Positions 1-57,823 of a stretch of 57,823 nucleotides of DNA are shown piece after piece. Each line of letters begins with the position of its first letter. Within the stretch, counting starts at the first letter, position 1. The notes beneath the pieces are model-generated. The model was not told the DNA's origin and did not search any database. It saw nothing but the letters and a program-made list of their open reading frames with translations. Both the position numbers and the translations under genes were made by a program. The DNA comes from Candidatus Peregrinibacteria bacterium GW2011_GWF2_39_17 (GTDB lineage Bacteria > Patescibacteriota > Gracilibacteria > UBA1369 > UBA12473): positions 1-57,823 of the forward strand of contig LBWM01000009.1 in the NCBI GenBank assembly GCA_000993615.1. The letters are read 5' to 3'.

Positions 1-99
1 ATGATATAGTTTCATGGGATGTGGTTTAGATATTAAGCATACCTATTCTACATCCCTCTCTTTCCCAAGAGTGCCCTCGAGATTCGTGAAACTACGTAA
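1..99. repeat. 99-bp terminal inverted repeat, left copy
   Basis: Bases 1-99 are the exact reverse complement of 57725-57823; the match breaks at base 100. The repeat has its own internal symmetry: an outer 8-bp stem (TAGTTTCA at 7-14 with TGAAACTA at 87-94), an inner 7-bp stem (GGGATGT at 16-22 with ACATCCC at 50-56) and a 5-bp stem (CTCTT at 58-62 with AAGAG at 67-71). It is either a real terminal repeat or a dispersed structured repeat at which the assembly stopped. A 99-base exact match equals a common assembler k-mer length, which favours the second reading. Confidence 0.95.
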
Positions 100-165
100 T
101 TATTGTCAAATCAGCCCAAAAGAGGTAAAACGTAACCCCGTAGAAACATCTAAATTTTACCTCAC

Positions 166-2538
166 ATGGCCACAAAAGGGATTGAAATAGGAAACAACGA
201 TTTAGATGGACACCACATTCGAGATTTTCGTACCAGGAATCTTGAAATGGCTGCGGAACACGAAGAATATGCTTTTAATGCTGAAGCAGGACAAATTCGA
301 TCCGAAGTCCTACACCGACTTACCGCAAACAAAAACCAAGGAATTCTTTCTGAAGAAGAAGAAAGATTTTGGCTAAAGAAACTTGAAACTGCTGACCTTG
401 AAACTAGTCATTTACGGAATCTCAAAGAAGATTTCGATGAACACTGGAGAAAAGCCTACGCAGCCCATCAACTTTTTGAAGGGACAATCAACACAGCTGA
501 CAAAGAAGGTATGCTCCGCCAGAATGAATACCAAAAACTAGAAGACTCCTTCAAAAACGCTGGCCTAAAAGAAAAAGAAAAACAAATCAAAGATTTAGAA
601 AAAGAACTAAACAAACGCCAAGAAGAAATTAAGCGTTTCTTTAAACTGGAAACAGATGTCCAAGGAAAACGCTTAAAAAATCTAGAAAAAGCGGAAAATT
701 ACACCGAAAAACTAAAAGTGCTCGAAGCGGCCACCCTGGAAAATAAAAACTTTAAAACCTACAAAGAAATTTTTAAAAAACATAAAGATAAATTAAGCGA
801 AAAAACCATTGTTAAATACTACAACTGGTTTTTAACCCTGTCAGGCGGCGAACAATTAAAAGCCATCAATGATATTGAAGGAGAAAACAACCAAGAAGGG
901 ATTAAACCAAGAATAAAAATTTGGGAAATCCATCATGCCCTTCCCCCCAAATATCAAGCATCGGAATTCAAAGACTGGGGAAGCACTGAACGCCAGAATT
1001 ATCTTGCTACCATCGAACATAAAATTGAACGTGAATATAGAGAAACGTTACGCAAAAATGCCAAGGGAGTTTTCTCGGAAAAAACCATTAAATTTTGCGA
1101 ACAAGCTTTTAATACCCCAGAACCGGACTTTAAAAAAAGATTAACTAAAAAAATAGAATTTTTTGAGGCCTTGCCTGGCCATATTGAAGCTGAAAAAAGG
1201 CTTTGGGCGCAATTTGAAAAATTTCCGGAAAAAATTCAAGATCTCCAAATTAAAAAATTCAGTGAAGCGGATTTCAATGAGAAAAAAGAAATGCTCTCCC
1301 TAAAAATCCCAAAACTTAGCGACCGGTATAATAAAATGTTGAATAAAACCAATAATAAAATGGACGCCGCAGTTTGGGAAATTTACAAAAATGATTTCGA
1401 AAACGCCAAGTCAATTGAAGAAATGGAAAACACGGTTTTAACTGCGGAAAAATTCCAAAAATCAAAAGACAATTACTTTAAAAAATGGGAAAATAATGCC
1501 AAATATTTTAAATCAAAACCAGATGTTTATCGTGATTGGCACGAAGAAAACATTCACACCCTTGAGGCCGCACAAAAAGCAGAAAAAGATCTAGATGGCA
1601 TGATTAAAGTACGCGCCAAAATTCACAATTCCACGCAAAAACTTCCACCTCATCTTCAAAAAAGAATGGATTTGGAAGCTTCGCTAGCAGATCGCCAAAA
1701 GCAAATTCAGAAAATGGATCGCCTAGCCGAAGCATACCGCTTCACTATCCCCTTCCTAGTTGAAAATGGTCAAAAACAAGAAGCAGATAAAAATACCAAT
1801 GGTGCCCTCACATTTTATATGCAAGCCCTAAAATTAGACCCTGCCAGCGTTGAACTTAAAACCTTAGTCGCACATCTTCGCCAAAATGGAGCTAAAATTA
1901 CCAATAAACCAGCCAGCAAAAACGATAAAGCTCAAACTGAAAAAATCCTCAAAAACGTTGACGAGATGCCGGAAATTAAAAAAGAAACTAACGAAATGGC
2001 TCGCTTAAAATTACTACTCGATCTATCTAAGAAACATGCTGAACAAGTAGGAAGCACTGGTACCACCACCGATGCCAGAACTCAACGCTCCGTCCGTAAT
2101 CTGAATAAGGACGATCAAGATGTAGCTAAAAATTTCCTAGATGAAAAAAGTGACGATTATATCGTAGATGAAACCGGAATTGTGCGTGAAAAAGTCAAAC
2201 TTAAAACCAGCGGCGAACAAACCAAAAAAACAACAGACACCATAAACGAATTTTATAACACAAAACAACATAAAGGTGATGTCACCCAAAAAGGCGCAGC
2301 CGAATTTGCCTTTGTTTCCGACAACAATCAGGAAATGGAACTTTCAACTGCGGAAAAAAACTTTAAAGATCGCGATAAACTATTAGGAAAAGAACGCCGC
2401 CGGAATTTCCACCTCAAGCTTGTCCAAAATACCGATCTAAGCGAGGCTCAAATCAAAAAAACCATGACCTTATATGACGCCGAACATCAAGAATCAGAAC
2501 TAACCGAAAGAGAAATGGAAAAATTCAAAGCCGCCTAA
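166..2538 (+). CDS. large charged coiled-coil protein, function unknown
   Basis: A 790-residue protein very rich in Lys and Glu, predicted by eye to be almost wholly helical with long coiled-coil stretches (roughly residues 90-200 and 360-540). Residues about 540-580 resemble a single TPR-like helix pair (the ALTFYMQALKLDP segment). There is no signal peptide or membrane segment, so it is probably cytoplasmic. ATG at 166 has no Shine-Dalgarno sequence, as for most genes here. It is the first gene after the left terminal repeat and is followed 27 bp later by the cobO-like gene on the same strand. I do not recognise a family; a structural or scaffold role would be a guess. Confidence 0.85.
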   Translation: MATKGIEIGNNDLDGHHIRDFRTRNLEMAAEHEEYAFNAEAGQIRSEVLHRLTANKNQGILSEEEERFWLKKLETADLETSHLRNLKEDFDEHWRKAYAAHQLFEGTINTADKEGMLRQNEYQKLEDSFKNAGLKEKEKQIKDLEKELNKRQEEIKRFFKLETDVQGKRLKNLEKAENYTEKLKVLEAATLENKNFKTYKEIFKKHKDKLSEKTIVKYYNWFLTLSGGEQLKAINDIEGENNQEGIKPRIKIWEIHHALPPKYQASEFKDWGSTERQNYLATIEHKIEREYRETLRKNAKGVFSEKTIKFCEQAFNTPEPDFKKRLTKKIEFFEALPGHIEAEKRLWAQFEKFPEKIQDLQIKKFSEADFNEKKEMLSLKIPKLSDRYNKMLNKTNNKMDAAVWEIYKNDFENAKSIEEMENTVLTAEKFQKSKDNYFKKWENNAKYFKSKPDVYRDWHEENIHTLEAAQKAEKDLDGMIKVRAKIHNSTQKLPPHLQKRMDLEASLADRQKQIQKMDRLAEAYRFTIPFLVENGQKQEADKNTNGALTFYMQALKLDPASVELKTLVAHLRQNGAKITNKPASKNDKAQTEKILKNVDEMPEIKKETNEMARLKLLLDLSKKHAEQVGSTGTTTDARTQRSVRNLNKDDQDVAKNFLDEKSDDYIVDETGIVREKVKLKTSGEQTKKTTDTINEFYNTKQHKGDVTQKGAAEFAFVSDNNQEMELSTAEKNFKDRDKLLGKERRRNFHLKLVQNTDLSEAQIKKTMTLYDAEHQESELTEREMEKFKAA

Positions 2539-2565
2539 TTATGAATAAATTTTTTATACAATAAA

Positions 2566-3081
2566 ATGATCATCTGCTACACCGGCAACGGAAAAGGGAA
2601 AACTACCGCCGCACTTGGCCTAGCCCTGCGAGCCAGCGGACATAATCTAAAAATTTGCCTTATCCAATTTATAAAAGGAACTTGGGAAACCGGAGAAATT
2701 AAGACCATCAAAAAAATCCCGAAAATAGAAATCATCCAAGCCGGCCGAGGATTTTACAAAATCAAAAACGACCAAACCCCAACCGCGGAGCACAAAAAAG
2801 CAGCCAAGGAAGGGTTCAAGAAAGCACTCCAAAAAGTAGACCAAAAAACCTGCGATATCCTAATTTTGGATGAGATTAATGTAGCGCTCGACCTAAAACT
2901 TTTGCCTCTAACGGATATCCTCAACCTCATAAAAAAAACACCATCCTCCATGCACCTTGTTCTCACGGGTCGAAATGCCTCGCCCAAAATTATCACTCTT
3001 GCCGATTTAGTAACAGAAATGGTAGAAATTAAACACCCCTTTCAAAAAGGAATTTCAGCCCAAAAAGGCCTAGATTTTTAA
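2566..3081 (+). CDS. cobO: cob(I)yrinic acid a,c-diamide adenosyltransferase, CobO/BtuR type
   Basis: A 171-residue P-loop protein of the CobA/CobO/BtuR family, which transfers the adenosyl group of ATP to the cobalt of corrinoids. Walker A is GNGKGKTT at residues 7-14 near the N-terminus, the family's usual place. The acidic Walker B-type Asp102-Glu103 lies in LDEINVAL, and the C-terminus carries the usual H-P-F-x-K-G-I-x-A-x-x-G-L-D-F end. The length matches the family. It sits between the coiled-coil gene and trxB (10 bp apart), probably co-transcribed. No other cobalamin gene is visible in the window, so it could serve salvage or scavenged corrinoids, or a related nucleotide reaction. Confidence 0.88.
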   Translation: MIICYTGNGKGKTTAALGLALRASGHNLKICLIQFIKGTWETGEIKTIKKIPKIEIIQAGRGFYKIKNDQTPTAEHKKAAKEGFKKALQKVDQKTCDILILDEINVALDLKLLPLTDILNLIKKTPSSMHLVLTGRNASPKIITLADLVTEMVEIKHPFQKGISAQKGLDF

Positions 3082-3091
3082 ACCTCAAAAT

Positions 3092-4015
3092 ATGTATGAC
3101 CTTATTATCATCGGCAGTGGTGTAAGTGGTATGGGCGCTGCTATTTATGCCGGCAGATTCGACTTAAAAACCTTAGTTATCGGTGAACTACCAGGCGGCA
3201 CCATTACCCTTACTCACCTAGTTGAAAATTACCCGGGCTTTCCCAGTTTAAGCGGATTGGAACTAGCCCAAAATTTCCAGAGACACGTGGATTCAATCGG
3301 CGTCACAATTGAACAAGAAAAAATAAGCAAGATTACTTTTAATTCAGAAAAGAAATTTTTTGAACTCAAAACCCAAAACGAAAAAAATTACCAAACCAAA
3401 AGTATCCTGCTTACCACCGGTACTAAACACCGCAAACTTGGCATTAAAGGAGAAGCAGAATTCACCAATAAAGGAGTTTCATATTGCGCCACCTGCGATG
3501 GACCATTTTTTCGTGACAAAGATGTAATCATGGTCGGCGGAGCAGATTCAGCAGTCAAAGAATCGCTTTTACTAGCCAAATACGCCCAAAAAGTAACTAT
3601 TGTTTATCGCGGCGAAAAAGTACGACCAGAACCGATTAACCAAAAAAGGATGGAAGAAACTCCAAATATCGAGGTAATCACCAAAAGCAATTTAGTGGAG
3701 ATCATGGGACAAAGTCAGGTTGAAAAAGTATTACTTGACACTGGTCAAGAACTTAAATGCCAAGGCGTTTTTATTGAAATTGGACGAACTCCGCTCACTG
3801 ACCTAGCAAAACAACTTAACGTTACGCTAAACGAAAAAAGCGAAGTAATTATTAATAAAGCCTCGGAAACTAATGTACCCGGATTTTTCGCGGCCGGCGA
3901 TTGCACTAACACGGACTGGAAACAAGCCATTATTGGCGTGGCCGAAGGCTGTATGGGAGCTTATTCGGCCTATCAGTATGTGGAGAGTTTGGGGGGAAAA
4001 CTAAAAAAACCCTAA
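3092..4015 (+). CDS. trxB: thioredoxin reductase (NADPH)
   Basis: A 307-residue low-molecular-weight thioredoxin reductase, which uses NADPH through FAD and a redox-active disulfide to reduce thioredoxin. The FAD-binding loop GSGVSGMGA is at residues 8-16, the redox pair is Cys132-Ala-Thr-Cys135 followed by DGPFF, the NADPH loop GGADSA is near residue 150, and the C-terminal FAD motif (GFFAAGDCT) is near residue 267. Length and motif order are those of bacterial TrxB. Its last 4 bases overlap the stop end of the convergent gene 4012-5166. It is preceded by cobO with a 10-bp gap and has no Shine-Dalgarno. Confidence 0.95.
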   Translation: MYDLIIIGSGVSGMGAAIYAGRFDLKTLVIGELPGGTITLTHLVENYPGFPSLSGLELAQNFQRHVDSIGVTIEQEKISKITFNSEKKFFELKTQNEKNYQTKSILLTTGTKHRKLGIKGEAEFTNKGVSYCATCDGPFFRDKDVIMVGGADSAVKESLLLAKYAQKVTIVYRGEKVRPEPINQKRMEETPNIEVITKSNLVEIMGQSQVEKVLLDTGQELKCQGVFIEIGRTPLTDLAKQLNVTLNEKSEVIINKASETNVPGFFAAGDCTNTDWKQAIIGVAEGCMGAYSAYQYVESLGGKLKKP

Positions 4016-5166
4016 ACACGGTCTTTCACCACCGGATGCTCGGGATCAATGGCTCCTTCCAACATATCCCTACTTTCAATCATCCCATCAGCAGCTGGCG
4101 CTGACACGTCAGAAGTATTTTGTAACATACCCAAAGCCTTTTGTAGATCACCTTGAGAAGTAAACCCAAATGTCGCTAAAAATTGCCTAACAATTTTTTG
4201 TCCTTCCTCTAAATAGAAGCCGTTATCCGAAACGCTCAAGCTCTCAACCTCTCCAATTTTAGGCAATAATTGCATCGCAGTAAATGCAAAACCGAAAAAA
4301 GCAGCGATTATTCTCTGATTTTCCGAACTTACCTCTAAACTCCCCTCCTTAAGATTAGCAAAAAAACCTGCTGCTGCTTTTAAGTAAATTGGTATTCCTC
4401 GTCTACATTCAAAATCCGCTCCCGCATTACATATCGACGTCAAAAAAGAAAGCAAACGGGCTTTCAAGGCTTCAATTTGACGAACCAAATCGGTAGTATT
4501 CCCATATATTGCTACGCAGAATAGGCCTTCGACAACTTCCTTAATTTTTAAATATTTCAAAAATTGCTCGGGTGTACAAGAAAGAATCTCCGGATTTTCG
4601 TCCCCTAAATACGCCCCGTAAACAACCTCCAACATCGCACGCTCTAATGTGCAAGATGCCTCCTCAGGTAATTGCGAACCGCCTAATGGTGATTTTATTA
4701 ATAAGCCAGTAACAAATTTCTCCAAATCATAAATCACGGTATCCAAACGTCCGCGCTCTCCCCGTTCCGGTTCCAAACATTGCAATAATTGCTCTATGCT
4801 AAGATTGGATAATCTTGAATTTTGAAAAATTTCCGCTAACCTTTTCCTAATCAAATCTGTAGACTCAGGGGAGAATGAAATATCACCCCTATAATATTTA
4901 GGGATTCCCGGCAAATCCGATATTTCACCACCATGCGTAGATGTCCAAAAAAATCTTACTGCCGACTGAGTCCCTTCATTATCCCGTACACGCCTGGCTT
5001 TTAAATCCCCCAAAAACCTCTCAGCAGCTCCCAAATATTCATCCAAACGCCGTGATTCCGAATCTTCGAGATTTTCAGCCCCTCCAGCTCCGGTAAACAC
5101 GCCATTGTATGCTCCAATATCTACATGCTCTAAAACCCAGGGATCTGCTTTATTAGCATCTATCAT
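4012..5166 (-). CDS. hypothetical protein, 384 aa
   Basis: A 384-residue soluble, acidic protein without signal peptide or membrane segment. It is mainly helical after residue 100, has several scattered cysteines, and matches no family I recognise. A possible promoter (TTGACA-N17-TAATTT, 5226-5254) lies 60 bp upstream on the same strand, so it is probably a single-gene unit transcribed towards trxB; the two genes overlap tail to tail by 4 bp. It belongs with the other mid-size unknown soluble proteins of this contig (44812-45819 and 46805-48667), but I see no clear sequence repeat shared with them. Confidence 0.8.
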   Translation of the reverse strand: MIDANKADPWVLEHVDIGAYNGVFTGAGGAENLEDSESRRLDEYLGAAERFLGDLKARRVRDNEGTQSAVRFFWTSTHGGEISDLPGIPKYYRGDISFSPESTDLIRKRLAEIFQNSRLSNLSIEQLLQCLEPERGERGRLDTVIYDLEKFVTGLLIKSPLGGSQLPEEASCTLERAMLEVVYGAYLGDENPEILSCTPEQFLKYLKIKEVVEGLFCVAIYGNTTDLVRQIEALKARLLSFLTSICNAGADFECRRGIPIYLKAAAGFFANLKEGSLEVSSENQRIIAAFFGFAFTAMQLLPKIGEVESLSVSDNGFYLEEGQKIVRQFLATFGFTSQGDLQKALGMLQNTSDVSAPAADGMIESRDMLEGAIDPEHPVVKDRV

Positions 5167-5225
5167 AAAAAAATTTTGATTAAAATTTAAAAAAACATAG
5201 TAACCAAAAACCGAATAAGGAACCT

Positions 5226-5254
5226 AAATTAGCATCCCCCAGCCAATATGTCAA
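5226..5254 (-). promoter_or_regulatory. possible sigma70-type promoter for 4012-5166
   Basis: Reading leftward, TTGACA (5254-5249), a 17-bp spacer and TAATTT (5231-5226). The -35 box is perfect; the -10 box is weak. Predicted leader about 50 nt before the ATG at 5166. Confidence 0.45.
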
Positions 5255-5331
5255 CTTAAGTTGCATGCTTTTTGAGTAATTTAGCTTTAAACTATTTGCT
5301 CCGTTCCGCTAAGAAAAACGCATATTTTACT

Positions 5332-6324
5332 ATGAACAATCCCAAATATTTTACCCAAAGCTCAATTGAAGAAATTAAATCACTCCTAAAAAAAAGTGAG
5401 CATATCGTGATTATTTCGCATCGCAATCCAGACGGCGATACCATTGGCTCAGCGCTTGCCCTTAAACATGCACTAAAACAATGGGGGAAAAATGTAACCT
5501 GTTCCTGCATTAATCCCCCACCTGATTACACCCTTATGCTGCCAGGAGTCTGGGAATACGTAAATGATTTTGATCTCAATAAAACCGATTTGCTTATTGC
5601 CGTAGATTGCGGAGCTCATTATTTAATGAAATTTAACGAAACTAAACCAGAAATTTTAAACAAAAAAATCCCACTTCTTAATATCGATCACCACCCTTCT
5701 AATGACTATTTTGGCTCCCATAATTTGATCTGGCCAGAAGCTGCTGCCACTACCTTTATTATTTATCATCTCCTAATTGAATTTGATCTCCTTATTACTG
5801 CCAATATCGCCACCTGTCTAATGCTGGGAGTGTATTATGACACCGGTAGCTTAAAACATTCCAACACTACATCTGAAGTTTTAACCATGAATGCGGATTT
5901 GCTGCAAAAAGGAGCCCGACATGAAGAAGTAATTAAAGAACTCTTTCACACCACCCCGATCAATCGTTTAAAATTATGGGGAAGAGTCATGCAACGAGCC
6001 AGAATTAATGAAAAAAAAGTCGTAGTTTCCGCAATCACGGAACAAGACTTTATTGAATGTAATAGCGAGCCAGAAGATCTTACCGGCGTCATTGACTTTT
6101 TAAACTCAATTCCGGAAAGCAAATTTACTGTGTTACTCAACGAAGATCGCAAAGGAAATATCAAAGGCTCATTTCGCACCCAAAATAACGATATGGATTT
6201 ATCGAGAATTGCCGCTGTATTTGGCGGAGGAGGGCATAAAAAAGCTTCCGGCTTCACCCTACCCGGAAAAATTGATCAAGAAATCGCTTGGAAAATTCGT
6301 TCCAATGCCTTAAATTTAGAGTAA
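5332..6324 (+). CDS. DHH-family phosphoesterase, NrnA-like (oligoribonuclease / pAp phosphatase)
   Basis: A 330-residue DHH/DHHA1 protein. The N-terminal DHH domain has the metal ligands SHRNPDGD (Asp34, Asp36) and Asp119-His120-His121 in the family's DHH motif. The C-terminal DHHA1 domain carries the substrate-binding GGGGHKKASG near residues 299-308. This layout is that of NrnA-type enzymes, which degrade 2-5 nt oligoribonucleotides and may dephosphorylate pAp or cleave small cyclic dinucleotide products. I chose ATG 5332 because it gives the family's usual N-terminus; a TTG at 5272 would add 20 residues of doubtful value. The stop overlaps the start of pepA by one base (TAATG), suggesting coupled translation. 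Confidence 0.88.
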   Translation: MNNPKYFTQSSIEEIKSLLKKSEHIVIISHRNPDGDTIGSALALKHALKQWGKNVTCSCINPPPDYTLMLPGVWEYVNDFDLNKTDLLIAVDCGAHYLMKFNETKPEILNKKIPLLNIDHHPSNDYFGSHNLIWPEAAATTFIIYHLLIEFDLLITANIATCLMLGVYYDTGSLKHSNTTSEVLTMNADLLQKGARHEEVIKELFHTTPINRLKLWGRVMQRARINEKKVVVSAITEQDFIECNSEPEDLTGVIDFLNSIPESKFTVLLNEDRKGNIKGSFRTQNNDMDLSRIAAVFGGGGHKKASGFTLPGKIDQEIAWKIRSNALNLE

Positions 6325-7769
6325 TGAATATTTCCCTCCCTGCTAAATTAAGTAAATGCGATCTTCTAATTCTGCCGCTTTACGCCAGCAATACCCCTCC
6401 GCTTCTACTTAAAGATCATTCACGCGCTGATTTTGAAGGAAAAACAAATGAAACAGTTTTGCTTTATCAAAAAGACAAACTCACCCCTCGCATTTTACTT
6501 GTGGGGCTAGGCCAAGAAAAAAAAACAACCACGGAAATCTGGCGACAAGCCGGTGGCACCGTAGCCAATCAGCTCAAAAAAGGGTTAAGCAAGCTAGCTA
6601 TTATCCCACCAAAAGAATCGCTAAGGCTAATCCTGGCCTTCATTGAAGGCTTTTATCTGGGACATTACAAATATGAACCTTTTCTAAATGATCCTGAACG
6701 TCAACAAACTCCTCTTTCCGAACTACAAATTATTATTCAAGACAAAACACTAAAAAAAGAACTGGAAATCAAATTAAAAGAATTACAAATAATTACCAAA
6801 ACCGTAAACTCGGTGCGTGACCAAGTTAATAGTCCAAGTAATATCCTAAATCCCACACAATTCGCCAAAAATTCCCAAAAAGTGACCAAAAAATCACGAA
6901 AAATAAACTGCAAAATATTTGATGAAAAATCTCTTCAAAAAATTAACATGAACTGTTTGGTAAGCGTGGGTAAAGGGGCAAGAGATAAAGCAAAACTGAT
7001 CATTTTAGAATACAAATCAAAACCAATTAATAAGCGCCCCCTAGTTCTAGTTGGGAAAGGAATTTGTTTTGATGCCGGAGGCATTAATCTTAAGACCAGA
7101 GACTTGGAATACATGAAATACGATATGACCGGAGCCGCCACTGTCCTTGGAATCTTTGAAATTCTAGCTGAATTAAATCTTCCTCTTCATATTATTGGCG
7201 TCCTACCCTGCGCGGAAAATATGCTTGGGGAAAATGCTTTTAAGCCAGGAGACATTCTAACTGCCTACGATAAAACCACTGTGGAAATACTTAATACCGA
7301 TGCCGAAGGAAGATTAATTTTAGCTGATGCCCTGGCCTATGCGGTTAAAAACTTTAAACCGGAAATTATTATTGATGTTGCAACCTTAACCGGTGCGGCA
7401 ATTACAGCTCTGGGATACGACATCGCAGCCTTAATTGGAAATAATCAAAATTTAACAACCCAGCTAAAACAAGCTGCGACTCAAGTTGATGAAAAAATTT
7501 GGGAACTTCCCCTTGATCCAGATTACAAAAAAGAAATTAAATCAGATATCGCGGACATAAAAAATTATAGCGCGGAAGTTGGGGCTGGAGTTATTATGGG
7601 CGGAGCTTTTCTGGAACATTTTGTTAAAGATACACCGTGGGCACATCTTGACATGGGAGGCAGCGCCTGGACAAATAAGGCAAAATCCTATTATCCAAAA
7701 GGAGCCACGGGACGAATGGTTCGTACCTTATGGCAATTTTTAAAAAATTATAAACCGACTTTCGATTAA
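6324..7769 (+). CDS. pepA: leucyl aminopeptidase, M17 family
   Basis: A 481-residue M17 cytosol aminopeptidase, a di-metal enzyme that removes N-terminal residues from peptides in the cytoplasm. The metal- and substrate-binding segment GKGICFDAGGINLK lies at about residues 242-255, and the family signature NTDAEGRL is at 324-331. An N-terminal macro-like domain covers roughly residues 1-150 and the catalytic domain the rest, at standard length. I use ATG 6324, which overlaps the TAA of the upstream DHH gene by one base; an upstream in-frame ATG at 6288 lies inside that gene. Together with NrnA it forms a two-gene turnover operon (oligonucleotides and peptides). Confidence 0.93.
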   Translation: MNISLPAKLSKCDLLILPLYASNTPPLLLKDHSRADFEGKTNETVLLYQKDKLTPRILLVGLGQEKKTTTEIWRQAGGTVANQLKKGLSKLAIIPPKESLRLILAFIEGFYLGHYKYEPFLNDPERQQTPLSELQIIIQDKTLKKELEIKLKELQIITKTVNSVRDQVNSPSNILNPTQFAKNSQKVTKKSRKINCKIFDEKSLQKINMNCLVSVGKGARDKAKLIILEYKSKPINKRPLVLVGKGICFDAGGINLKTRDLEYMKYDMTGAATVLGIFEILAELNLPLHIIGVLPCAENMLGENAFKPGDILTAYDKTTVEILNTDAEGRLILADALAYAVKNFKPEIIIDVATLTGAAITALGYDIAALIGNNQNLTTQLKQAATQVDEKIWELPLDPDYKKEIKSDIADIKNYSAEVGAGVIMGGAFLEHFVKDTPWAHLDMGGSAWTNKAKSYYPKGATGRMVRTLWQFLKNYKPTFD

Positions 7770-7804
7770 AATAAGCCAAAAAAAATATTTAGGACGAAAA
7801 TTTT

Positions 7805-8323
7805 TTATTCTTCTTCCCGTTCACGCGCTTTCTGAAGCAAATTTCGTAAACGTTGCACCTCCTCTGGGGTAAAAGAAGGATTCTTAAGTTGAGACGAAGG
7901 AAATGGATTAACTTGCCCCACTGCATCCAAAATAGCCTTAGCCACATAAATTGGACGCCCAGTCTCTAAAGCCATAGCTACGGCATCACTGGGACGGGAA
8001 TCAATCAAAACAGACTTTCGCTGTTTTGCCTTCATAATCCATATTTGAGCCAAATAAGTACCACCAGCTAATTTTTCAATTACAACTCGATTCAATTTTG
8101 CACCCAAGCCTAAAATTGTATTTTTAAGAAGAGTGTGGGTTAACGGCCGCTCCGTTTCAATTCCCTGAAAAGCAACCGCAATCGCCCTGGCTTCAAGTTC
8201 ACCAATCCATATTGGCAAAATCCGATCACTTTTAGGTTCATGCAAAATCATTACTGGGCTATTTAACATCGGCTCCTCCAATAAGGCTAGCAAATATACT
8301 TTAGAATAAGAATTAGGTTTCAT
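7805..8323 (-). CDS. bifunctional nuclease domain protein (DUF151 / BFN)
   Basis: A 172-residue protein of the BFN/DUF151 family. The core reads as the family does: M-I-L-H-E-P-K-S-D-R-I-L-P-I-W-I-G near residues 25-40, the E-R-P-L-T-H segment, and the conserved D-S-R-P-S-D-A-V-A-M-A (about residues 106-116). Family members are reported as nucleases in plants and occur widely in bacteria, often adjacent to DNA or redox genes; a specific role here cannot be assigned. The C-terminal 30 residues are charged and may be a coiled tail. It is convergent with pepA, with a 35-bp gap and no visible terminator. Confidence 0.85.
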   Translation of the reverse strand: MKPNSYSKVYLLALLEEPMLNSPVMILHEPKSDRILPIWIGELEARAIAVAFQGIETERPLTHTLLKNTILGLGAKLNRVVIEKLAGGTYLAQIWIMKAKQRKSVLIDSRPSDAVAMALETGRPIYVAKAILDAVGQVNPFPSSQLKNPSFTPEEVQRLRNLLQKAREREEE

Positions 8324-8377
8324 TGTAATTCAAATTATATAACAAATCCTAAATTCCTAAAACACCCCTAAATTCCA

Positions 8378-8746
8378 TCAACCATGTTTTGAAAAAATCA
8401 TTTTTATTGCCACTAAAAAAAGGACAATTCCAAATGCTCTTTTTAAAACCAAATCCGGTAAAGCAGTAGCCATTTTAGCCCCAAATAATCCTCCAATAAA
8501 AAATCCCAAACAAATAAGAGCAGCTACCTCTAGATTCACCAACCCCTGCTTGTAATAAGTCCAGGTAGCCAAAAATCCAATTGGTGGGACCATTAAAGCT
8601 AAAGTGGTTCCCTGTGCTTGGGATTGAGTAAATCCAAATAAAAAAACTAAAACCGGCACAACAATTACCCCTCCCCCAATACCCACCACTCCACTAAGAA
8701 TTCCAGCGATTAAACCTAATAATAAATAAAGTAAAATTAAATTCAT
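8378..8746 (-). CDS. TauE/SafE-like membrane permease, half-size
   Basis: A 122-residue integral membrane protein with about four hydrophobic helices. The N-terminal helix contains the TauE/SafE signature (LSGVVGIGGGVIVVPVL), followed by the Q-A-Q-G-T-T-L-A segment. TauE/SafE permeases, thought to export sulfur-containing or organic anions, normally have 240-270 residues made of two such halves; this gene holds a single half, so it would need to dimerise. I chose ATG 8746; an upstream in-frame ATG at 8797 adds 17 polar residues that do not look like this family. It lies upstream of the BFN gene on the same strand, 54 bp apart. Confidence 0.8.
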   Translation of the reverse strand: MNLILLYLLLGLIAGILSGVVGIGGGVIVVPVLVFLFGFTQSQAQGTTLALMVPPIGFLATWTYYKQGLVNLEVAALICLGFFIGGLFGAKMATALPDLVLKRAFGIVLFLVAIKMIFSKHG

Positions 8747-8827
8747 TGTAACGCATGATATCGATTCATGTTTATTTACGCAACAGAGACGAGCCAAATT
8801 TTTCCTGCGAAGCAGCTAAAAACCAGC

Positions 8828-9025
8828 CTATTCCTGGCTAATTACTTGCTCACAATAAGCCTGTCGAACTTCGGTATGGGTTGTCCAAAAGCCAGTTTTA
8901 GCAGATGATTCACAAACTTGTTGGACAACGTCACTGTGCCAAGAAAAAGTCCCAGCAAAAGCCATCTGCGCACCGGCAGCAGCTACCAAAGACAACACTG
9001 TCAAAGATAAAAAAACTTTTTTCAT
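8828..9025 (-). CDS. small secreted protein with signal peptide
   Basis: A 65-residue protein. Residues 1-24 form a classical Sec signal peptide (KK start, hydrophobic core, AFA-G cleavage site). The predicted mature part has about 40 residues with two cysteines (the QQVCESS and AYCEQV segments) that could form one disulfide. No homolog is recognised. It is a stand-alone gene between the TauE-like gene and the strong hairpin at 9161-9200. Its downstream end is followed by small hairpins (around 8790-8840) that may terminate it. Confidence 0.7.
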   Translation of the reverse strand: MKKVFLSLTVLSLVAAAGAQMAFAGTFSWHSDVVQQVCESSAKTGFWTTHTEVRQAYCEQVISQE

Positions 9026-9160
9026 GAGAAAAAAAATTAAGAAATAAGTATCAGCAAAGTAACGATTTTTAAAAAAAATCCAAGCCTAAAATTCAAAAAG
9101 AAATTGACTTTAAATAAAAAAAAGCGGGAAATCATAGTCCGCTACAGGCGAATAATATAT

Positions 9161-9200
9161 ATACAGGGGGGCTGCGCTTAAAAGCGCAGCCCCCCTGTAT
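9161..9200 (-). terminator. perfect 19-bp hairpin, probable terminator of the giant SLH gene
   Basis: Bases 9161-9179 pair perfectly with 9182-9200 around a 2-base AA centre; the stem has a run of six G/C pairs. It lies 26 bp beyond the stop of the 3048-residue gene on its strand and is followed by an AT-rich but not pure-T stretch. It is the most stable simple hairpin I see in the window. Confidence 0.8.
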
Positions 9201-9225
9201 TTCCCCTCTTCACCCCCATTCTTAC

Positions 9226-12200
9226 CTACAAAACCAAAGCTAAACTCAAAATCTTAGAAAATTCAGCCCTGGTCATCGAATTAGCAGGCCCAAAAGCATG
9301 ATCTTCATAACCAGAAACTAAACCTCTAGCATAAGCATCCAGCACATATTCTGCATACCAAGTATCCAAATCTAAATCCGTAAATGGATTCTCCGTAAGC
9401 CCAAAATTAACCAATAATCCCTGAGTAGGATCCAGTGCTACCCGTTTATCAGTAAGTAGACCTTCCATTAAAAGCTTAAGCGCTTCAGCCCGATTAATCG
9501 TATCATTTGGACGAAAAGTCCCATCCTCGTAACCCTTAACCATTCCAGCCGCTTTTGCCACCTCAATATAAGGGGCATACCAAGCAGCCAAATCCACATC
9601 ACCATAAGATTTCTTAGTAGCCTTGTTAGGTACCAAATACCCAGCAGCCTTAACAATCATCTTCGTATATTCAGCCCTGGTAATATTACGTTCCGGAGCA
9701 AAAGTATTAAGTGCCACTCCTTGCGCTAATCCTAAGCTTATCACGTTATCAATATAAGTTTCAGCCCAATGCCCTTCATAATCAGTATTTGTAAAATCAA
9801 AACTTACCTGGCCACCACTAACCTCGGCATTAGGCTGTTGCTGATCTTGATCTTCACTAGTAACAACCGCCTCCTCACTAGAAGAATCTACCTCGGCCTC
9901 TAATTCTGCTTCAGGCTCACCACTATTAGAAACCTGATGAATTGAAACAACCGGAGGATAACCGGTACTTCCTCCACCTGAAGTATTTGATGAACTATTA
10001 ACAGTGCTAGTAGCGACTGGTGCAGCACTGACCTCACTACTGATCACCGATTCATTGCCAGAGCTGTCAACCGCAGTCACTGCATAATAATAAGTGAGAC
10101 CATTACTTACCGTGGTGTCAGTATAATTACTAACTGCAACGGAAGAAGTATTAATTTGGTTACTATCACTAATCGCTACTCCAGAACTTGTGCTTCTATA
10201 AATATTATAATTATCAATATCAGCTTCGGCATTATCAGCCCAATTCAAGACTACTTGCCCGCTAGTAGCGGTTGCCGTCAACCCGGTTGGAGCAGCCGGG
10301 GCAACACTATCATTATTGGTTTTAGGTCCAAAAACCGTAAAGTGGTCCGTAGAGAAAGTAAAAGTATTCGCCGTGGTATCCAATGTAGTAGGCAAATCAA
10401 CCCATTCTCCCGTACTTTCATTGAGATAAGCCATAGTCATATTTTCAGCCTGTACATCGGTAATTGAATCGGTAGCATAATCATAGACAATCGTGAGTGG
10501 CTGGCTAAGTTCAGCCTTTCCATTCGCATCGGTAATTGAAATTTCAATACCATCAGCCGCGATAGAGGCATTACCCGTCTGTTTAGGAATATTCCCTGTT
10601 TTCTTCATACTGATAGTCGCAGAAGTCAAACTTGAAGTAATGGCCCCTGAAGGAATATTGAATTCAACACCGGCATCCGTATCCGACACCTTCGAGGATT
10701 GCTCCGGATTAACAGTAGAAGACTTGGTCGGCTTAATCGTTCCTCCGGTAGAAGTGGCGGTAATATTTTTGCCCGATTGAGAAGTGGAAGGCGTAACGGT
10801 CTGCTTATTGGCAGTCGGTGTAGTGTACCCATCCGCATAAGCCTCAAGCGTACACGTTATTGTTGAACTTTGATGGAGCTTAACTTCATAAGCACCCAAA
10901 TTATCCACGGCATCCATAACCGATGCTCCGTTGGTACAACGAGCCGACACCGTGGCGTTATTATTAGCCGTGGTGCTGCCCAAAGTAACCGTACCTGTGA
11001 TGGAAATACCTTGCGCTTCCGCATCAATGGCAAAATTTAAATTGCTCACAGCGGAAGTAGTGACCACTTGGGAAATAGGCGGTTCAGGAAGATACCCTGT
11101 TTTGCGAACAGAAACATTATAAGTCGCATTCGGCGGGGTCTGAATCGTGTAATTTCCACTGGAGTTAGTTTGAACTTCAGCCTTAAATCCAGTAATAGGA
11201 TTAAGAACTGAGACAAAGGCTCCTTGCTGATTGGCCGCACTATCTGCATCAGTCACCTTCCCAGAAATCGTAACTGGATTACTCAATAAGGCAAAATTAA
11301 GAGCAACATCCGCCGAAACAGTCACATCCGTTTGCTCCGCTAGAGGACCAGATTCTTTAGTCGTCACCCGGACTTTATAACCAGATCCATTAGGCACTTG
11401 CAAACTTGTACTGGAGCCTGAAAATTCCTTAAAATTCTTCGCACTGGTTCCTGTAATTTCAACAAAAGCTTTTTCAGAATTGAACGCAGCATTGCTTGCG
11501 TTTTTAAGATTAATCGTCACCGTAGACAAAGCAACGCCCGAACTTAAATCAACTGTTCCCAAATCAGAATTTGCAGCCGCACTCACTCCGGTTTCCAAAA
11601 CTTTATCCAGAACACCCGGAATAAAGACTCCCACCGTATACGTATCGGTATTGCTTTCCTTTACACGTAAGGTGAACGTGCCATTGTCATCCAACTTGCT
11701 GTTCGTGAATTTTTGTTCTCCATTTTCACGCTGAGCATAAACTCCCCCACCCTGAGTAGGAGCGGCTCCATTGATTTGAATCGTTCCCGTAAACAAAACC
11801 ACATCATTAGGAGGACTCAAAGTCACTCCAGTCACATCAGTAGTAGATACGGTTTTCTCAGTAGCATCGGTTGGCCCATATCCCATGATATCAGCCTGAC
11901 AACGCCATGTGCCTGCAGCGACAAGAACGCTCCATGCTCCACTTCCATCCGTCCCAGTATTCGACCAATCCGGTGTCCAGTTTCCACTGTCATCAACACG
12001 ATTACACCAAACAGGTGAATAAGCCACGGTTTCACTACCCGAAGTTACGGTTCCTGAAATTTTATACAAACCAGCTGTTTTAAGAGTAAAAACAACCGTA
12101 GCCGCATTACCCTCTGAATTATGACTTGAAGTCACCCGTACTTTTTGAGGAGGCATAGGCTGCATTCCTGGGACAAAAGCTTCACATTTAAAATCTCCTT

Positions 12201-15200
12201 CAAAGAGCCGAATCATGGCCACACCATCGGTACTTGTGCGTCCTCCATTTCCTCCGCCAAACATGGACTCGGGTTCCTGGCAGAAAATATCTACATTAGG
12301 AATTCCGTTGTTGTTTTCATCCTTCACCGTCACGCTTATATAGCGATTAGGGGTGAGGACGACAAATCCCAAAGTGTCAGCACTGCTTTCATCAGCATCC
12401 AATGATCCATTAACATTAACCGATTTAGGAGCAGGAGGGATAAAAGAAGGCGTTGGAGGAGGGCCAAAAGTAAACGCCGGCATATAATCCCAGACGTTCA
12501 CAAAGTATTGACCTTGTTGAGCACGGAACGTCACTGAAGCTGCGCCATCGCCATCAAAAGTGAATTCTTTTTTATAGTGACCACTCCAACTATTCGCTTC
12601 GACTACACCTTTTTTAGTGGCTGTGCCTCCGGTGACATTGACGGTCAACGTCTGTAACGTATTTCCATTGACATCCTGAGCCCCGCTCAAATCATTCAAA
12701 GAAAAATTGTAAGTCTTTGTAACGCCATCACTGACATTAAAATGAGGGGGTGGTGGAGTTCGATAATCCGTAGCCACACTCGATTTATCGAGTGAAACGA
12801 TAGAAGGCAAGAAAATATCGTAATCTCCAGGTTGCAGATTCTCAAATTTATACGTCGCAGTACCGCCGCTAAAAGTAACGGTATTACTCAAAACTCCTGA
12901 CCATGGTGATCCTAATTGAAGATCAAAAGTCTGTCCATTATCAACACCTGTCGCGGTAATGGTTCCTTCGATTTTCGCTGTTCCTCCTCCAGTGATGAAA
13001 AAAGGACTAGACGTATAAGGACCAGCCACTTTTCTTCGAGCCGAATCGAGAACAGACAATTCAACCGTATACCCATCGGTATTAAAATCTTTCTTTGTGG
13101 AAGGCGTCTTAATGGCATTGAGATCCAAGGTCAAAAAGTCACGCGCTTGAGTGGCTCCGCCGGTTAATTTCAAAAGAACGGTACGAGAAGCATCATTAAG
13201 GTTATCGATGGTAAATGTCAATGTGCCTGTTCCCGGGCCATTGATGTCTCCATTCACTGGGCTACATCCATTCCCGGGATTCGTCATACAACTGTTCGGT
13301 TTTGTGGCCGTAGACACCACAGTCCCTTCCGGAAATTTCAACTGCAAATAGCTGTTTTCAGCAATCACCTGATCCACAGGAACATCAATAAACCACATCG
13401 TCGATTGAGAAGTACTCTTATTCATCGGTTCAGCACGGAACCCACCACCGGTCATACTGGCGCCGAATTTATCGGACACAAGCCCAAAAGATCCTGCCGT
13501 AAAAGCACTCTTATCCATTTTAGCTTCAAAAAAGTCGTAATTAGCCCAAACATAACCTTCAAATTCATTAAAATTATTATTCGTACCATCGATTGAACGT
13601 TGGACATTAGGATCAAGACCAGAAGCCCCAACTTTCAACTGAGCACTGTTGTCTGTTAAAGGATCATCCTCAGTTGTAGCGAGATCATTGTTCGCTAAAT
13701 CTTGAATATTGCTCACCGTAATTTTAAAGAAAGCATCACTCTTCAAACTAAGATCTTTAATAACCACCATCTGCCCCATGGATTCATATTGAATTTTCTT
13801 ATTGGACAAACTCACTGAAACGCCGCTGGGACTTTCTAAAACATAATTCTTAAGGCTTTCAGCTTGAGATTTTTTAACCGGCTCGCTGAAGAAAATGCGA
13901 CATTCAAATTCCTCACATTCTGCTTGAGCGATAAAAGGCTTCACCGTGTCAGCCATAGGCGTAACACTAAACGCTTGTGAATATTCTTGAGCCAGCGCAT
14001 TACCTAAAAGATCGGTAACCGTTGTTTTGACGATCAACGTATAATTTGCTCCAGGAGTAAACGCCGAAGCTAAATTAACAAGCGCTGCTTTTTCCTCAGG
14101 CAAATACACCACATCACCGACAAGCCTATTGTTTTCACTGTCTCTAATTTGTATCGTGCTGCTCGCATCAGAAATATCTGAATCGGTAATCGTACTAGAA
14201 TTCATTTTTTTGCTGAACTGAATGCGAATAGGAAGAAATTGTGGGACATTAATAACCTGTCCATTGGTATTTTTGTAAGAATCCAAACTCGTTCCCCACA
14301 CTTGAGGAGCCGTGGTATCATTATTGGAATTCGTGGTGAAATAAATATCATAAGCCGTCGTGGCATTAGGATTCCAGGCATCAAAGGCCATAAGGTTATT
14401 TCCATTTTCATCCGTAATAGCGGTGGTCACAACCAAATGATATTTTTGTCCAGCCGATAAAGAAGAACCTAAAGTCCCATAAACCGAACGCTTATCATTA
14501 CTAGCATCCAAAGCAGAAAAATTGATTTGCGTTCCATCAGTCCCATTAGCATTCACGGGATAAAGTTTCACACTAGAATTTGTCACCGTATCGATATTAA
14601 TTGGATTTTGAAAACCAACTTCAAGAACTGCGGAATTAGGAGGGAATGAATTATCTCCAGGTCCAGGATAACTATACATCACACGGTTAGATTCAAATTT
14701 ACCTGTGACATCCATGGTTGTGAAAGTAGCCGTATTTGTAGGACTTGCAATGAGATTTCCAGCCAAATCCGTCACTTTTGTGACCGTAATTGTACACGCT
14801 TGCCCCGCCTCAATCCCCACTTGCTCAATCACTAACTCATGATTTCCAGCATCATAATCAAAATCCTTATCAGAAATAATTTTGGGATTAGCACCACAAC
14901 TCAATGTAAAATTCTGAAGCGCCACACTACTTTCACTAATGTGCTCATCAAAATGAACGCCAAGCATCCACCCATCAGACCAAGCACTTTGGACTTGAGG
15001 GGAAGTCGCGTCCGCGGCTCCCGTTGTGAATGAACTGGTGTACTGAGAAGCGAGTGCATTCCCGGAAATATCCTTAACCCCAGTCGTCAATTTAATCGTA
15101 TACGCTGTACTAGCCTCCAGCACACTCGTCGGCATAAACGCAGCAGAATTATCATCCAAATAATATTTCACAGTCCCAGAAACCTTACTCCCATCGCCTT

Positions 15201-18200
15201 TCTCCACGCTAAAAGTATTCACATTGAGTGTTGCGGGATCCATGGCTTCACTGAATTTAACTAAAATTTCATAAGCGCCTACCGGAACATCGGTCGCACC
15301 GTTTAAAGGAGCTACACGACTAACCTGAGGTGCCACCGAATCCGTACCAGTCCCAACCTTAAAAGATCTAACCTCTGGAAATTGCAAAGATTTCCCCGCA
15401 GCATCCTTAACGGTTGTGGGAATAGTGATTTCGTATTCGGTGTTGGCGGTAAGAACAGCAGATGGAATGAGTTTTACGAGTTGACTGGCCGCAATATAAA
15501 CAGGCGTAATTGTCACGGCAGTGCCTGTGGTAGAAGAACCAGCCATAGACCATCCAGTAATAGGTTTTAACGTAATACCCGAAAGGGTACTTTCATTCAT
15601 AGCATTGGAAAAACGCACCAAAACTGCTGTATTGGTTTTTACGTCAAAATTTCCCCAATCAGGATAAACACGTTCAATATTAAACGATTGATCCATAAAA
15701 AAATTATCATTGAACATATTCCCACTCATCGGAGATCCACCACTCATGGAATTTCCCATGTAATCTTTAACCCCCGTGGCCGCAAATTGAATTTGAGCAC
15801 CACTGGCGATAGTCAACCCTGTAATTTCCAACGCATTATCAAAACTCTTCCATTCAGCAACCGCACTGCTCAAATCATAGGGTTGCCCATTCACTGTCAT
15901 GACATAGCTGGAAAGATTCGCGGCTGAAGACCCCATGGCTCGATCAAATTTAACGGTACAACTCGTCGTTCGACATTCCACATATTGAATTTGAGGTGCC
16001 GTGGTCACACTTTGCCCTGTTGTAAAACTCCGTGTAAATTTGGAAGCCAATGTGTTCCCCGCAATATCTTTAACGTTCGTTGAAACCGTCAACGTATAAC
16101 TGGTGTACGGCTGCAACGGTTCATTCAAAGTAAGATTAGCCAATAAGCCAGCATTATCATAACTGACTTGCCCGGCTAAACAATATTCCACGCCCGCTTT
16201 ATTGGTACATAGTTTAATATTGCCGCTCAAATTGGAAGCATTGATCACGGATGCATCCATTTTCTCACTAAAATTAACCGATAAAACATTGTTCGTGAGA
16301 GGCACATTTATAGGATCAATTACCGAAGAAGTGGAAGGATCGTCATAACTTTCAACACTGGTGCTCGTCACAGATGGCTTCATAATATCGTTGACAGCAC
16401 CGGTTTTAAAACCAAATTTAAACGATGACATGGTGCCATTAAAAATATCTTTCACCCCAGATGCCCCCCCCTGAACCAAAACCTCATAACTGGTATTAGC
16501 TCCTAAAGATGCACCTACAGTAACAAGAGCTGTACGCGTATTGCTATTATAATTCACTGCGGAAAGAGCGACATTGACTCCAGTTTTTGCATAAGTCGCC
16601 CAATCGAATTGATAGAGCTGCAATGTAGCCGTATCGCCAGCAAGGGTTAGCGTGCTAGGATTAATATCCTTATTGAATTGAACGCTGAATGTCGCCAAAT
16701 TCGTAGGAACTTCCCAAGCATCCATTTGAGGAGAAGTTTGGATAACATTAAGCGGTTCATTCGTAACGCCCATAGTGGGATTATAAGTGACCGTTTTTTG
16801 GATATCCGAAGCCGTATTAACCGTTCCCCCTGGTGCATTATCCTTAAGCCCACTCAACGTGAGCGTATAAGGAGTTCCAGAAATCAACGTCGTCGAAGAA
16901 TCTAATACAATTCTCACACGATCCCATTGAGCCGTAAGGTTAGAGACCGTACGACTTGGGCTAAAAGTCGCCGTAGCGTTAGTTGTATTGACTCCATTCT
17001 CATCAGAACACAATAATTCCAATTCCATAGGGGAAAGGACTCTCACTTCAGTACAAACGGGAGGCGTGCTATCCGATGCTCCATAGACCACGACCTCACG
17101 AGTCAGTGGCTCACCCCCAGTAACCGTTCCGCTAACAATAACCGTATACATTGAATTAGGGGTCATATCAGACGCCAAAAGCAATTCCGCATAAAGACCG
17201 TAAACAACAACATTAGAAATAACTACCGGATTTTGTCCCAATTGAACCGTAAAATTACTAGGAACAGCCAATGAAGAATTCAACGCTTTATTAAAATCAA
17301 TACCAATGCGATTCAATCCCAAAGGATAAACGCCCATGACTCTCAAAGAACTCACATAGGTATTATCAAGCCCCGGCGTAGCGGTTTGCTTAAAAAAGTC
17401 ATCGGCAGCCGATCCCAAAGAAGTTCCACTGCTATCTCTTCCCAACGCTTCGTCAGCATTACCTGTTGAAGTTCCTGGTAAAGCATTGTCTGAAGCATAA
17501 CCATCATCAAAAGTACCCAAAGAAACCGAATCCATCATAAGAGAGGTATTGTCCACGAGTTGAAAATTATCATTATCTTGCAGATTTTTACCTCCAGTGG
17601 GCTGAGCTAAAATGATTTTATCTCCATTGCGGGTATCCGTAATAGACCCTCCGGCCGTACTGCTATAAATCACAACCCCAAATTTATCCTCACCTCCAGG
17701 ATTAACAGCGCAAGAAGGCCCTGCGGCTAAACTACAAACAAGCAAAGGCCCCGTCATAAAATTAGTACGCGTCACAATTACCTGCCAGTTCGTTAAGTTT
17801 TTATTGCTCTCATTGACACGAAGTTCAATGAATTCATCATTCGAATCAACCGATCCGCCCCCAACAGTACCGTTGTAATTATTACTACTCCAATCCCGCC
17901 GAGGAGCTGTGACGATTTCATTAATGACCACATCAGGACCAAAAAAGCCCCCTTCATTATTCGGGGCGCAATTAATCGGACGAGTGACCTGAAAAGCTAA
18001 AACATTTTGGATGGCTAAATCATCTCCATTAGGATAGCCACAAGCGACACCAACTCCATTCAGCGTATTGAATGTAACGCGCACATTTTCTGGATTAATT
18101 TGCTCAACAGTACTAGCAATGTGCGGACTCCCATCCTTAGATATCGTATAATTTGAAGCCGTAAGCACCGTCGCATTATCGGTTATATCCGCATTAAAGC

Positions 18201-18372
18201 CAATATCCAATTTATAATTATCAGTTCCATTGACATCAGCAAAAATTACGTCAGTGGGCACAGCCGCAGAAACCGTAAAAACTTGACCAACCGCAGTCAA
18301 AAGCACCACGATGATCAGTGGTACAACCACTATTTTACGCGTTAAGGATTTAAAGTGAGTGAGTATATTCAT
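9226..18372 (-). CDS. giant SLH-domain surface protein with lamin-tail, Ig-like (Big_5) and fibronectin III domains
   Basis: A 3048-residue secreted protein. Residues 1-37 are a signal peptide. About 145-275 resemble a lamin-tail domain (VVINEIV start, conserved EFIELRV). About 330-1560 hold a tandem series of Big_5-type Ig-like repeats, each with the pattern V-x-F-(S/N)-x-x-(M/I)-x-x-S-(T/S) and a closing T-D-x-x-G-N turn. About 1750-2530 are carboxypeptidase-regulatory-like beta-sandwiches, then a ZU5-like segment (about 2540-2680), a fibronectin III domain (about 2690-2785), a Ser/Gln/Glu-rich linker and three S-layer homology domains at about 2863-3048 (each with the T-R-A-E or N-R-A-E motif). 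It should be exported and anchored to the cell envelope through SLH, extending far outwards. It is a single-gene unit with a 260-bp upstream region and the hairpin at 9161 downstream. Confidence 0.95.
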   Translation of the reverse strand: MNILTHFKSLTRKIVVVPLIIVVLLTAVGQVFTVSAAVPTDVIFADVNGTDNYKLDIGFNADITDNATVLTASNYTISKDGSPHIASTVEQINPENVRVTFNTLNGVGVACGYPNGDDLAIQNVLAFQVTRPINCAPNNEGGFFGPDVVINEIVTAPRRDWSSNNYNGTVGGGSVDSNDEFIELRVNESNKNLTNWQVIVTRTNFMTGPLLVCSLAAGPSCAVNPGGEDKFGVVIYSSTAGGSITDTRNGDKIILAQPTGGKNLQDNDNFQLVDNTSLMMDSVSLGTFDDGYASDNALPGTSTGNADEALGRDSSGTSLGSAADDFFKQTATPGLDNTYVSSLRVMGVYPLGLNRIGIDFNKALNSSLAVPSNFTVQLGQNPVVISNVVVYGLYAELLLASDMTPNSMYTVIVSGTVTGGEPLTREVVVYGASDSTPPVCTEVRVLSPMELELLCSDENGVNTTNATATFSPSRTVSNLTAQWDRVRIVLDSSTTLISGTPYTLTLSGLKDNAPGGTVNTASDIQKTVTYNPTMGVTNEPLNVIQTSPQMDAWEVPTNLATFSVQFNKDINPSTLTLAGDTATLQLYQFDWATYAKTGVNVALSAVNYNSNTRTALVTVGASLGANTSYEVLVQGGASGVKDIFNGTMSSFKFGFKTGAVNDIMKPSVTSTSVESYDDPSTSSVIDPINVPLTNNVLSVNFSEKMDASVINASNLSGNIKLCTNKAGVEYCLAGQVSYDNAGLLANLTLNEPLQPYTSYTLTVSTNVKDIAGNTLASKFTRSFTTGQSVTTAPQIQYVECRTTSCTVKFDRAMGSSAANLSSYVMTVNGQPYDLSSAVAEWKSFDNALEITGLTIASGAQIQFAATGVKDYMGNSMSGGSPMSGNMFNDNFFMDQSFNIERVYPDWGNFDVKTNTAVLVRFSNAMNESTLSGITLKPITGWSMAGSSTTGTAVTITPVYIAASQLVKLIPSAVLTANTEYEITIPTTVKDAAGKSLQFPEVRSFKVGTGTDSVAPQVSRVAPLNGATDVPVGAYEILVKFSEAMDPATLNVNTFSVEKGDGSKVSGTVKYYLDDNSAAFMPTSVLEASTAYTIKLTTGVKDISGNALASQYTSSFTTGAADATSPQVQSAWSDGWMLGVHFDEHISESSVALQNFTLSCGANPKIISDKDFDYDAGNHELVIEQVGIEAGQACTITVTKVTDLAGNLIASPTNTATFTTMDVTGKFESNRVMYSYPGPGDNSFPPNSAVLEVGFQNPINIDTVTNSSVKLYPVNANGTDGTQINFSALDASNDKRSVYGTLGSSLSAGQKYHLVVTTAITDENGNNLMAFDAWNPNATTAYDIYFTTNSNNDTTAPQVWGTSLDSYKNTNGQVINVPQFLPIRIQFSKKMNSSTITDSDISDASSTIQIRDSENNRLVGDVVYLPEEKAALVNLASAFTPGANYTLIVKTTVTDLLGNALAQEYSQAFSVTPMADTVKPFIAQAECEEFECRIFFSEPVKKSQAESLKNYVLESPSGVSVSLSNKKIQYESMGQMVVIKDLSLKSDAFFKITVSNIQDLANNDLATTEDDPLTDNSAQLKVGASGLDPNVQRSIDGTNNNFNEFEGYVWANYDFFEAKMDKSAFTAGSFGLVSDKFGASMTGGGFRAEPMNKSTSQSTMWFIDVPVDQVIAENSYLQLKFPEGTVVSTATKPNSCMTNPGNGCSPVNGDINGPGTGTLTFTIDNLNDASRTVLLKLTGGATQARDFLTLDLNAIKTPSTKKDFNTDGYTVELSVLDSARRKVAGPYTSSPFFITGGGTAKIEGTITATGVDNGQTFDLQLGSPWSGVLSNTVTFSGGTATYKFENLQPGDYDIFLPSIVSLDKSSVATDYRTPPPPHFNVSDGVTKTYNFSLNDLSGAQDVNGNTLQTLTVNVTGGTATKKGVVEANSWSGHYKKEFTFDGDGAASVTFRAQQGQYFVNVWDYMPAFTFGPPPTPSFIPPAPKSVNVNGSLDADESSADTLGFVVLTPNRYISVTVKDENNNGIPNVDIFCQEPESMFGGGNGGRTSTDGVAMIRLFEGDFKCEAFVPGMQPMPPQKVRVTSSHNSEGNAATVVFTLKTAGLYKISGTVTSGSETVAYSPVWCNRVDDSGNWTPDWSNTGTDGSGAWSVLVAAGTWRCQADIMGYGPTDATEKTVSTTDVTGVTLSPPNDVVLFTGTIQINGAAPTQGGGVYAQRENGEQKFTNSKLDDNGTFTLRVKESNTDTYTVGVFIPGVLDKVLETGVSAAANSDLGTVDLSSGVALSTVTINLKNASNAAFNSEKAFVEITGTSAKNFKEFSGSSTSLQVPNGSGYKVRVTTKESGPLAEQTDVTVSADVALNFALLSNPVTISGKVTDADSAANQQGAFVSVLNPITGFKAEVQTNSSGNYTIQTPPNATYNVSVRKTGYLPEPPISQVVTTSAVSNLNFAIDAEAQGISITGTVTLGSTTANNNATVSARCTNGASVMDAVDNLGAYEVKLHQSSTITCTLEAYADGYTTPTANKQTVTPSTSQSGKNITATSTGGTIKPTKSSTVNPEQSSKVSDTDAGVEFNIPSGAITSSLTSATISMKKTGNIPKQTGNASIAADGIEISITDANGKAELSQPLTIVYDYATDSITDVQAENMTMAYLNESTGEWVDLPTTLDTTANTFTFSTDHFTVFGPKTNNDSVAPAAPTGLTATATSGQVVLNWADNAEADIDNYNIYRSTSSGVAISDSNQINTSSVAVSNYTDTTVSNGLTYYYAVTAVDSSGNESVISSEVSAAPVATSTVNSSSNTSGGGSTGYPPVVSIHQVSNSGEPEAELEAEVDSSSEEAVVTSEDQDQQQPNAEVSGGQVSFDFTNTDYEGHWAETYIDNVISLGLAQGVALNTFAPERNITRAEYTKMIVKAAGYLVPNKATKKSYGDVDLAAWYAPYIEVAKAAGMVKGYEDGTFRPNDTINRAEALKLLMEGLLTDKRVALDPTQGLLVNFGLTENPFTDLDLDTWYAEYVLDAYARGLVSGYEDHAFGPANSMTRAEFSKILSLALVL

Positions 18373-18638
18373 TGTGTTTTGGGTTAAAATTTTTGTTTTT
18401 TAAAAAAGTAAAAAGGTCTGGGTTACCCCAGAAATGGATCAATCCCCCTCATAAAAGGAGGTTTATTTTTATTTTTACAACATATATAGAGTGCAACATG
18501 AGAAACAAGCGTTAACTGAATTTCCAAGAAAAAAAATTGCACGTATCTATTTATTATAAAACCTTTTTGCAATATTTGCAAGTAAATATCTCAAAAATTC
18601 CCTCTCTTTCGCCACCCAAAAAAAATCAACTGTAACCA

Positions 18639-19211
18639 CTAAATAAAAGCGGAGGTGTATAAATGCTCAACTAAAATTTTAAGACCCAATCCTATTAAAA
18701 TAATACCTCCTAAAATTTCCGCTTTTTTTTCAAAAAAATGCCCAAATCGAAATCCGATATTAACTCCTAAAAAAGACATAAAAAATGTAACCATCCCAAC
18801 TATCATTGCCATCAAAGCAATAGATCCTTGCAAAAAAGCAAAACTCACCCCAACCACTAAGGCATCAATACTAGTGGCTAAGGCCAAACCACACAAAATA
18901 ACCCACTTCATTCCCTTCAAAGAACGATCAATTTCAGCCATTTTAGTTGATTCATAAATCATTTTAATCCCAATAAGAACCAATAAAAAAAAGGCAATCC
19001 AATGATCTATCTCCTCAATAAATTGCTGCAAGCTACCCCCTATCAACCAACCAATAACCGGCATTAAACCCTGAAAAAATCCAAAATAAAAAGCAATTCT
19101 CAAAGCAGCTAAATAATTAAACCTTTTAAGAGAAGCCCCCCCTGAGACCGAAACCGCGAAAGAATCCATAGACAAACCTATCGCGATTAAAAAAATAGAG
19201 AAAATGTTCAT
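18639..19211 (-). CDS. mntP: MntP-type manganese efflux pump
   Basis: A 190-residue membrane protein with six hydrophobic helices in two MntP (DUF204) halves. The first helix carries the family's GLSMDSFAVS motif with the conserved Asp, and the second half has its counterpart A-T-S-I-D-A-L-V-V-G. The family exports Mn(II) from the cytoplasm. I chose ATG 19211, which begins at the family's usual N-terminus; the open frame reaches back to 19241, touching asnS. It follows asnS on the same strand after 29 bp and is probably co-transcribed. No manganese riboswitch of the yybP-ykoY type is visible in the short gap. Confidence 0.9.
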   Translation of the reverse strand: MNIFSIFLIAIGLSMDSFAVSVSGGASLKRFNYLAALRIAFYFGFFQGLMPVIGWLIGGSLQQFIEEIDHWIAFFLLVLIGIKMIYESTKMAEIDRSLKGMKWVILCGLALATSIDALVVGVSFAFLQGSIALMAMIVGMVTFFMSFLGVNIGFRFGHFFEKKAEILGGIILIGLGLKILVEHLYTSAFI

Positions 19212-19240
19212 AAGAACCCTTACAGAAAATAATAACACCA

Positions 19241-20536
19241 CTAAGGACGCATTCTGGTCAACATCCTAGGGAAAGGAATTGTTTCACGAATATGCTCAAT
19301 TCCACACACATAACGCACCATACGCTCCAAGCCCAATCCAAAACCGCTATGTGGCACAGACCCATATTTTCTCAAATCTAAATACCACTGATATTCCGGC
19401 CCCTGCAATCCTTCCTTTAAAATAGCCGCTTTCAGCGTATCATAATCATCTTCACGCTGCGATCCCCCAATTAGTTCCCCTGACCCTTCAGTCCCAATAA
19501 GATCATCATTCAGCACTAAATCAGAATTTTCCGGATCAGTTTTCATATAAAAAGGCTTAATGGATTTCGGCCATTTATGAATAAAAACAGGCACCTCACT
19601 ATCCTGAGTTAAAAGCACTTCATCGTCATTGCCAAGATCTTGTCCAAACTGAATATCAGACCCCCTTTGATGCAATTCATCAATCGCCTCAGTATAAGTT
19701 AATCTCTTAAAAGGAGTTTTTATCTTCTTTAAAGGCTCAATATTACGCTCCAAAGCCTCTAATTCCGCTAAACAATTTTGCAAACAATGCTGGATCACAA
19801 AAGTCACCAAATCTTCTTGCAGTTTCATGCTATCCTCATGTTCAAGGTAAGCAGCTTCGGCATCCATCATCCAAAATTCTGTTAAATGCCTCTTAGTTTT
19901 GCTCTTTTCCGCTCGGAACGTTGGTCCAAAATCAAAAGCCTTTCCCACAGCCATAATAGCGGCCTCAAGATAAAGCTGCCCGGACTGCGATAAATAAACT
20001 TTCCCTTCATCAAAATACTCCAATTCGAATAATGTCGTGGCTCCTTCGCAAGCATTTGGGGTAAAAATCGGCGTATCAATCTTAATAAATCCACGCTGAT
20101 CAAAAAACATGTAAACCGCCCTAATTATTTGATTTCGGATTCGCTGAATTGCCCACTGCCTCTTGGAACGCAACCACAAATGACGGTGATCAAGCAAAAA
20201 ATCAGGGCCATGCTCCTTTTTAGCAATAGGATAATCCTCAAAAGGGATCTGCCCAATTTCAATATCATTCACCTGTAATTCAAAAACATTTTCAAGCTTA
20301 GGATGTTTAGAAACAATTCCAGTGACTTTGCAGGAAGATTCCATTTGAAGTTGCTCGGCTTTAGCCATCACCGCTGGTGTCACTTCACTTTCTGCCACCA
20401 CACCTTGCACCATCCCGCTTCCATCCCGAAGCTGTAAAAAATAAATTTTACCACTCCCTCTTTTATTATACATCCATCCCTGAATAGTGACTTCTTCGCC
20501 AACATGCCTTAAAAAATCTGAAATTTGGACAATCAT
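19241..20536 (-). CDS. asnS: asparaginyl-tRNA synthetase
   Basis: A 431-residue class IIb aminoacyl-tRNA synthetase that charges tRNA-Asn. The N-terminal OB-fold anticodon-binding domain (about residues 10-105) starts with the GWMYNKRGSGKIYFLQLRDG segment. The catalytic domain follows with motif 2 (FRAEKSKTKRHLTEFWMMDAE region, near residue 210) and motif 3 (GFGLGLERMVRYVCG near 400), ending in PFPR as AsnRS does. A-C-E-G-A-T-T-L-F and the absence of the GAD insertion favour AsnRS over AspRS. No T-box leader is visible upstream. A tRNA-Asn(GTT) gene lies elsewhere in the window (43692). Confidence 0.93.
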   Translation of the reverse strand: MIVQISDFLRHVGEEVTIQGWMYNKRGSGKIYFLQLRDGSGMVQGVVAESEVTPAVMAKAEQLQMESSCKVTGIVSKHPKLENVFELQVNDIEIGQIPFEDYPIAKKEHGPDFLLDHRHLWLRSKRQWAIQRIRNQIIRAVYMFFDQRGFIKIDTPIFTPNACEGATTLFELEYFDEGKVYLSQSGQLYLEAAIMAVGKAFDFGPTFRAEKSKTKRHLTEFWMMDAEAAYLEHEDSMKLQEDLVTFVIQHCLQNCLAELEALERNIEPLKKIKTPFKRLTYTEAIDELHQRGSDIQFGQDLGNDDEVLLTQDSEVPVFIHKWPKSIKPFYMKTDPENSDLVLNDDLIGTEGSGELIGGSQREDDYDTLKAAILKEGLQGPEYQWYLDLRKYGSVPHSGFGLGLERMVRYVCGIEHIRETIPFPRMLTRMRP

Positions 20537-20669
20537 TTTAAAAAATAGTTAAATAATATCAAATCGCAATCAAAACAACATGTATACTAAAAAGCGAGAT
20601 AAAGTAGTATAAACAAACATATATATTTTAACATCGAGAATTTTCCCATTCAATAAAGAATTTCCTATT

Positions 20670-21620
20670 ATGTTCCAATTTATCGCGGATCAAATCACCT
20701 ATCACCTTTTAAACCTACCCACCGAAAATGCGTTAGGAGATGCCCTAAATTTTTTTATTTACGATACCTTCAAAATTCTAACTCTTATTTTTATCGTAAT
20801 TTCCGTAGTGGCCTTCATAAGAACTTTCCTAGCCCTATCTCAACTAAAAAACCTTTTAACTAAATCACACTATGGTCTTGGCAATCTTATCGCCGCCCTT
20901 TTCGGAGCCATTACTCCGTTTTGTTCATGTTCCTCCATCCCGTTATTTACCGGATTCATCAAAGGGAATATTCCCATGGGCATTGCCTTCTCCTTTTTAA
21001 TAACCTCTCCTTTGGTCAATGAAGTTGCTTTTATTTTAATGGGGGGATTATTTGGATGGCGGTTAGCCTTTCTATATGCCATAACCGGGATAATTTTAGG
21101 GGTTGTAGCCGGCCTTTTTATTGGAAGCCTTAAAATGGAAGACCAACTCATCCTAGACAACAAAGAGGAAAAACTAAAAGCTAAAACCGTTCCCCTAAAA
21201 TTAGAAAATAAAATCAATTTTGCCGTCAAAGAAGGATGGAAAACACTTAAAAAATTAACACCGTACGTAATTATAGGTGTGGCCATGGGGGCTATTATTC
21301 ACGGATATGTCCCCCAAGATTTTTTCATAAAATCCATTGGGGAATATCAAATTCTAGCGGTTCCCATAGCCGTACTCCTAGGCATTCCCATTTACGCCGG
21401 ATGCTCAACAGTGGCTCCGTTAATCTTCGGCATTACCTCAAGCGGAATTCCGCTCGGAACATCCTTAGCTTTCATGATGGCTATTGCCGGATTATCCCTA
21501 CCTGAAGCTATTATCCTAAAAAGGGTCATGAGTCTCAAGTTGCTGGCGGTTTTTTTCCTAGTAGTAGCAATCGGAATAACGATGATTGGCTACTTTTTTA
21601 ACTTTATGGCTGCAAAATAG
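20670..21620 (+). CDS. permease of the DUF318/ArsP-like family (SO_0444-type metal efflux)
   Basis: A 316-residue polytopic membrane protein with two homologous halves. The first half has the family's G-A-I-T-P-F-C-S-C-S-S motif with two cysteines, the second G-I-P-I-Y-A-G-C-S-T. Members of this predicted permease family (ArsP and the SO_0444 copper/zinc branch) export organoarsenicals or soft metals; the CSCSS cysteines suggest thiophilic metal handling. There are about eight to ten helices with a charged cytoplasmic loop at residues 155-190. It is divergent from asnS with 133 bp between. Its last 17 bp overlap the convergent lipoprotein gene. The substrate is not determined by the sequence. 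Confidence 0.85.
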   Translation: MFQFIADQITYHLLNLPTENALGDALNFFIYDTFKILTLIFIVISVVAFIRTFLALSQLKNLLTKSHYGLGNLIAALFGAITPFCSCSSIPLFTGFIKGNIPMGIAFSFLITSPLVNEVAFILMGGLFGWRLAFLYAITGIILGVVAGLFIGSLKMEDQLILDNKEEKLKAKTVPLKLENKINFAVKEGWKTLKKLTPYVIIGVAMGAIIHGYVPQDFFIKSIGEYQILAVPIAVLLGIPIYAGCSTVAPLIFGITSSGIPLGTSLAFMMAIAGLSLPEAIILKRVMSLKLLAVFFLVVAIGITMIGYFFNFMAAK

Positions 21621-22449
21621 TTTCTGTTTCACCATTAATCGAAATCACAACGTCCTTTACAAAAGAAATGGCTTTAATTGTTTGAGTTATCTGTGCTCTA
21701 ATTCCGACCACACGACATGATCCTCCTACTGCTTGATCAAGCGCTTCATTAAAATCAACAAAAGCCGTATCCCCCTTAATAGAAATTGAATTAACCTGAA
21801 TCCCTGCATTTAAAGAACTAAAATAGCCTTCATTTTTTTCATTTTCTAAAGGCCCAATCAAAAGCTGACTCAAAATTTCCTCCATAGTTAACTCTCGAGT
21901 CGCTTTGCGAGTAACCGGATAAACTTGATCGCAAAGAAATCCCCCAGGGTCTTTAACCGTACTTCCCCAAAACAAACTATAATCAAGAGAATCAACAGAA
22001 GCAAATTTAACAGGTAAATCAAAAATTTGATCATTCTCCGGAAGGCCTGATGGATTATCCTTTGCAAAGCGCAAAATACCTTGATTCACTAAAGGAGTAG
22101 GAAAAATCAAGGTAGCCCTAAAAGGCACCATTTGATCAGTCATCCAATCCCCTTCTGCTTGAGCCTGAGTTAAAGCAATTTCCTCACCGGCCTCGTTAAG
22201 CAACTTTATTGGAAAAACACCTTCAAAATACCACGCTCCGGGTGCCTTGCCCTGAATCACTAAAGGACTTTGGATTTCTTCATTAATTTTAGGAATATCT
22301 ACTAAAATAGTTTCATTCTGAGTAACAGTAGGCCAATCTGAAGGGGAATCAGTCGATGGGATATTAAAACTACACCCTAGCCCACTGAGGGACAAAATAA
22401 TTAAGAAAAAAAAGCATAAATAAGATTTCATAAAAATTTTCATATTCAT
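21604..22449 (-). CDS. lipoprotein with Gmad2 and GerMN domains
   Basis: A 281-residue exported lipoprotein with an N-terminal hydrophobic signal ending in a lipobox (LSGLGC, Cys about 26). Residues about 50-160 match the Gmad2 Ig-like fold (S-P-L-V-I-Q-G-K-A-P-G, then W-Y-F-E-G-V-F-P-I). Residues about 180-281 match GerMN (I-L-S-Q-L-L-I-G-P, then A-F-V-D-F-N and a C-terminal V-V-I-S-I-N-G). These domains are named from spore germination proteins but occur in non-sporulating bacteria as cell-surface modules. It is divergent from the ECF sigma gene, whose ATG is 99 bp away, so the two could share a regulatory region. Confidence 0.85.
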   Translation of the reverse strand: MNMKIFMKSYLCFFFLIILSLSGLGCSFNIPSTDSPSDWPTVTQNETILVDIPKINEEIQSPLVIQGKAPGAWYFEGVFPIKLLNEAGEEIALTQAQAEGDWMTDQMVPFRATLIFPTPLVNQGILRFAKDNPSGLPENDQIFDLPVKFASVDSLDYSLFWGSTVKDPGGFLCDQVYPVTRKATRELTMEEILSQLLIGPLENEKNEGYFSSLNAGIQVNSISIKGDTAFVDFNEALDQAVGGSCRVVGIRAQITQTIKAISFVKDVVISINGETETILQP

Positions 22450-22548
22450 AAATTTTAAAAAGCTTGTAAGAAACCGCCACCAAGTGGATTATATAAGTGA
22501 AATTGAAAAAAATCCAACGCTTACCCTAAAACCCTTAAATTCGCTTAC

Positions 22549-23118
22549 ATGCCTACAGAATCAGAGGAAGAGCTCATCACCGCAGCCAAAAACAATAAAC
22601 AAGATTTTATTAAACTTTATGACCGCTATTTTGATCCCATTTATAAATTTCTATTGACCCGCGTTACCAATTTAGATCTTGCCGAAGATTTAACCTCCGA
22701 AACCTTCTTCCTCGCCCTAGAAAACATTGACCGCTATCAATACACCGGCAAACCATTTAGCGCTTGGCTTTATCGCATCGCCATCAATGAAATGAATCGT
22801 TACTTTCGACGCCACAAAAAGGAAAAACAAATCATGGAAGCGGCTTGGCCAGAAATATTTAACAACCCTGAATCAGCTGATACTCAACTCAAAGAAAACG
22901 AAAATCAACTAAACCATCTTAATAATCTCAAAGAACTTAACACTGCCTTTAAGCGGCTTAAACCAGATGATCAAAACTTACTTTCCCTTCGTTATTTTCA
23001 AGACCTTTCCTATCAAGAAATTTCCAATGCTCTGAATTTAAGCCTCAGTAATGTCGGGGTAAAACTCAATCGTGCTCTTAAACGCCTCTCTCAACTCTCT
23101 AACGCCTCCTTATCATGA
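22549..23118 (+). CDS. ECF-type RNA polymerase sigma factor
   Basis: A 189-residue sigma-70 family protein of group IV (ECF). Sigma2 covers about residues 18-85, with the D-L-A-E-D-L-T-S-E-T-F core-binding segment and the W-L-Y-R-I-A DNA-binding helix. Sigma4 covers about 125-182, with L-S-Y-Q-E-I-S-N-A-L-N as the helix-turn-helix and V-K-x-x-L-x-R-A as the recognition helix. A charged linker separates them; no sigma3. Its TGA stop overlaps the ATG of the next gene (ATGA). In ECF operons this place is usually taken by the anti-sigma factor; here it is taken by a giant membrane-anchored alpha-2-macroglobulin. Confidence 0.92.
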   Translation: MPTESEEELITAAKNNKQDFIKLYDRYFDPIYKFLLTRVTNLDLAEDLTSETFFLALENIDRYQYTGKPFSAWLYRIAINEMNRYFRRHKKEKQIMEAAWPEIFNNPESADTQLKENENQLNHLNNLKELNTAFKRLKPDDQNLLSLRYFQDLSYQEISNALNLSLSNVGVKLNRALKRLSQLSNASLS

Positions 23119-26100
23119 CTTCTTCCAGTAATCAGCCTCAAAATTCGCTAGAAAATAATCTTAAAAAACTCTCTATGTTCCTTAAACGTCGCGCCCGTTC
23201 AGGTTTCAAAAATCAATTAAGACAAACCCTCACCGAAAAAGCCGAAACCCTCAATGAATCACCCCCCAAATGGAACTGGCACTTTAAACAATTTTTCCTA
23301 AAACGCTTACTGCCAGTCACAGCCACGGCTTTGATCCTCATTATCACAACCATAATGCTTTTCCCGGGAGGAGTGACCGGCCCATTATCTATTAAGCTAA
23401 TCAACACAGCCGCAGCCAAAGATTATTACATTCTCACGGCAAATGAATCTGACTGGAGTGGGATAACCGCCAATGCCCAATTTAAACTTCAAAGCAAAGG
23501 CCCCCTAAGTGTTAAAGAAATCAAAAAAGCGCTCACTGTTTCACCAGAAACCAATCTCAAAATTACCCAAACCGCTGAAAACGAGGTTACCATCATCCCT
23601 GAACAAAATCTAAACACTGGCACTATTTACACCTTTGAATTAGCAGCCCAAGAATTACCAGACAGCCCCTATCCAAAAGAATACCAATGGGCCTACCAAG
23701 TTTCTGAAGCCCTTAATATTACCGGCACTCTCCCTGGAAATCAAAGCGCTGGAGCACCAACCAATAGTGGCATTGAAGTCTATTTCAATTATCAAGGGGT
23801 AACTGCGGATGATTTTAAAAATCATTTCACCATCTCTCCAGCAGTTAACGGCACTTTTCAGGTTAAAGGTAAAACCGGAACCTTCATCCCCAAAGCTTCA
23901 ATCGGACTCCAACCAGGAACAATCTATACAATCACCATTACCGCCGGCCTACCTTTAAGCGACACGACTAAAAGCTTAACTACGGATTATATTTTTCAAT
24001 TTGAAACCTCAACCGAGCAAAGGAATAAAACCACGCTCCGCTTCCAAAAAACATTTTACGATTTCGACACTACCACCAAACCCGAATTCCCAATTTACTA
24101 TTACCAAAATGGGATAAACGAAAAAGAAGAAAATAATAATGTGGCAGTTCAAATTTATCGTTATGCCAGCGGCGAAGATTACATCAATGCTCTCCAAACT
24201 CAACATCAAGCCGCACCATCTTGGGCCTACGTTACAGAAGAAACTTACCTTTCCTCTACGAAAAATCTAGAAAGTATTTTGCAAATTCCGTCGATTCCAA
24301 TCGTAACCCCAGATTACCAAAACACTATTATTTTGCCTGAACCTCTACCCACAGGTTATTACCTCGTCCTGGCCACTAAAGAAAATGTCACAGATCAAGT
24401 TTTCCTTCAAGTATCTAACGTAGCAGCCTATTTAACCTTAAGTAATGCCCAAAGCATCATCTGGGCCAATGATCTTACAACCGGGAAACCACTTCCTGGA
24501 GCAGAAGTTGAAGTTCTTAACTACAACCTTTCCACTAAAACTGACTCCGAGGGAATCGCCACCTTTGACCAACTCATTAACAAAGTGGGCGGCGTCCAAG
24601 AAGAAAATAAATTTATCTACTTCAAAATCAGCGCCAACGGAAAAAGTACCTACTACGAAGCTGAACTAAATGGATGGAATCAACCAACCAGCAATGATAA
24701 TTATTGGCAATTACTTCAAACCGAGCGCCAAACTTATCACCCTACAGACACGATTTATTATTGGGGAATAATCCAAGGCCGCAAAAACCCCATCCAATCC
24801 GAAGCAACCCTCATTTTAAGTAAAACATATCTTTTTTACGAGTTAAAAAATTCGCTTGAACAAATGACCAAAAACAACGAAATCGTTTTCCAGAAAAACA
24901 TTCATTTGCAAGATGGCATAGCCTTTGAAGACAAAATTGATCTAGAAAAAATCGAACCATGGCAATACACCTTAGCCATTATTCAGGATAATCACATCCT
25001 AGCCCAAACTAACCTAAGCGTCGAAAATTATATTCTCCCTGCCTACCAAATATCCCTAGAAACAGACAAAGATGTTCTTTACGCAGGGGAAACGACCATT
25101 ATTCATGCTTATGCCCGGTTCTTCGAAGGCACTCCGGTCTCAAATGTGGAATTACGCTACACTCTACCCAATCAAAACACAGGCACCATATCTACCGATG
25201 AAAACGGAGAAGCAACTTTTTCTTTTACAGCCACCTTAGATGATCAATCTTGCAGCACCTATTGCCCAATTGAAGAATATCAATACCTTATCGTCACTCC
25301 TCTTAAAGAAGAATTAGCAGACATTCAAGCCAGAATACCGATCCAGGTATTTCGCTCTAAGATTGAAGCCACTAATTTTGAAATAACAACCCAAAAATTC
25401 TATTTAAAAACGCAACAAATTGACCTCAATCAAATCGCCCAAAAAAGCACTAATTGGGAAAATAGAGAAAATATTTACAGCGGACCTGCCCCACAGACCC
25501 GCCTTGAACTTGCCCTAACCAGAATAGATTGGGTAAAAACCGCTACCGGAGAATATTACGACGAAATTGATAAAACGGTCCATATCACCTATCGCAACGA
25601 TCGTATCGAAGTCCCTTTAGGCACCACAACTTTATTTACAGATGAAAAAGGGGAACTTAATTATACTCCTACCTTAGAAGCAGATCATGAATACGATCTT
25701 AATTTTACAATTTACGATGCCGAAGGTCATTTTTACAAAGACCATCACTGGGTTGGCCAGAGAACATTTTCGCCTGATGATGACAGCTCTTATCTTATCC
25801 TTTCGGAACAAAAAGCCGAAGATCCTTTTCAAAATCAAAATTTTACAATCGGCGAAGCAGTGAATTTAAAAATTACTAATTCAAATCCCGAACTAAGCAT
25901 GCCCCAAACTGAAAATACTCGCTATTTATTCATCCAAACCCAAAATGGTATTACAAACCACCTCATTCGAACCACACCCCAAAACAAATTCACCTTTAAA
26001 GAAGATATGATCCCCAATATTAATGTTCAAGCCATTCTCTTCGACGGAAAATACTTTAGCCAAACTGGGCTAGAATACATCAACTATGATCAGGAATTAA

Positions 26101-28664
26101 AGAGACTCAATGTTGAAGTAAGCCTCGAAAAAAATCGCTACGAACCAGGAGAAAAAGCTAATCTCACTATTAAAACATCCTCTCAAAATAAACAACCTAC
26201 ATCAGCCCAAGTCAACGTTTATTTAGTAGATGAAGCCTATTATGCGCTTTTCGAAGAATCATTCCGTGATCCACTCCCTCAATTATATTCAGCGATTGGA
26301 AATAATTTACAATACACCTATAGTTCTGAATCAAAAGAAACCATGAATGGTGGAGGGAAAGGAGGATGCTTTATCGCCGGGACCCAAATTCTAATGACTG
26401 ACGGCAGTACTAAAGCAATTGAAAAAATTGAAACTGGTGACCGCATTTTAACTCGACAAAACGAATGGAATGGCGAACTTATGCCAGCAACCGTCTGGAA
26501 AACCTACGAACACCTAGTTTCCGACTATTTACTAATTAATGAATTTTTGGGAGTCACCGGTGAACACATTTTATTTATTAATGGAAAATGGCAACTTGCC
26601 AATAACTTAAAGCTGGGAGACGTCTTAATTAACAAAGATGGTCAAAAAATCATTGTTAGCACTATTGACAAAATTCATACTCCTCTAAAAGTTTATAACT
26701 TCGAGGTCCAACACTATCATACTTATTTTGCCAACGGCATCTATGTGCACAATGACAAAGGAAGAACACGAGAAGATTTTCGTGATACCGCGCTGTTTGA
26801 ATTAGTTCAAACAGATAGTAACGGACAAGCCACTCTTAATTTTGAATTTCCGGACAATATTACGTCCTGGCGAGTTGTAGCCACAGCCGTAAAAGGAGGT
26901 GATATTCAAGCCGGATACGGCCATACTAATATTGAGGTTTCTAAAAAATTATTTACCCTACCAGTAGTAAACACCCAATACCTTATTGGAGATAAACCGC
27001 AAATCCCAATTCGGGCTTATGGCGATGCCCTTAACTCTGACACCTCCATCGAATTTAAAACCCAAATCGATACCTTAAATTACACCGAAGAAAAAACCGG
27101 ACTTGCTTTTGCCACGACCTATTTCACCCTTCCAAACCTTACCCAAGGCACTCATCGATTTTTAACTTCTGCCAAAATCAAGGATAATACCGATAGCCTT
27201 GCCCTACCATTTACAGTTGAGCAATCACATTTAACTAAACAAGTCACTAGCCAAAATGTGCTCAGTAATAATTTTCACCTCCAAGGGGCTCCCACCGAAC
27301 GCACCAAATTGACCTTTCTTAATAACGAAATTTCTTCAATTTACGACTTTTTACTAAATTCTCTTTTTGAAACAGGAGATCGAGTTGACCAAATTACGAC
27401 CAAGACATTAAGCCGGGAATTACTTAACCAATACTTTAACGCTAACCTTCCGACCGAAGAATTTCCAACTTTCCTCTATGAATCAGGTTACGAGAATGAA
27501 GGAATTACGCTTTTCCCTTATAGTGACAGTGATCTTAAATTAACGGCTCAACTAGTTGGCGTTAATAAAAATTTATGGAGTTTAACCCCTCTTAAAAATT
27601 ATTTTATCTCAATTCTGAATGACAAAAATCGCCTGCTTTCAGAAAAAATAAAAGCTTTATACGGATTAGCCAACCTAGAAGAAAATTATTTATCTGACCT
27701 TAATTATCTTAGCGAAAATTTTGATTTAGGCCTAGAAGACCAAATTTACACTGCGCTGGCCTACTCCACCTATGGCGCCCAAGACAAAGCTAATGACCTT
27801 TTTCTTAAAATTCTGGATCAAAATTCAAAACTGGAAACAAATACTCTCAAAATTACCACTGCTGGCGCTACGCAAGAAGATGAACTTTCCTGGACAGCGC
27901 TTATGGCAACATTAGCAGAACAACTCGGCAGCGATCGCCGTGATGTACTTTGGAATTATGTAATTGCACCTAAAAATAACGAAAATATGGCCGAACTCAT
28001 CCTACTTGAAAAGCTTCTATATACCGAAAATCGCTTAGCCAGAGGTGCCAAAACAACAGTTTCCTTCACCATAAATAACAAAAAAATCAGCCTAGTAAAT
28101 AACGAAATTTATGAAATTAGCCTCCTACCAACAGAGCTAAAAAATACAACTTTTTCAAATATTCAAGGTGAAATTGGCCTAATTAGTAGCTACGAAATCC
28201 CCATTGATCTTGCCACGATTCAAACTGACTCTCGCCTCCAAATTACCAGAAAATACCTTGTTAATGGCCAAGAAACAACCACCTTTAAACCAGGAGATAT
28301 GGTAGAAGTTCATTTTACCTACAATATTCCAAACGATCTTGAAGGCGCTTACCGCATTATGGATTACTTACCCAGTGGCCTCCAATCTGCAACCCAAGTC
28401 CAAAATTTTAGACCCTATCAAAACTCCACGGGAAACCAGAATTATAGAATGCCCTATCACCATGACCAACAAAAACTTTCCTTCTATATTTATTGCAGTA
28501 AAGATTATGGTTGCCAGGATAACGCGGGAAATACTGGCTTTTATTATCTGGCACGCGTTATAAACAAAGGAGAATTCATTACTGAACCATCTATCATTCA
28601 AGGACTAGGTAATTCAACTCTCATCAATACCAGTGGGACACGAGATTCAATTACTATCCCCTAA
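23115..28664 (+). CDS. membrane-anchored alpha-2-macroglobulin with inserted Hint (intein-like) domain
   Basis: An 1849-residue protein. Residues 1-62 are a basic cytoplasmic segment, 65-84 a transmembrane helix, and the rest extracytoplasmic: Ig-like and MG domains to about 1080, an A2M core from the D-F-R-D-T-A segment (about 1220), a helical thioester-type domain (about 1400-1640) and a C-terminal MG/receptor-like domain. At Cys1085-Asn1213, inside a glycine-rich linker just before D-F-R-D-T-A (the bait region of A2Ms), lies a 129-residue Hint domain: C-F-I-A-G-T-Q-I-L start, T-G-E-H block B, N-F-E-V and H-T-Y-F-A-N-G block, and His-Asn end. The residue after it is Asp, not Cys/Ser/Thr. 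The thioester site C-x-E-Q reads Arg1423-Val-Asp-Gln, so the thioester is lost. It is translationally coupled to the ECF sigma gene. Confidence 0.92.
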   Translation: MTSSSNQPQNSLENNLKKLSMFLKRRARSGFKNQLRQTLTEKAETLNESPPKWNWHFKQFFLKRLLPVTATALILIITTIMLFPGGVTGPLSIKLINTAAAKDYYILTANESDWSGITANAQFKLQSKGPLSVKEIKKALTVSPETNLKITQTAENEVTIIPEQNLNTGTIYTFELAAQELPDSPYPKEYQWAYQVSEALNITGTLPGNQSAGAPTNSGIEVYFNYQGVTADDFKNHFTISPAVNGTFQVKGKTGTFIPKASIGLQPGTIYTITITAGLPLSDTTKSLTTDYIFQFETSTEQRNKTTLRFQKTFYDFDTTTKPEFPIYYYQNGINEKEENNNVAVQIYRYASGEDYINALQTQHQAAPSWAYVTEETYLSSTKNLESILQIPSIPIVTPDYQNTIILPEPLPTGYYLVLATKENVTDQVFLQVSNVAAYLTLSNAQSIIWANDLTTGKPLPGAEVEVLNYNLSTKTDSEGIATFDQLINKVGGVQEENKFIYFKISANGKSTYYEAELNGWNQPTSNDNYWQLLQTERQTYHPTDTIYYWGIIQGRKNPIQSEATLILSKTYLFYELKNSLEQMTKNNEIVFQKNIHLQDGIAFEDKIDLEKIEPWQYTLAIIQDNHILAQTNLSVENYILPAYQISLETDKDVLYAGETTIIHAYARFFEGTPVSNVELRYTLPNQNTGTISTDENGEATFSFTATLDDQSCSTYCPIEEYQYLIVTPLKEELADIQARIPIQVFRSKIEATNFEITTQKFYLKTQQIDLNQIAQKSTNWENRENIYSGPAPQTRLELALTRIDWVKTATGEYYDEIDKTVHITYRNDRIEVPLGTTTLFTDEKGELNYTPTLEADHEYDLNFTIYDAEGHFYKDHHWVGQRTFSPDDDSSYLILSEQKAEDPFQNQNFTIGEAVNLKITNSNPELSMPQTENTRYLFIQTQNGITNHLIRTTPQNKFTFKEDMIPNINVQAILFDGKYFSQTGLEYINYDQELKRLNVEVSLEKNRYEPGEKANLTIKTSSQNKQPTSAQVNVYLVDEAYYALFEESFRDPLPQLYSAIGNNLQYTYSSESKETMNGGGKGGCFIAGTQILMTDGSTKAIEKIETGDRILTRQNEWNGELMPATVWKTYEHLVSDYLLINEFLGVTGEHILFINGKWQLANNLKLGDVLINKDGQKIIVSTIDKIHTPLKVYNFEVQHYHTYFANGIYVHNDKGRTREDFRDTALFELVQTDSNGQATLNFEFPDNITSWRVVATAVKGGDIQAGYGHTNIEVSKKLFTLPVVNTQYLIGDKPQIPIRAYGDALNSDTSIEFKTQIDTLNYTEEKTGLAFATTYFTLPNLTQGTHRFLTSAKIKDNTDSLALPFTVEQSHLTKQVTSQNVLSNNFHLQGAPTERTKLTFLNNEISSIYDFLLNSLFETGDRVDQITTKTLSRELLNQYFNANLPTEEFPTFLYESGYENEGITLFPYSDSDLKLTAQLVGVNKNLWSLTPLKNYFISILNDKNRLLSEKIKALYGLANLEENYLSDLNYLSENFDLGLEDQIYTALAYSTYGAQDKANDLFLKILDQNSKLETNTLKITTAGATQEDELSWTALMATLAEQLGSDRRDVLWNYVIAPKNNENMAELILLEKLLYTENRLARGAKTTVSFTINNKKISLVNNEIYEISLLPTELKNTTFSNIQGEIGLISSYEIPIDLATIQTDSRLQITRKYLVNGQETTTFKPGDMVEVHFTYNIPNDLEGAYRIMDYLPSGLQSATQVQNFRPYQNSTGNQNYRMPYHHDQQKLSFYIYCSKDYGCQDNAGNTGFYYLARVINKGEFITEPSIIQGLGNSTLINTSGTRDSITIP

Positions 28665-28678
28665 CATAATCCTCCAGT

Positions 28679-29202
28679 ATGGGGCAAAATTCCGAGCAAA
28701 CAACTACGATTATTAGGCCATATCAAAAAAAAGATTGGCCCGCTATTTACAACTTAATTACCGATCTTCAAAATCACATTGCCTAATCGATCCCCTTAAA
28801 AGATATTATCCAAAGCAAGAATTTGATATCAAGTCCTACATGAATCTAACCCAAAAATACATTAGCAAAGAAAAAGGCATAATTTTTGTGGCGGAAGAAA
28901 AAAAAGAAATCATTGGCTGCATTATTGGTAGTCTCTCCCCATTTTCTTTAAGCGAAAAAATCGAAAGGTATCTCAAAAAAAGGGGCTATATTAGGGAACT
29001 AATTATTTCCCGAAAAGCTCGAGGCCAAGGATTAGGGAAAAAACTACTTTTGGCCATAGAAAATTATTTTCGCGAACAAAAATGCCAAATTATCAAACTC
29101 AACTGCTTTGGCCCAGATTTAAAAACCCACGCTTTTTATACCCACCTGGGATACAAAAATCATATTATTGAAATGGAAAAAAAATTACCTAATTTAGAAT
29201 AA
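28679..29202 (+). CDS. GNAT-family N-acetyltransferase, apparent frameshift near 28784
   Basis: The C-terminal frame (to 29202) is a GNAT acetyltransferase: I-I-F-V-A-E-E strand, G-C-I-I-G, the acetyl-CoA loop R-K-A-R-G-Q-G-L-G-K-K-L and the final A-F-Y-T-H-L-G-Y. Such enzymes move acetyl from acetyl-CoA to an amine. That frame has no good start, only TTG 28735. The frame from ATG 28679 encodes the expected GNAT beginning (T-I-I-R-P-Y-Q-K-K-D-W-P-A-I-Y-N-L) but stops at TAA 28784-28786, exactly where the other frame resumes with I-D-P-L-K-R-Y-Y. One missing base near 28780 would explain this: assembly error, young pseudogene or, less likely, programmed shift. The feature spans both parts. Confidence 0.75.
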
Positions 29203-29207
29203 AACTT

Positions 29208-31211
29208 TCACCTTTCAAGAAAGCGCTGAACCATATCTTCTAAACTCATTCCGGGATGAGTACGAGCAATAAATTCAGGATCTAAAGCTTCACCTTTCTT
29301 TTCATCAGCTAAGACTACCAGCAATCGTTTTAGTGTTTCAACATATTCCTGATTCCTATCTGGTGCTTGTTTAACAAAAGCAACTATAAAATCTTTATCA
29401 AAATAGCTGTCATACAAGTGCTTAGAGCTACAATAATCCTTAAAAGCCTTAAAGGATTCAATAAAATCAACCGAGTGTAATCTAGAAACTAAAACCGAAT
29501 CATTTTTAACCACCAAATAAGCTTCAAAAAAAGAATCCATCTCCTCGCAAGTCAAAAGATTGTGATATTGCAAAATACTTTCAAGAAACTTAAAACTGCT
29601 CCGATATTCTAAAACCGGTAAATTAAAAATTCTGTCCAATGGTCCCAATAAATAACTTCGACTAACCTGACCCAACATTCCTTTTAATAACCTAAAATTA
29701 ACTTCATCCTTCAAAGCAACCAAAAGTGCCTTTATCTCATTTGAATGGCCATCTATAGAATCTATTTCAGAAAAAGGTAAATAAGATGGATAACCAATCG
29801 CAAATAAAGCAACAAATCTATCCACTATTTCAGGATTATTTTGCACATAATCAAGGCTAAAAAAATTAAAAAAATCTTCCAAAGAAATTTTATATTGGCT
29901 CTCCTCATCTGATGCCTTCAAAGCTACCGCTAAATAATTTTTATCTTCCAATTTAGCCTCATTTAACGGCTCTTGTAAGGCTACTGTTAATGATTTCTTC
30001 TGTTTCTCACTTAAGTTTCCGTTGGTCATCAACTCGATATAGACATCTACAGTTTGCGTCCTAATAGTACGCACGACATTCCTGATAAAACCAGCAACAT
30101 CAATATCGGGATATTCTAAAATACGCTCAACTGCTTGCCGAAAATTCACATCGCCTTCCTTTAGAAAATATGAACCATTTATAAAGACCGAGATAGAATC
30201 CACCATAAATTCCCCCTCCGACTCATCGCTAAGCCGATTTAATACTCGAACTAGAAGAGCGGAATCCTCTGCTTTTTCTAATAAATCTACTAAGCGATAC
30301 CCTTTAGCCGGATTTTTAATTCCCCATTCTTCGGCTTTTCTAATCTCTTGTAAATTAGCTCTCATATCTTGCCCCATACCATTTACAGCCAAATAATCCT
30401 GTAAAGCAGTCATCGGAGCCCCAACTTCATGAAATGTCGCTACTGCAACCGCAAATTCATTAGCACAATATGTAGTTGCCTTATTAAAATTTTCCCGATC
30501 TTGCTCCCGATACCACTGGAAAGCAAACCAATTTTTCTTCCAATAGTCTCCTGATTTAGAAAACATCTCACTTTCATAACCACTACCTAATTGCTCACTA
30601 GCTAAAGCTAAATAAAAATAAACATATTGAGCTTGCAGGGATGCCAAATCTCCTTTTTCCAAAAAACCTGCTCCGAATAAACCATAAAAAGGTGTAATAT
30701 CCCCTCCAGATAAAAAAGTTTGACAATTATTTACAGAAAATTCCGCACCTTCGACAACAGATCCATTTAAGTCGCAACTCGCTGGCTCAAAAGCTGATTC
30801 AAAAGTAGATGCCGTTATTTCTAAATCGCATTTTAAAAGGCTAGTTAAACCTACCCATGCAAATTCATTCACCGAATAATCCCCTCGCGCATCCCGCTCA
30901 GACCGATCAACCCTAATCCCATCTTCCTTATCCAATCTCACTTTCATCCCTTTCCTTCGTTTTGCATAAAATCGCTGACAATAATCATCCAAATCCACAA
31001 TACTGACCGGATCGACTCTTTTAAACTGCCCATAAATATTACAACCCCCATAAAGAGATAACATCCCAAATAAAGGTAATCCTATTTTAGCCATACGCCT
31101 CCATAAATGTGATCTATGATCAATTTTTAAAGATTCGACTAATTTATCAGGGCTTATCCCCGATTCATTGGCAACTACCAACAATTTTTCTACATCACCA
31201 TGTCCTTCCAT
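29208..31211 (-). CDS. 667-aa protein with one N-terminal membrane segment, function unknown
   Basis: About 38 N-terminal residues (cytoplasmic in the simplest model) precede one hydrophobic segment (residues about 40-55, I-G-L-P-L-F-G-M-L-S-L-Y-G-G-C), followed by some 600 mostly helical residues that would lie outside the cytoplasm. The Y-G-G-C end resembles a lipobox but lies too deep for a normal lipoprotein signal. Several cysteines occur at 125-180. I recognise no family. It is transcribed divergently from the transglutaminase-VWA/MoxR pair out of a 104-bp region with back-to-back promoters, which argues for a shared role. It ends with TGA and converges on the GNAT gene with a 5-bp gap. 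Confidence 0.82.
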   Translation of the reverse strand: MEGHGDVEKLLVVANESGISPDKLVESLKIDHRSHLWRRMAKIGLPLFGMLSLYGGCNIYGQFKRVDPVSIVDLDDYCQRFYAKRRKGMKVRLDKEDGIRVDRSERDARGDYSVNEFAWVGLTSLLKCDLEITASTFESAFEPASCDLNGSVVEGAEFSVNNCQTFLSGGDITPFYGLFGAGFLEKGDLASLQAQYVYFYLALASEQLGSGYESEMFSKSGDYWKKNWFAFQWYREQDRENFNKATTYCANEFAVAVATFHEVGAPMTALQDYLAVNGMGQDMRANLQEIRKAEEWGIKNPAKGYRLVDLLEKAEDSALLVRVLNRLSDESEGEFMVDSISVFINGSYFLKEGDVNFRQAVERILEYPDIDVAGFIRNVVRTIRTQTVDVYIELMTNGNLSEKQKKSLTVALQEPLNEAKLEDKNYLAVALKASDEESQYKISLEDFFNFFSLDYVQNNPEIVDRFVALFAIGYPSYLPFSEIDSIDGHSNEIKALLVALKDEVNFRLLKGMLGQVSRSYLLGPLDRIFNLPVLEYRSSFKFLESILQYHNLLTCEEMDSFFEAYLVVKNDSVLVSRLHSVDFIESFKAFKDYCSSKHLYDSYFDKDFIVAFVKQAPDRNQEYVETLKRLLVVLADEKKGEALDPEFIARTHPGMSLEDMVQRFLER

Positions 31212-31234
31212 ATTTTACTAAGTTTAAGAAAATG

Positions 31235-31278
31235 ATTATAAATACCATATTTGACATAGTCAATTTATTTGTTATTAT
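31235..31278. promoter_or_regulatory. back-to-back divergent promoters
   Basis: Leftward: TTGACT (31263-31258), 17-bp spacer, TATAAT (31240-31235), 24 bp before the 667-residue gene. Rightward: TTGACA (31251-31256), 16-bp spacer, TATTAT (31273-31278), 38 bp before the transglutaminase-VWA start. The two -35 boxes lie in one interrupted palindrome, TTGACATAGTCAA (31251-31263), so one bound factor could control both. Confidence 0.72.
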
Positions 31279-31315
31279 TTTACCTTAATCCCCATCAAGA
31301 ATTAACCTGAAACCC

Positions 31316-33646
31316 TTGCCACCACAAACTACCCAACTCGAATGGGATCCTGCTGTCCCTGCCTATTTCAGAGAATTGGTAAGGGATTTAGAAAAAGGAA
31401 CACCACCTCAAATAGCCCCCGCATTAATTACCCCTTTGCGCCAATTCCTGGAAGCCATATCTATGGCAGGCCTACAACAAGATAGATCCCCTTATCAATC
31501 CCCAGCTTTATCTCCAGCTTTACAAGCACAATTAACTAGACTTCAAGCAACCAGGTTAATCCCCGAAGGAGAAGAGACTAATGTTCCCGAAAGACTTGCC
31601 GATCAATACCTCAGCCCTTCTGAAAAATCTTTACTATGGCACTATCAAATTAAACCAATCGTAGATTGGATTTTAGCTCAAAATGATCGCCTGCTTAGAG
31701 GACCCTTACCTTGTGACCTCCATCCTACCACAATTAATGAATCTTCTTTCCTAGATCCGTCCATGGATGGAGAATTAGAATCTAAAGAGGGAAGTGCGGA
31801 AATTTCAGCCATAATTATTCCCCAACATAGCGCCGCTTATCGACGGCTTATTTTTTCTATTTTCAATACCACAGAAATCTTATGGAAAAGCGAACCCAAT
31901 ACTTTTAATAAACCTCCTGAACGTCAACTCTTACCCGAGAGCCGCCATCGCTATTTTTCTAACCTAGAAATTGGGAAAGCAACTCCAATTGCCACCGAAA
32001 CACTAGGATGGGGAATAGATGAACAAAGTTTCCGCTGGGAAGAAAATGACCAAAGTGGTATTGAAGTTGAATTTTTTGAAAATCAATTTGGCGTACCCTA
32101 CGTTATCGCAACTTCGCACAAATCAACACCGGATGCTTCCCCTGATCTAGCAGCCTCTTTTCCTTTTTCTATTGAAATCGGCCAATTGAAAAAGCCATTT
32201 CAAATAAAAGCGCCTCGGAAAAAATCTACTACCTCTGCCCTTTTACCTGATTGCGTTTCTGCGACACTTAAAGCCCTACAAGGATCAAAATTGAACACTA
32301 GCGGAAAAGCAAAAACCATAGAAGCCTATATTCGAGAAAATTTAGAATATAGCACCGAGAAAAAATATAATGAAATCTATAAAGCAGATAAAACCACCTA
32401 TTATCTAAAATTGTGGGAACACAAAAAAGCAGATTGTGATGTGGCCAACAACTTTGCCGCCGAACTTTTACGACAATTAGGCATTACGGCCTATATGGTC
32501 ATGGGAATTCAATCAAGGGAAGAAAAAAATTATTCTATTCTTCAAGAAAGTCATTCCCATGCCTATTTAATAGTTTACCTGCCAGAGAGTCGGGAATGGA
32601 TTAAAATAGATGCCACTCCGCCTGAAAATAAACCCCCTACCGCCTCCGATACCCCGGACCTTACGCAAAAAGATTTCGATAAGAATAGCTCCCCGAATAC
32701 ACAAAGAAGTACAGAAGAAGCCGCGAAAAAATTTAGCCAAGAAGCCCATTGCTCCCTAGAAGAAGCAAGGAAAATTTTAGAGTTAATCAGCAACCTAAGA
32801 AATTTACAAAATAATGAGGGCGTAACTGTGTATAAGGAAGCCATAGATTTATGGCAATCCTTAACTCGCGACCAACAAAAAATTCAGAAACGTCGACATG
32901 GCCCGGTTCCACTAAAAGGACATAGTCATTTACATTATCCTGCAAGGCTTTTCCTCGCAAGGTTGTTTGGAAACCCACATCCACGAGTAGCAAAAAAAAG
33001 AAACCACCAAATTGAAACAACGGCACCTTTATTTTCAGGTTTAGATGTAATTTTACTCCTAGATTTATCAGAAAGTATGAATTTTGTTGATCCATCAACC
33101 GACCAAAGCCTTAAAGAACTTCAATGTGCCAGTGCCTTTTTAATTACCGATGCAATGATGTCAGCGGCTGAAATTACAAAAAGGTCATTACCTAATGACC
33201 AAAAAACCAAAGCCGTAAGAACAACCATTCTGACAATTCACGATAACACCCTGAAAATTTTACTCCAACCTTCCAGTGACTGGAATCCGGCCCAACAAAT
33301 TGCCTTATATCGCGGCGCGAATCAATCGCCAAATGGCCGTACGCCTCTATACCTTGGGTTTCAAGAAATTAACCAAATGATAAAACAGTCGCCACCGGAG
33401 CGCACATGCTTGGTACTATGTTTTACAGATGGAGCACCGTCATACTTTCAACATACGCAACAATTAATCGCCAATTTAAAAGCCGCCGGAATAATAATTT
33501 TCGGCTTTGGCATAACCCAAGGAGCAACAGCGGTAAAAGAACTCTTTGGGCCTGAACACAGCGAATTGATCACTGACCTAAAACAATTAGCCACTCGCCC
33601 CTTAACCGTAGCCTTATCCGCGATTAAAGCACAATACAAACCGTAA
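31316..33646 (+). CDS. transglutaminase-like protein with C-terminal von Willebrand factor A domain
   Basis: A 776-residue protein with no signal peptide. Residues about 330-435 form a transglutaminase-like domain with an intact catalytic triad: Cys374 (K-A-D-C-D), His415 (S-H-A-Y) and Asp432 (I-K-I-D-A-T-P). Residues about 570-770 are a VWA domain with a complete MIDAS (D583-L-S-E-S587 and T-D705-G-A-P-S). A linker at 440-560 includes a UBA-like helical segment. The start is TTG 31316, just after the rightward promoter at 31251; no in-frame ATG fits. The MoxR-type ATPase gene follows after 14 bp. VWA proteins paired with MoxR ATPases act as metal-dependent chaperone or assembly pairs; the fused transglutaminase/protease fold suggests the substrate is cleaved or cross-linked. 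The substrate is unknown. Confidence 0.88.
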   Translation: MPPQTTQLEWDPAVPAYFRELVRDLEKGTPPQIAPALITPLRQFLEAISMAGLQQDRSPYQSPALSPALQAQLTRLQATRLIPEGEETNVPERLADQYLSPSEKSLLWHYQIKPIVDWILAQNDRLLRGPLPCDLHPTTINESSFLDPSMDGELESKEGSAEISAIIIPQHSAAYRRLIFSIFNTTEILWKSEPNTFNKPPERQLLPESRHRYFSNLEIGKATPIATETLGWGIDEQSFRWEENDQSGIEVEFFENQFGVPYVIATSHKSTPDASPDLAASFPFSIEIGQLKKPFQIKAPRKKSTTSALLPDCVSATLKALQGSKLNTSGKAKTIEAYIRENLEYSTEKKYNEIYKADKTTYYLKLWEHKKADCDVANNFAAELLRQLGITAYMVMGIQSREEKNYSILQESHSHAYLIVYLPESREWIKIDATPPENKPPTASDTPDLTQKDFDKNSSPNTQRSTEEAAKKFSQEAHCSLEEARKILELISNLRNLQNNEGVTVYKEAIDLWQSLTRDQQKIQKRRHGPVPLKGHSHLHYPARLFLARLFGNPHPRVAKKRNHQIETTAPLFSGLDVILLLDLSESMNFVDPSTDQSLKELQCASAFLITDAMMSAAEITKRSLPNDQKTKAVRTTILTIHDNTLKILLQPSSDWNPAQQIALYRGANQSPNGRTPLYLGFQEINQMIKQSPPERTCLVLCFTDGAPSYFQHTQQLIANLKAAGIIIFGFGITQGATAVKELFGPEHSELITDLKQLATRPLTVALSAIKAQYKP

Positions 33647-33660
33647 TCTACACTATTATC

Positions 33661-36381
33661 ATGTTAAAATTTTCAACATCAGATCTAATAGAAACCGCCA
33701 TCCCCTTACCACCCGAGGCAACTGCCTTTGCGCAAGAATACATAGAATGTCTAAGCGCTAGCTCTAAACTTTATATAAGAGAAACAACGTTAAGTTTCGG
33801 TGCGGCAATAATGGAAACGCTCAGTACGCATCCTGCTTTTAAATCAGAAAATTTAGCTGAAGTCTTTCAAGTAGACCATTCACTGCAAAAACAATTAGCT
33901 ATCTATCGAGCCTTGTCAGCAAGTTATCAACCTTCTTCTTTGTCTCCAACTTTAGCTCCTGCCGAAAAATCAGATAGTCCTCTTGCTAAGGCTCATGAAT
34001 TATTGACTACTCTTAAAAAGCATCAAGACGAAATGCTAGAAGTAGAAAAAGAATTATTTCGTTCCAAGGTACATGACGGACATAATGTTTTAGCCGCAAG
34101 GCTGCTTGTTGCCACCAGAAATTGCACTCAAACAACAAACGATTTAACCGCATTAAAACAATCTCATCCAGATGTCGCTGCTCAATTAGAATACGAACGC
34201 CTGTGTGAATATACCGATCAACTAAATAAACATGGATTTATTTGGACCCAAAGCTTGCAAGATTTATTCCGAAAAGTAGTAAGCGCAGCTACCCATTCGC
34301 ATTTAATTCGATTACAGGGGGAAACCGGAACCGGAAAAACTGCTTTTGTTGAAGCATTGGCCAAACTGCTTACCGGCCGCCTAGCTTATACCGAAATAGG
34401 GATAGAAGAAACAGCACTTACTGATCTTTTATGCAGCCCCTCATTTACCGAAAAAACATTATATTTATATAATACTTGCCTGCAGGCAATAACCGGCAAA
34501 GAAGATCAACATGCAGAGTCGACCGCAGGAGGGCTTTTATTTTTAGATGAATTTAATAGCTACCCATCTGCCCTTCAATTAGCACTACTGAAATTCTTAA
34601 GCTCCGCTAAACCAGGAGCACAAATCAGAATCCCGGAAACTGGACTTACCGAAAAAGTAATTGCTGAATTTCTCTGTATTGTTGCTCAAAACCCTCTAAA
34701 TAAACGTTATAGTAAAGGACGAGCTGAAACACCACTCGAAGCCGAAAGACAATTTGGCGATAACGAATTTGAATTTCCTTTTTTACCACAAAGCCCAGAA
34801 AACCCAGAATTATTTCAACTTATGTGCGCCTGCCTACTTGATCCCTATTCTCATCGCTATCGAGCAATTACCAAAGATGAAGTTTGTCCAGAATATAAAT
34901 TAGATTCCTCCACCCAAACTTATAAATTAGCAGATTCTCCCCAAGCCGGCGGCTTCTTATGGCGCTTAGCTAATGCCTGGCATGAACTTTTTAATGCTTT
35001 TTGCCATGACCCTAATGTGCTAACCGCTAAAAACCCGACAAAACCGCCCGAAAAATACTACCTTGAAAAATTAAATATTGGCTATGAAATAATGAAAAAT
35101 TGGCTTATAACCTACCGGTCCACGGAGTCACTTTATCCTGAAGGAATCGAAACCTTTATCAAACAAAAAATAAAAGAATTCTTAGCAAAACAACCAATAA
35201 GCGCAAATCGCACAGTAGCTATTCAAATACTAGCCCATTTTGATATTGATCTCGACATAAGATCTACTCTTCAAAGATCAACCACCCCCCTTGATTCACT
35301 AGAAATTGGCTATCTATTCCCTAATGTGCCACGACCACTTATCCCAGCCCCTACAAAAGCGCCTCAAAATAGAATCCTAACCATTGTGAAAGGAATTGAC
35401 GGAAAAACTTTTCATGTTTTACCAACTTTACCAGCAAATCTTTCAGATTTTGGAATCAACGATTTACTCGTACCAAAAACCACCTCATCTTCTCCTGAAA
35501 AATACAGAATTTTAGGCCAGCTTCAAGATCAGCCTGATATGTTGGTAATTGAAGACTTAACCAAGCATGGCGAGTACAAATTTATACCACAATCAGAATT
35601 AGCCCAAAATTATGATAAAGAAGCCACAAATACTGAATACATCGAAAAATTTCAACTAGAAAAAGCCTACAGCGATTTTATCGCGCGACTTGTTGAATGT
35701 GGCCTCTTAGCCGATCCCACCCGTTTAGTCATCTCAGCCGAAAATAGCATTACGACACAGCAAATTTTAGTCCCTACCTGGGAACAGGTAAAAAACGTCC
35801 TGCTTTCAAACCCAAAATACCCAGAAAAGGCCGCACAATTTTTCTCCCCTAGATTAATCATCTCACCTAAACACCTAAAATTTGCAGCTCTAGTAAGAGC
35901 GATAGCAAAAATAAATCGTCCACCAAAAGACCAAAAAAGATTTGCCGCCATTCTCGACCTATCTCCAGACGAAATAGACAAAATAATAAAGTACAATGGC
36001 AAATCCAAAAGGGATCTATCCCCATTAGAAATTGATCTCGTTGAAGGTTATCCAGAGATTGAACAACAAGGAACTACAACAAATCTTGCAGGACGACCCG
36101 CTTTAGCCTGCGGCCATGAAAGCCAAGCTTACCTGGACATACTTTCCTCCAATCCTATTTACAAGGGTGAACAACCTATGGATCTGGAAGATGTCTTATG
36201 GCTGATGATAGCAGACAAATTTAGTTCTGGGCGTTCGACCATGACTCTCTGCCCGACTTCAATCTTAGGTGATAAAATTCTTACTGTATCAATCATTAAT
36301 GGAACCGTTACTATTTCACCTGGGCAAGGGACAGCCTATGGAATACGTGGAATTCGAACAAAAATAGTATTAGATATCTAA
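33661..36381 (+). CDS. MoxR/dynein-type AAA+ ATPase, partner of the VWA protein
   Basis: A 906-residue protein with one AAA+ module in the middle. Walker A GETGTGKT is at 220-227 and Walker B L-F-L-D296-E-F-N follows a glycine pair; a Q-N-P-L sensor-1 segment (I-V-A-Q-N-P) lies near 348. The D-E-F-N box and insert pattern are those of the MoxR/midasin-like helix-2-insert clade. About 210 helical residues precede the module and some 450 follow it. It is transcribed with the transglutaminase-VWA gene (14-bp gap). MoxR ATPases work with VWA proteins in remodelling or metal insertion; the size and flanking domains here are well beyond the usual 320-residue MoxR. Confidence 0.87.
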   Translation: MLKFSTSDLIETAIPLPPEATAFAQEYIECLSASSKLYIRETTLSFGAAIMETLSTHPAFKSENLAEVFQVDHSLQKQLAIYRALSASYQPSSLSPTLAPAEKSDSPLAKAHELLTTLKKHQDEMLEVEKELFRSKVHDGHNVLAARLLVATRNCTQTTNDLTALKQSHPDVAAQLEYERLCEYTDQLNKHGFIWTQSLQDLFRKVVSAATHSHLIRLQGETGTGKTAFVEALAKLLTGRLAYTEIGIEETALTDLLCSPSFTEKTLYLYNTCLQAITGKEDQHAESTAGGLLFLDEFNSYPSALQLALLKFLSSAKPGAQIRIPETGLTEKVIAEFLCIVAQNPLNKRYSKGRAETPLEAERQFGDNEFEFPFLPQSPENPELFQLMCACLLDPYSHRYRAITKDEVCPEYKLDSSTQTYKLADSPQAGGFLWRLANAWHELFNAFCHDPNVLTAKNPTKPPEKYYLEKLNIGYEIMKNWLITYRSTESLYPEGIETFIKQKIKEFLAKQPISANRTVAIQILAHFDIDLDIRSTLQRSTTPLDSLEIGYLFPNVPRPLIPAPTKAPQNRILTIVKGIDGKTFHVLPTLPANLSDFGINDLLVPKTTSSSPEKYRILGQLQDQPDMLVIEDLTKHGEYKFIPQSELAQNYDKEATNTEYIEKFQLEKAYSDFIARLVECGLLADPTRLVISAENSITTQQILVPTWEQVKNVLLSNPKYPEKAAQFFSPRLIISPKHLKFAALVRAIAKINRPPKDQKRFAAILDLSPDEIDKIIKYNGKSKRDLSPLEIDLVEGYPEIEQQGTTTNLAGRPALACGHESQAYLDILSSNPIYKGEQPMDLEDVLWLMIADKFSSGRSTMTLCPTSILGDKILTVSIINGTVTISPGQGTAYGIRGIRTKIVLDI

Positions 36382-36385
36382 ACCA

Positions 36386-37018
36386 CTACAAACTAGATTT
36401 ACTAACCCTAAAAAATTTTAGAAATTCAACCTTAAAATGAGCCTCAGCCAATATCCACAACACCGCCACTATTACAATTGGCACAACTCCACCCCGACCC
36501 ATTAAAGTCACATGTATCCCCCCGCATAAAAAAAACAAATAAGATAATTTTTGCACCCATTTCCAACCTCTTTTTAAGAGAATCATGGAAAATTTATTAG
36601 ACGTCAAAAGAACAGGCAAAGAAAAACTAAGCCCTAAAAGTCCCCACGCAAGATAAGTATTAAAATTCCAATATTGCCCATCACCAGCAACTTTAAAAAC
36701 AGATAAATTTTGTGCTGCAGAAAAACCCCAAAAATGCCCTAACAACATTAAGGCAGAAAAAATCCCAAATTCCCTTCTCAGTAAAACCAACGAACGCAAC
36801 AATTTAATTTCCGTAAAAATATCAGCTAAAGGGCGAATCAACATCACCCCAACCAAAATCTGCCAACCCCATTCACCAAAATCTCGCCACTCTAAAGGCC
36901 TTAAAAAAATCAAAAAAGGCAAACTAATACCCACCCAAAAACAAATTCTTTTTAATCCCATAAGATGGGGGATACGTCCTTCGATGATTAATACTTTTAA
37001 CAAATTCATCATAATCAA
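36386..37018 (-). CDS. ferric-reductase-like transmembrane protein (YedZ/MsrQ-like)
   Basis: A 210-residue protein with about six transmembrane helices. The pattern fits the ferric-reductase-like haem-binding core: L-R-R-E-F-G-I-F, an L-G-H-F-W segment, then L-L-T-S-N-K between helices, a W-K-W-V-Q-K-L-S-Y-L amphipathic turn and G-G-I-H-V-T as a second histidine helix. MsrQ-type proteins pass electrons from quinones through haem b to a periplasmic methionine-sulfoxide reductase; no msrP is next to it here, so the partner is unknown. It converges on the AAA+ gene with a 4-bp gap and is divergent from the MATE transporter. Assignment is by pattern and could be wrong at subfamily level. Confidence 0.72.
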   Translation of the reverse strand: MIMMNLLKVLIIEGRIPHLMGLKRICFWVGISLPFLIFLRPLEWRDFGEWGWQILVGVMLIRPLADIFTEIKLLRSLVLLRREFGIFSALMLLGHFWGFSAAQNLSVFKVAGDGQYWNFNTYLAWGLLGLSFSLPVLLTSNKFSMILLKRGWKWVQKLSYLFFLCGGIHVTLMGRGGVVPIVIVAVLWILAEAHFKVEFLKFFRVSKSSL

Positions 37019-37152
37019 TAAATTAAATCACAAAAGATTATATCCTAATTCATTTTTAATGCCTAAAATAATAACAAAATTTTACAAGTTTCCAATTCAA
37101 CTAAAAAACTCTATGATCAACCCACTATCAAATTCTTATTAAGAAAAACCCC

Positions 37153-38577
37153 TTGCAATCCAAACTCTCCGACCTCACCGAAGGCTCCATTATTAGCTCA
37201 ATTTTTAAATTAGCCATCCCCATTGTTTTTGCCAACATTTTGCAAACCGCCTATCAACTGGTTGATACTTTTTGGGTAGGAAGACTTGGGGCAGAAGCCG
37301 TAGCCGCGGTTTCTCTTAGTTTTCCAATTATTTTTCTAATGATTTCCCTAGGCGGGGGGTTAGCCATGGCTGGTGCTATTCTGGTTGCCCAATACAAAGG
37401 GAAAAAAGACCTTAAACAGGTAAACTATATCTCAGCTCAAACTTTTCTAATGATGCTTTTTATAGCCGCGCTCATTTCCATAATCGGCTATTTTATTTCC
37501 GAACCAATTATGAAAATAATGGGAGCAGAAGCTAATGTTTTGCCACAAGCCACCTCCTATTTACAAATTTCTTTTATAGGGATGATTTCCCTTTTCGGTT
37601 ATTTTGTTTTCCAATCTCTCATGAGGGGAGTTGGGGAAGTAAAAATACCAGTTTTAATTGTACTCGGAACAGTAATCCTTAATCTAATTCTTGATCCGCT
37701 TTTTATTTTTGGATTTGGCCCAATCCCAGGCTATGGAGTCAAAGGAGCAGCCCTAGCCACCATTGCAACTCAAAGCCTTGCAACCTTAATCGGTCTAAAA
37801 ATTTTAATTACCGGGAAATATGGGATTCATCTTCAACTCAAAAATTTTAAGCCTGATTTTGCTCTAATTAAACGCATGTTTTACCTTGGATTCCCCTCTT
37901 CCGTCGAACAATCAACCCGTGCCCTAGGCATGGCTATGATATCTTTCCTAGCCGCCAGCTTCGGGACTTTAACCATTGCGGCTTATGGAATAGGAAGCCG
38001 CATTCTAGGTTTTATAATTATCCCAGCTCTGGGTTTTTCAATGGCCACCTCAACCCTAGTTGGCCAAAATATTGGTGCTAACAAAATAGATCGAGCGGCA
38101 AAAATCAATAAAATTAGCTCCATACTCGCCTTTAGTCTTCTTAGTCTAATCGGAATAATTTTATACTTCAGCGCCGAACCAGTCACCACTGCATTCATCC
38201 CCAATGATCAAACTGTCATTGCTTCAGCCAGTTTATTTATAAAAATTATATCTCTCACTTTCGGATTTATAGGCCTACAAATGACCATCAATGGAACATT
38301 TCGTGGAGCCGGAGACACCGTAGCCCCCATGATAATATCAATCATTTCTTTGTGGATATTTCAATTCCCACTGGCCTATGCACTCTCAAAACACACCAGC
38401 CTAGCTGAAACCGGCATTTGGTGGGCAGTTCCGATATCCAATATTCTAGCTTCTTTAGTCGCCTTAATTTGGTTCTCAAAAGGAACCTGGAAAACTAAAA
38501 AATTAATCTATAACGAAAATCAACAATTACAAAAAACTCTAAGCAGCGAAATAATTATCGAAGAAGGGGTACAGTAA
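37153..38577 (+). CDS. MATE-family efflux transporter
   Basis: A 474-residue integral membrane protein with about twelve helices in two halves. The N-terminal helix reads I-P-I-V-F-A-N-I-L-Q-T-A-Y-Q-L-V-D-T-F-W-V-G and includes the MATE family's early Asp; R-G-A-G-D-T in the second half and V-G-Q-N-I-G are also typical. MATE proteins export drugs or metabolites in exchange for Na+ or H+. The start codon is TTG 37153; the frame begins there with the usual short polar N-terminus and there is no nearer ATG. It stands alone, with the lipoprotein gene 126 bp downstream on the same strand. Confidence 0.93.
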   Translation: MQSKLSDLTEGSIISSIFKLAIPIVFANILQTAYQLVDTFWVGRLGAEAVAAVSLSFPIIFLMISLGGGLAMAGAILVAQYKGKKDLKQVNYISAQTFLMMLFIAALISIIGYFISEPIMKIMGAEANVLPQATSYLQISFIGMISLFGYFVFQSLMRGVGEVKIPVLIVLGTVILNLILDPLFIFGFGPIPGYGVKGAALATIATQSLATLIGLKILITGKYGIHLQLKNFKPDFALIKRMFYLGFPSSVEQSTRALGMAMISFLAASFGTLTIAAYGIGSRILGFIIIPALGFSMATSTLVGQNIGANKIDRAAKINKISSILAFSLLSLIGIILYFSAEPVTTAFIPNDQTVIASASLFIKIISLTFGFIGLQMTINGTFRGAGDTVAPMIISIISLWIFQFPLAYALSKHTSLAETGIWWAVPISNILASLVALIWFSKGTWKTKKLIYNENQQLQKTLSSEIIIEEGVQ

Positions 38578-38703
38578 AACTAAATAAATATTTTTTACCT
38601 CAAAAAAAGCGTATAATCTCCACATCGTGCAAACCACAATCCATAAATATTACTAGCGTTTAATATGCCTATAACTTCAAAAATATTAATACCTAGAGAC
38701 AAA

Positions 38704-39414
38704 ATGAAAAAATTATTCATATTTCTTCTCCCCTTTTCTATCGTATTATTTGCCGGTTGCAATATCGGAAAGCCCCAAACGCAAACCACGAAAAATTCCA
38801 TCCCAACGGTAAAAACAACGTATGAGACTTATCAAAATGAAACTTTTGGATTCGATTTTCAATACCCAAAAAACTTTATCGTTAAACTTTATGAACTTTG
38901 TTCCGCAAAAGACCCCTATTGTACACTTGAATTAAGCCTTAAAATTACTAATCCTTCATTGCCCAAAAAAGTATATGATTGTTGTTATACTCCTGAAGAG
39001 ATTGAACAATACGGAGAAATCCCTCCAATTATGTTAAAAGTGCTAAAAAAAGATCCGATCACGTACGGATTTTACCCGGAATCACAAAATAAAGTCGTTG
39101 AAGAAATCATCACATTAGGCGTTCCTAAAGAGTTAGCGAACAAAATCTTGGGCTATTTACCGTCTTCGTCAGATCCTACTTTGGACATAGCGCCGCCGGC
39201 ACTCGTTGACTCCTGCTCAGCCCATCAAGTTTCTAAAATCAATGGAAATATCGTTGTAAAAAGTAGCGGGTGCACTCACGAAGGCGTTTTTGAGACCCAA
39301 TTGTTTACAGTGATCGATGGTAAAGATTTTCAAAACAATGTGCTCCAATTTGACTACAAAGCAAATGACTATGACGCAGAAATTGAAAAAATCCTTGAGA
39401 CGCTGAATTTCTAA
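38704..39414 (+). CDS. lipoprotein of unknown function
   Basis: A 236-residue exported lipoprotein: K-K start, hydrophobic core and lipobox L-F-A-G-C with Cys at about residue 18. The mature part starts with a Thr-rich linker, then a beta-rich domain beginning T-F-G-F-D-F-Q-Y-P, which resembles the short PsbP-like 'F-x-Y-P' lipoprotein domains common in CPR bacteria. Seven further cysteines (several as C-C or C-x-x-K-D-P-Y-C) could form disulfides. I chose ATG 38704, the only start that puts the signal peptide at the N-terminus; an upstream ATG at 38665 adds 13 residues. A TATAAT lies at 38612, 92 bp upstream. Confidence 0.82.
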   Translation: MKKLFIFLLPFSIVLFAGCNIGKPQTQTTKNSIPTVKTTYETYQNETFGFDFQYPKNFIVKLYELCSAKDPYCTLELSLKITNPSLPKKVYDCCYTPEEIEQYGEIPPIMLKVLKKDPITYGFYPESQNKVVEEIITLGVPKELANKILGYLPSSSDPTLDIAPPALVDSCSAHQVSKINGNIVVKSSGCTHEGVFETQLFTVIDGKDFQNNVLQFDYKANDYDAEIEKILETLNF

Positions 39415-39487
39415 TAGAGACTAACGAGCCATCCAAAAAATGCACAATTTTTATGTTGGCTGGCCACTCGTATCTAAAGTCAAAGGG

Positions 39488-40159
39488 TCACAATTTCCAA
39501 TCTCTTTCCAATGTTCTTATTTGCCATTCCAACGCAGCTATTTTCCCGCTTTTGGGATCAATCCTTTGCAATTTTTTAATTTCATTTTTTCGTTGCGCTA
39601 TCTGAATATCAACAGAATTTTTCCAAACTGCATCTCCTTTTATCAACCAAGAGTTGAGCAATCCATCTGCACCACAAACCGTCATCAAAGATGACAGTAT
39701 AGAATCTGAAACACCCACGGATTTCTCTGATTTCCCAAAAGGAATTCTTGTACCACTGCCAGTCCATTTAAATTGACCAATCGCATCAACTAATTTTGAC
39801 AATTTCCTATCCCCCAACAAAGGAAAAGTCATATCAGTCGAAAGCGGATCTATCCCGGCACGATTCATGAATCTTTCTATAAACGGAAAAATTTTTTCAA
39901 GCGTTGCAACGTCATTTCCCATTTCAGAAATTCTTTGCATAAACCCAACCAATTCTTTTTCTTGAGGATTGAGCGAATTTTCATCAATATCCTTGATTAA
40001 ATTTATCTTAGAAAGAAGCTGAGTCCGTACCGAAGAGACATAAGCCTTCGCCTTAGCCCCAAAATTACTCATCTTGGTAAAAACAGCAAAAGCGATACAT
40101 TCCCTCCTTTGATCCTTATTACAAACCTGCCATGATTTAGTAGTACTTGTAAAAGCCAT
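39488..40159 (-). CDS. hypothetical protein, 223 aa
   Basis: A soluble protein of about 223 residues, basic at the start, ending in a helical coiled segment (residues about 185-220). No recognised family. The open frame continues back to 40267, but that part is the tRNA-Gln gene read as protein, so I start at ATG 40159, just 9 bp after the CCA end of the tRNA on the same strand. It is probably transcribed from the gmk/tRNA side. It converges on the lipoprotein gene with a 73-bp gap. Confidence 0.7.
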   Translation of the reverse strand: MAFTSTTKSWQVCNKDQRRECIAFAVFTKMSNFGAKAKAYVSSVRTQLLSKINLIKDIDENSLNPQEKELVGFMQRISEMGNDVATLEKIFPFIERFMNRAGIDPLSTDMTFPLLGDRKLSKLVDAIGQFKWTGSGTRIPFGKSEKSVGVSDSILSSLMTVCGADGLLNSWLIKGDAVWKNSVDIQIAQRKNEIKKLQRIDPKSGKIAALEWQIRTLERDWKL

Positions 40160-40167
40160 ATTTTTTC

Positions 40168-40242
40168 TGGCTGGGGCGCTAGGATTCGAACCTAGGAATG
40201 CTGGGACCAAAACCCAGTGCCTTACCGCTTGGCGACGCCCCA
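40168..40242 (-). tRNA. tRNA-Gln (anticodon TTG)
   Basis: A complete 75-nt cloverleaf on the minus strand: acceptor TGGGGCG pairs with CGCCCCA, discriminator G, encoded CCA at 40170-40168. The anticodon stem CTGGG/CCCAG holds the loop TTTTGGT with anticodon TTG (reads CAA). The T arm has GGTTCGAATCC. It lies 73 bp after gmk and 9 bp before the next gene on the same strand. Confidence 0.96.
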
Positions 40243-40315
40243 ATAATATTTCGTATAAAATAGCCACAAACCCCTAATTAAGTCGAGCGTAACTTAAACT
40301 AAAATCCCCCTAAGA

Positions 40316-40894
40316 TCAAGCCTTCTCAATTTCCTGCAAAATAATTTTCTCCACATCAGCTGCTAATTTAGCAACCTGCCCATCCAAACTTTCTACCTGA
40401 TAGTCACATTCCTTCCCCCAAGTCATTTCCATTAAAAAACTAGCATACCGCCGTTGCAATTCATCAACTGCCATCTTACTTCGATGCAAAATTCTCGCCT
40501 GCAAAGTATCCCAATCAGGAACCATTAAAAAAATTGATACCAACTGAGTACTTGGAATAAGTTTTCGAATAGATCGGAGCCCTTGCACATCCACTTCCCG
40601 AATAACGGTTTTCCCAGCGTCCAAAGCTTCGATAATCGGTTTTTTTAACGTACCATAATAATTATTCTGATGTACCACCGCATATTCCAAGAAATCCCCC
40701 TTTTTAATACGCAACTCAAACTCTTCACGAGCAATAAAATGATAAATTTCCCCATCCTGTTCCATTGGACGCCTAAGACGCGTCGTACAAGAAAGAGGAA
40801 AAACAAATTTAGAATATTTCCGCCGAAGATTATTCAAAACTGTCCCCTTCCCAGAGCCAGATGAACCCAATATAAGAAAAAGTTTACCCGTCAT
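40316..40894 (-). CDS. gmk: guanylate kinase
   Basis: A 192-residue guanylate kinase, which phosphorylates GMP to GDP with ATP. P-loop G-S-S-G-S-G-K-G is at residues 10-17 (the usual G-P-S-G-A-G-K-G). The GMP-binding part follows: S-C-T-T-R-x-x-R-P-x-E-x-D-G-x-x-Y-H-F at about 35-53, then Y-Y-G-T and the Walker B-like D-V-Q-G near residue 103. The length is normal. The N-terminus at ATG 40894 is the standard one. Downstream on the same strand are tRNA-Gln and a hypothetical gene. Confidence 0.94.
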   Translation of the reverse strand: MTGKLFLILGSSGSGKGTVLNNLRRKYSKFVFPLSCTTRLRRPMEQDGEIYHFIAREEFELRIKKGDFLEYAVVHQNNYYGTLKKPIIEALDAGKTVIREVDVQGLRSIRKLIPSTQLVSIFLMVPDWDTLQARILHRSKMAVDELQRRYASFLMEMTWGKECDYQVESLDGQVAKLAADVEKIILQEIEKA

Positions 40895-41038
40895 TGAAAT
40901 TTTAAAATAATTTTTTAGAAATTTAAAACTGTTTTCTGCTCATTATCACCCTTTAACCATCTTGACTAAATAAAATTAATATGTTATCATTTTATGATTT
41001 CAAAAATTCAACCTCATTCTAGCAGAAATTATTATGCA

Positions 41039-41067
41039 TTGAAATTTTGAATCAAAAAAGGTATAAT
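41039..41067 (+). promoter_or_regulatory. strong sigma70-type promoter
   Basis: TTGAAA (41039-41044), a 17-bp spacer and a perfect TATAAT (41062-41067), in a region with no protein gene on this strand. It should start a transcript near 41074 that runs to the terminator at 41477-41509. The tRNA-Asn promoter has the same -35 box and spacing. Confidence 0.75.
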
Positions 41068-41073
41068 TACCAG

Positions 41074-41509
41074 ATTTGTTCCTTTAAAAATTACCCCTAA
41101 CCCCTTACCCGCTTTCGAAAAAGTAGCGAGAAAGGAGGGCCTCACGAGCACACTCTTTTTTAAGTCCCTACTCGTGCCTCCCTTCCTCCCTACTTTTCGA
41201 TTCAGGTTGCGACTACAGCCTCCCTTGTCTCATGTTCCCTCCCTATTGAGAGAGAGCAGACAAAACCGTTTTTTCAAACTTCGTATTCTCCTTGAGAGAT
41301 ACCAAAAATAAAAACAAAAACTGGTGGTGATCCAGAATAAAATTTACCAAAGTAAGGTAGGGAATCGCGGGAAGAGGATTAGTCGACTCTCTTGCAAGAA
41401 GTTCTTGAAATACATTATTCCTGCTTAATCAATATTTCAGCAGATGCAATAATGTAGCCTGATAGAGCTCCACAAAAACCTCCATTTATATATTTTATGG
41501 GGGTTTTTT
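41074..41509 (+). ncRNA. candidate structured RNA of about 430 nt between gmk and ssb
   Basis: A gene-less stretch of 616 bp (40895-41510) holds a strong promoter and a rho-independent terminator on the plus strand and no convincing open frame. The predicted transcript has a long imperfect hairpin at its 5' end (41116-41199: arms beginning CGAAAA and ending TTTTCG, about 30 pairs around a loop near 41155) and smaller hairpins such as AGAG/CTCT near 41376-41396. The size suits RNase P RNA or tmRNA, neither of which is otherwise seen here. I do not find the RNase P core (GAGGAAAGTCC, ACAGAA) nor the tmRNA tRNA-like ends, so the identity is open. Confidence 0.55.
41477..41509 (+). terminator. 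rho-independent terminator, possibly bidirectional
   Basis: AACCTCCAT (41477-41485) pairs with ATGGGGGTT (41497-41505), nine pairs with one T-G, followed by T's to 41509. It ends the candidate RNA. Read in reverse it lies directly after the ssb stop codon and could terminate ssb as well. Confidence 0.82.
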
Positions 41510-41510
41510 G

Positions 41511-41999
41511 TTAAAACGGTAAATCCTCGACATTTATCTTCCCATCGTCTTGATCGGAATTTCCCTTACCCTCTACCGCGAAATTATCAGGGGCTGGAGC
41601 ATCTTGGCCAGACTGCATACCAGCAGGTTCACGATCCATTCCATAAGATCCAGGAATTGGCTCCCCCCTACGATCCAACATAATCATGTTATCCGCAACA
41701 ATCTCCGTACGATAGCGCTTCACACCATCCTCTCCAGTCCAATCGCGTGTTTGCAAACGCCCCTCAACAAAAGCTTTGCTGCCCTTTTTTAAATATTGAG
41801 CACAAATATCCGCCAATTTACCCCACACCACTACATTATGAAATTCTGTTTTTTCTTGCGCTTGTCCGGTTGCATCAGTCCAACGAAAATTTGTAGCTAC
41901 CGCAAAAGAAGCCACCGTACGACCATTAGAAGTATTTCGAACTTCAGGATCACGAGTTAAATTTCCAATAATTTGAGCTCTATTTAAGGACATAGCCAT
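41511..41999 (-). CDS. ssb: single-stranded DNA-binding protein
   Basis: A 162-residue SSB. The OB-fold covers residues 1-110 and starts with the typical N-R-A-Q-I-I-G-N-L-T-R-D-P-E-V-R; it also has F-A-V-A-T-N and W-G-K-L-A-D-I. It is followed by a Gly/Asp/Pro-rich flexible linker and the acidic tail ending D-L-P-F, the docking tip for DNA repair partners (D-I-P-F in E. coli). It coats single-stranded DNA in replication and repair. It is a single gene with the terminator at 41477-41509 right after its stop. Upstream is an intergenic region of about 150 bp. Confidence 0.95.
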   Translation of the reverse strand: MAMSLNRAQIIGNLTRDPEVRNTSNGRTVASFAVATNFRWTDATGQAQEKTEFHNVVVWGKLADICAQYLKKGSKAFVEGRLQTRDWTGEDGVKRYRTEIVADNMIMLDRRGEPIPGSYGMDREPAGMQSGQDAPAPDNFAVEGKGNSDQDDGKINVEDLPF

Positions 42000-42148
42000 G
42001 TAAAAAAGGGTTAATGTTAGCGTGCCATCACTCTACAAAAAAACAAACGCTTCTGCCAAGGGCAAATATAGACATCATCTAGCCATGTCAACTAAATAAT
42101 TTTCTGATACAATTCAAAAAGACCATCTAAACTAAGCCCTCACCCAAA

Positions 42149-42406
42149 CTAAAACTCAGTTTCAATCGTGATCCCCTCATTCAATTCTCCAACCTGTTTC
42201 AAAGGAGCTCGATTCAAATATAACCAATAACTATATCCAAAAGCTCCACCTAAAACAGCGGTTACAGACCAAACCACTAAAACCCCAATCCACAACAAAC
42301 AAAGCCGCCTATGTTGATTAAATATTGCTTTCACCTGGGACGCGAAGAAAAGCTCTCTCTCGCTGAGCTTGAAACTATTTTCCGAGGAATGATTATCGAA
42401 AGTCAT
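42149..42406 (-). CDS. small single-span membrane protein, start uncertain
   Basis: The C-terminal half encodes a clear transmembrane helix (W-I-G-V-L-V-V-W-S-V-T-A-V-L-G-G-A) preceded by R-R and followed by a short polar tail of about 20 residues. The longest frame (85 residues, ATG 42406) overlaps the first 96 bp of the divergent methyltransferase gene, which is surely coding on the other strand there. The true start is therefore likely inside, for example TTG 42298, giving about 49 residues. It lies upstream of ssb on the same strand. No family recognised. Confidence 0.4.
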   Translation of the reverse strand: MTFDNHSSENSFKLSERELFFASQVKAIFNQHRRLCLLWIGVLVVWSVTAVLGGAFGYSYWLYLNRAPLKQVGELNEGITIETEF

Positions 42407-43534
42407 AATCGAATAGCAATTATTGAAATAAAAAATCTAAGCGATCCCCAAAAATTACTAAATGAATTGGGGGGAATTTTGAAAATTAGTGAAATATTTA
42501 AAGAACTAGGAGAAAATCAAGAAAATTTAATCGAACAGTCTCTTATTAAAGCCCTTAAATCCCAAAAACCAACCGGAAAGCTAATTTTCGGCCTTAATGT
42601 AGCACCTCAAGATGATCATTTTCTAAACAAAACATTAAAAAATCTTAAACAAATTCTAAAATCAAAAGGTCGAAACCCCAGATTTATCAATAAATTAGGA
42701 AATCTAAACACCGCCATCATTGTCAAAAGCGGGCTTATGAAATACGGCACCGATTTTAATATTATTCGATCCTCCCTCAAAACATATCTTAGTGGAACCG
42801 TTGCTATCCAAAATGTTCACAATTACAGCCAAAGAGATTATGAAAAACCAGTTCGTCTAGACAAAGAAGGCATGCTCCCGCCTAAATTAGCTCAGTTAAT
42901 GATCAATTTAACCGGACTGACAAATTTTCAAGAAAATCTCCCAGATAGTTACGCAACTAATTACGAAAATTTTGGCTATTTCGAAAATTTAAAAAATAAA
43001 ACTCTCTATGACCCTTTTTGTGGAAGCGGCACAGTTCTCGGAGAAGGACTAATTAAGGGCATGAACATTATTGGTTCAGACCTCGAACCAAAAGCTATAG
43101 AAGCCGCCATCAAAAATTTAACCTGGCTTGAACAGAAAAAATTTTTCAACCCCGAACAAACTAAAAAACTATTCATAAAAGATGTTACCACCCTCACAAA
43201 TACTGATTTACCGAAATCTCCGGATTGCGTGGTTAGCGAAGTTTATCTCGGCCCCGCCCAAACCAAATCACTTCGCAAAAACGAAATTGAGAATATTCAC
43301 ACAAATTTATTAGCCCTTTACCAAAAAGGATTTCAAGCTTTGCATCCACTCTTAATAAAACACACGCCGTTAGTGATTGCTTTCCCTCTCTATTATGACC
43401 ACAACAAAAAAATTCCCATCCCAAATTTAAAAGAAATTCTTGAAAAAATAGGCTATAATATAGCCTATACCACGATCTATCATCGCCCGGAACAAATAGT
43501 TGGCAGGGAAATTTTCGTTATGGAACGAGTTTAA
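42311..43534 (+). CDS. TRM11-like RNA (guanine-N2) methyltransferase
   Basis: A 407-residue SAM-dependent methyltransferase. The N-terminal half (about 1-200) begins like the THUMP/NFLD part of TRM11-type proteins (F-H-L-G-R-E-E-K-L-S-L-A-E-L). The catalytic half has motif I Y-D-P-F-C-G-S-G-T-V-L-G-E at about residues 233-245, then I-G-S-D-L-E-P as the SAM-ribose acidic site, and a motif IV-like D-C-V-V-S-E-V-Y-L-G near 305 in place of the usual D-P-P-Y. The family methylates guanine 10 of tRNA in archaea and eukaryotes. The changed motif IV (S-E-V-Y-L-G) matches the T-E-P-Y-L-G form seen in bacterial relatives. The RNA target is inferred. Confidence 0.82.
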   Translation: MLIKYCFHLGREEKLSLAELETIFRGMIIESHNRIAIIEIKNLSDPQKLLNELGGILKISEIFKELGENQENLIEQSLIKALKSQKPTGKLIFGLNVAPQDDHFLNKTLKNLKQILKSKGRNPRFINKLGNLNTAIIVKSGLMKYGTDFNIIRSSLKTYLSGTVAIQNVHNYSQRDYEKPVRLDKEGMLPPKLAQLMINLTGLTNFQENLPDSYATNYENFGYFENLKNKTLYDPFCGSGTVLGEGLIKGMNIIGSDLEPKAIEAAIKNLTWLEQKKFFNPEQTKKLFIKDVTTLTNTDLPKSPDCVVSEVYLGPAQTKSLRKNEIENIHTNLLALYQKGFQALHPLLIKHTPLVIAFPLYYDHNKKIPIPNLKEILEKIGYNIAYTTIYHRPEQIVGREIFVMERV

Positions 43535-43636
43535 AATTATACACCCACGCTTTTATAATTCCGAATAATACTCCGTAACCTAAATACCTTTTGGGGCTTC
43601 GTTAATCGAAATCACTATTTTTTCGCACAAAAAATA

Positions 43637-43665
43637 TTGAAAAAACCACAAGACTTCTCTATAGT
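43637..43665 (+). promoter_or_regulatory. promoter of tRNA-Asn
   Basis: TTGAAA (43637-43642), 17-bp spacer, TATAGT (43660-43665), 27 bp before the first base of tRNA-Asn. The element matches the -35/spacing of the promoter at 41039. Confidence 0.75.
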
Positions 43666-43691
43666 ATCGCCGTTATTCAATAATCCGATAA

Positions 43692-43766
43692 TCCGGGGTA
43701 GCGCAGCGGTAGCGCAGTTGACTGTTAATCAATTGGTCGTGGGTTCGAATCCCACCCCCGGAGCCA
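43692..43766 (+). tRNA. tRNA-Asn (anticodon GTT)
   Basis: A complete cloverleaf of 75 nt: acceptor TCCGGGG pairs with CCCCGGA, discriminator G, encoded CCA (43764-43766). The anticodon loop CTGTTAA between TTGA and TCAA carries GTT (reads AAC/AAU). The T arm has GGTTCGAATCC. It has its own promoter (43637) and terminator (43800). Confidence 0.97.
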
Positions 43767-43799
43767 AGTTACTTGTTTTTGAAGAAAAATCTTGTTGTG

Positions 43800-43821
43800 G
43801 GCTTATTTAAGCCATTTTTTT
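43800..43821 (+). terminator. terminator of tRNA-Asn
   Basis: GGCTTA (43800-43805), TT loop, TAAGCC (43808-43813), then A and seven T's. It lies 34 bp after the CCA end of tRNA-Asn. Confidence 0.75.
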
Positions 43822-43893
43822 ATCCGAAAATCATCTACACGGATCTGAGAAAATAGGGTATACTAACTACGCGTAATTAAATAATTTAAATTT

Positions 43894-43995
43894 ATGGCTG
43901 GCATAGGCGATTTTTTCAAGGCTGGATGCATCTCCTGGTTTTTGGGGGGTGGCTTCATCATGACTATCATTATTTACCTGATTTTCTTTCGTTGA
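43894..43995 (+). CDS. 33-residue single-span membrane peptide
   Basis: A short frame, ATG 43894 to TGA 43993-43995, encoding M-A-G-I-G-D-F-F-K-A-G-C followed by one hydrophobic helix with a Gly-rich start and an R at the end. There is an AT-rich, promoter-like region (TATACTAAC near 43858) upstream. The neighbouring YtxH-like gene begins 67 bp downstream on the same strand. Too short for certainty, but the composition is that of a real membrane peptide and not of random AT-rich DNA. Confidence 0.45.
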   Translation: MAGIGDFFKAGCISWFLGGGFIMTIIIYLIFFR

Positions 43996-44062
43996 TTTTC
44001 AAAAATGAAGACCAACCAATCAAATTAGTAAAATTTAACATTAATTCTTAACAACTATCACA

Positions 44063-44404
44063 ATGGAAAACAAGTTTAAAAAGGGTCTCATATTAGGTGG
44101 ACTATTAACGGCCGCTGCCGTACTGGGATTTGCCATGAGCCATGAGGGACAAGAGCTTACCGAAGAATTACAAAAAGATCTTAAAAATCTAGCCAAGCAA
44201 TTGAAAAAAAGTCTCCATAAACTAGAAGACATCACGAAAGAAGGCTTTGATGAATCAGTCGCCACCGTCGTTGAGGAATATGCCAAGAAGAAGGAATTGG
44301 CCAGTGACGCGAAAAAAGCGCTTATAAACGCATTGCAATCCAAGTGGCATGAAATGGAGGAAGAGTATCTGGCCGAAAAAGATGAAGTAGGGACAAAAAA
44401 ATAG
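44063..44404 (+). CDS. YtxH-like membrane-anchored helical protein
   Basis: A 113-residue protein with a short basic N-terminus, one membrane helix at residues 9-25 (the G-L-I-L-G-G-L-L-T-A-A-A segment) and then a long charged amphipathic helix, rich in Lys and Glu, to the end. This is the layout of YtxH-type proteins, often envelope- or stress-associated. It stands alone behind the 33-residue peptide gene. The family match rests on architecture more than on residues. Confidence 0.72.
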   Translation: MENKFKKGLILGGLLTAAAVLGFAMSHEGQELTEELQKDLKNLAKQLKKSLHKLEDITKEGFDESVATVVEEYAKKKELASDAKKALINALQSKWHEMEEEYLAEKDEVGTKK

Positions 44405-44763
44405 TGTGTGATTAGAAATAATTTTTAACATCTTAATAAAATAACTATAAAAAAGTTTGTAGCTCTTTTGATTGTTGAGTTAATTCCCAACGATATTTTG
44501 CTGCTAAAACAATTCCAACTTCGTTTACCACGGGGAGCCCTAAAAAGCCCCCAGTAAAGCTTCCCTCCTTAAACCACGTTCGGATATCGTACGCCAGGTC
44601 GAGCCAAACTTTGACTTTGTTTCGCACAACGCATGGCCACAAAAGGCTTTTTCAGGTTTAAAATAAGCTTTTCACCGTCAGTCTGACAGTTCGCAAGTAC
44701 CATTTTTAGAAACTGTGTTTTTGTGCTGCTTGCAAACATTCAAATAACTCAACTGCATAATTT
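44405..44763. other. intergenic stretch without a supported gene
   Basis: About 360 bp. The minus strand carries a 65-codon open frame (44445-44642, start ATG 44642) and a second, overlapping frame from about 44705 to 44573. Base composition is less AT-rich than its neighbours at 44500-44650. The two frames look like fragments of a decayed or foreign gene, but I recognise no family and call neither. Confidence 0.4.
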
Positions 44764-44792
44764 TTGCCATATATGCAATTTTATGCTAGAAT
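44764..44792 (+). promoter_or_regulatory. probable promoter for 44812-45819
   Basis: TTGCCA (44764-44769), 17-bp spacer, TAGAAT (44787-44792), 19 bp before the ATG at 44812. The predicted leader is only about 12 nt, consistent with start-proximal, Shine-Dalgarno-free translation. Confidence 0.6.
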
Positions 44793-44811
44793 TAAAAAAT
44801 ATAAATAACAC

Positions 44812-45819
44812 ATGCCAGAAAAAAATCCTGAAAATGACCCTAAACAAAAAATTCTAGCAATTTTAAATTCACAATACCCAGAAACCCAAGCCTCACTAAC
44901 TGACCACAACGGACTAACGATCATTCTTCTAGGAGGTAATTTTGACCGTTCTATCTACGAAATGCATCAAATGTCTGAAAGGTATTTCAGGGAAGATGAA
45001 ACTGATTTTAAAGGAATAAAAATTGTAGAGCTAGGTCAACAAGGTCTCCCCTTTCGAAACTGCCTCGAACTCACATTCCCAAATAAAGAAAAAATTTACA
45101 TCATCCATGAAACCGAATTCGAAATACTTAAACAAAATGGGGTTTCAAAAAAAACAGACTCACTAGAAAAATTACTAGACACCTGGCCAGATGAAACATA
45201 CGAACAAGAAAAAAAAGTCCTACTTGGAGAATACCCTTCTATAACACCCATGCTCGCCGGATTAAAACCAGTAGGATACATTAGGGAAACACGAGGAGAT
45301 GCCTGGTCTAAAGCAAAAATAACATTCATTCGATCATTGCCCACGCTTGAAATTCTATCGCTCCAATCAGATGAAACGTACAATGATTACATCGTATACA
45401 ATCCAAAATCGGTAGCTAGAACTTTAATTGCTAATAAAGAGCTCTTTGTCAGATGCGATCTTACACAAAAATTAACTCCAACTGAAATTGTGAAGCAGGT
45501 TTTTATGAGAGAAAATGCAGCAAAAAGATCAGAAGCAGGCACAAATATTGATAGAATATTAGGGCTATTACTTGGATTCGACCGAACATCGGTATTAAAA
45601 TTTCCAGACCAAAAAGCAACAGATGTTCATTTCAATATATGGAAAATAAATTACGCAATATATGAACCCGACAAAAATGAAGACTACAAAAGGCTAAAAG
45701 AAAACTATGAATTACTACTCGCAAAAATTGAAGCATGGCTAAGAGCAGGACTAAATCCAAAAGAAATTATAAGCAAGATAGCAACAACGTATCAGGTACT
45801 TCAGGAAATTCCAGAATAA
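44812..45819 (+). CDS. hypothetical protein, 335 aa
   Basis: A 335-residue soluble protein without signal peptide. The first 110 residues look like an alpha/beta fold (T-I-I-L-L-G-G-N-F-D-R and I-K-I-V-E-L-G-Q-Q-G); the C-terminal 120 residues are helical and charged. No recognised family. It is a single gene with its own promoter at 44764; a gap of 141 bp separates it from the stop of the convergent TrmB-like regulator. Confidence 0.8.
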   Translation: MPEKNPENDPKQKILAILNSQYPETQASLTDHNGLTIILLGGNFDRSIYEMHQMSERYFREDETDFKGIKIVELGQQGLPFRNCLELTFPNKEKIYIIHETEFEILKQNGVSKKTDSLEKLLDTWPDETYEQEKKVLLGEYPSITPMLAGLKPVGYIRETRGDAWSKAKITFIRSLPTLEILSLQSDETYNDYIVYNPKSVARTLIANKELFVRCDLTQKLTPTEIVKQVFMRENAAKRSEAGTNIDRILGLLLGFDRTSVLKFPDQKATDVHFNIWKINYAIYEPDKNEDYKRLKENYELLLAKIEAWLRAGLNPKEIISKIATTYQVLQEIPE

Positions 45820-45960
45820 TTCGCATCAATATCCAATGTCGGAACCATTAAAAATTTTGCCTCACAAATTCCCGAAACAATATCACCTTATTTTTATCTT
45901 TCGGATTAAATAAAAATAACAGCAAAAATTAGCCTAAAAAACACCATAAAGGCGACTAAA

Positions 45961-46737
45961 TCACGAACGCCCTGCTGAAAAATAAGATTTTAAAACATTA
46001 AAAACCACCTTCATGTGTTCAGCGATCAAATGATTTTCAATCACTACCCCGGACAAATCACCAGGATCATAGGAGATAAAATCAACCAAATCTCCATGAA
46101 TTGCCACCGTTAATTTAAACGGATTTTTGACAGGATCAACAAATATCACCTCATCATAAATCCCTTGAGCCTTCTTAACATAATCACGAGACAATTTACT
46201 ATCAGATAAAATCATCTTGTTTTTACTGATATGCTTTTTAGACTTTGGAATATAGACTCGCTCAATATACTCTCGAATTTTAGGATGCATGTTCCCATGA
46301 CTGGAAATAAAAAAAACAGACTCGTCCTTAGCACAACAATCATCAATAGTGCGATACAAAGATTCTAACCCCTGATAATATTTAACTTTCGGAACTAATT
46401 GCCTATTTTGAAGCCCAGCTAAAACAGGTAATAATTCCTTGAAATCGCTAATCTGTTTTTTAATTTCAGCTTGTCGCTGTAACAAAACGGATTCTAGTAG
46501 CTCCGGAGGAACCACTGAAAAATAAGTAGCGTTTAAACGATCCTGCTTACTGGCAATCCCTTTGCTAATTAATTCCCCAAATACAAACCCTACCGTAGAA
46601 CGCGCAATCCCAGTTTTACTACTCAACGTACTCACGGTTTGTGGTCCCATTCTAAGTGAACACAAATACAACTCCGCCTCTTTTTCACTGAGCCCCATAC
46701 TCATTAAAAACAATTTAATATCAGTAATCATTGGCAA
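45961..46737 (-). CDS. TrmB-family transcriptional regulator
   Basis: A 258-residue protein. Residues about 8-75 form a winged helix-turn-helix typical of TrmB (M-G-L-S-E-K-E-A-E-L-Y-L, then T-V-S-T-L-S-S-K-T-G-I-A-R-S-T-V as recognition helix). A short coiled coil follows at 85-110, and the C-terminal 145 residues resemble the phospholipase-D-like ligand or dimer domain of this family (K-Y-Y-Q-G-L-E-S-L-Y). TrmB regulators are common in archaea and CPR bacteria and sense sugars in the best-known cases; the ligand here is unknown. It is just downstream of the 620-residue gene on the same strand (67-bp gap), perhaps co-transcribed. Confidence 0.85.
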   Translation of the reverse strand: MPMITDIKLFLMSMGLSEKEAELYLCSLRMGPQTVSTLSSKTGIARSTVGFVFGELISKGIASKQDRLNATYFSVVPPELLESVLLQRQAEIKKQISDFKELLPVLAGLQNRQLVPKVKYYQGLESLYRTIDDCCAKDESVFFISSHGNMHPKIREYIERVYIPKSKKHISKNKMILSDSKLSRDYVKKAQGIYDEVIFVDPVKNPFKLTVAIHGDLVDFISYDPGDLSGVVIENHLIAEHMKVVFNVLKSYFSAGRS

Positions 46738-46804
46738 AAGATGATAAATTTAAAAAAGGACATAAAAATAAACCTATAAAAACCCAAAGTCAACTGGCAA
46801 TGAT

Positions 46805-48667
46805 TTATGACACAGAGATAAACGGCCTAAAAAATGCCCGAAACCCTTCATTAAAAGCAAACGAATTAAGTAACTCGCTGACTTTCACCTGAAGCGCTTC
46901 ATCAACAGTTTCTAAATCACTGGGCATAGAAAAATTTTGCCCCTGCAAATGAGCCAACCAGCACTGATAAACACATTGCAACGGCGTTCCCGCTATTAAA
47001 TCAAAAAAATGCCCTAAAGCTTCCCATTTAACCTTTTCATAAAGATTACAATGTAACGCAAAAAAAACATTCAAACGGTCAATCAAAGTGCTTACTGGTG
47101 GATAAAAAAACTCATCACTAAAAATAGCTCTTTCAAAAACAGGCAACGCAACTGTCCATTCCGCCACACGATTAGGCTCATCAGGCTCTACTAAAGGCGA
47201 CGCCGCCGCCGCTAAAAACTCATAATCCTTCCACCCGTTAGGCTTATTTATACACCTAAAAGGAAGCCAGGTCGAAACACGCCCCTCCAATTCTTTCACC
47301 GAGATTTCGCCATTTAAAGCAGCCACAAGCCCAGTTTGTCTCAATAAAAAACTTTCAAAATATTTAGGAGGTTGATCCAAGGCCAGGATACTTTCTCGAG
47401 CATCTTGAGATAAAAATGCATTTTTAATTCTCTCCCGATCAACCGGAGTCAAATTACTTTGCGCAATCAGGCCATGTAAAATATGACGAAATTTTACAAC
47501 TCGCAGCTCCTGCACGTCTACCGCCGCTTCTTGATCACTACTTATCTTTAGCAAAGCCATCAGCATTGCTTTCTCAACATCACAATTATGACGCTTAATT
47601 CGTGCCTCCAACCCAGCAGATAGAGAGGGATCTACTTCCAGAGCCTCTTTAAAACGAATTATATCAATATTAATTTGGCGCTTTGCATCCTCAAGTTCTC
47701 TCATGCTCCCCATAATAGAAATTTCTGTCTGAAGTGTAAATTTACTATAAGCCTCAAAAGACACATAAGCCGTAAAAGAATCCGGATCCTTTGCCGCCTC
47801 CATCCCAATCCTCGCTCGATAAGGGCTAACGCCAGTAGCCCCCGGGATTGATACTTCCGAAAATTGCAATGGCCGTACAAACGGATGCGCCCCCAATAAA
47901 TCCCGTGCTAGACATGTCGCCTCATTATAAGGACGCTCTCCCTCATGTCCCAATTTGGTCCCGCCCAAAAAAAGCACCATCGCAATTTGATAAAGGACGT
48001 ATTCACATAAAGCATCCATCTCGCCAAGAATTGCTAAATTATTGAGAGTAACAAGTTCTCCATAAGTTTTATCGTGATGACGACGCGATCGCCGATTTAA
48101 AGGGACACAGGCATAAACTCTCTCTACAAAATCAGGATGTGATTGAAAATCAAACAAATCCAAAACAGCCTGATGCAAAATCGAAAATCCCTCGATCGAT
48201 TCAAAATCAGACATCATAAAAATCGGAACAATTGCCGAAAGCTCACCTCGTTCATAAGCTTCTTCGGCAATTAAACGCTGAACCGCTTCATAAAAAAACC
48301 TATCCTTAAGTCCAATTAAGCGCCTTCTTTCATCCGCCATCGCCGATACCCCATCAGTAGAAAGTTCTGGATGCTGACGTCTCAAACCATGCGCAATATT
48401 AACCGTAGGATTAGCCACCACTAAATAAATCGGTTCTCCCTCGACACGACGACGCACTAATTCCCGCATCAATTCCAAAATATCGCGTGTTCTAAAAAAG
48501 GGCTCTTCAACATCGATCTGACGAGGAGGTAAACCAAGAGGATACCATTTTCCACGCGACAAAGCTTCAATTTGATCTCGAGGAGAATTAAAGTCAAGAC
48601 CTTCAGATAAAGCACCAAAATCTCCATCTCCCTGAGCAGCCAAAATTCCTCGATCAGCCGAATCCAT
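46805..48667 (-). CDS. hypothetical protein, 620 aa
   Basis: A 620-residue soluble protein, no signal peptide. Its first third contains an alpha/beta-looking part (P-I-Y-L-V-V-A-N-P-T-V-N-I-A-H-G-L, then S-A-I-V-P-I-F-M-M-S-D-F-E) and the remainder is helical, with about eleven Cys. Codon use is less AT-biased than in its neighbours, with more Arg and Ala. I recognise no family. It has a perfect promoter (48697-48725) and lies upstream of the TrmB-like regulator, divergent from the VWA/J-domain/ATP-grasp operon. Confidence 0.82.
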   Translation of the reverse strand: MDSADRGILAAQGDGDFGALSEGLDFNSPRDQIEALSRGKWYPLGLPPRQIDVEEPFFRTRDILELMRELVRRRVEGEPIYLVVANPTVNIAHGLRRQHPELSTDGVSAMADERRRLIGLKDRFFYEAVQRLIAEEAYERGELSAIVPIFMMSDFESIEGFSILHQAVLDLFDFQSHPDFVERVYACVPLNRRSRRHHDKTYGELVTLNNLAILGEMDALCEYVLYQIAMVLFLGGTKLGHEGERPYNEATCLARDLLGAHPFVRPLQFSEVSIPGATGVSPYRARIGMEAAKDPDSFTAYVSFEAYSKFTLQTEISIMGSMRELEDAKRQINIDIIRFKEALEVDPSLSAGLEARIKRHNCDVEKAMLMALLKISSDQEAAVDVQELRVVKFRHILHGLIAQSNLTPVDRERIKNAFLSQDARESILALDQPPKYFESFLLRQTGLVAALNGEISVKELEGRVSTWLPFRCINKPNGWKDYEFLAAAASPLVEPDEPNRVAEWTVALPVFERAIFSDEFFYPPVSTLIDRLNVFFALHCNLYEKVKWEALGHFFDLIAGTPLQCVYQCWLAHLQGQNFSMPSDLETVDEALQVKVSELLNSFAFNEGFRAFFRPFISVS

Positions 48668-48696
48668 AAAAAAGTATCACAAAAAATAAGTTTTAG

Positions 48697-48725
48697 ATTA
48701 TAAAATCTTAAATATAATTTGTCAA
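48697..48725 (-). promoter_or_regulatory. consensus sigma70 promoter for 46805-48667
   Basis: On the minus strand TTGACA (48725-48720), 17-bp spacer, TATAAT (48702-48697): a perfect match to the bacterial housekeeping consensus. It lies 30 bp before the ATG at 48667. Confidence 0.8.
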
Positions 48726-48871
48726 TAGCTTATAGCCCCCTGCCACCAACCACTACTGCCGCCTTTTAAAAAACATTTACAGATTAAAAATCAAAAACTC
48801 TAATAGCCATCCTTGAAAACCATAAAATCAAATCACAAAATGTCACCTTATCATTTCAACATAATTATTAT

Positions 48872-49732
48872 ATGCCTTCTGAAAAAGGGTCAGGAACAGA
48901 AATTGTATTTATAAGATCAGGAACAACTAAATTAACTCGCTCCACAAGGCCAACAGACCTTAGCCACACTAACAGAACGAATTTAACAGCTCTACGACAA
49001 CGCGCTGACGCAGAAACTGGGGTAAGTATAGAAAAATTAGGAACTCAGCTTGATATCGAAATTGCTTCAGATTTTTCTGCTTCCACCGGATCATTACACA
49101 ACACCTTAATAAGAATAACTACTGAATTGCAACAAGTCATTGCAAACCAACACCCCAATGCTCGTCTTCAGTATGGTATCTTTGGAGGAGCAAACACAAT
49201 TGCCCAAGGGGCATCATCCAGAATACTGGAATCATCACATAAAAGTACTGATAGATGGGAATCTAGTTTCTCGGAATACGTCGCACGATATACAAATAGA
49301 CCAGCCCCAAAAAGACAAGAAGTTTTGATTAGTTTTCATGATGCACGCTGCCTAAATAACGACGAGCTAAGAGCCGCGATTAAAGCAATCAATAAGAGAG
49401 GAACGATTGTAGTGATTGCGTATTTACCAAGTTCTGATTCGGGGAATGATGATCGAGCCATGCTGCAAGACTTAGCGAATTACCCTGCAGGGGGATTTGA
49501 ACGAGGGGTATTTATAGATCTAAGCGGACTAAATCCTAACGATCATAAAGCCATGCAACAGTTATTAACTGAGCTAGTCAAAACCGTAGCTGTAGCACAA
49601 CAAAAATTCCATCAATTATCCGCCGACCTAAGAGCTATCGCTGTTAACACCCACCTACGATCCCTACTACCTTCAGTCGCCCAAAGGATCGCACAAAACC
49701 CAAGATTGGCCTTACCAGATAAAACCACTTAA
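48872..49732 (+). CDS. von Willebrand factor A-like protein, first gene of a VWA/J-domain/ATP-grasp operon
   Basis: A 286-residue soluble protein. Residues about 55-245 read as a VWA fold: the strand L-D-I-E-I-A-S ends in the MIDAS motif D67-F-S-A-S71, followed by helix, a second strand (Q-Y-G-I-F-G-G) and E-V-L-I-S-F-H-D-A-R, whose Asp may complete the metal site, then I-V-V-I-A-Y. The S-x-S of the MIDAS is intact, so it can probably bind a divalent metal and a ligand acidic residue. The basic N-terminal 30 residues are unstructured. The J-domain gene follows after 4 bp. The match is to the fold, not to a named subfamily; TerY-like proteins are possible relatives. Confidence 0.75.
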   Translation: MPSEKGSGTEIVFIRSGTTKLTRSTRPTDLSHTNRTNLTALRQRADAETGVSIEKLGTQLDIEIASDFSASTGSLHNTLIRITTELQQVIANQHPNARLQYGIFGGANTIAQGASSRILESSHKSTDRWESSFSEYVARYTNRPAPKRQEVLISFHDARCLNNDELRAAIKAINKRGTIVVIAYLPSSDSGNDDRAMLQDLANYPAGGFERGVFIDLSGLNPNDHKAMQQLLTELVKTVAVAQQKFHQLSADLRAIAVNTHLRSLLPSVAQRIAQNPRLALPDKTT

Positions 49733-49736
49733 ATTT

Positions 49737-50807
49737 ATGAAAGAATCAGGATCACCAGATGTTGCGCTAAAAGCTTTGGAAACCTTAGTAATGAAAACCG
49801 TAGCCACCCAACTTCAAGCAACGCAAGCTCAAGTCGCACGCACTTTAAAAGAAACATTTAGCCTAACATTTGATGCCTCCACAGTGATTGCCGATATAAT
49901 CAACGAAGATCAAAAAAAAGTCTTAAGTGCGTTGATCCAATTTTTTGCTGAAAATCCAACCGATGCAACCACCATTCTAGGAACTCTTATAAGGAAAATT
50001 GCAGAATTGAGCAACGCTAAAAATCAACCAGTGACAGAGGAGGGTAGCCAAAATGCAGCTGCCTTAAGAGAAGAATTAGCACAAAAAACAGAGGAACTTT
50101 CTACGCTTAAATTAGAACTGGAAAAAAAACAACAAGAATTAGCAGAAGCACAACGAGCAGCTAAACTAGCAGAAATTGCTAGTGGAAATATTATTGGGCT
50201 ACGTGAAGATTTTGCCACAAGGATGTCTTTACTGGCACAAGATTTAAATAAAGCAGTAATAAAACTACGAGATCAGGAAGGTGATGGTGCCCTAGCAGCC
50301 CATCTAGAATTTGCTGATATCGAAGAAATAGACAATCAATGCCTAAGAATATTCAATAGTCTAAATGCAGATGTTTTAGGGAGATTACCTCTTTATCGTA
50401 CAATGCTGTCTGAATACACACAACTAGGGCAAGATTTCCAAGAAGCCGATAAAATTCCTTCAAAGGATCTTTATAAACGATTTTCAGTATTTTTAGGAAT
50501 AATGCAATCATTACAATCTAGACAAGAAGAATTAATTTTAGAACAAATGGGAACCGATAATTTAACAATTCCCAATGACTGGCTCGAAAACGGCAAATTA
50601 ATTGATTTTTATAAAATTTTAGAAGTTTCTCCTACCGCAACCCAGGAAGAGATAAAAAAGGCGTACAGGAGCCAATCCAAAAAACATCATCCCGATCATT
50701 CGCAGACAGAGACAGATGACGAATCCAAACGAATCAATCTTGCCAACGAGGTATTAAGCAATGCTGAGCAAAGAGCACTTTATGATCAAGCCAGAACCTT
50801 CTTTTAA
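49737..50807 (+). CDS. J-domain (DnaJ-type) protein with C-terminal J domain
   Basis: A 356-residue protein. Residues 1-100 are helical, about 100-145 form a coiled coil rich in Glu, Lys and Gln, about 150-285 are a helical bundle, and about 289-353 are a complete J domain (D-F-Y-K-I-L-E-V start, HPD motif at 318-320, ending A-L-Y-D). The HPD is what stimulates Hsp70 ATPase, so this protein should recruit DnaK to the operon's client. The usual DnaJ Gly/Phe and zinc-finger parts are absent, and the J domain is C-terminal instead of N-terminal. It has 4-bp and 20-bp gaps to the VWA and ATP-grasp genes. Confidence 0.9.
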   Translation: MKESGSPDVALKALETLVMKTVATQLQATQAQVARTLKETFSLTFDASTVIADIINEDQKKVLSALIQFFAENPTDATTILGTLIRKIAELSNAKNQPVTEEGSQNAAALREELAQKTEELSTLKLELEKKQQELAEAQRAAKLAEIASGNIIGLREDFATRMSLLAQDLNKAVIKLRDQEGDGALAAHLEFADIEEIDNQCLRIFNSLNADVLGRLPLYRTMLSEYTQLGQDFQEADKIPSKDLYKRFSVFLGIMQSLQSRQEELILEQMGTDNLTIPNDWLENGKLIDFYKILEVSPTATQEEIKKAYRSQSKKHHPDHSQTETDDESKRINLANEVLSNAEQRALYDQARTFF

Positions 50808-50827
50808 AACTAATTTTAACCTAAAAA

Positions 50828-52354
50828 ATGACTAATCCGTTACAAGACATCCTAACTAAAGGGTTAAAAGAGGCAACTCCTTCTTTTGATCTGAAAACTG
50901 ATTTTCAGACTTTCGCCTTAACTCAAGATACTACTCTGGATGAACAAGCAGCAATTCGTTTGGCGGATATGATTTTCAACGGGACAGCACGTTTAGTACC
51001 TTATAATGCTTCCGAAATAAGAGCTCTAACCAGAGCCTGGTTTTTAGACCTACATAACAGAAATCAACCTGATAATGTCATAAATGGAATAAAAGCCAAC
51101 CTGATAGATGTGGCAGAAAGAAGCAGTGAGCTAGATTTACGAAGAACATTACGAGAATCTAATGTAAAAATAAACGCAGTATTAATACGACGAACTCCAA
51201 CTGAACAAGAATTACCAGCTGTAAATCAGGATAGACAAATAGCAATTCGTAGTAGATTAAAAATTATTCACTCTTTAATCCAACAGTCAGCAACTGAAAA
51301 TGGTATACAAACAGCATTACTTGACCAGCCCGATGTTAGATCTGATTTTACTCATAGGACAGACCATTTTGCTGAATTAGCCCACCTATCCAGGACTATC
51401 CCCGGGCTAATAACCCCTAGAACAGTCAAATACAGTGAACAAAAAAAGAATCCCCAATTCCCGATTGTAGCTAAAAAAGTCACTGAATCAAAAGGAATTG
51501 CCAAATATTTAATCGAAAATACTGAACAATGGGCTAAATTTGTGCAATGGGTAGAAGATAAAAATCTAGAAGAAGAAGTGGAAAATTTTTGGTTTTTTCA
51601 AGAATATATTCAACCTCCCATTGATAGACCAACTTCTCTACGCGTCTTTACGGATTGCCTTGGGAATGTCATGGCCTCCCAATTACTTTATGGGCCTAAA
51701 TTTGAAAACGGGTTAAAAACAACAGTTGCTAACCGAGCAGAAACCAAAAAGAATGATCCCGAAACCCCTTTAGAAGACCCAAACAGCCCATATTTTTTAA
51801 ATTCTCGCCTAATCGCTGCGAATCAACAATTTGCCTCTTCCCAAATCGACATACCAAGGACTGATATTTTTTTAGATTCTAAAAGAGATGAATATTGGGA
51901 AAATCAAAGGCTAATATATGTTGACCCAAAAACAGGCAGAAGATTATACACTCATAAAATATATCCACTGGGTACTATTTATGAAACTGTCTATACCAGA
52001 ATTATGGGAAGAGTGACAATTGGTTTTAATAAAGGCGATTTTACCCCTAATGAATTTGAACGAGAATTATTAGAAGCTCACAACTTTAACCCCGCAGATC
52101 CACGCTTACCAGAAAATTTACTTACTCAAGCGAGAAGCATTGCCAAAACATTGGCTATAAAAAATAAAAAAGTGGAATCTCTATATTTAGGATTGGATTT
52201 TGTAATGAACAAAAATGGGCAATGGGTATATTTAGAAGGTAATCGACGACCTAGCCTTACGGCAATTAAAGAAGCCGAACTTTTGCCGGATTCGGCTAAT
52301 GTTTTAGAATTTGTAATAAAAAAGGTAATGGAGCGTATTGCCAGTCTACACTAA
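50828..52354 (+). CDS. ATP-grasp-like protein
   Basis: A 508-residue protein. The first 190 residues are helical. The following part has the order of an ATP-grasp fold: P-I-V-A-K216-K-V-T-E-S-K-G near 212 (nucleotide-binding Lys), F-F-Q-E-Y-I-Q near 258, R-V-F-T-D-C-L-G-N near 275, and at the end L-G-L-D-F-V-M-N-K-N-G-Q-W-V-Y-L-E470-G-N472-R-R-P, where Glu and Asn are the metal ligands. ATP-grasp enzymes join a carboxylate to an amine or thiol through an acyl phosphate. The central part carries a large insert (about 285-390). It ends the VWA/J-domain operon and converges on the zinc-ribbon gene with an 8-bp gap. Confidence 0.78.
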   Translation: MTNPLQDILTKGLKEATPSFDLKTDFQTFALTQDTTLDEQAAIRLADMIFNGTARLVPYNASEIRALTRAWFLDLHNRNQPDNVINGIKANLIDVAERSSELDLRRTLRESNVKINAVLIRRTPTEQELPAVNQDRQIAIRSRLKIIHSLIQQSATENGIQTALLDQPDVRSDFTHRTDHFAELAHLSRTIPGLITPRTVKYSEQKKNPQFPIVAKKVTESKGIAKYLIENTEQWAKFVQWVEDKNLEEEVENFWFFQEYIQPPIDRPTSLRVFTDCLGNVMASQLLYGPKFENGLKTTVANRAETKKNDPETPLEDPNSPYFLNSRLIAANQQFASSQIDIPRTDIFLDSKRDEYWENQRLIYVDPKTGRRLYTHKIYPLGTIYETVYTRIMGRVTIGFNKGDFTPNEFERELLEAHNFNPADPRLPENLLTQARSIAKTLAIKNKKVESLYLGLDFVMNKNGQWVYLEGNRRPSLTAIKEAELLPDSANVLEFVIKKVMERIASLH

Positions 52355-52362
52355 AACCCCTT

Positions 52363-53067
52363 CTACCTCCTCTTCTTACCACCCTTAGCTTTAGGCTTCA
52401 CCGCCTTAGGTTTCGAAACCTTAAATTTCGCGATTTTAGCATTATTAACCTTCTTAACTTCACTAGGTTTAATGCTCTTAGCTTTCTCCTTTTCAACTTT
52501 CTCCCTCTTAACCCCAACGACTTTAGCCTCAACAACCTTAACTTTTTCCGCAACTAAATCCTCTTTCCTGATTGTATGCGTTGTTCCGTTCTGCAAAATC
52601 TTCAAAATTTTATCCATTTTATTATTCAGCATTTCAAATTGGCCATGAGCTAAAACAGGCGCGCCACTTGATTGAGGATTATCCTTATTCAGCATGCATG
52701 GTCGACAATATAAAGGTTTATCGGTTCTTGGCCTAAAAGGAACAGTACAATCATCTCCACAATTTGCACATTTTACACGAAAAGATTGCTTTTCTTCAAA
52801 TTGTCTTCCTCCAAAACCTCCTGAACTTCCAAAGCCTCCTGAGCGAGGTGCTGACCTGGGCGCTGAGCGAGGCGCTTCTCCGTGATTTTTAAAACAATCT
52901 CGGCAAAAAACAGGTCGATTCCCTGTAGGCCTAAAAGGAACCTCACAAGATTGACCACACTCGGCACAACTTGTCCGATGCATTTCTACCCGATCTGACC
53001 CCCGATCATCCCTACCATGGCCTCTCCCCCCTCCGAACCGATCATCCTTAGCGAATTTTTTAAACAT
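52363..53067 (-). CDS. zinc-ribbon protein with two CxxC repeats and a Lys-rich tail
   Basis: A 234-residue protein with two copies of a CxxC-x(n)-CxxC zinc-ribbon unit (C-A-E-C ... F-C-R-D-C and C-A-N-C ... Y-C-R-P-C), each including the shared V-P-F-R-P core. This is the unit seen in CPR proteins annotated 'CxxC-x17-CxxC'. A Gly/Arg/Ser-rich linker (repeated S-A-P-R) separates them, and the C-terminal 70 residues are Lys/Val/Ala-rich, of the kind that binds nucleic acid. It is probably an RNA- or DNA-associated protein, but this is inference. It converges on the ATP-grasp gene. Confidence 0.85.
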   Translation of the reverse strand: MFKKFAKDDRFGGGRGHGRDDRGSDRVEMHRTSCAECGQSCEVPFRPTGNRPVFCRDCFKNHGEAPRSAPRSAPRSGGFGSSGGFGGRQFEEKQSFRVKCANCGDDCTVPFRPRTDKPLYCRPCMLNKDNPQSSGAPVLAHGQFEMLNNKMDKILKILQNGTTHTIRKEDLVAEKVKVVEAKVVGVKREKVEKEKAKSIKPSEVKKVNNAKIAKFKVSKPKAVKPKAKGGKKRR

Positions 53068-53130
53068 TGATTTAAGTTAAAAATAACACGAGAAATGTAA
53101 TATAAAGGATAAACCAACGTATTGGAAGGG

Positions 53131-53265
53131 CTATTTTTTATTGATGTATTTCCAAAAAGCGCCAATCCCTAAAACCAAAAATGTGACGATTAAAACATAA
53201 GTAATCCACCCGAAAAACATCATACCACTCCCGTTCACGCCACTCATTATATTGTAATCCATCAT
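53131..53265 (-). CDS. 44-residue single-span membrane peptide
   Basis: A frame on the minus strand from ATG 53265 to TAG 53131, with other in-frame ATGs at 53262 and 53247. It encodes a short polar N-terminus, one long hydrophobic helix (W-I-T-Y-V-L-I-V-T-F-L-V-L-G-I-G) and a basic K-Y-I-N-K-K end. It sits in the 425-bp gap between the zinc-ribbon gene (52363-53067) and the metalloprotease gene; the rest of that gap shows only the small basic peptide (53422). Confidence 0.5.
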   Translation of the reverse strand: MMDYNIMSGVNGSGMMFFGWITYVLIVTFLVLGIGAFWKYINKK

Positions 53266-53421
53266 AGTTGAGATTGTTAAACATTAGAATGTAACTAATT
53301 ATACATTACTGATGATTTTTCTCAATATTGGGTCAAACCTCTTTACCCTAAACCCAACTTCAGATATTATGACCATAGCCTAACGCCACTTTTTCATCCA
53401 TTATTCTTAACCTCTCAAACC

Positions 53422-53490
53422 ATGGGCAAAGGAGAACGCCGAGACGCAAAAAATAAAAATAAGAAAAAGCCTAAGAAAATAAAAAAATAA
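53422..53490 (+). CDS. 22-residue Lys-rich peptide, possibly THX-like ribosomal peptide
   Basis: ATG 53422 to TAA 53490, beginning M-G-K-G-E-R-R and continuing almost purely basic (K, R, N, P). The 30S peptide THX of thermophiles and many other bacteria begins M-G-K-G-D-R/K and is equally short and basic, so a THX-like role is possible. Against it: the length is only 22 residues and the rest of the sequence is low complexity. It lies 2 bp before the metalloprotease gene, which may be translated by reinitiation. Confidence 0.35.
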   Translation: MGKGERRDAKNKNKKKPKKIKK

Positions 53491-53492
53491 AG

Positions 53493-55121
53493 ATGGCGAA
53501 AAATTTAAAATCATGGACGATTTTCCCGCTCTTAATCCTATTTGCAAATTTAATCGGTTGTTCAGATTTAACTAATTATGCAGCTAAAGTATCTACCCCG
53601 TCTGCTCCGGATTTGGGAATTGTAAACAAAAATAGTAACTCCGCAATTTATATTGATTCAGCTAACAATAAATTATCTGTAGTTCATGCTAATATTGGCA
53701 ATGTAGATGTAACCGTGACCAATGGAGCAACCTATATTTACGTTTACAATAATGTTGACGGCTCGCTTTACAAAAAATTGACATATTCGTGGTCAACGCT
53801 CAAAGATAAAACCTTTTTAACTGCCAATGGCTACTCCGTAATCCAACCTTTTAAATTAAATTCGGATAATTACACCATCCACGCCTGTATCGACCCAAAG
53901 GATGCGGTAAAAAATGAAGCTAATGAAGCAGGTTCTTTTGATTGCAACACCGGATCTAGCACTAATAATTTTTTGTCCGTCAATTTAGCTGCCTCAAAGC
54001 TAAGATCAAATTTTTTTAAGAACGATATTACGGCAAATGACATCGTCAAAAATTCACTAACTTATGATATGAATGAATTGGGTCTTATCAGCGGAGAAAC
54101 AAGCATTAATCGAGATAATTTCGCCTATAAAATTTTCAGCGCATTTCAAATGTTGGGGTATGACACAGATAGAGGATATACTAGCAGTGGCAATAAACCT
54201 CATATTTTAATTTTAAACCAATTTCAAAATAAATATCACTTTTCTCAAAGTGAATTTATTGATTCAAAAACTCTACTTAAAATTGATGAACTTTTAACAG
54301 AAAGAGAAAAAAAATATTCTCAATATTTAGATTTTCCTTTGTATGGACACATTGATCATTTGGATGAAAACGGCCCAGCAAAAGAATTTCTAGCCTATAT
54401 ATGGAGCTATCCCTTCAAACTTCTACCTGAAGCCATCCAACTTAAAACTGAGGCTCAATTTCTTTGGTGTTTTTATACGCAATGTGGAAGTTTTGTAATC
54501 GAAAATTTTACATATAATCCTTATGACCCTGGCGATTACACTGTTTATAATGAAGCCATTTCTCCTAGTGGAAATTTAGATTCACTACGGTCAGCCTCTG
54601 AGTTACTAGTTTCATTAATGCATGAATATGCCCATTATATTGATTATTTTGTAAGGGCAAACCCTGATCCTGAATTGCTTAGTGGAATCATCGACACAAC
54701 AACTTTTTATGATATTTCCTATGAAAAATTAATGGTAACCGAAGGTTGGTATTGTTTAAAGAAAAAAACTAACATGGATATTTACGATTTCATTTCACGA
54801 TACGCCGCAACGTCAGAGGGATATGCCTCTAATTGTCCAGAAGGATGGTCTCGTCCCCTTGAAGATTTTGCGGAATCTTTCGCCGCCTATGTCCTTGCAG
54901 GTAAAGATTTCAGAAATGCCATGAGTCAAAATGAAGTTTTAGCTCAAAAATATAATTGGCTCAAAAATAACCTATTTAAGGGGATTGAATATGACACGAA
55001 TTTAACATTCGGAAATTCTTCGGGATGCAATGATATCCCTGAATTATCTAATTACGAGCCCGGATATTTACGCTGTGATGAAGATTATGTTTGGGATAAT
55101 AATTTACCCATTTTAAAATAA
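53493..55121 (+). CDS. secreted lipoprotein with metalloprotease-like HExxH site
   Basis: A 542-residue protein. The signal peptide ends in a lipobox-like L-I-G-C (Cys about 23). Residues about 50-180 are a beta-rich domain; residues about 290-480 hold an M-H377-E-Y-A-H381 zinc-protease site, followed 76 residues later by E457-D-F-A-E461-S-F-A, a form that supplies the third zinc ligand in gluzincin-type peptidases (as in lethal-factor-like relatives). The fold is inferred; the HExxH is clear. It would act outside the cytoplasm. ATG 53493 has no Shine-Dalgarno; the tiny basic frame ends 2 bp upstream. Confidence 0.8.
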   Translation: MAKNLKSWTIFPLLILFANLIGCSDLTNYAAKVSTPSAPDLGIVNKNSNSAIYIDSANNKLSVVHANIGNVDVTVTNGATYIYVYNNVDGSLYKKLTYSWSTLKDKTFLTANGYSVIQPFKLNSDNYTIHACIDPKDAVKNEANEAGSFDCNTGSSTNNFLSVNLAASKLRSNFFKNDITANDIVKNSLTYDMNELGLISGETSINRDNFAYKIFSAFQMLGYDTDRGYTSSGNKPHILILNQFQNKYHFSQSEFIDSKTLLKIDELLTEREKKYSQYLDFPLYGHIDHLDENGPAKEFLAYIWSYPFKLLPEAIQLKTEAQFLWCFYTQCGSFVIENFTYNPYDPGDYTVYNEAISPSGNLDSLRSASELLVSLMHEYAHYIDYFVRANPDPELLSGIIDTTTFYDISYEKLMVTEGWYCLKKKTNMDIYDFISRYAATSEGYASNCPEGWSRPLEDFAESFAAYVLAGKDFRNAMSQNEVLAQKYNWLKNNLFKGIEYDTNLTFGNSSGCNDIPELSNYEPGYLRCDEDYVWDNNLPILK

Positions 55122-55204
55122 AACTCTCAGTCGCAATACCCTTAATAAGTCGCCTCAAATCGACTAAAAACCTTGCGCAACAAGCTCTCTTTAAAACCGC
55201 ACAT

Positions 55205-55519
55205 TTATTCTTTTAGTTGATTAAGTGCTGTCTTAAATTCTGCCTCACTCGCCTCTTCCCCATTCAAACAATCACAAAAATTTTCCTGCCAATAAGGTAA
55301 TGCCTTCATGTTTTTACGAACCAACCGTTCGGCCAGCATCCGATCAATATTAGGTATCGACGCAAGAAAAAATTGAACACCGCCCTCAAAAATATCAGCA
55401 CATTTCTTAATATCCCCAGTCGAATCAACACAGTGAATACAAAGCGGGCCATCTGAAATTTCTGCTCCAATATTTTCCGGATGCAAAAGTGGCATATTGC
55501 ACGCAATACAAGTTTTCAT
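55205..55519 (-). CDS. zinc-ribbon domain protein, 104 aa
   Basis: A 104-residue protein whose first 40 residues form a zinc ribbon: M-K-T-C-I-A-C-N-M-P-L ... G-P-L-C-I-H-C, as in the 'putative zinc ribbon' (CQSCGMPL-type) family. The remainder is helical (about residues 45-104) with one C-D-C. I use ATG 55519, which gives the usual M-K-x-C start; the open frame reaches 55546. It is convergent with the metalloprotease gene (83-bp gap). Role unknown. Confidence 0.75.
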   Translation of the reverse strand: MKTCIACNMPLLHPENIGAEISDGPLCIHCVDSTGDIKKCADIFEGGVQFFLASIPNIDRMLAERLVRKNMKALPYWQENFCDCLNGEEASEAEFKTALNQLKE

Positions 55520-55609
55520 AATAAATAGATAATGGATATAGCTCAATCCTAGTCGTCCCTAAGCACAAAGTAAAGCTTGGAGCATTCAGTTTCCTAGGAA
55601 TTTACCCAC

Positions 55610-55762
55610 CTAAAACTTATCTCCACCAGGTGTTTTTTCCGTTGTACTTTGTTCAATTTGAACACGCCCAGATAAATCAGTCAAATTATAAGACCTAAGC
55701 AAAAAAGCAACAGCCACAATAACCAAAATCACCACGACTCCAATAATTACTTTTTTATTCAT
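55610..55762 (-). CDS. 50-residue single-span membrane protein
   Basis: From ATG 55762: M-N-K-K then one strong hydrophobic helix (V-I-I-G-V-V-V-I-L-V-I-V-A-V-A-F-L-L) and a polar tail of about 25 residues. The in-frame ATG at 55819 adds residues that look untranslated. It lies downstream of typA on the same strand, 78 bp from its stop to this start. No family recognised; the sequence is simple enough that I rate it as probable. Confidence 0.55.
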   Translation of the reverse strand: MNKKVIIGVVVILVIVAVAFLLRSYNLTDLSGRVQIEQSTTEKTPGGDKF

Positions 55763-55840
55763 GGGAAGAAAATTAAAGAAATAAAAAATCCCAACTAAAT
55801 TAGTATGATAATACTTCAAAAAACAATAAAATCAATTCTT

Positions 55841-57637
55841 TTATCTCGACCGTCGGCGTTCAAGCTCAGTTAAAAACTTTTTTCGCAATCTTACCCGCGT
55901 CGGTGTAATTTCCACGTACTCATCCTGACCGATATATTCAATCGCTTTTTCCAAAGTCAAAGGCACGACCGGAGTTAAATCCAAAGCTTCGTCCGTTCCC
56001 GAAGCTCGTACATTTGTTAACTGCTTATTCTTGGTGGGATTCACTGTTAAATCCGAACCCTGATTATGCTCTCCAATCACCATCCCCTCATATACTTCAG
56101 TGGTTGGCTCGACAAAAAGAGGCCCACGTTCCTGTAATTTCCAAAGTGAATAAGCCATGGCTGTTCCTGTTTCTCCTGAAATTAAAGACCCAACACTCCT
56201 TTTTGAAATAACCCCAAGCCAAGGCGCAAAATGATCAAAAGCATGATAAAGCGTCCCCTCTCCACGCGTCAAAAGTAAAAAATAGGAACGAAAACCTAAA
56301 AGACCCCTAGTTGGAATCTCAAATTCCAATAAAGTATTCCCATTTTCTGTGCTCATTTGCGTCATAATTCCTTTACGTTGCGATAAAGCCTGAATAACCG
56401 TTCCGGCCATAGCATCCGGCACATTAACTACTACATTCTCCATCGGTTCCTGCTTTACACCATTAATTTCATGCGTAACCACCTGCGGCTGAGAAATTTG
56501 CAATTCAAATCCTTCTCTACGCATGGTTTCAATCAGAACCGCGATGTGCATTTCTCCCCTTCCGTATACTTTTATGGCATCACTATTTTCCTGTAATTCA
56601 ATTTTGAGCCCCACATTTGTTTCCAATTCCTTCTGCAAACGATCACGAATATGCCGTCCAGTTACAAATTTACCTTCTCGCCCGGCAAAAGGAGAATCAT
56701 TAACCATAAATTCAATAGCCAGAGCTGGCGGATCAACCTTAATAGCAGCCAAAGGTTCGTGCATTGAATCTGTGGTAATAGTTTCGCCAACGTAAATATT
56801 AGGCAAACCAGCCACAGCCACCAAATCGCCGGCCTGAATTTTAGTAGCCTCAACCCTATTCATCCCTTCAAAGGTAAACATTTTAGAAATTTTCCCTGTC
56901 CTTTTTTCTCCATCAACAGAAATAATAGTTACTCCCTGATTATTCCCCTCCAACACTCCGTCATAAATCCTCCCAATCGCCATTCTTCCTAGAAAATTAT
57001 CATAAGTAAGTGTAGCTGGTTGCATACAAAATGGAGCCTTTAAATCACCTTTAGCCGGAGGCACGTGCTCCAAAATAAAATCAATCAAGGGCGTAATATC
57101 TTTTTTTTGATCCTCAAGATTTCGAAGTGCAACTCCCTGCTTGGCAATGGCATACATATAAGGAAAATCTAACTGCTCATGAGAAGCACCAAGATTGGAA
57201 AATAAATCAAAAGTTAAATCCAAAACCGTATCAGGCCTAGCCATGGGCTTATCAATTTTATTAATTACGACCAAAACTTTATGTCCCAATTCTAAAGATT
57301 TTTTAAGCACAAATTTAGTTTGCGGCATCGGCCCCTCAAAAGCATCAACTACTAATAAAACCGCATCAACCATTCTTAAAATTCGCTCTACCTCAGACCC
57401 AAAATCAGCGTGCCCGGGAGTATCCACAATATTAATTTTTTGTCCTTTATAAATGATAGCCGCGTTTTTAGCATAAATTGTTATTCCTCTTTCCTTTTCC
57501 TGATCATAACTATCCATTGCCCGCTCTTCCAACCCTTTACGAGCATCAAATCCATCACTAGCCTTAAGTAATGCATCAACCAAGGTGGTTTTGCCATGAT
57601 CCACATGAGCCACAATCGCAATATTGAAAATCGCCAT
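55841..57637 (-). CDS. typA: translational GTPase TypA/BipA
   Basis: A 598-residue ribosome-associated GTPase of the elongation-factor superfamily, involved in 50S assembly and stress/cold adaptation in other bacteria. The G1 motif A-H-V-D-H-G-K-T-T is at residues 10-18, G2 R-G-I-T-I, G3 D-T-P-G-H-A-D-F, G4 N-K-I-D. After the G domain come the domain II beta barrel, the EF-G-like domains III and V, and the BipA-specific C-terminus (R-G-L-L-G-F-R and the G-T-A-M-A-Y-S-L-W-K-L-Q-E-R-G segment). The ATG at 57637 gives the standard N-terminus; the frame extends to 57715 with unlikely residues. It is the last gene before the right terminal repeat. Confidence 0.95.
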   Translation of the reverse strand: MAIFNIAIVAHVDHGKTTLVDALLKASDGFDARKGLEERAMDSYDQEKERGITIYAKNAAIIYKGQKINIVDTPGHADFGSEVERILRMVDAVLLVVDAFEGPMPQTKFVLKKSLELGHKVLVVINKIDKPMARPDTVLDLTFDLFSNLGASHEQLDFPYMYAIAKQGVALRNLEDQKKDITPLIDFILEHVPPAKGDLKAPFCMQPATLTYDNFLGRMAIGRIYDGVLEGNNQGVTIISVDGEKRTGKISKMFTFEGMNRVEATKIQAGDLVAVAGLPNIYVGETITTDSMHEPLAAIKVDPPALAIEFMVNDSPFAGREGKFVTGRHIRDRLQKELETNVGLKIELQENSDAIKVYGRGEMHIAVLIETMRREGFELQISQPQVVTHEINGVKQEPMENVVVNVPDAMAGTVIQALSQRKGIMTQMSTENGNTLLEFEIPTRGLLGFRSYFLLLTRGEGTLYHAFDHFAPWLGVISKRSVGSLISGETGTAMAYSLWKLQERGPLFVEPTTEVYEGMVIGEHNQGSDLTVNPTKNKQLTNVRASGTDEALDLTPVVPLTLEKAIEYIGQDEYVEITPTRVRLRKKFLTELERRRSR

Positions 57638-57724
57638 AATAATTCTGATATTTAAAATTAAGGTTTCCCGCGGATCATAAACTAATTTAAGCAGTAAAAC
57701 AATAGACCTCTTCAAACCCTAATT

Positions 57725-57823
57725 TTACGTAGTTTCACGAATCTCGAGGGCACTCTTGGGAAAGAGAGGGATGTAGAATAGGTATGCTTAATATCTAAAC
57801 CACATCCCATGAAACTATATCAT
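57725..57823. repeat. 99-bp terminal inverted repeat, right copy
   Basis: Exact reverse complement of bases 1-99. It lies 87 bp upstream of the typA start. Together with the left copy it brackets the whole window, with genes at both ends transcribed inward. Confidence 0.95.

Follow-up and report, generated by a model that had tools for sequence, protein, structure and literature searches.

In the usual view, alpha-2-macroglobulins (A2Ms) and complement proteins are switched when a protease from outside cuts one loop. What, then, would a Hint domain with all the residues for cutting itself do inside that loop? This question is raised by the window, the 57,823-nucleotide stretch analysed here, from a 1.31 Mb draft genome of the Patescibacteria (CPR), a huge group of tiny, mostly uncultured bacteria; among named genomes its closest kin are Peregrinibacteria. 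An intact open reading frame in the window encodes a membrane-anchored A2M of 1849 amino acids (Table 1).

Based on Pfam, the domain order in this protein is bMG3, A2M_BRD (PF07703, the bait-region domain, E 2e-14), PT-HINT (PF07591, aa 1095-1214, E 4e-18) and the A2M core (PF00207, aa 1225-1297, E 3e-7), the last three above cut-off. A bait-region domain followed by the core makes the protein an alpha-2-macroglobulin, and its PT-HINT is the only one in the whole genome. Bacterial A2Ms of type I (E. coli YfhM, Salmonella A2M) and of type II have the same bait-region domain, core and fold. The CxEQ thioester of type I is absent by alignment, with RVDQ at that place; with the bait region kept, this is the pattern of the likewise thioester-less type II A2M MagD of Pseudomonas. 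Unlike bacterial A2Ms of either type, the window protein has a folded Hint in its bait linker, a segment ahead of its N-terminal transmembrane (TM) anchor, and a sigma-factor partner in place of PBP1c or the mag operon: the genes beside it encode an ECF sigma factor and a GNAT acetyltransferase, not the six-gene mag operon.

Elsewhere in the window, we found a 3048-aa surface protein (9226-18372, minus strand) with seven Big_5 stretches, a carboxypeptidase-regulatory-like domain and SLH domains, as well as a 667-aa protein (29208-31211, minus strand) with no Pfam match above cut-off. A gene pair (31316-36381, plus strand) encodes, by eye, a 776-aa VWA protein with a transglutaminase-like part and a 906-aa MoxR-type ATPase.

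Table 1. Features of the Hint-bearing A2M and its upstream gene in the window.
Feature	Position	Strand	Basis
ECF sigma factor gene, 189 aa	22549..23118	+	Pfam Sigma70_r2 E 2.5e-15 and Sigma70_r4_2; 4-bp overlap with A2M start
Hint-bearing membrane-anchored A2M, 1849 aa	23115..28664	+	Pfam domains
N-terminal pre-TM segment, aa 1-64, probable sigma-binding (anti-sigma) part	23115..23306	+	Sequence; tracks upstream sigma gene
TM helix, aa 65-83	23307..23363	+	Kyte-Doolittle mean 2.37 over 19 residues
A2M bait-region domain PF07703, aa 907-1045	25833..26249	+	Pfam
N-side bait linker, aa 1046-1084, ends GGGKGG; aa 1065-1082 predicted disordered	26250..26366	+	
Hint (type-A BIL-like) domain, Cys1085-Asn1213	26367..26753	+	Pfam, family profile, fold
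Cys1 (C1085), predicted N-S acyl shift nucleophile, Gly-Gly before it	26367..26369	+	Invariant 52/52
Block B T-x-x-H (T1148, H1151)	26556..26567	+	T and H invariant 52/52
C-terminal His-Asn (H1212, N1213), predicted Asn cyclisation	26748..26753	+	Invariant 52/52
C-side linker DKGR, +1 = Asp, not Cys/Ser/Thr	26754..26765	+	+1 residues across 52 cases
Post-bait A2M core (REDFRDTALFEL..., PF00207 region), aa 1218-1299	26766..27011	+	
Internal thioester place, R-V-D-Q for C-x-E-Q, aa 1423-1426	27381..27392	+	Alignment

A family profile places the Hint exactly at aa 1085-1213 (129 aa, 26367-26753). An earlier note on this DNA had given 26367-26756, with the correct start and an end one codon too far that takes in the Asp at +1. 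The AF2 model of the domain, built with 19 natural sequences, has a pLDDT of 85 and a pTM of 0.81. Its best solved structural matches are bacterial intein-like (BIL) domains, above inteins and Hedgehog: BIL2 of the Tetrahymena BUBL1 locus (6y75; Z 19.8, 1.8 A) and the Clostridium thermocellum BIL (2lwy; Z 19.6, 1.4 A), the latter also being best by sequence (E 8e-18). Both are type-A BILs and share with the Hint the fold, Cys1, TxxH, the C-terminal His-Asn and the lack of Cys, Ser or Thr at +1. A class 1 intein carries one of these three residues there, where the window protein has Asp and the family D, E, Q, A, N, G or K. Unlike the type-A BILs, the Hint has an A2M as its host and a functional trigger loop as its site, and both the site and the catalytic residues are conserved across many lineages. 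The Pfam family is shared with the PT-HINT of polymorphic toxins; unlike in those proteins, the A2M Hint is followed by the rest of the A2M and not by a toxin module.

Next, we compared the insertion site with A2Ms that have no Hint. Exactly where the window A2M reads GGGKGG-[Cys...His-Asn]-DKGRTREDFRD, homologs lacking the Hint have a linker rich in Gly; in L083, for instance, it is GGGAEKGGGGGDDVRSNFKD. When a profile of the Hint-less CPR A2Ms was aligned to E. coli A2M, the counterpart of the linker was FGGDGDELKRGGKPPVN, and the Hint site corresponded to bait residues about 947-963. In the E. coli protein, Phe947-Asn963 (Arg956 is named) is the bait part that is ordered against the CTMG domain once cut by a protease, the residues just before it (923-942) are not visible in the structure, and the rearrangement of the A2M is driven by bait residues set free on bait cleavage (PMC4498604). 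Because the linker matches the stretch that becomes ordered after cutting, the Hint sits in the trigger loop itself.

In a model of aa 881-1319, the ordered Hint stands between two stretches with pLDDT below 50 (aa 1065-1082 and 1216-1224), and its flanks resemble E. coli and Salmonella A2M along the whole segment (4ziq, 4u48; Z about 16). In all 52 aligned cases the Hint lies in the bait linker and nowhere else, starting 23-35 aa past the bait-region domain, with the core beginning 2-12 residues past the Asn. The earlier note had proposed a Hint domain in an A2M bait linker. Its identity is confirmed by the PT-HINT match, the family profile and the predicted fold, and its place by the Hint-less homologs, by E. 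coli A2M, by the survey of aligned cases and by the segment model, in which it is a folded module within the linker. The motifs named there (Cys1, T1148-H1151 as TxxH, H1212-N1213, then Asp) all hold.

Is the window protein a one-off case? We gathered 52 cases of Hint-bearing A2Ms (Hint-A2Ms) from many Patescibacteria lineages, corresponding to 51 distinct genes since L124 and L165 are the same gene. A search of 99 related genomes with the Hint plus flanking sequence gave matches in 26. In 21 of the 99, the Hint lies in an A2M-sized frame (1372-1939 aa) and aligns through both flanks (E 1e-44 to 1e-68), which puts the association far beyond chance; two further, more divergent matches are also within A2M-like frames. 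When one conserved block was searched for in 84,980 species genomes, 55 loci were obtained, with Hint-A2Ms in Peregrini-, Magasanik-, Parcu-, Portnoy-, Kerfeld-, Ames-, Collier-, Woese- and Dojkabacteria and WWE3, and one on a contig labelled Micavibrio, possibly mislabelled. Among 380 CPR genomes sampled evenly, a bait-region domain occurs in 51 genes (52 matches, of which two are pieces of one gene, counted from coordinates), and 21 of these genes carry the Hint, about 100 bp downstream and always directly after that domain. The Hint-in-bait A2M is a conserved architecture and no one-off case.

The contig labelled Micavibrio sp. (L127, DYDB01000001.1) encodes at 5643-10607 a Hint-A2M with an intact GCVEQ thioester, and the nearby ORFs, named by eye, are dnaE-, rnhB-, topA- and dprA-like; either the gene has moved out of CPR or the MAG is mislabelled. 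Related Hint domains are also found in other large CPR proteins (L050, L051, L177, L180, L181; frames from 614 to more than 4000 aa), and these are possible donors.

We then examined Hint presence on a tree of the flanking A2M domains (frame tree; 92 rows, Hint columns left out). Nine state changes are found compared to 30 with shuffled labels, and a single origin in one clade is rejected (AU p 2e-41, from a quick tree of 240 columns). Hint and frame distances are correlated (Mantel r 0.56, 0 of 2000 permutations; r 0.32 for pairs below 50% frame identity). Long co-inheritance plus several gains, losses or exchanges fits best. A mobile or viral form of the Hint-A2M was also considered and rejected, as none of 37 viral Hint relatives is in an A2M frame. 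The related Hint domains on viral contigs (L217-L253) mostly have Lys or Gly after HN.

None of the 52 cases departs from Cys1, from the Thr and His of TxxH or from the closing His-Asn pair, and a divergent extra Hint-A2M (L178) likewise keeps the Cys and the His-Asn. Mean identity is 45% for the Hint compared to 32% for the flanking A2M domains, and dN/dS is about 0.06 for a close pair (L030/L031), which shows purifying selection. Catalysis is predicted from sequence; the Hint might be inert, or a structural plug that fills the bait loop. We consider this the least probable of the alternatives: the catalytic residues are 100% conserved at an average pairwise identity of 45%, and a plug would have no use for the full set of Cys1, TxxH, His and Asn.

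What would an active Hint do at this site? The residue after the Asn is D in 20 of the 52 cases, E in 17, Q in 8, A in 3, N in 2, G in 1 and K in 1, and Cys, Ser or Thr in none; Lys follows in 43. Gly is found before Cys1 at -1 in 49 cases and at -2 in 47. Type-A BILs, which end in HN and have no +1 nucleophile, mostly cleave, with some splicing by aminolysis (PMC4031507). We favour, as a fairly probable reading, a type-A BIL Hint that self-cleaves the bait of a membrane-anchored A2M and, where sigma-linked, is the built-in site-1 device of an anti-sigma factor. After export and folding, Cys1085 would most likely attack the bond that joins it to Gly1084, an N-S acyl shift that leaves Gly-Gly as a thioester, and cyclisation of Asn1213 would break its bond to Asp1214. 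As a +1 nucleophile is lacking, the Hint would usually cleave at one of its edges or at both, and a spliced product would be minor. In this way the A2M would sever its own bait, independently of proteases or when conditionally triggered, and become two chains held non-covalently. Nonetheless, cells or the +1/+2 residues could keep the Hint silent, and a constitutively cut bait would seem a waste of a protease trap unless the cut is slow or gated. From the residues present and the behaviour of type-A BILs, the expected order of outcomes, likeliest first, is a two-chain A2M by self-cleavage, splicing to an ordinary bait, and use of the thioester as acyl donor.

The BIL-type reading of the earlier note stands, while its view of classical splicing as unlikely is refined: type-A BILs can ligate by aminolysis, so the lack of a +1 nucleophile is no bar to splicing (PMC4031507). 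A Hint that mainly splices would remove itself and ligate KGG to DKGR, leaving an ordinary bait linker and a mature A2M that resembles its Hint-less homologs, and would be tolerated or regulatory. Once the Hint is removed, the linker left is Gly-rich as in Hint-less A2Ms and has a median of 32 residues, close to the 35 in 39 of these, and the patchy distribution on the frame tree, with one clade rejected, also favours this reading. However, a +1 nucleophile for efficient splicing is found in none of the 52 cases and the Hint has no homing endonuclease. Furthermore, most inteins are in conserved catalytic sites and not in a disordered bait loop. We therefore regard predominant splicing as unlikely.

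The predicted Gly-Gly thioester might instead be an acyl donor that captures a protease or a surface amine and replaces the internal CxEQ lost by the window protein. The Gly residues before Cys1 are in line with this, as are the top structural match, a BIL2 domain of the Tetrahymena BUBL1 locus, and the absence of CxEQ in 45 of 53 Hint-A2Ms compared to 12 of 38 Hint-less A2Ms (Fisher 2.5e-7, a raw value that ignores ancestry). Nonetheless, Gly-Gly is also ordinary linker sequence in Hint-less homologs, eight Hint-A2Ms keep CxEQ, and the association is unsupported when shared ancestry is considered, as 2 independent pairs give no signal. The Hint as a substitute for a lost thioester is thus rejected, and the acyl-donor role appears quite improbable. 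Equally doubtful is a bait that acts as a self-generated Gly-Gly thioester warhead, with which a triggered A2M would acylate a protease or the surface of a neighbouring cell from its bait region; if true, A2Ms would have a second, independent route of covalent target capture.

For self-cleavage of the bait, the favoured reading, the neighbouring gene suggests a use. The ECF sigma factor, whose closest NCBIfam model is the BldN family (below cut-off), is encoded directly upstream, as expected for the partner of a transmembrane anti-sigma factor, and its gene overlaps that of the A2M by 4 bp. A sigma gene has this upstream position at 18 other Hint loci, a coupling that the earlier note, correct on the domain, its position and its BIL type, had missed together with the scale across CPR. 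Overall, 24 of 57 A2M loci with upstream sequence have a sigma gene directly upstream, 19 with a Hint and 5 without. This linkage is common in Peregrinibacteria and rare elsewhere, and of the 38 Hint-A2Ms with upstream sequence, 19 lack an adjoining sigma gene. The Hint is not a requirement for the linkage (19 of 38 loci with Hint compared to 5 of 19 without, Fisher 0.15). The pre-TM segment has at least 40 aa in 24 of 24 sigma-linked A2Ms, and a sigma gene is absent from all 24 A2Ms whose segment is shorter (57 loci; Fisher 6.6e-9, kinship ignored). Because the sigma gene occurs only with a long segment, aa 1-64 of the window protein probably bind the adjacent sigma factor, and gene linkage suggests that the A2M is probably the ectodomain of a transmembrane anti-sigma factor.

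For four Hint-A2Ms (L034, L036, L039, L042), a second ECF sigma gene is found within a few kb downstream. At L040, a sigma gene (12124-12701, minus strand) lies upstream of a Hint-A2M split over two frames, the split being a pseudogene, a frameshift or an assembly error.

Transmembrane anti-sigma factors of the RsgI type have a self-cleaving ectodomain, autoproteolysis being the first proteolytic step (PMC12203970). In the sigma-linked cases (the window and most Peregrinibacteria loci), the self-cut of the Hint would similarly replace the site-1 cut of regulated intramembrane proteolysis, and the genome encodes Peptidase_M50, the family to which site-2 proteases belong. The cleavage domain and ectodomain are unrelated to those of RsgI, and the anti-sigma role is read from linkage. 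Pfam gave no known anti-sigma domain at aa 1-64 and no RsgI-type domain in the 1849-aa A2M. Weighing against the anti-sigma part of the favoured reading, the pre-TM segment belongs to no recognised family, the counts ignore kinship, and sigma genes are missing beside half of the Hint-A2Ms.

A folded domain in place of the A2M bait region, processed at its edge, is also found in complement C3, C4 and C5, where it is the anaphylatoxin domain (PMC9156758). There, outside proteases cut and the anaphylatoxin is the signal, whereas the Hint is predicted to cut itself, and the two domains are unrelated. Our searches of the openly licensed literature gave no paper that connects A2M to Hint or BIL domains, although automatic domain databases may already display the architecture; openly licensed papers with both macroglobulin and intein are, by their titles and the start of their abstracts, on other subjects. 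Hint/BIL domains and A2Ms are each known; their union in the bait loop, its phylum-wide conservation and the tie to sigma factors appear new.

Many lineages of one bacterial phylum keep, in the trigger loop of an A2M, a Hint with every catalytic residue. With all the residues for self-cutting in the bait loop, such A2Ms, as traps or as sensors, may need no protease to cut or reset their trigger, and Hint-A2Ms are a natural test of whether protease-free bait cutting alone triggers an A2M. BIL domains, whose roles are mostly unknown, gain a clear host function to test, and Hint-A2Ms supply mini BIL domains for protein engineering. Finally, these results suggest that ultra-small bacteria, most of them uncultured, have an anti-sigma receptor of a new, self-cleaving kind.
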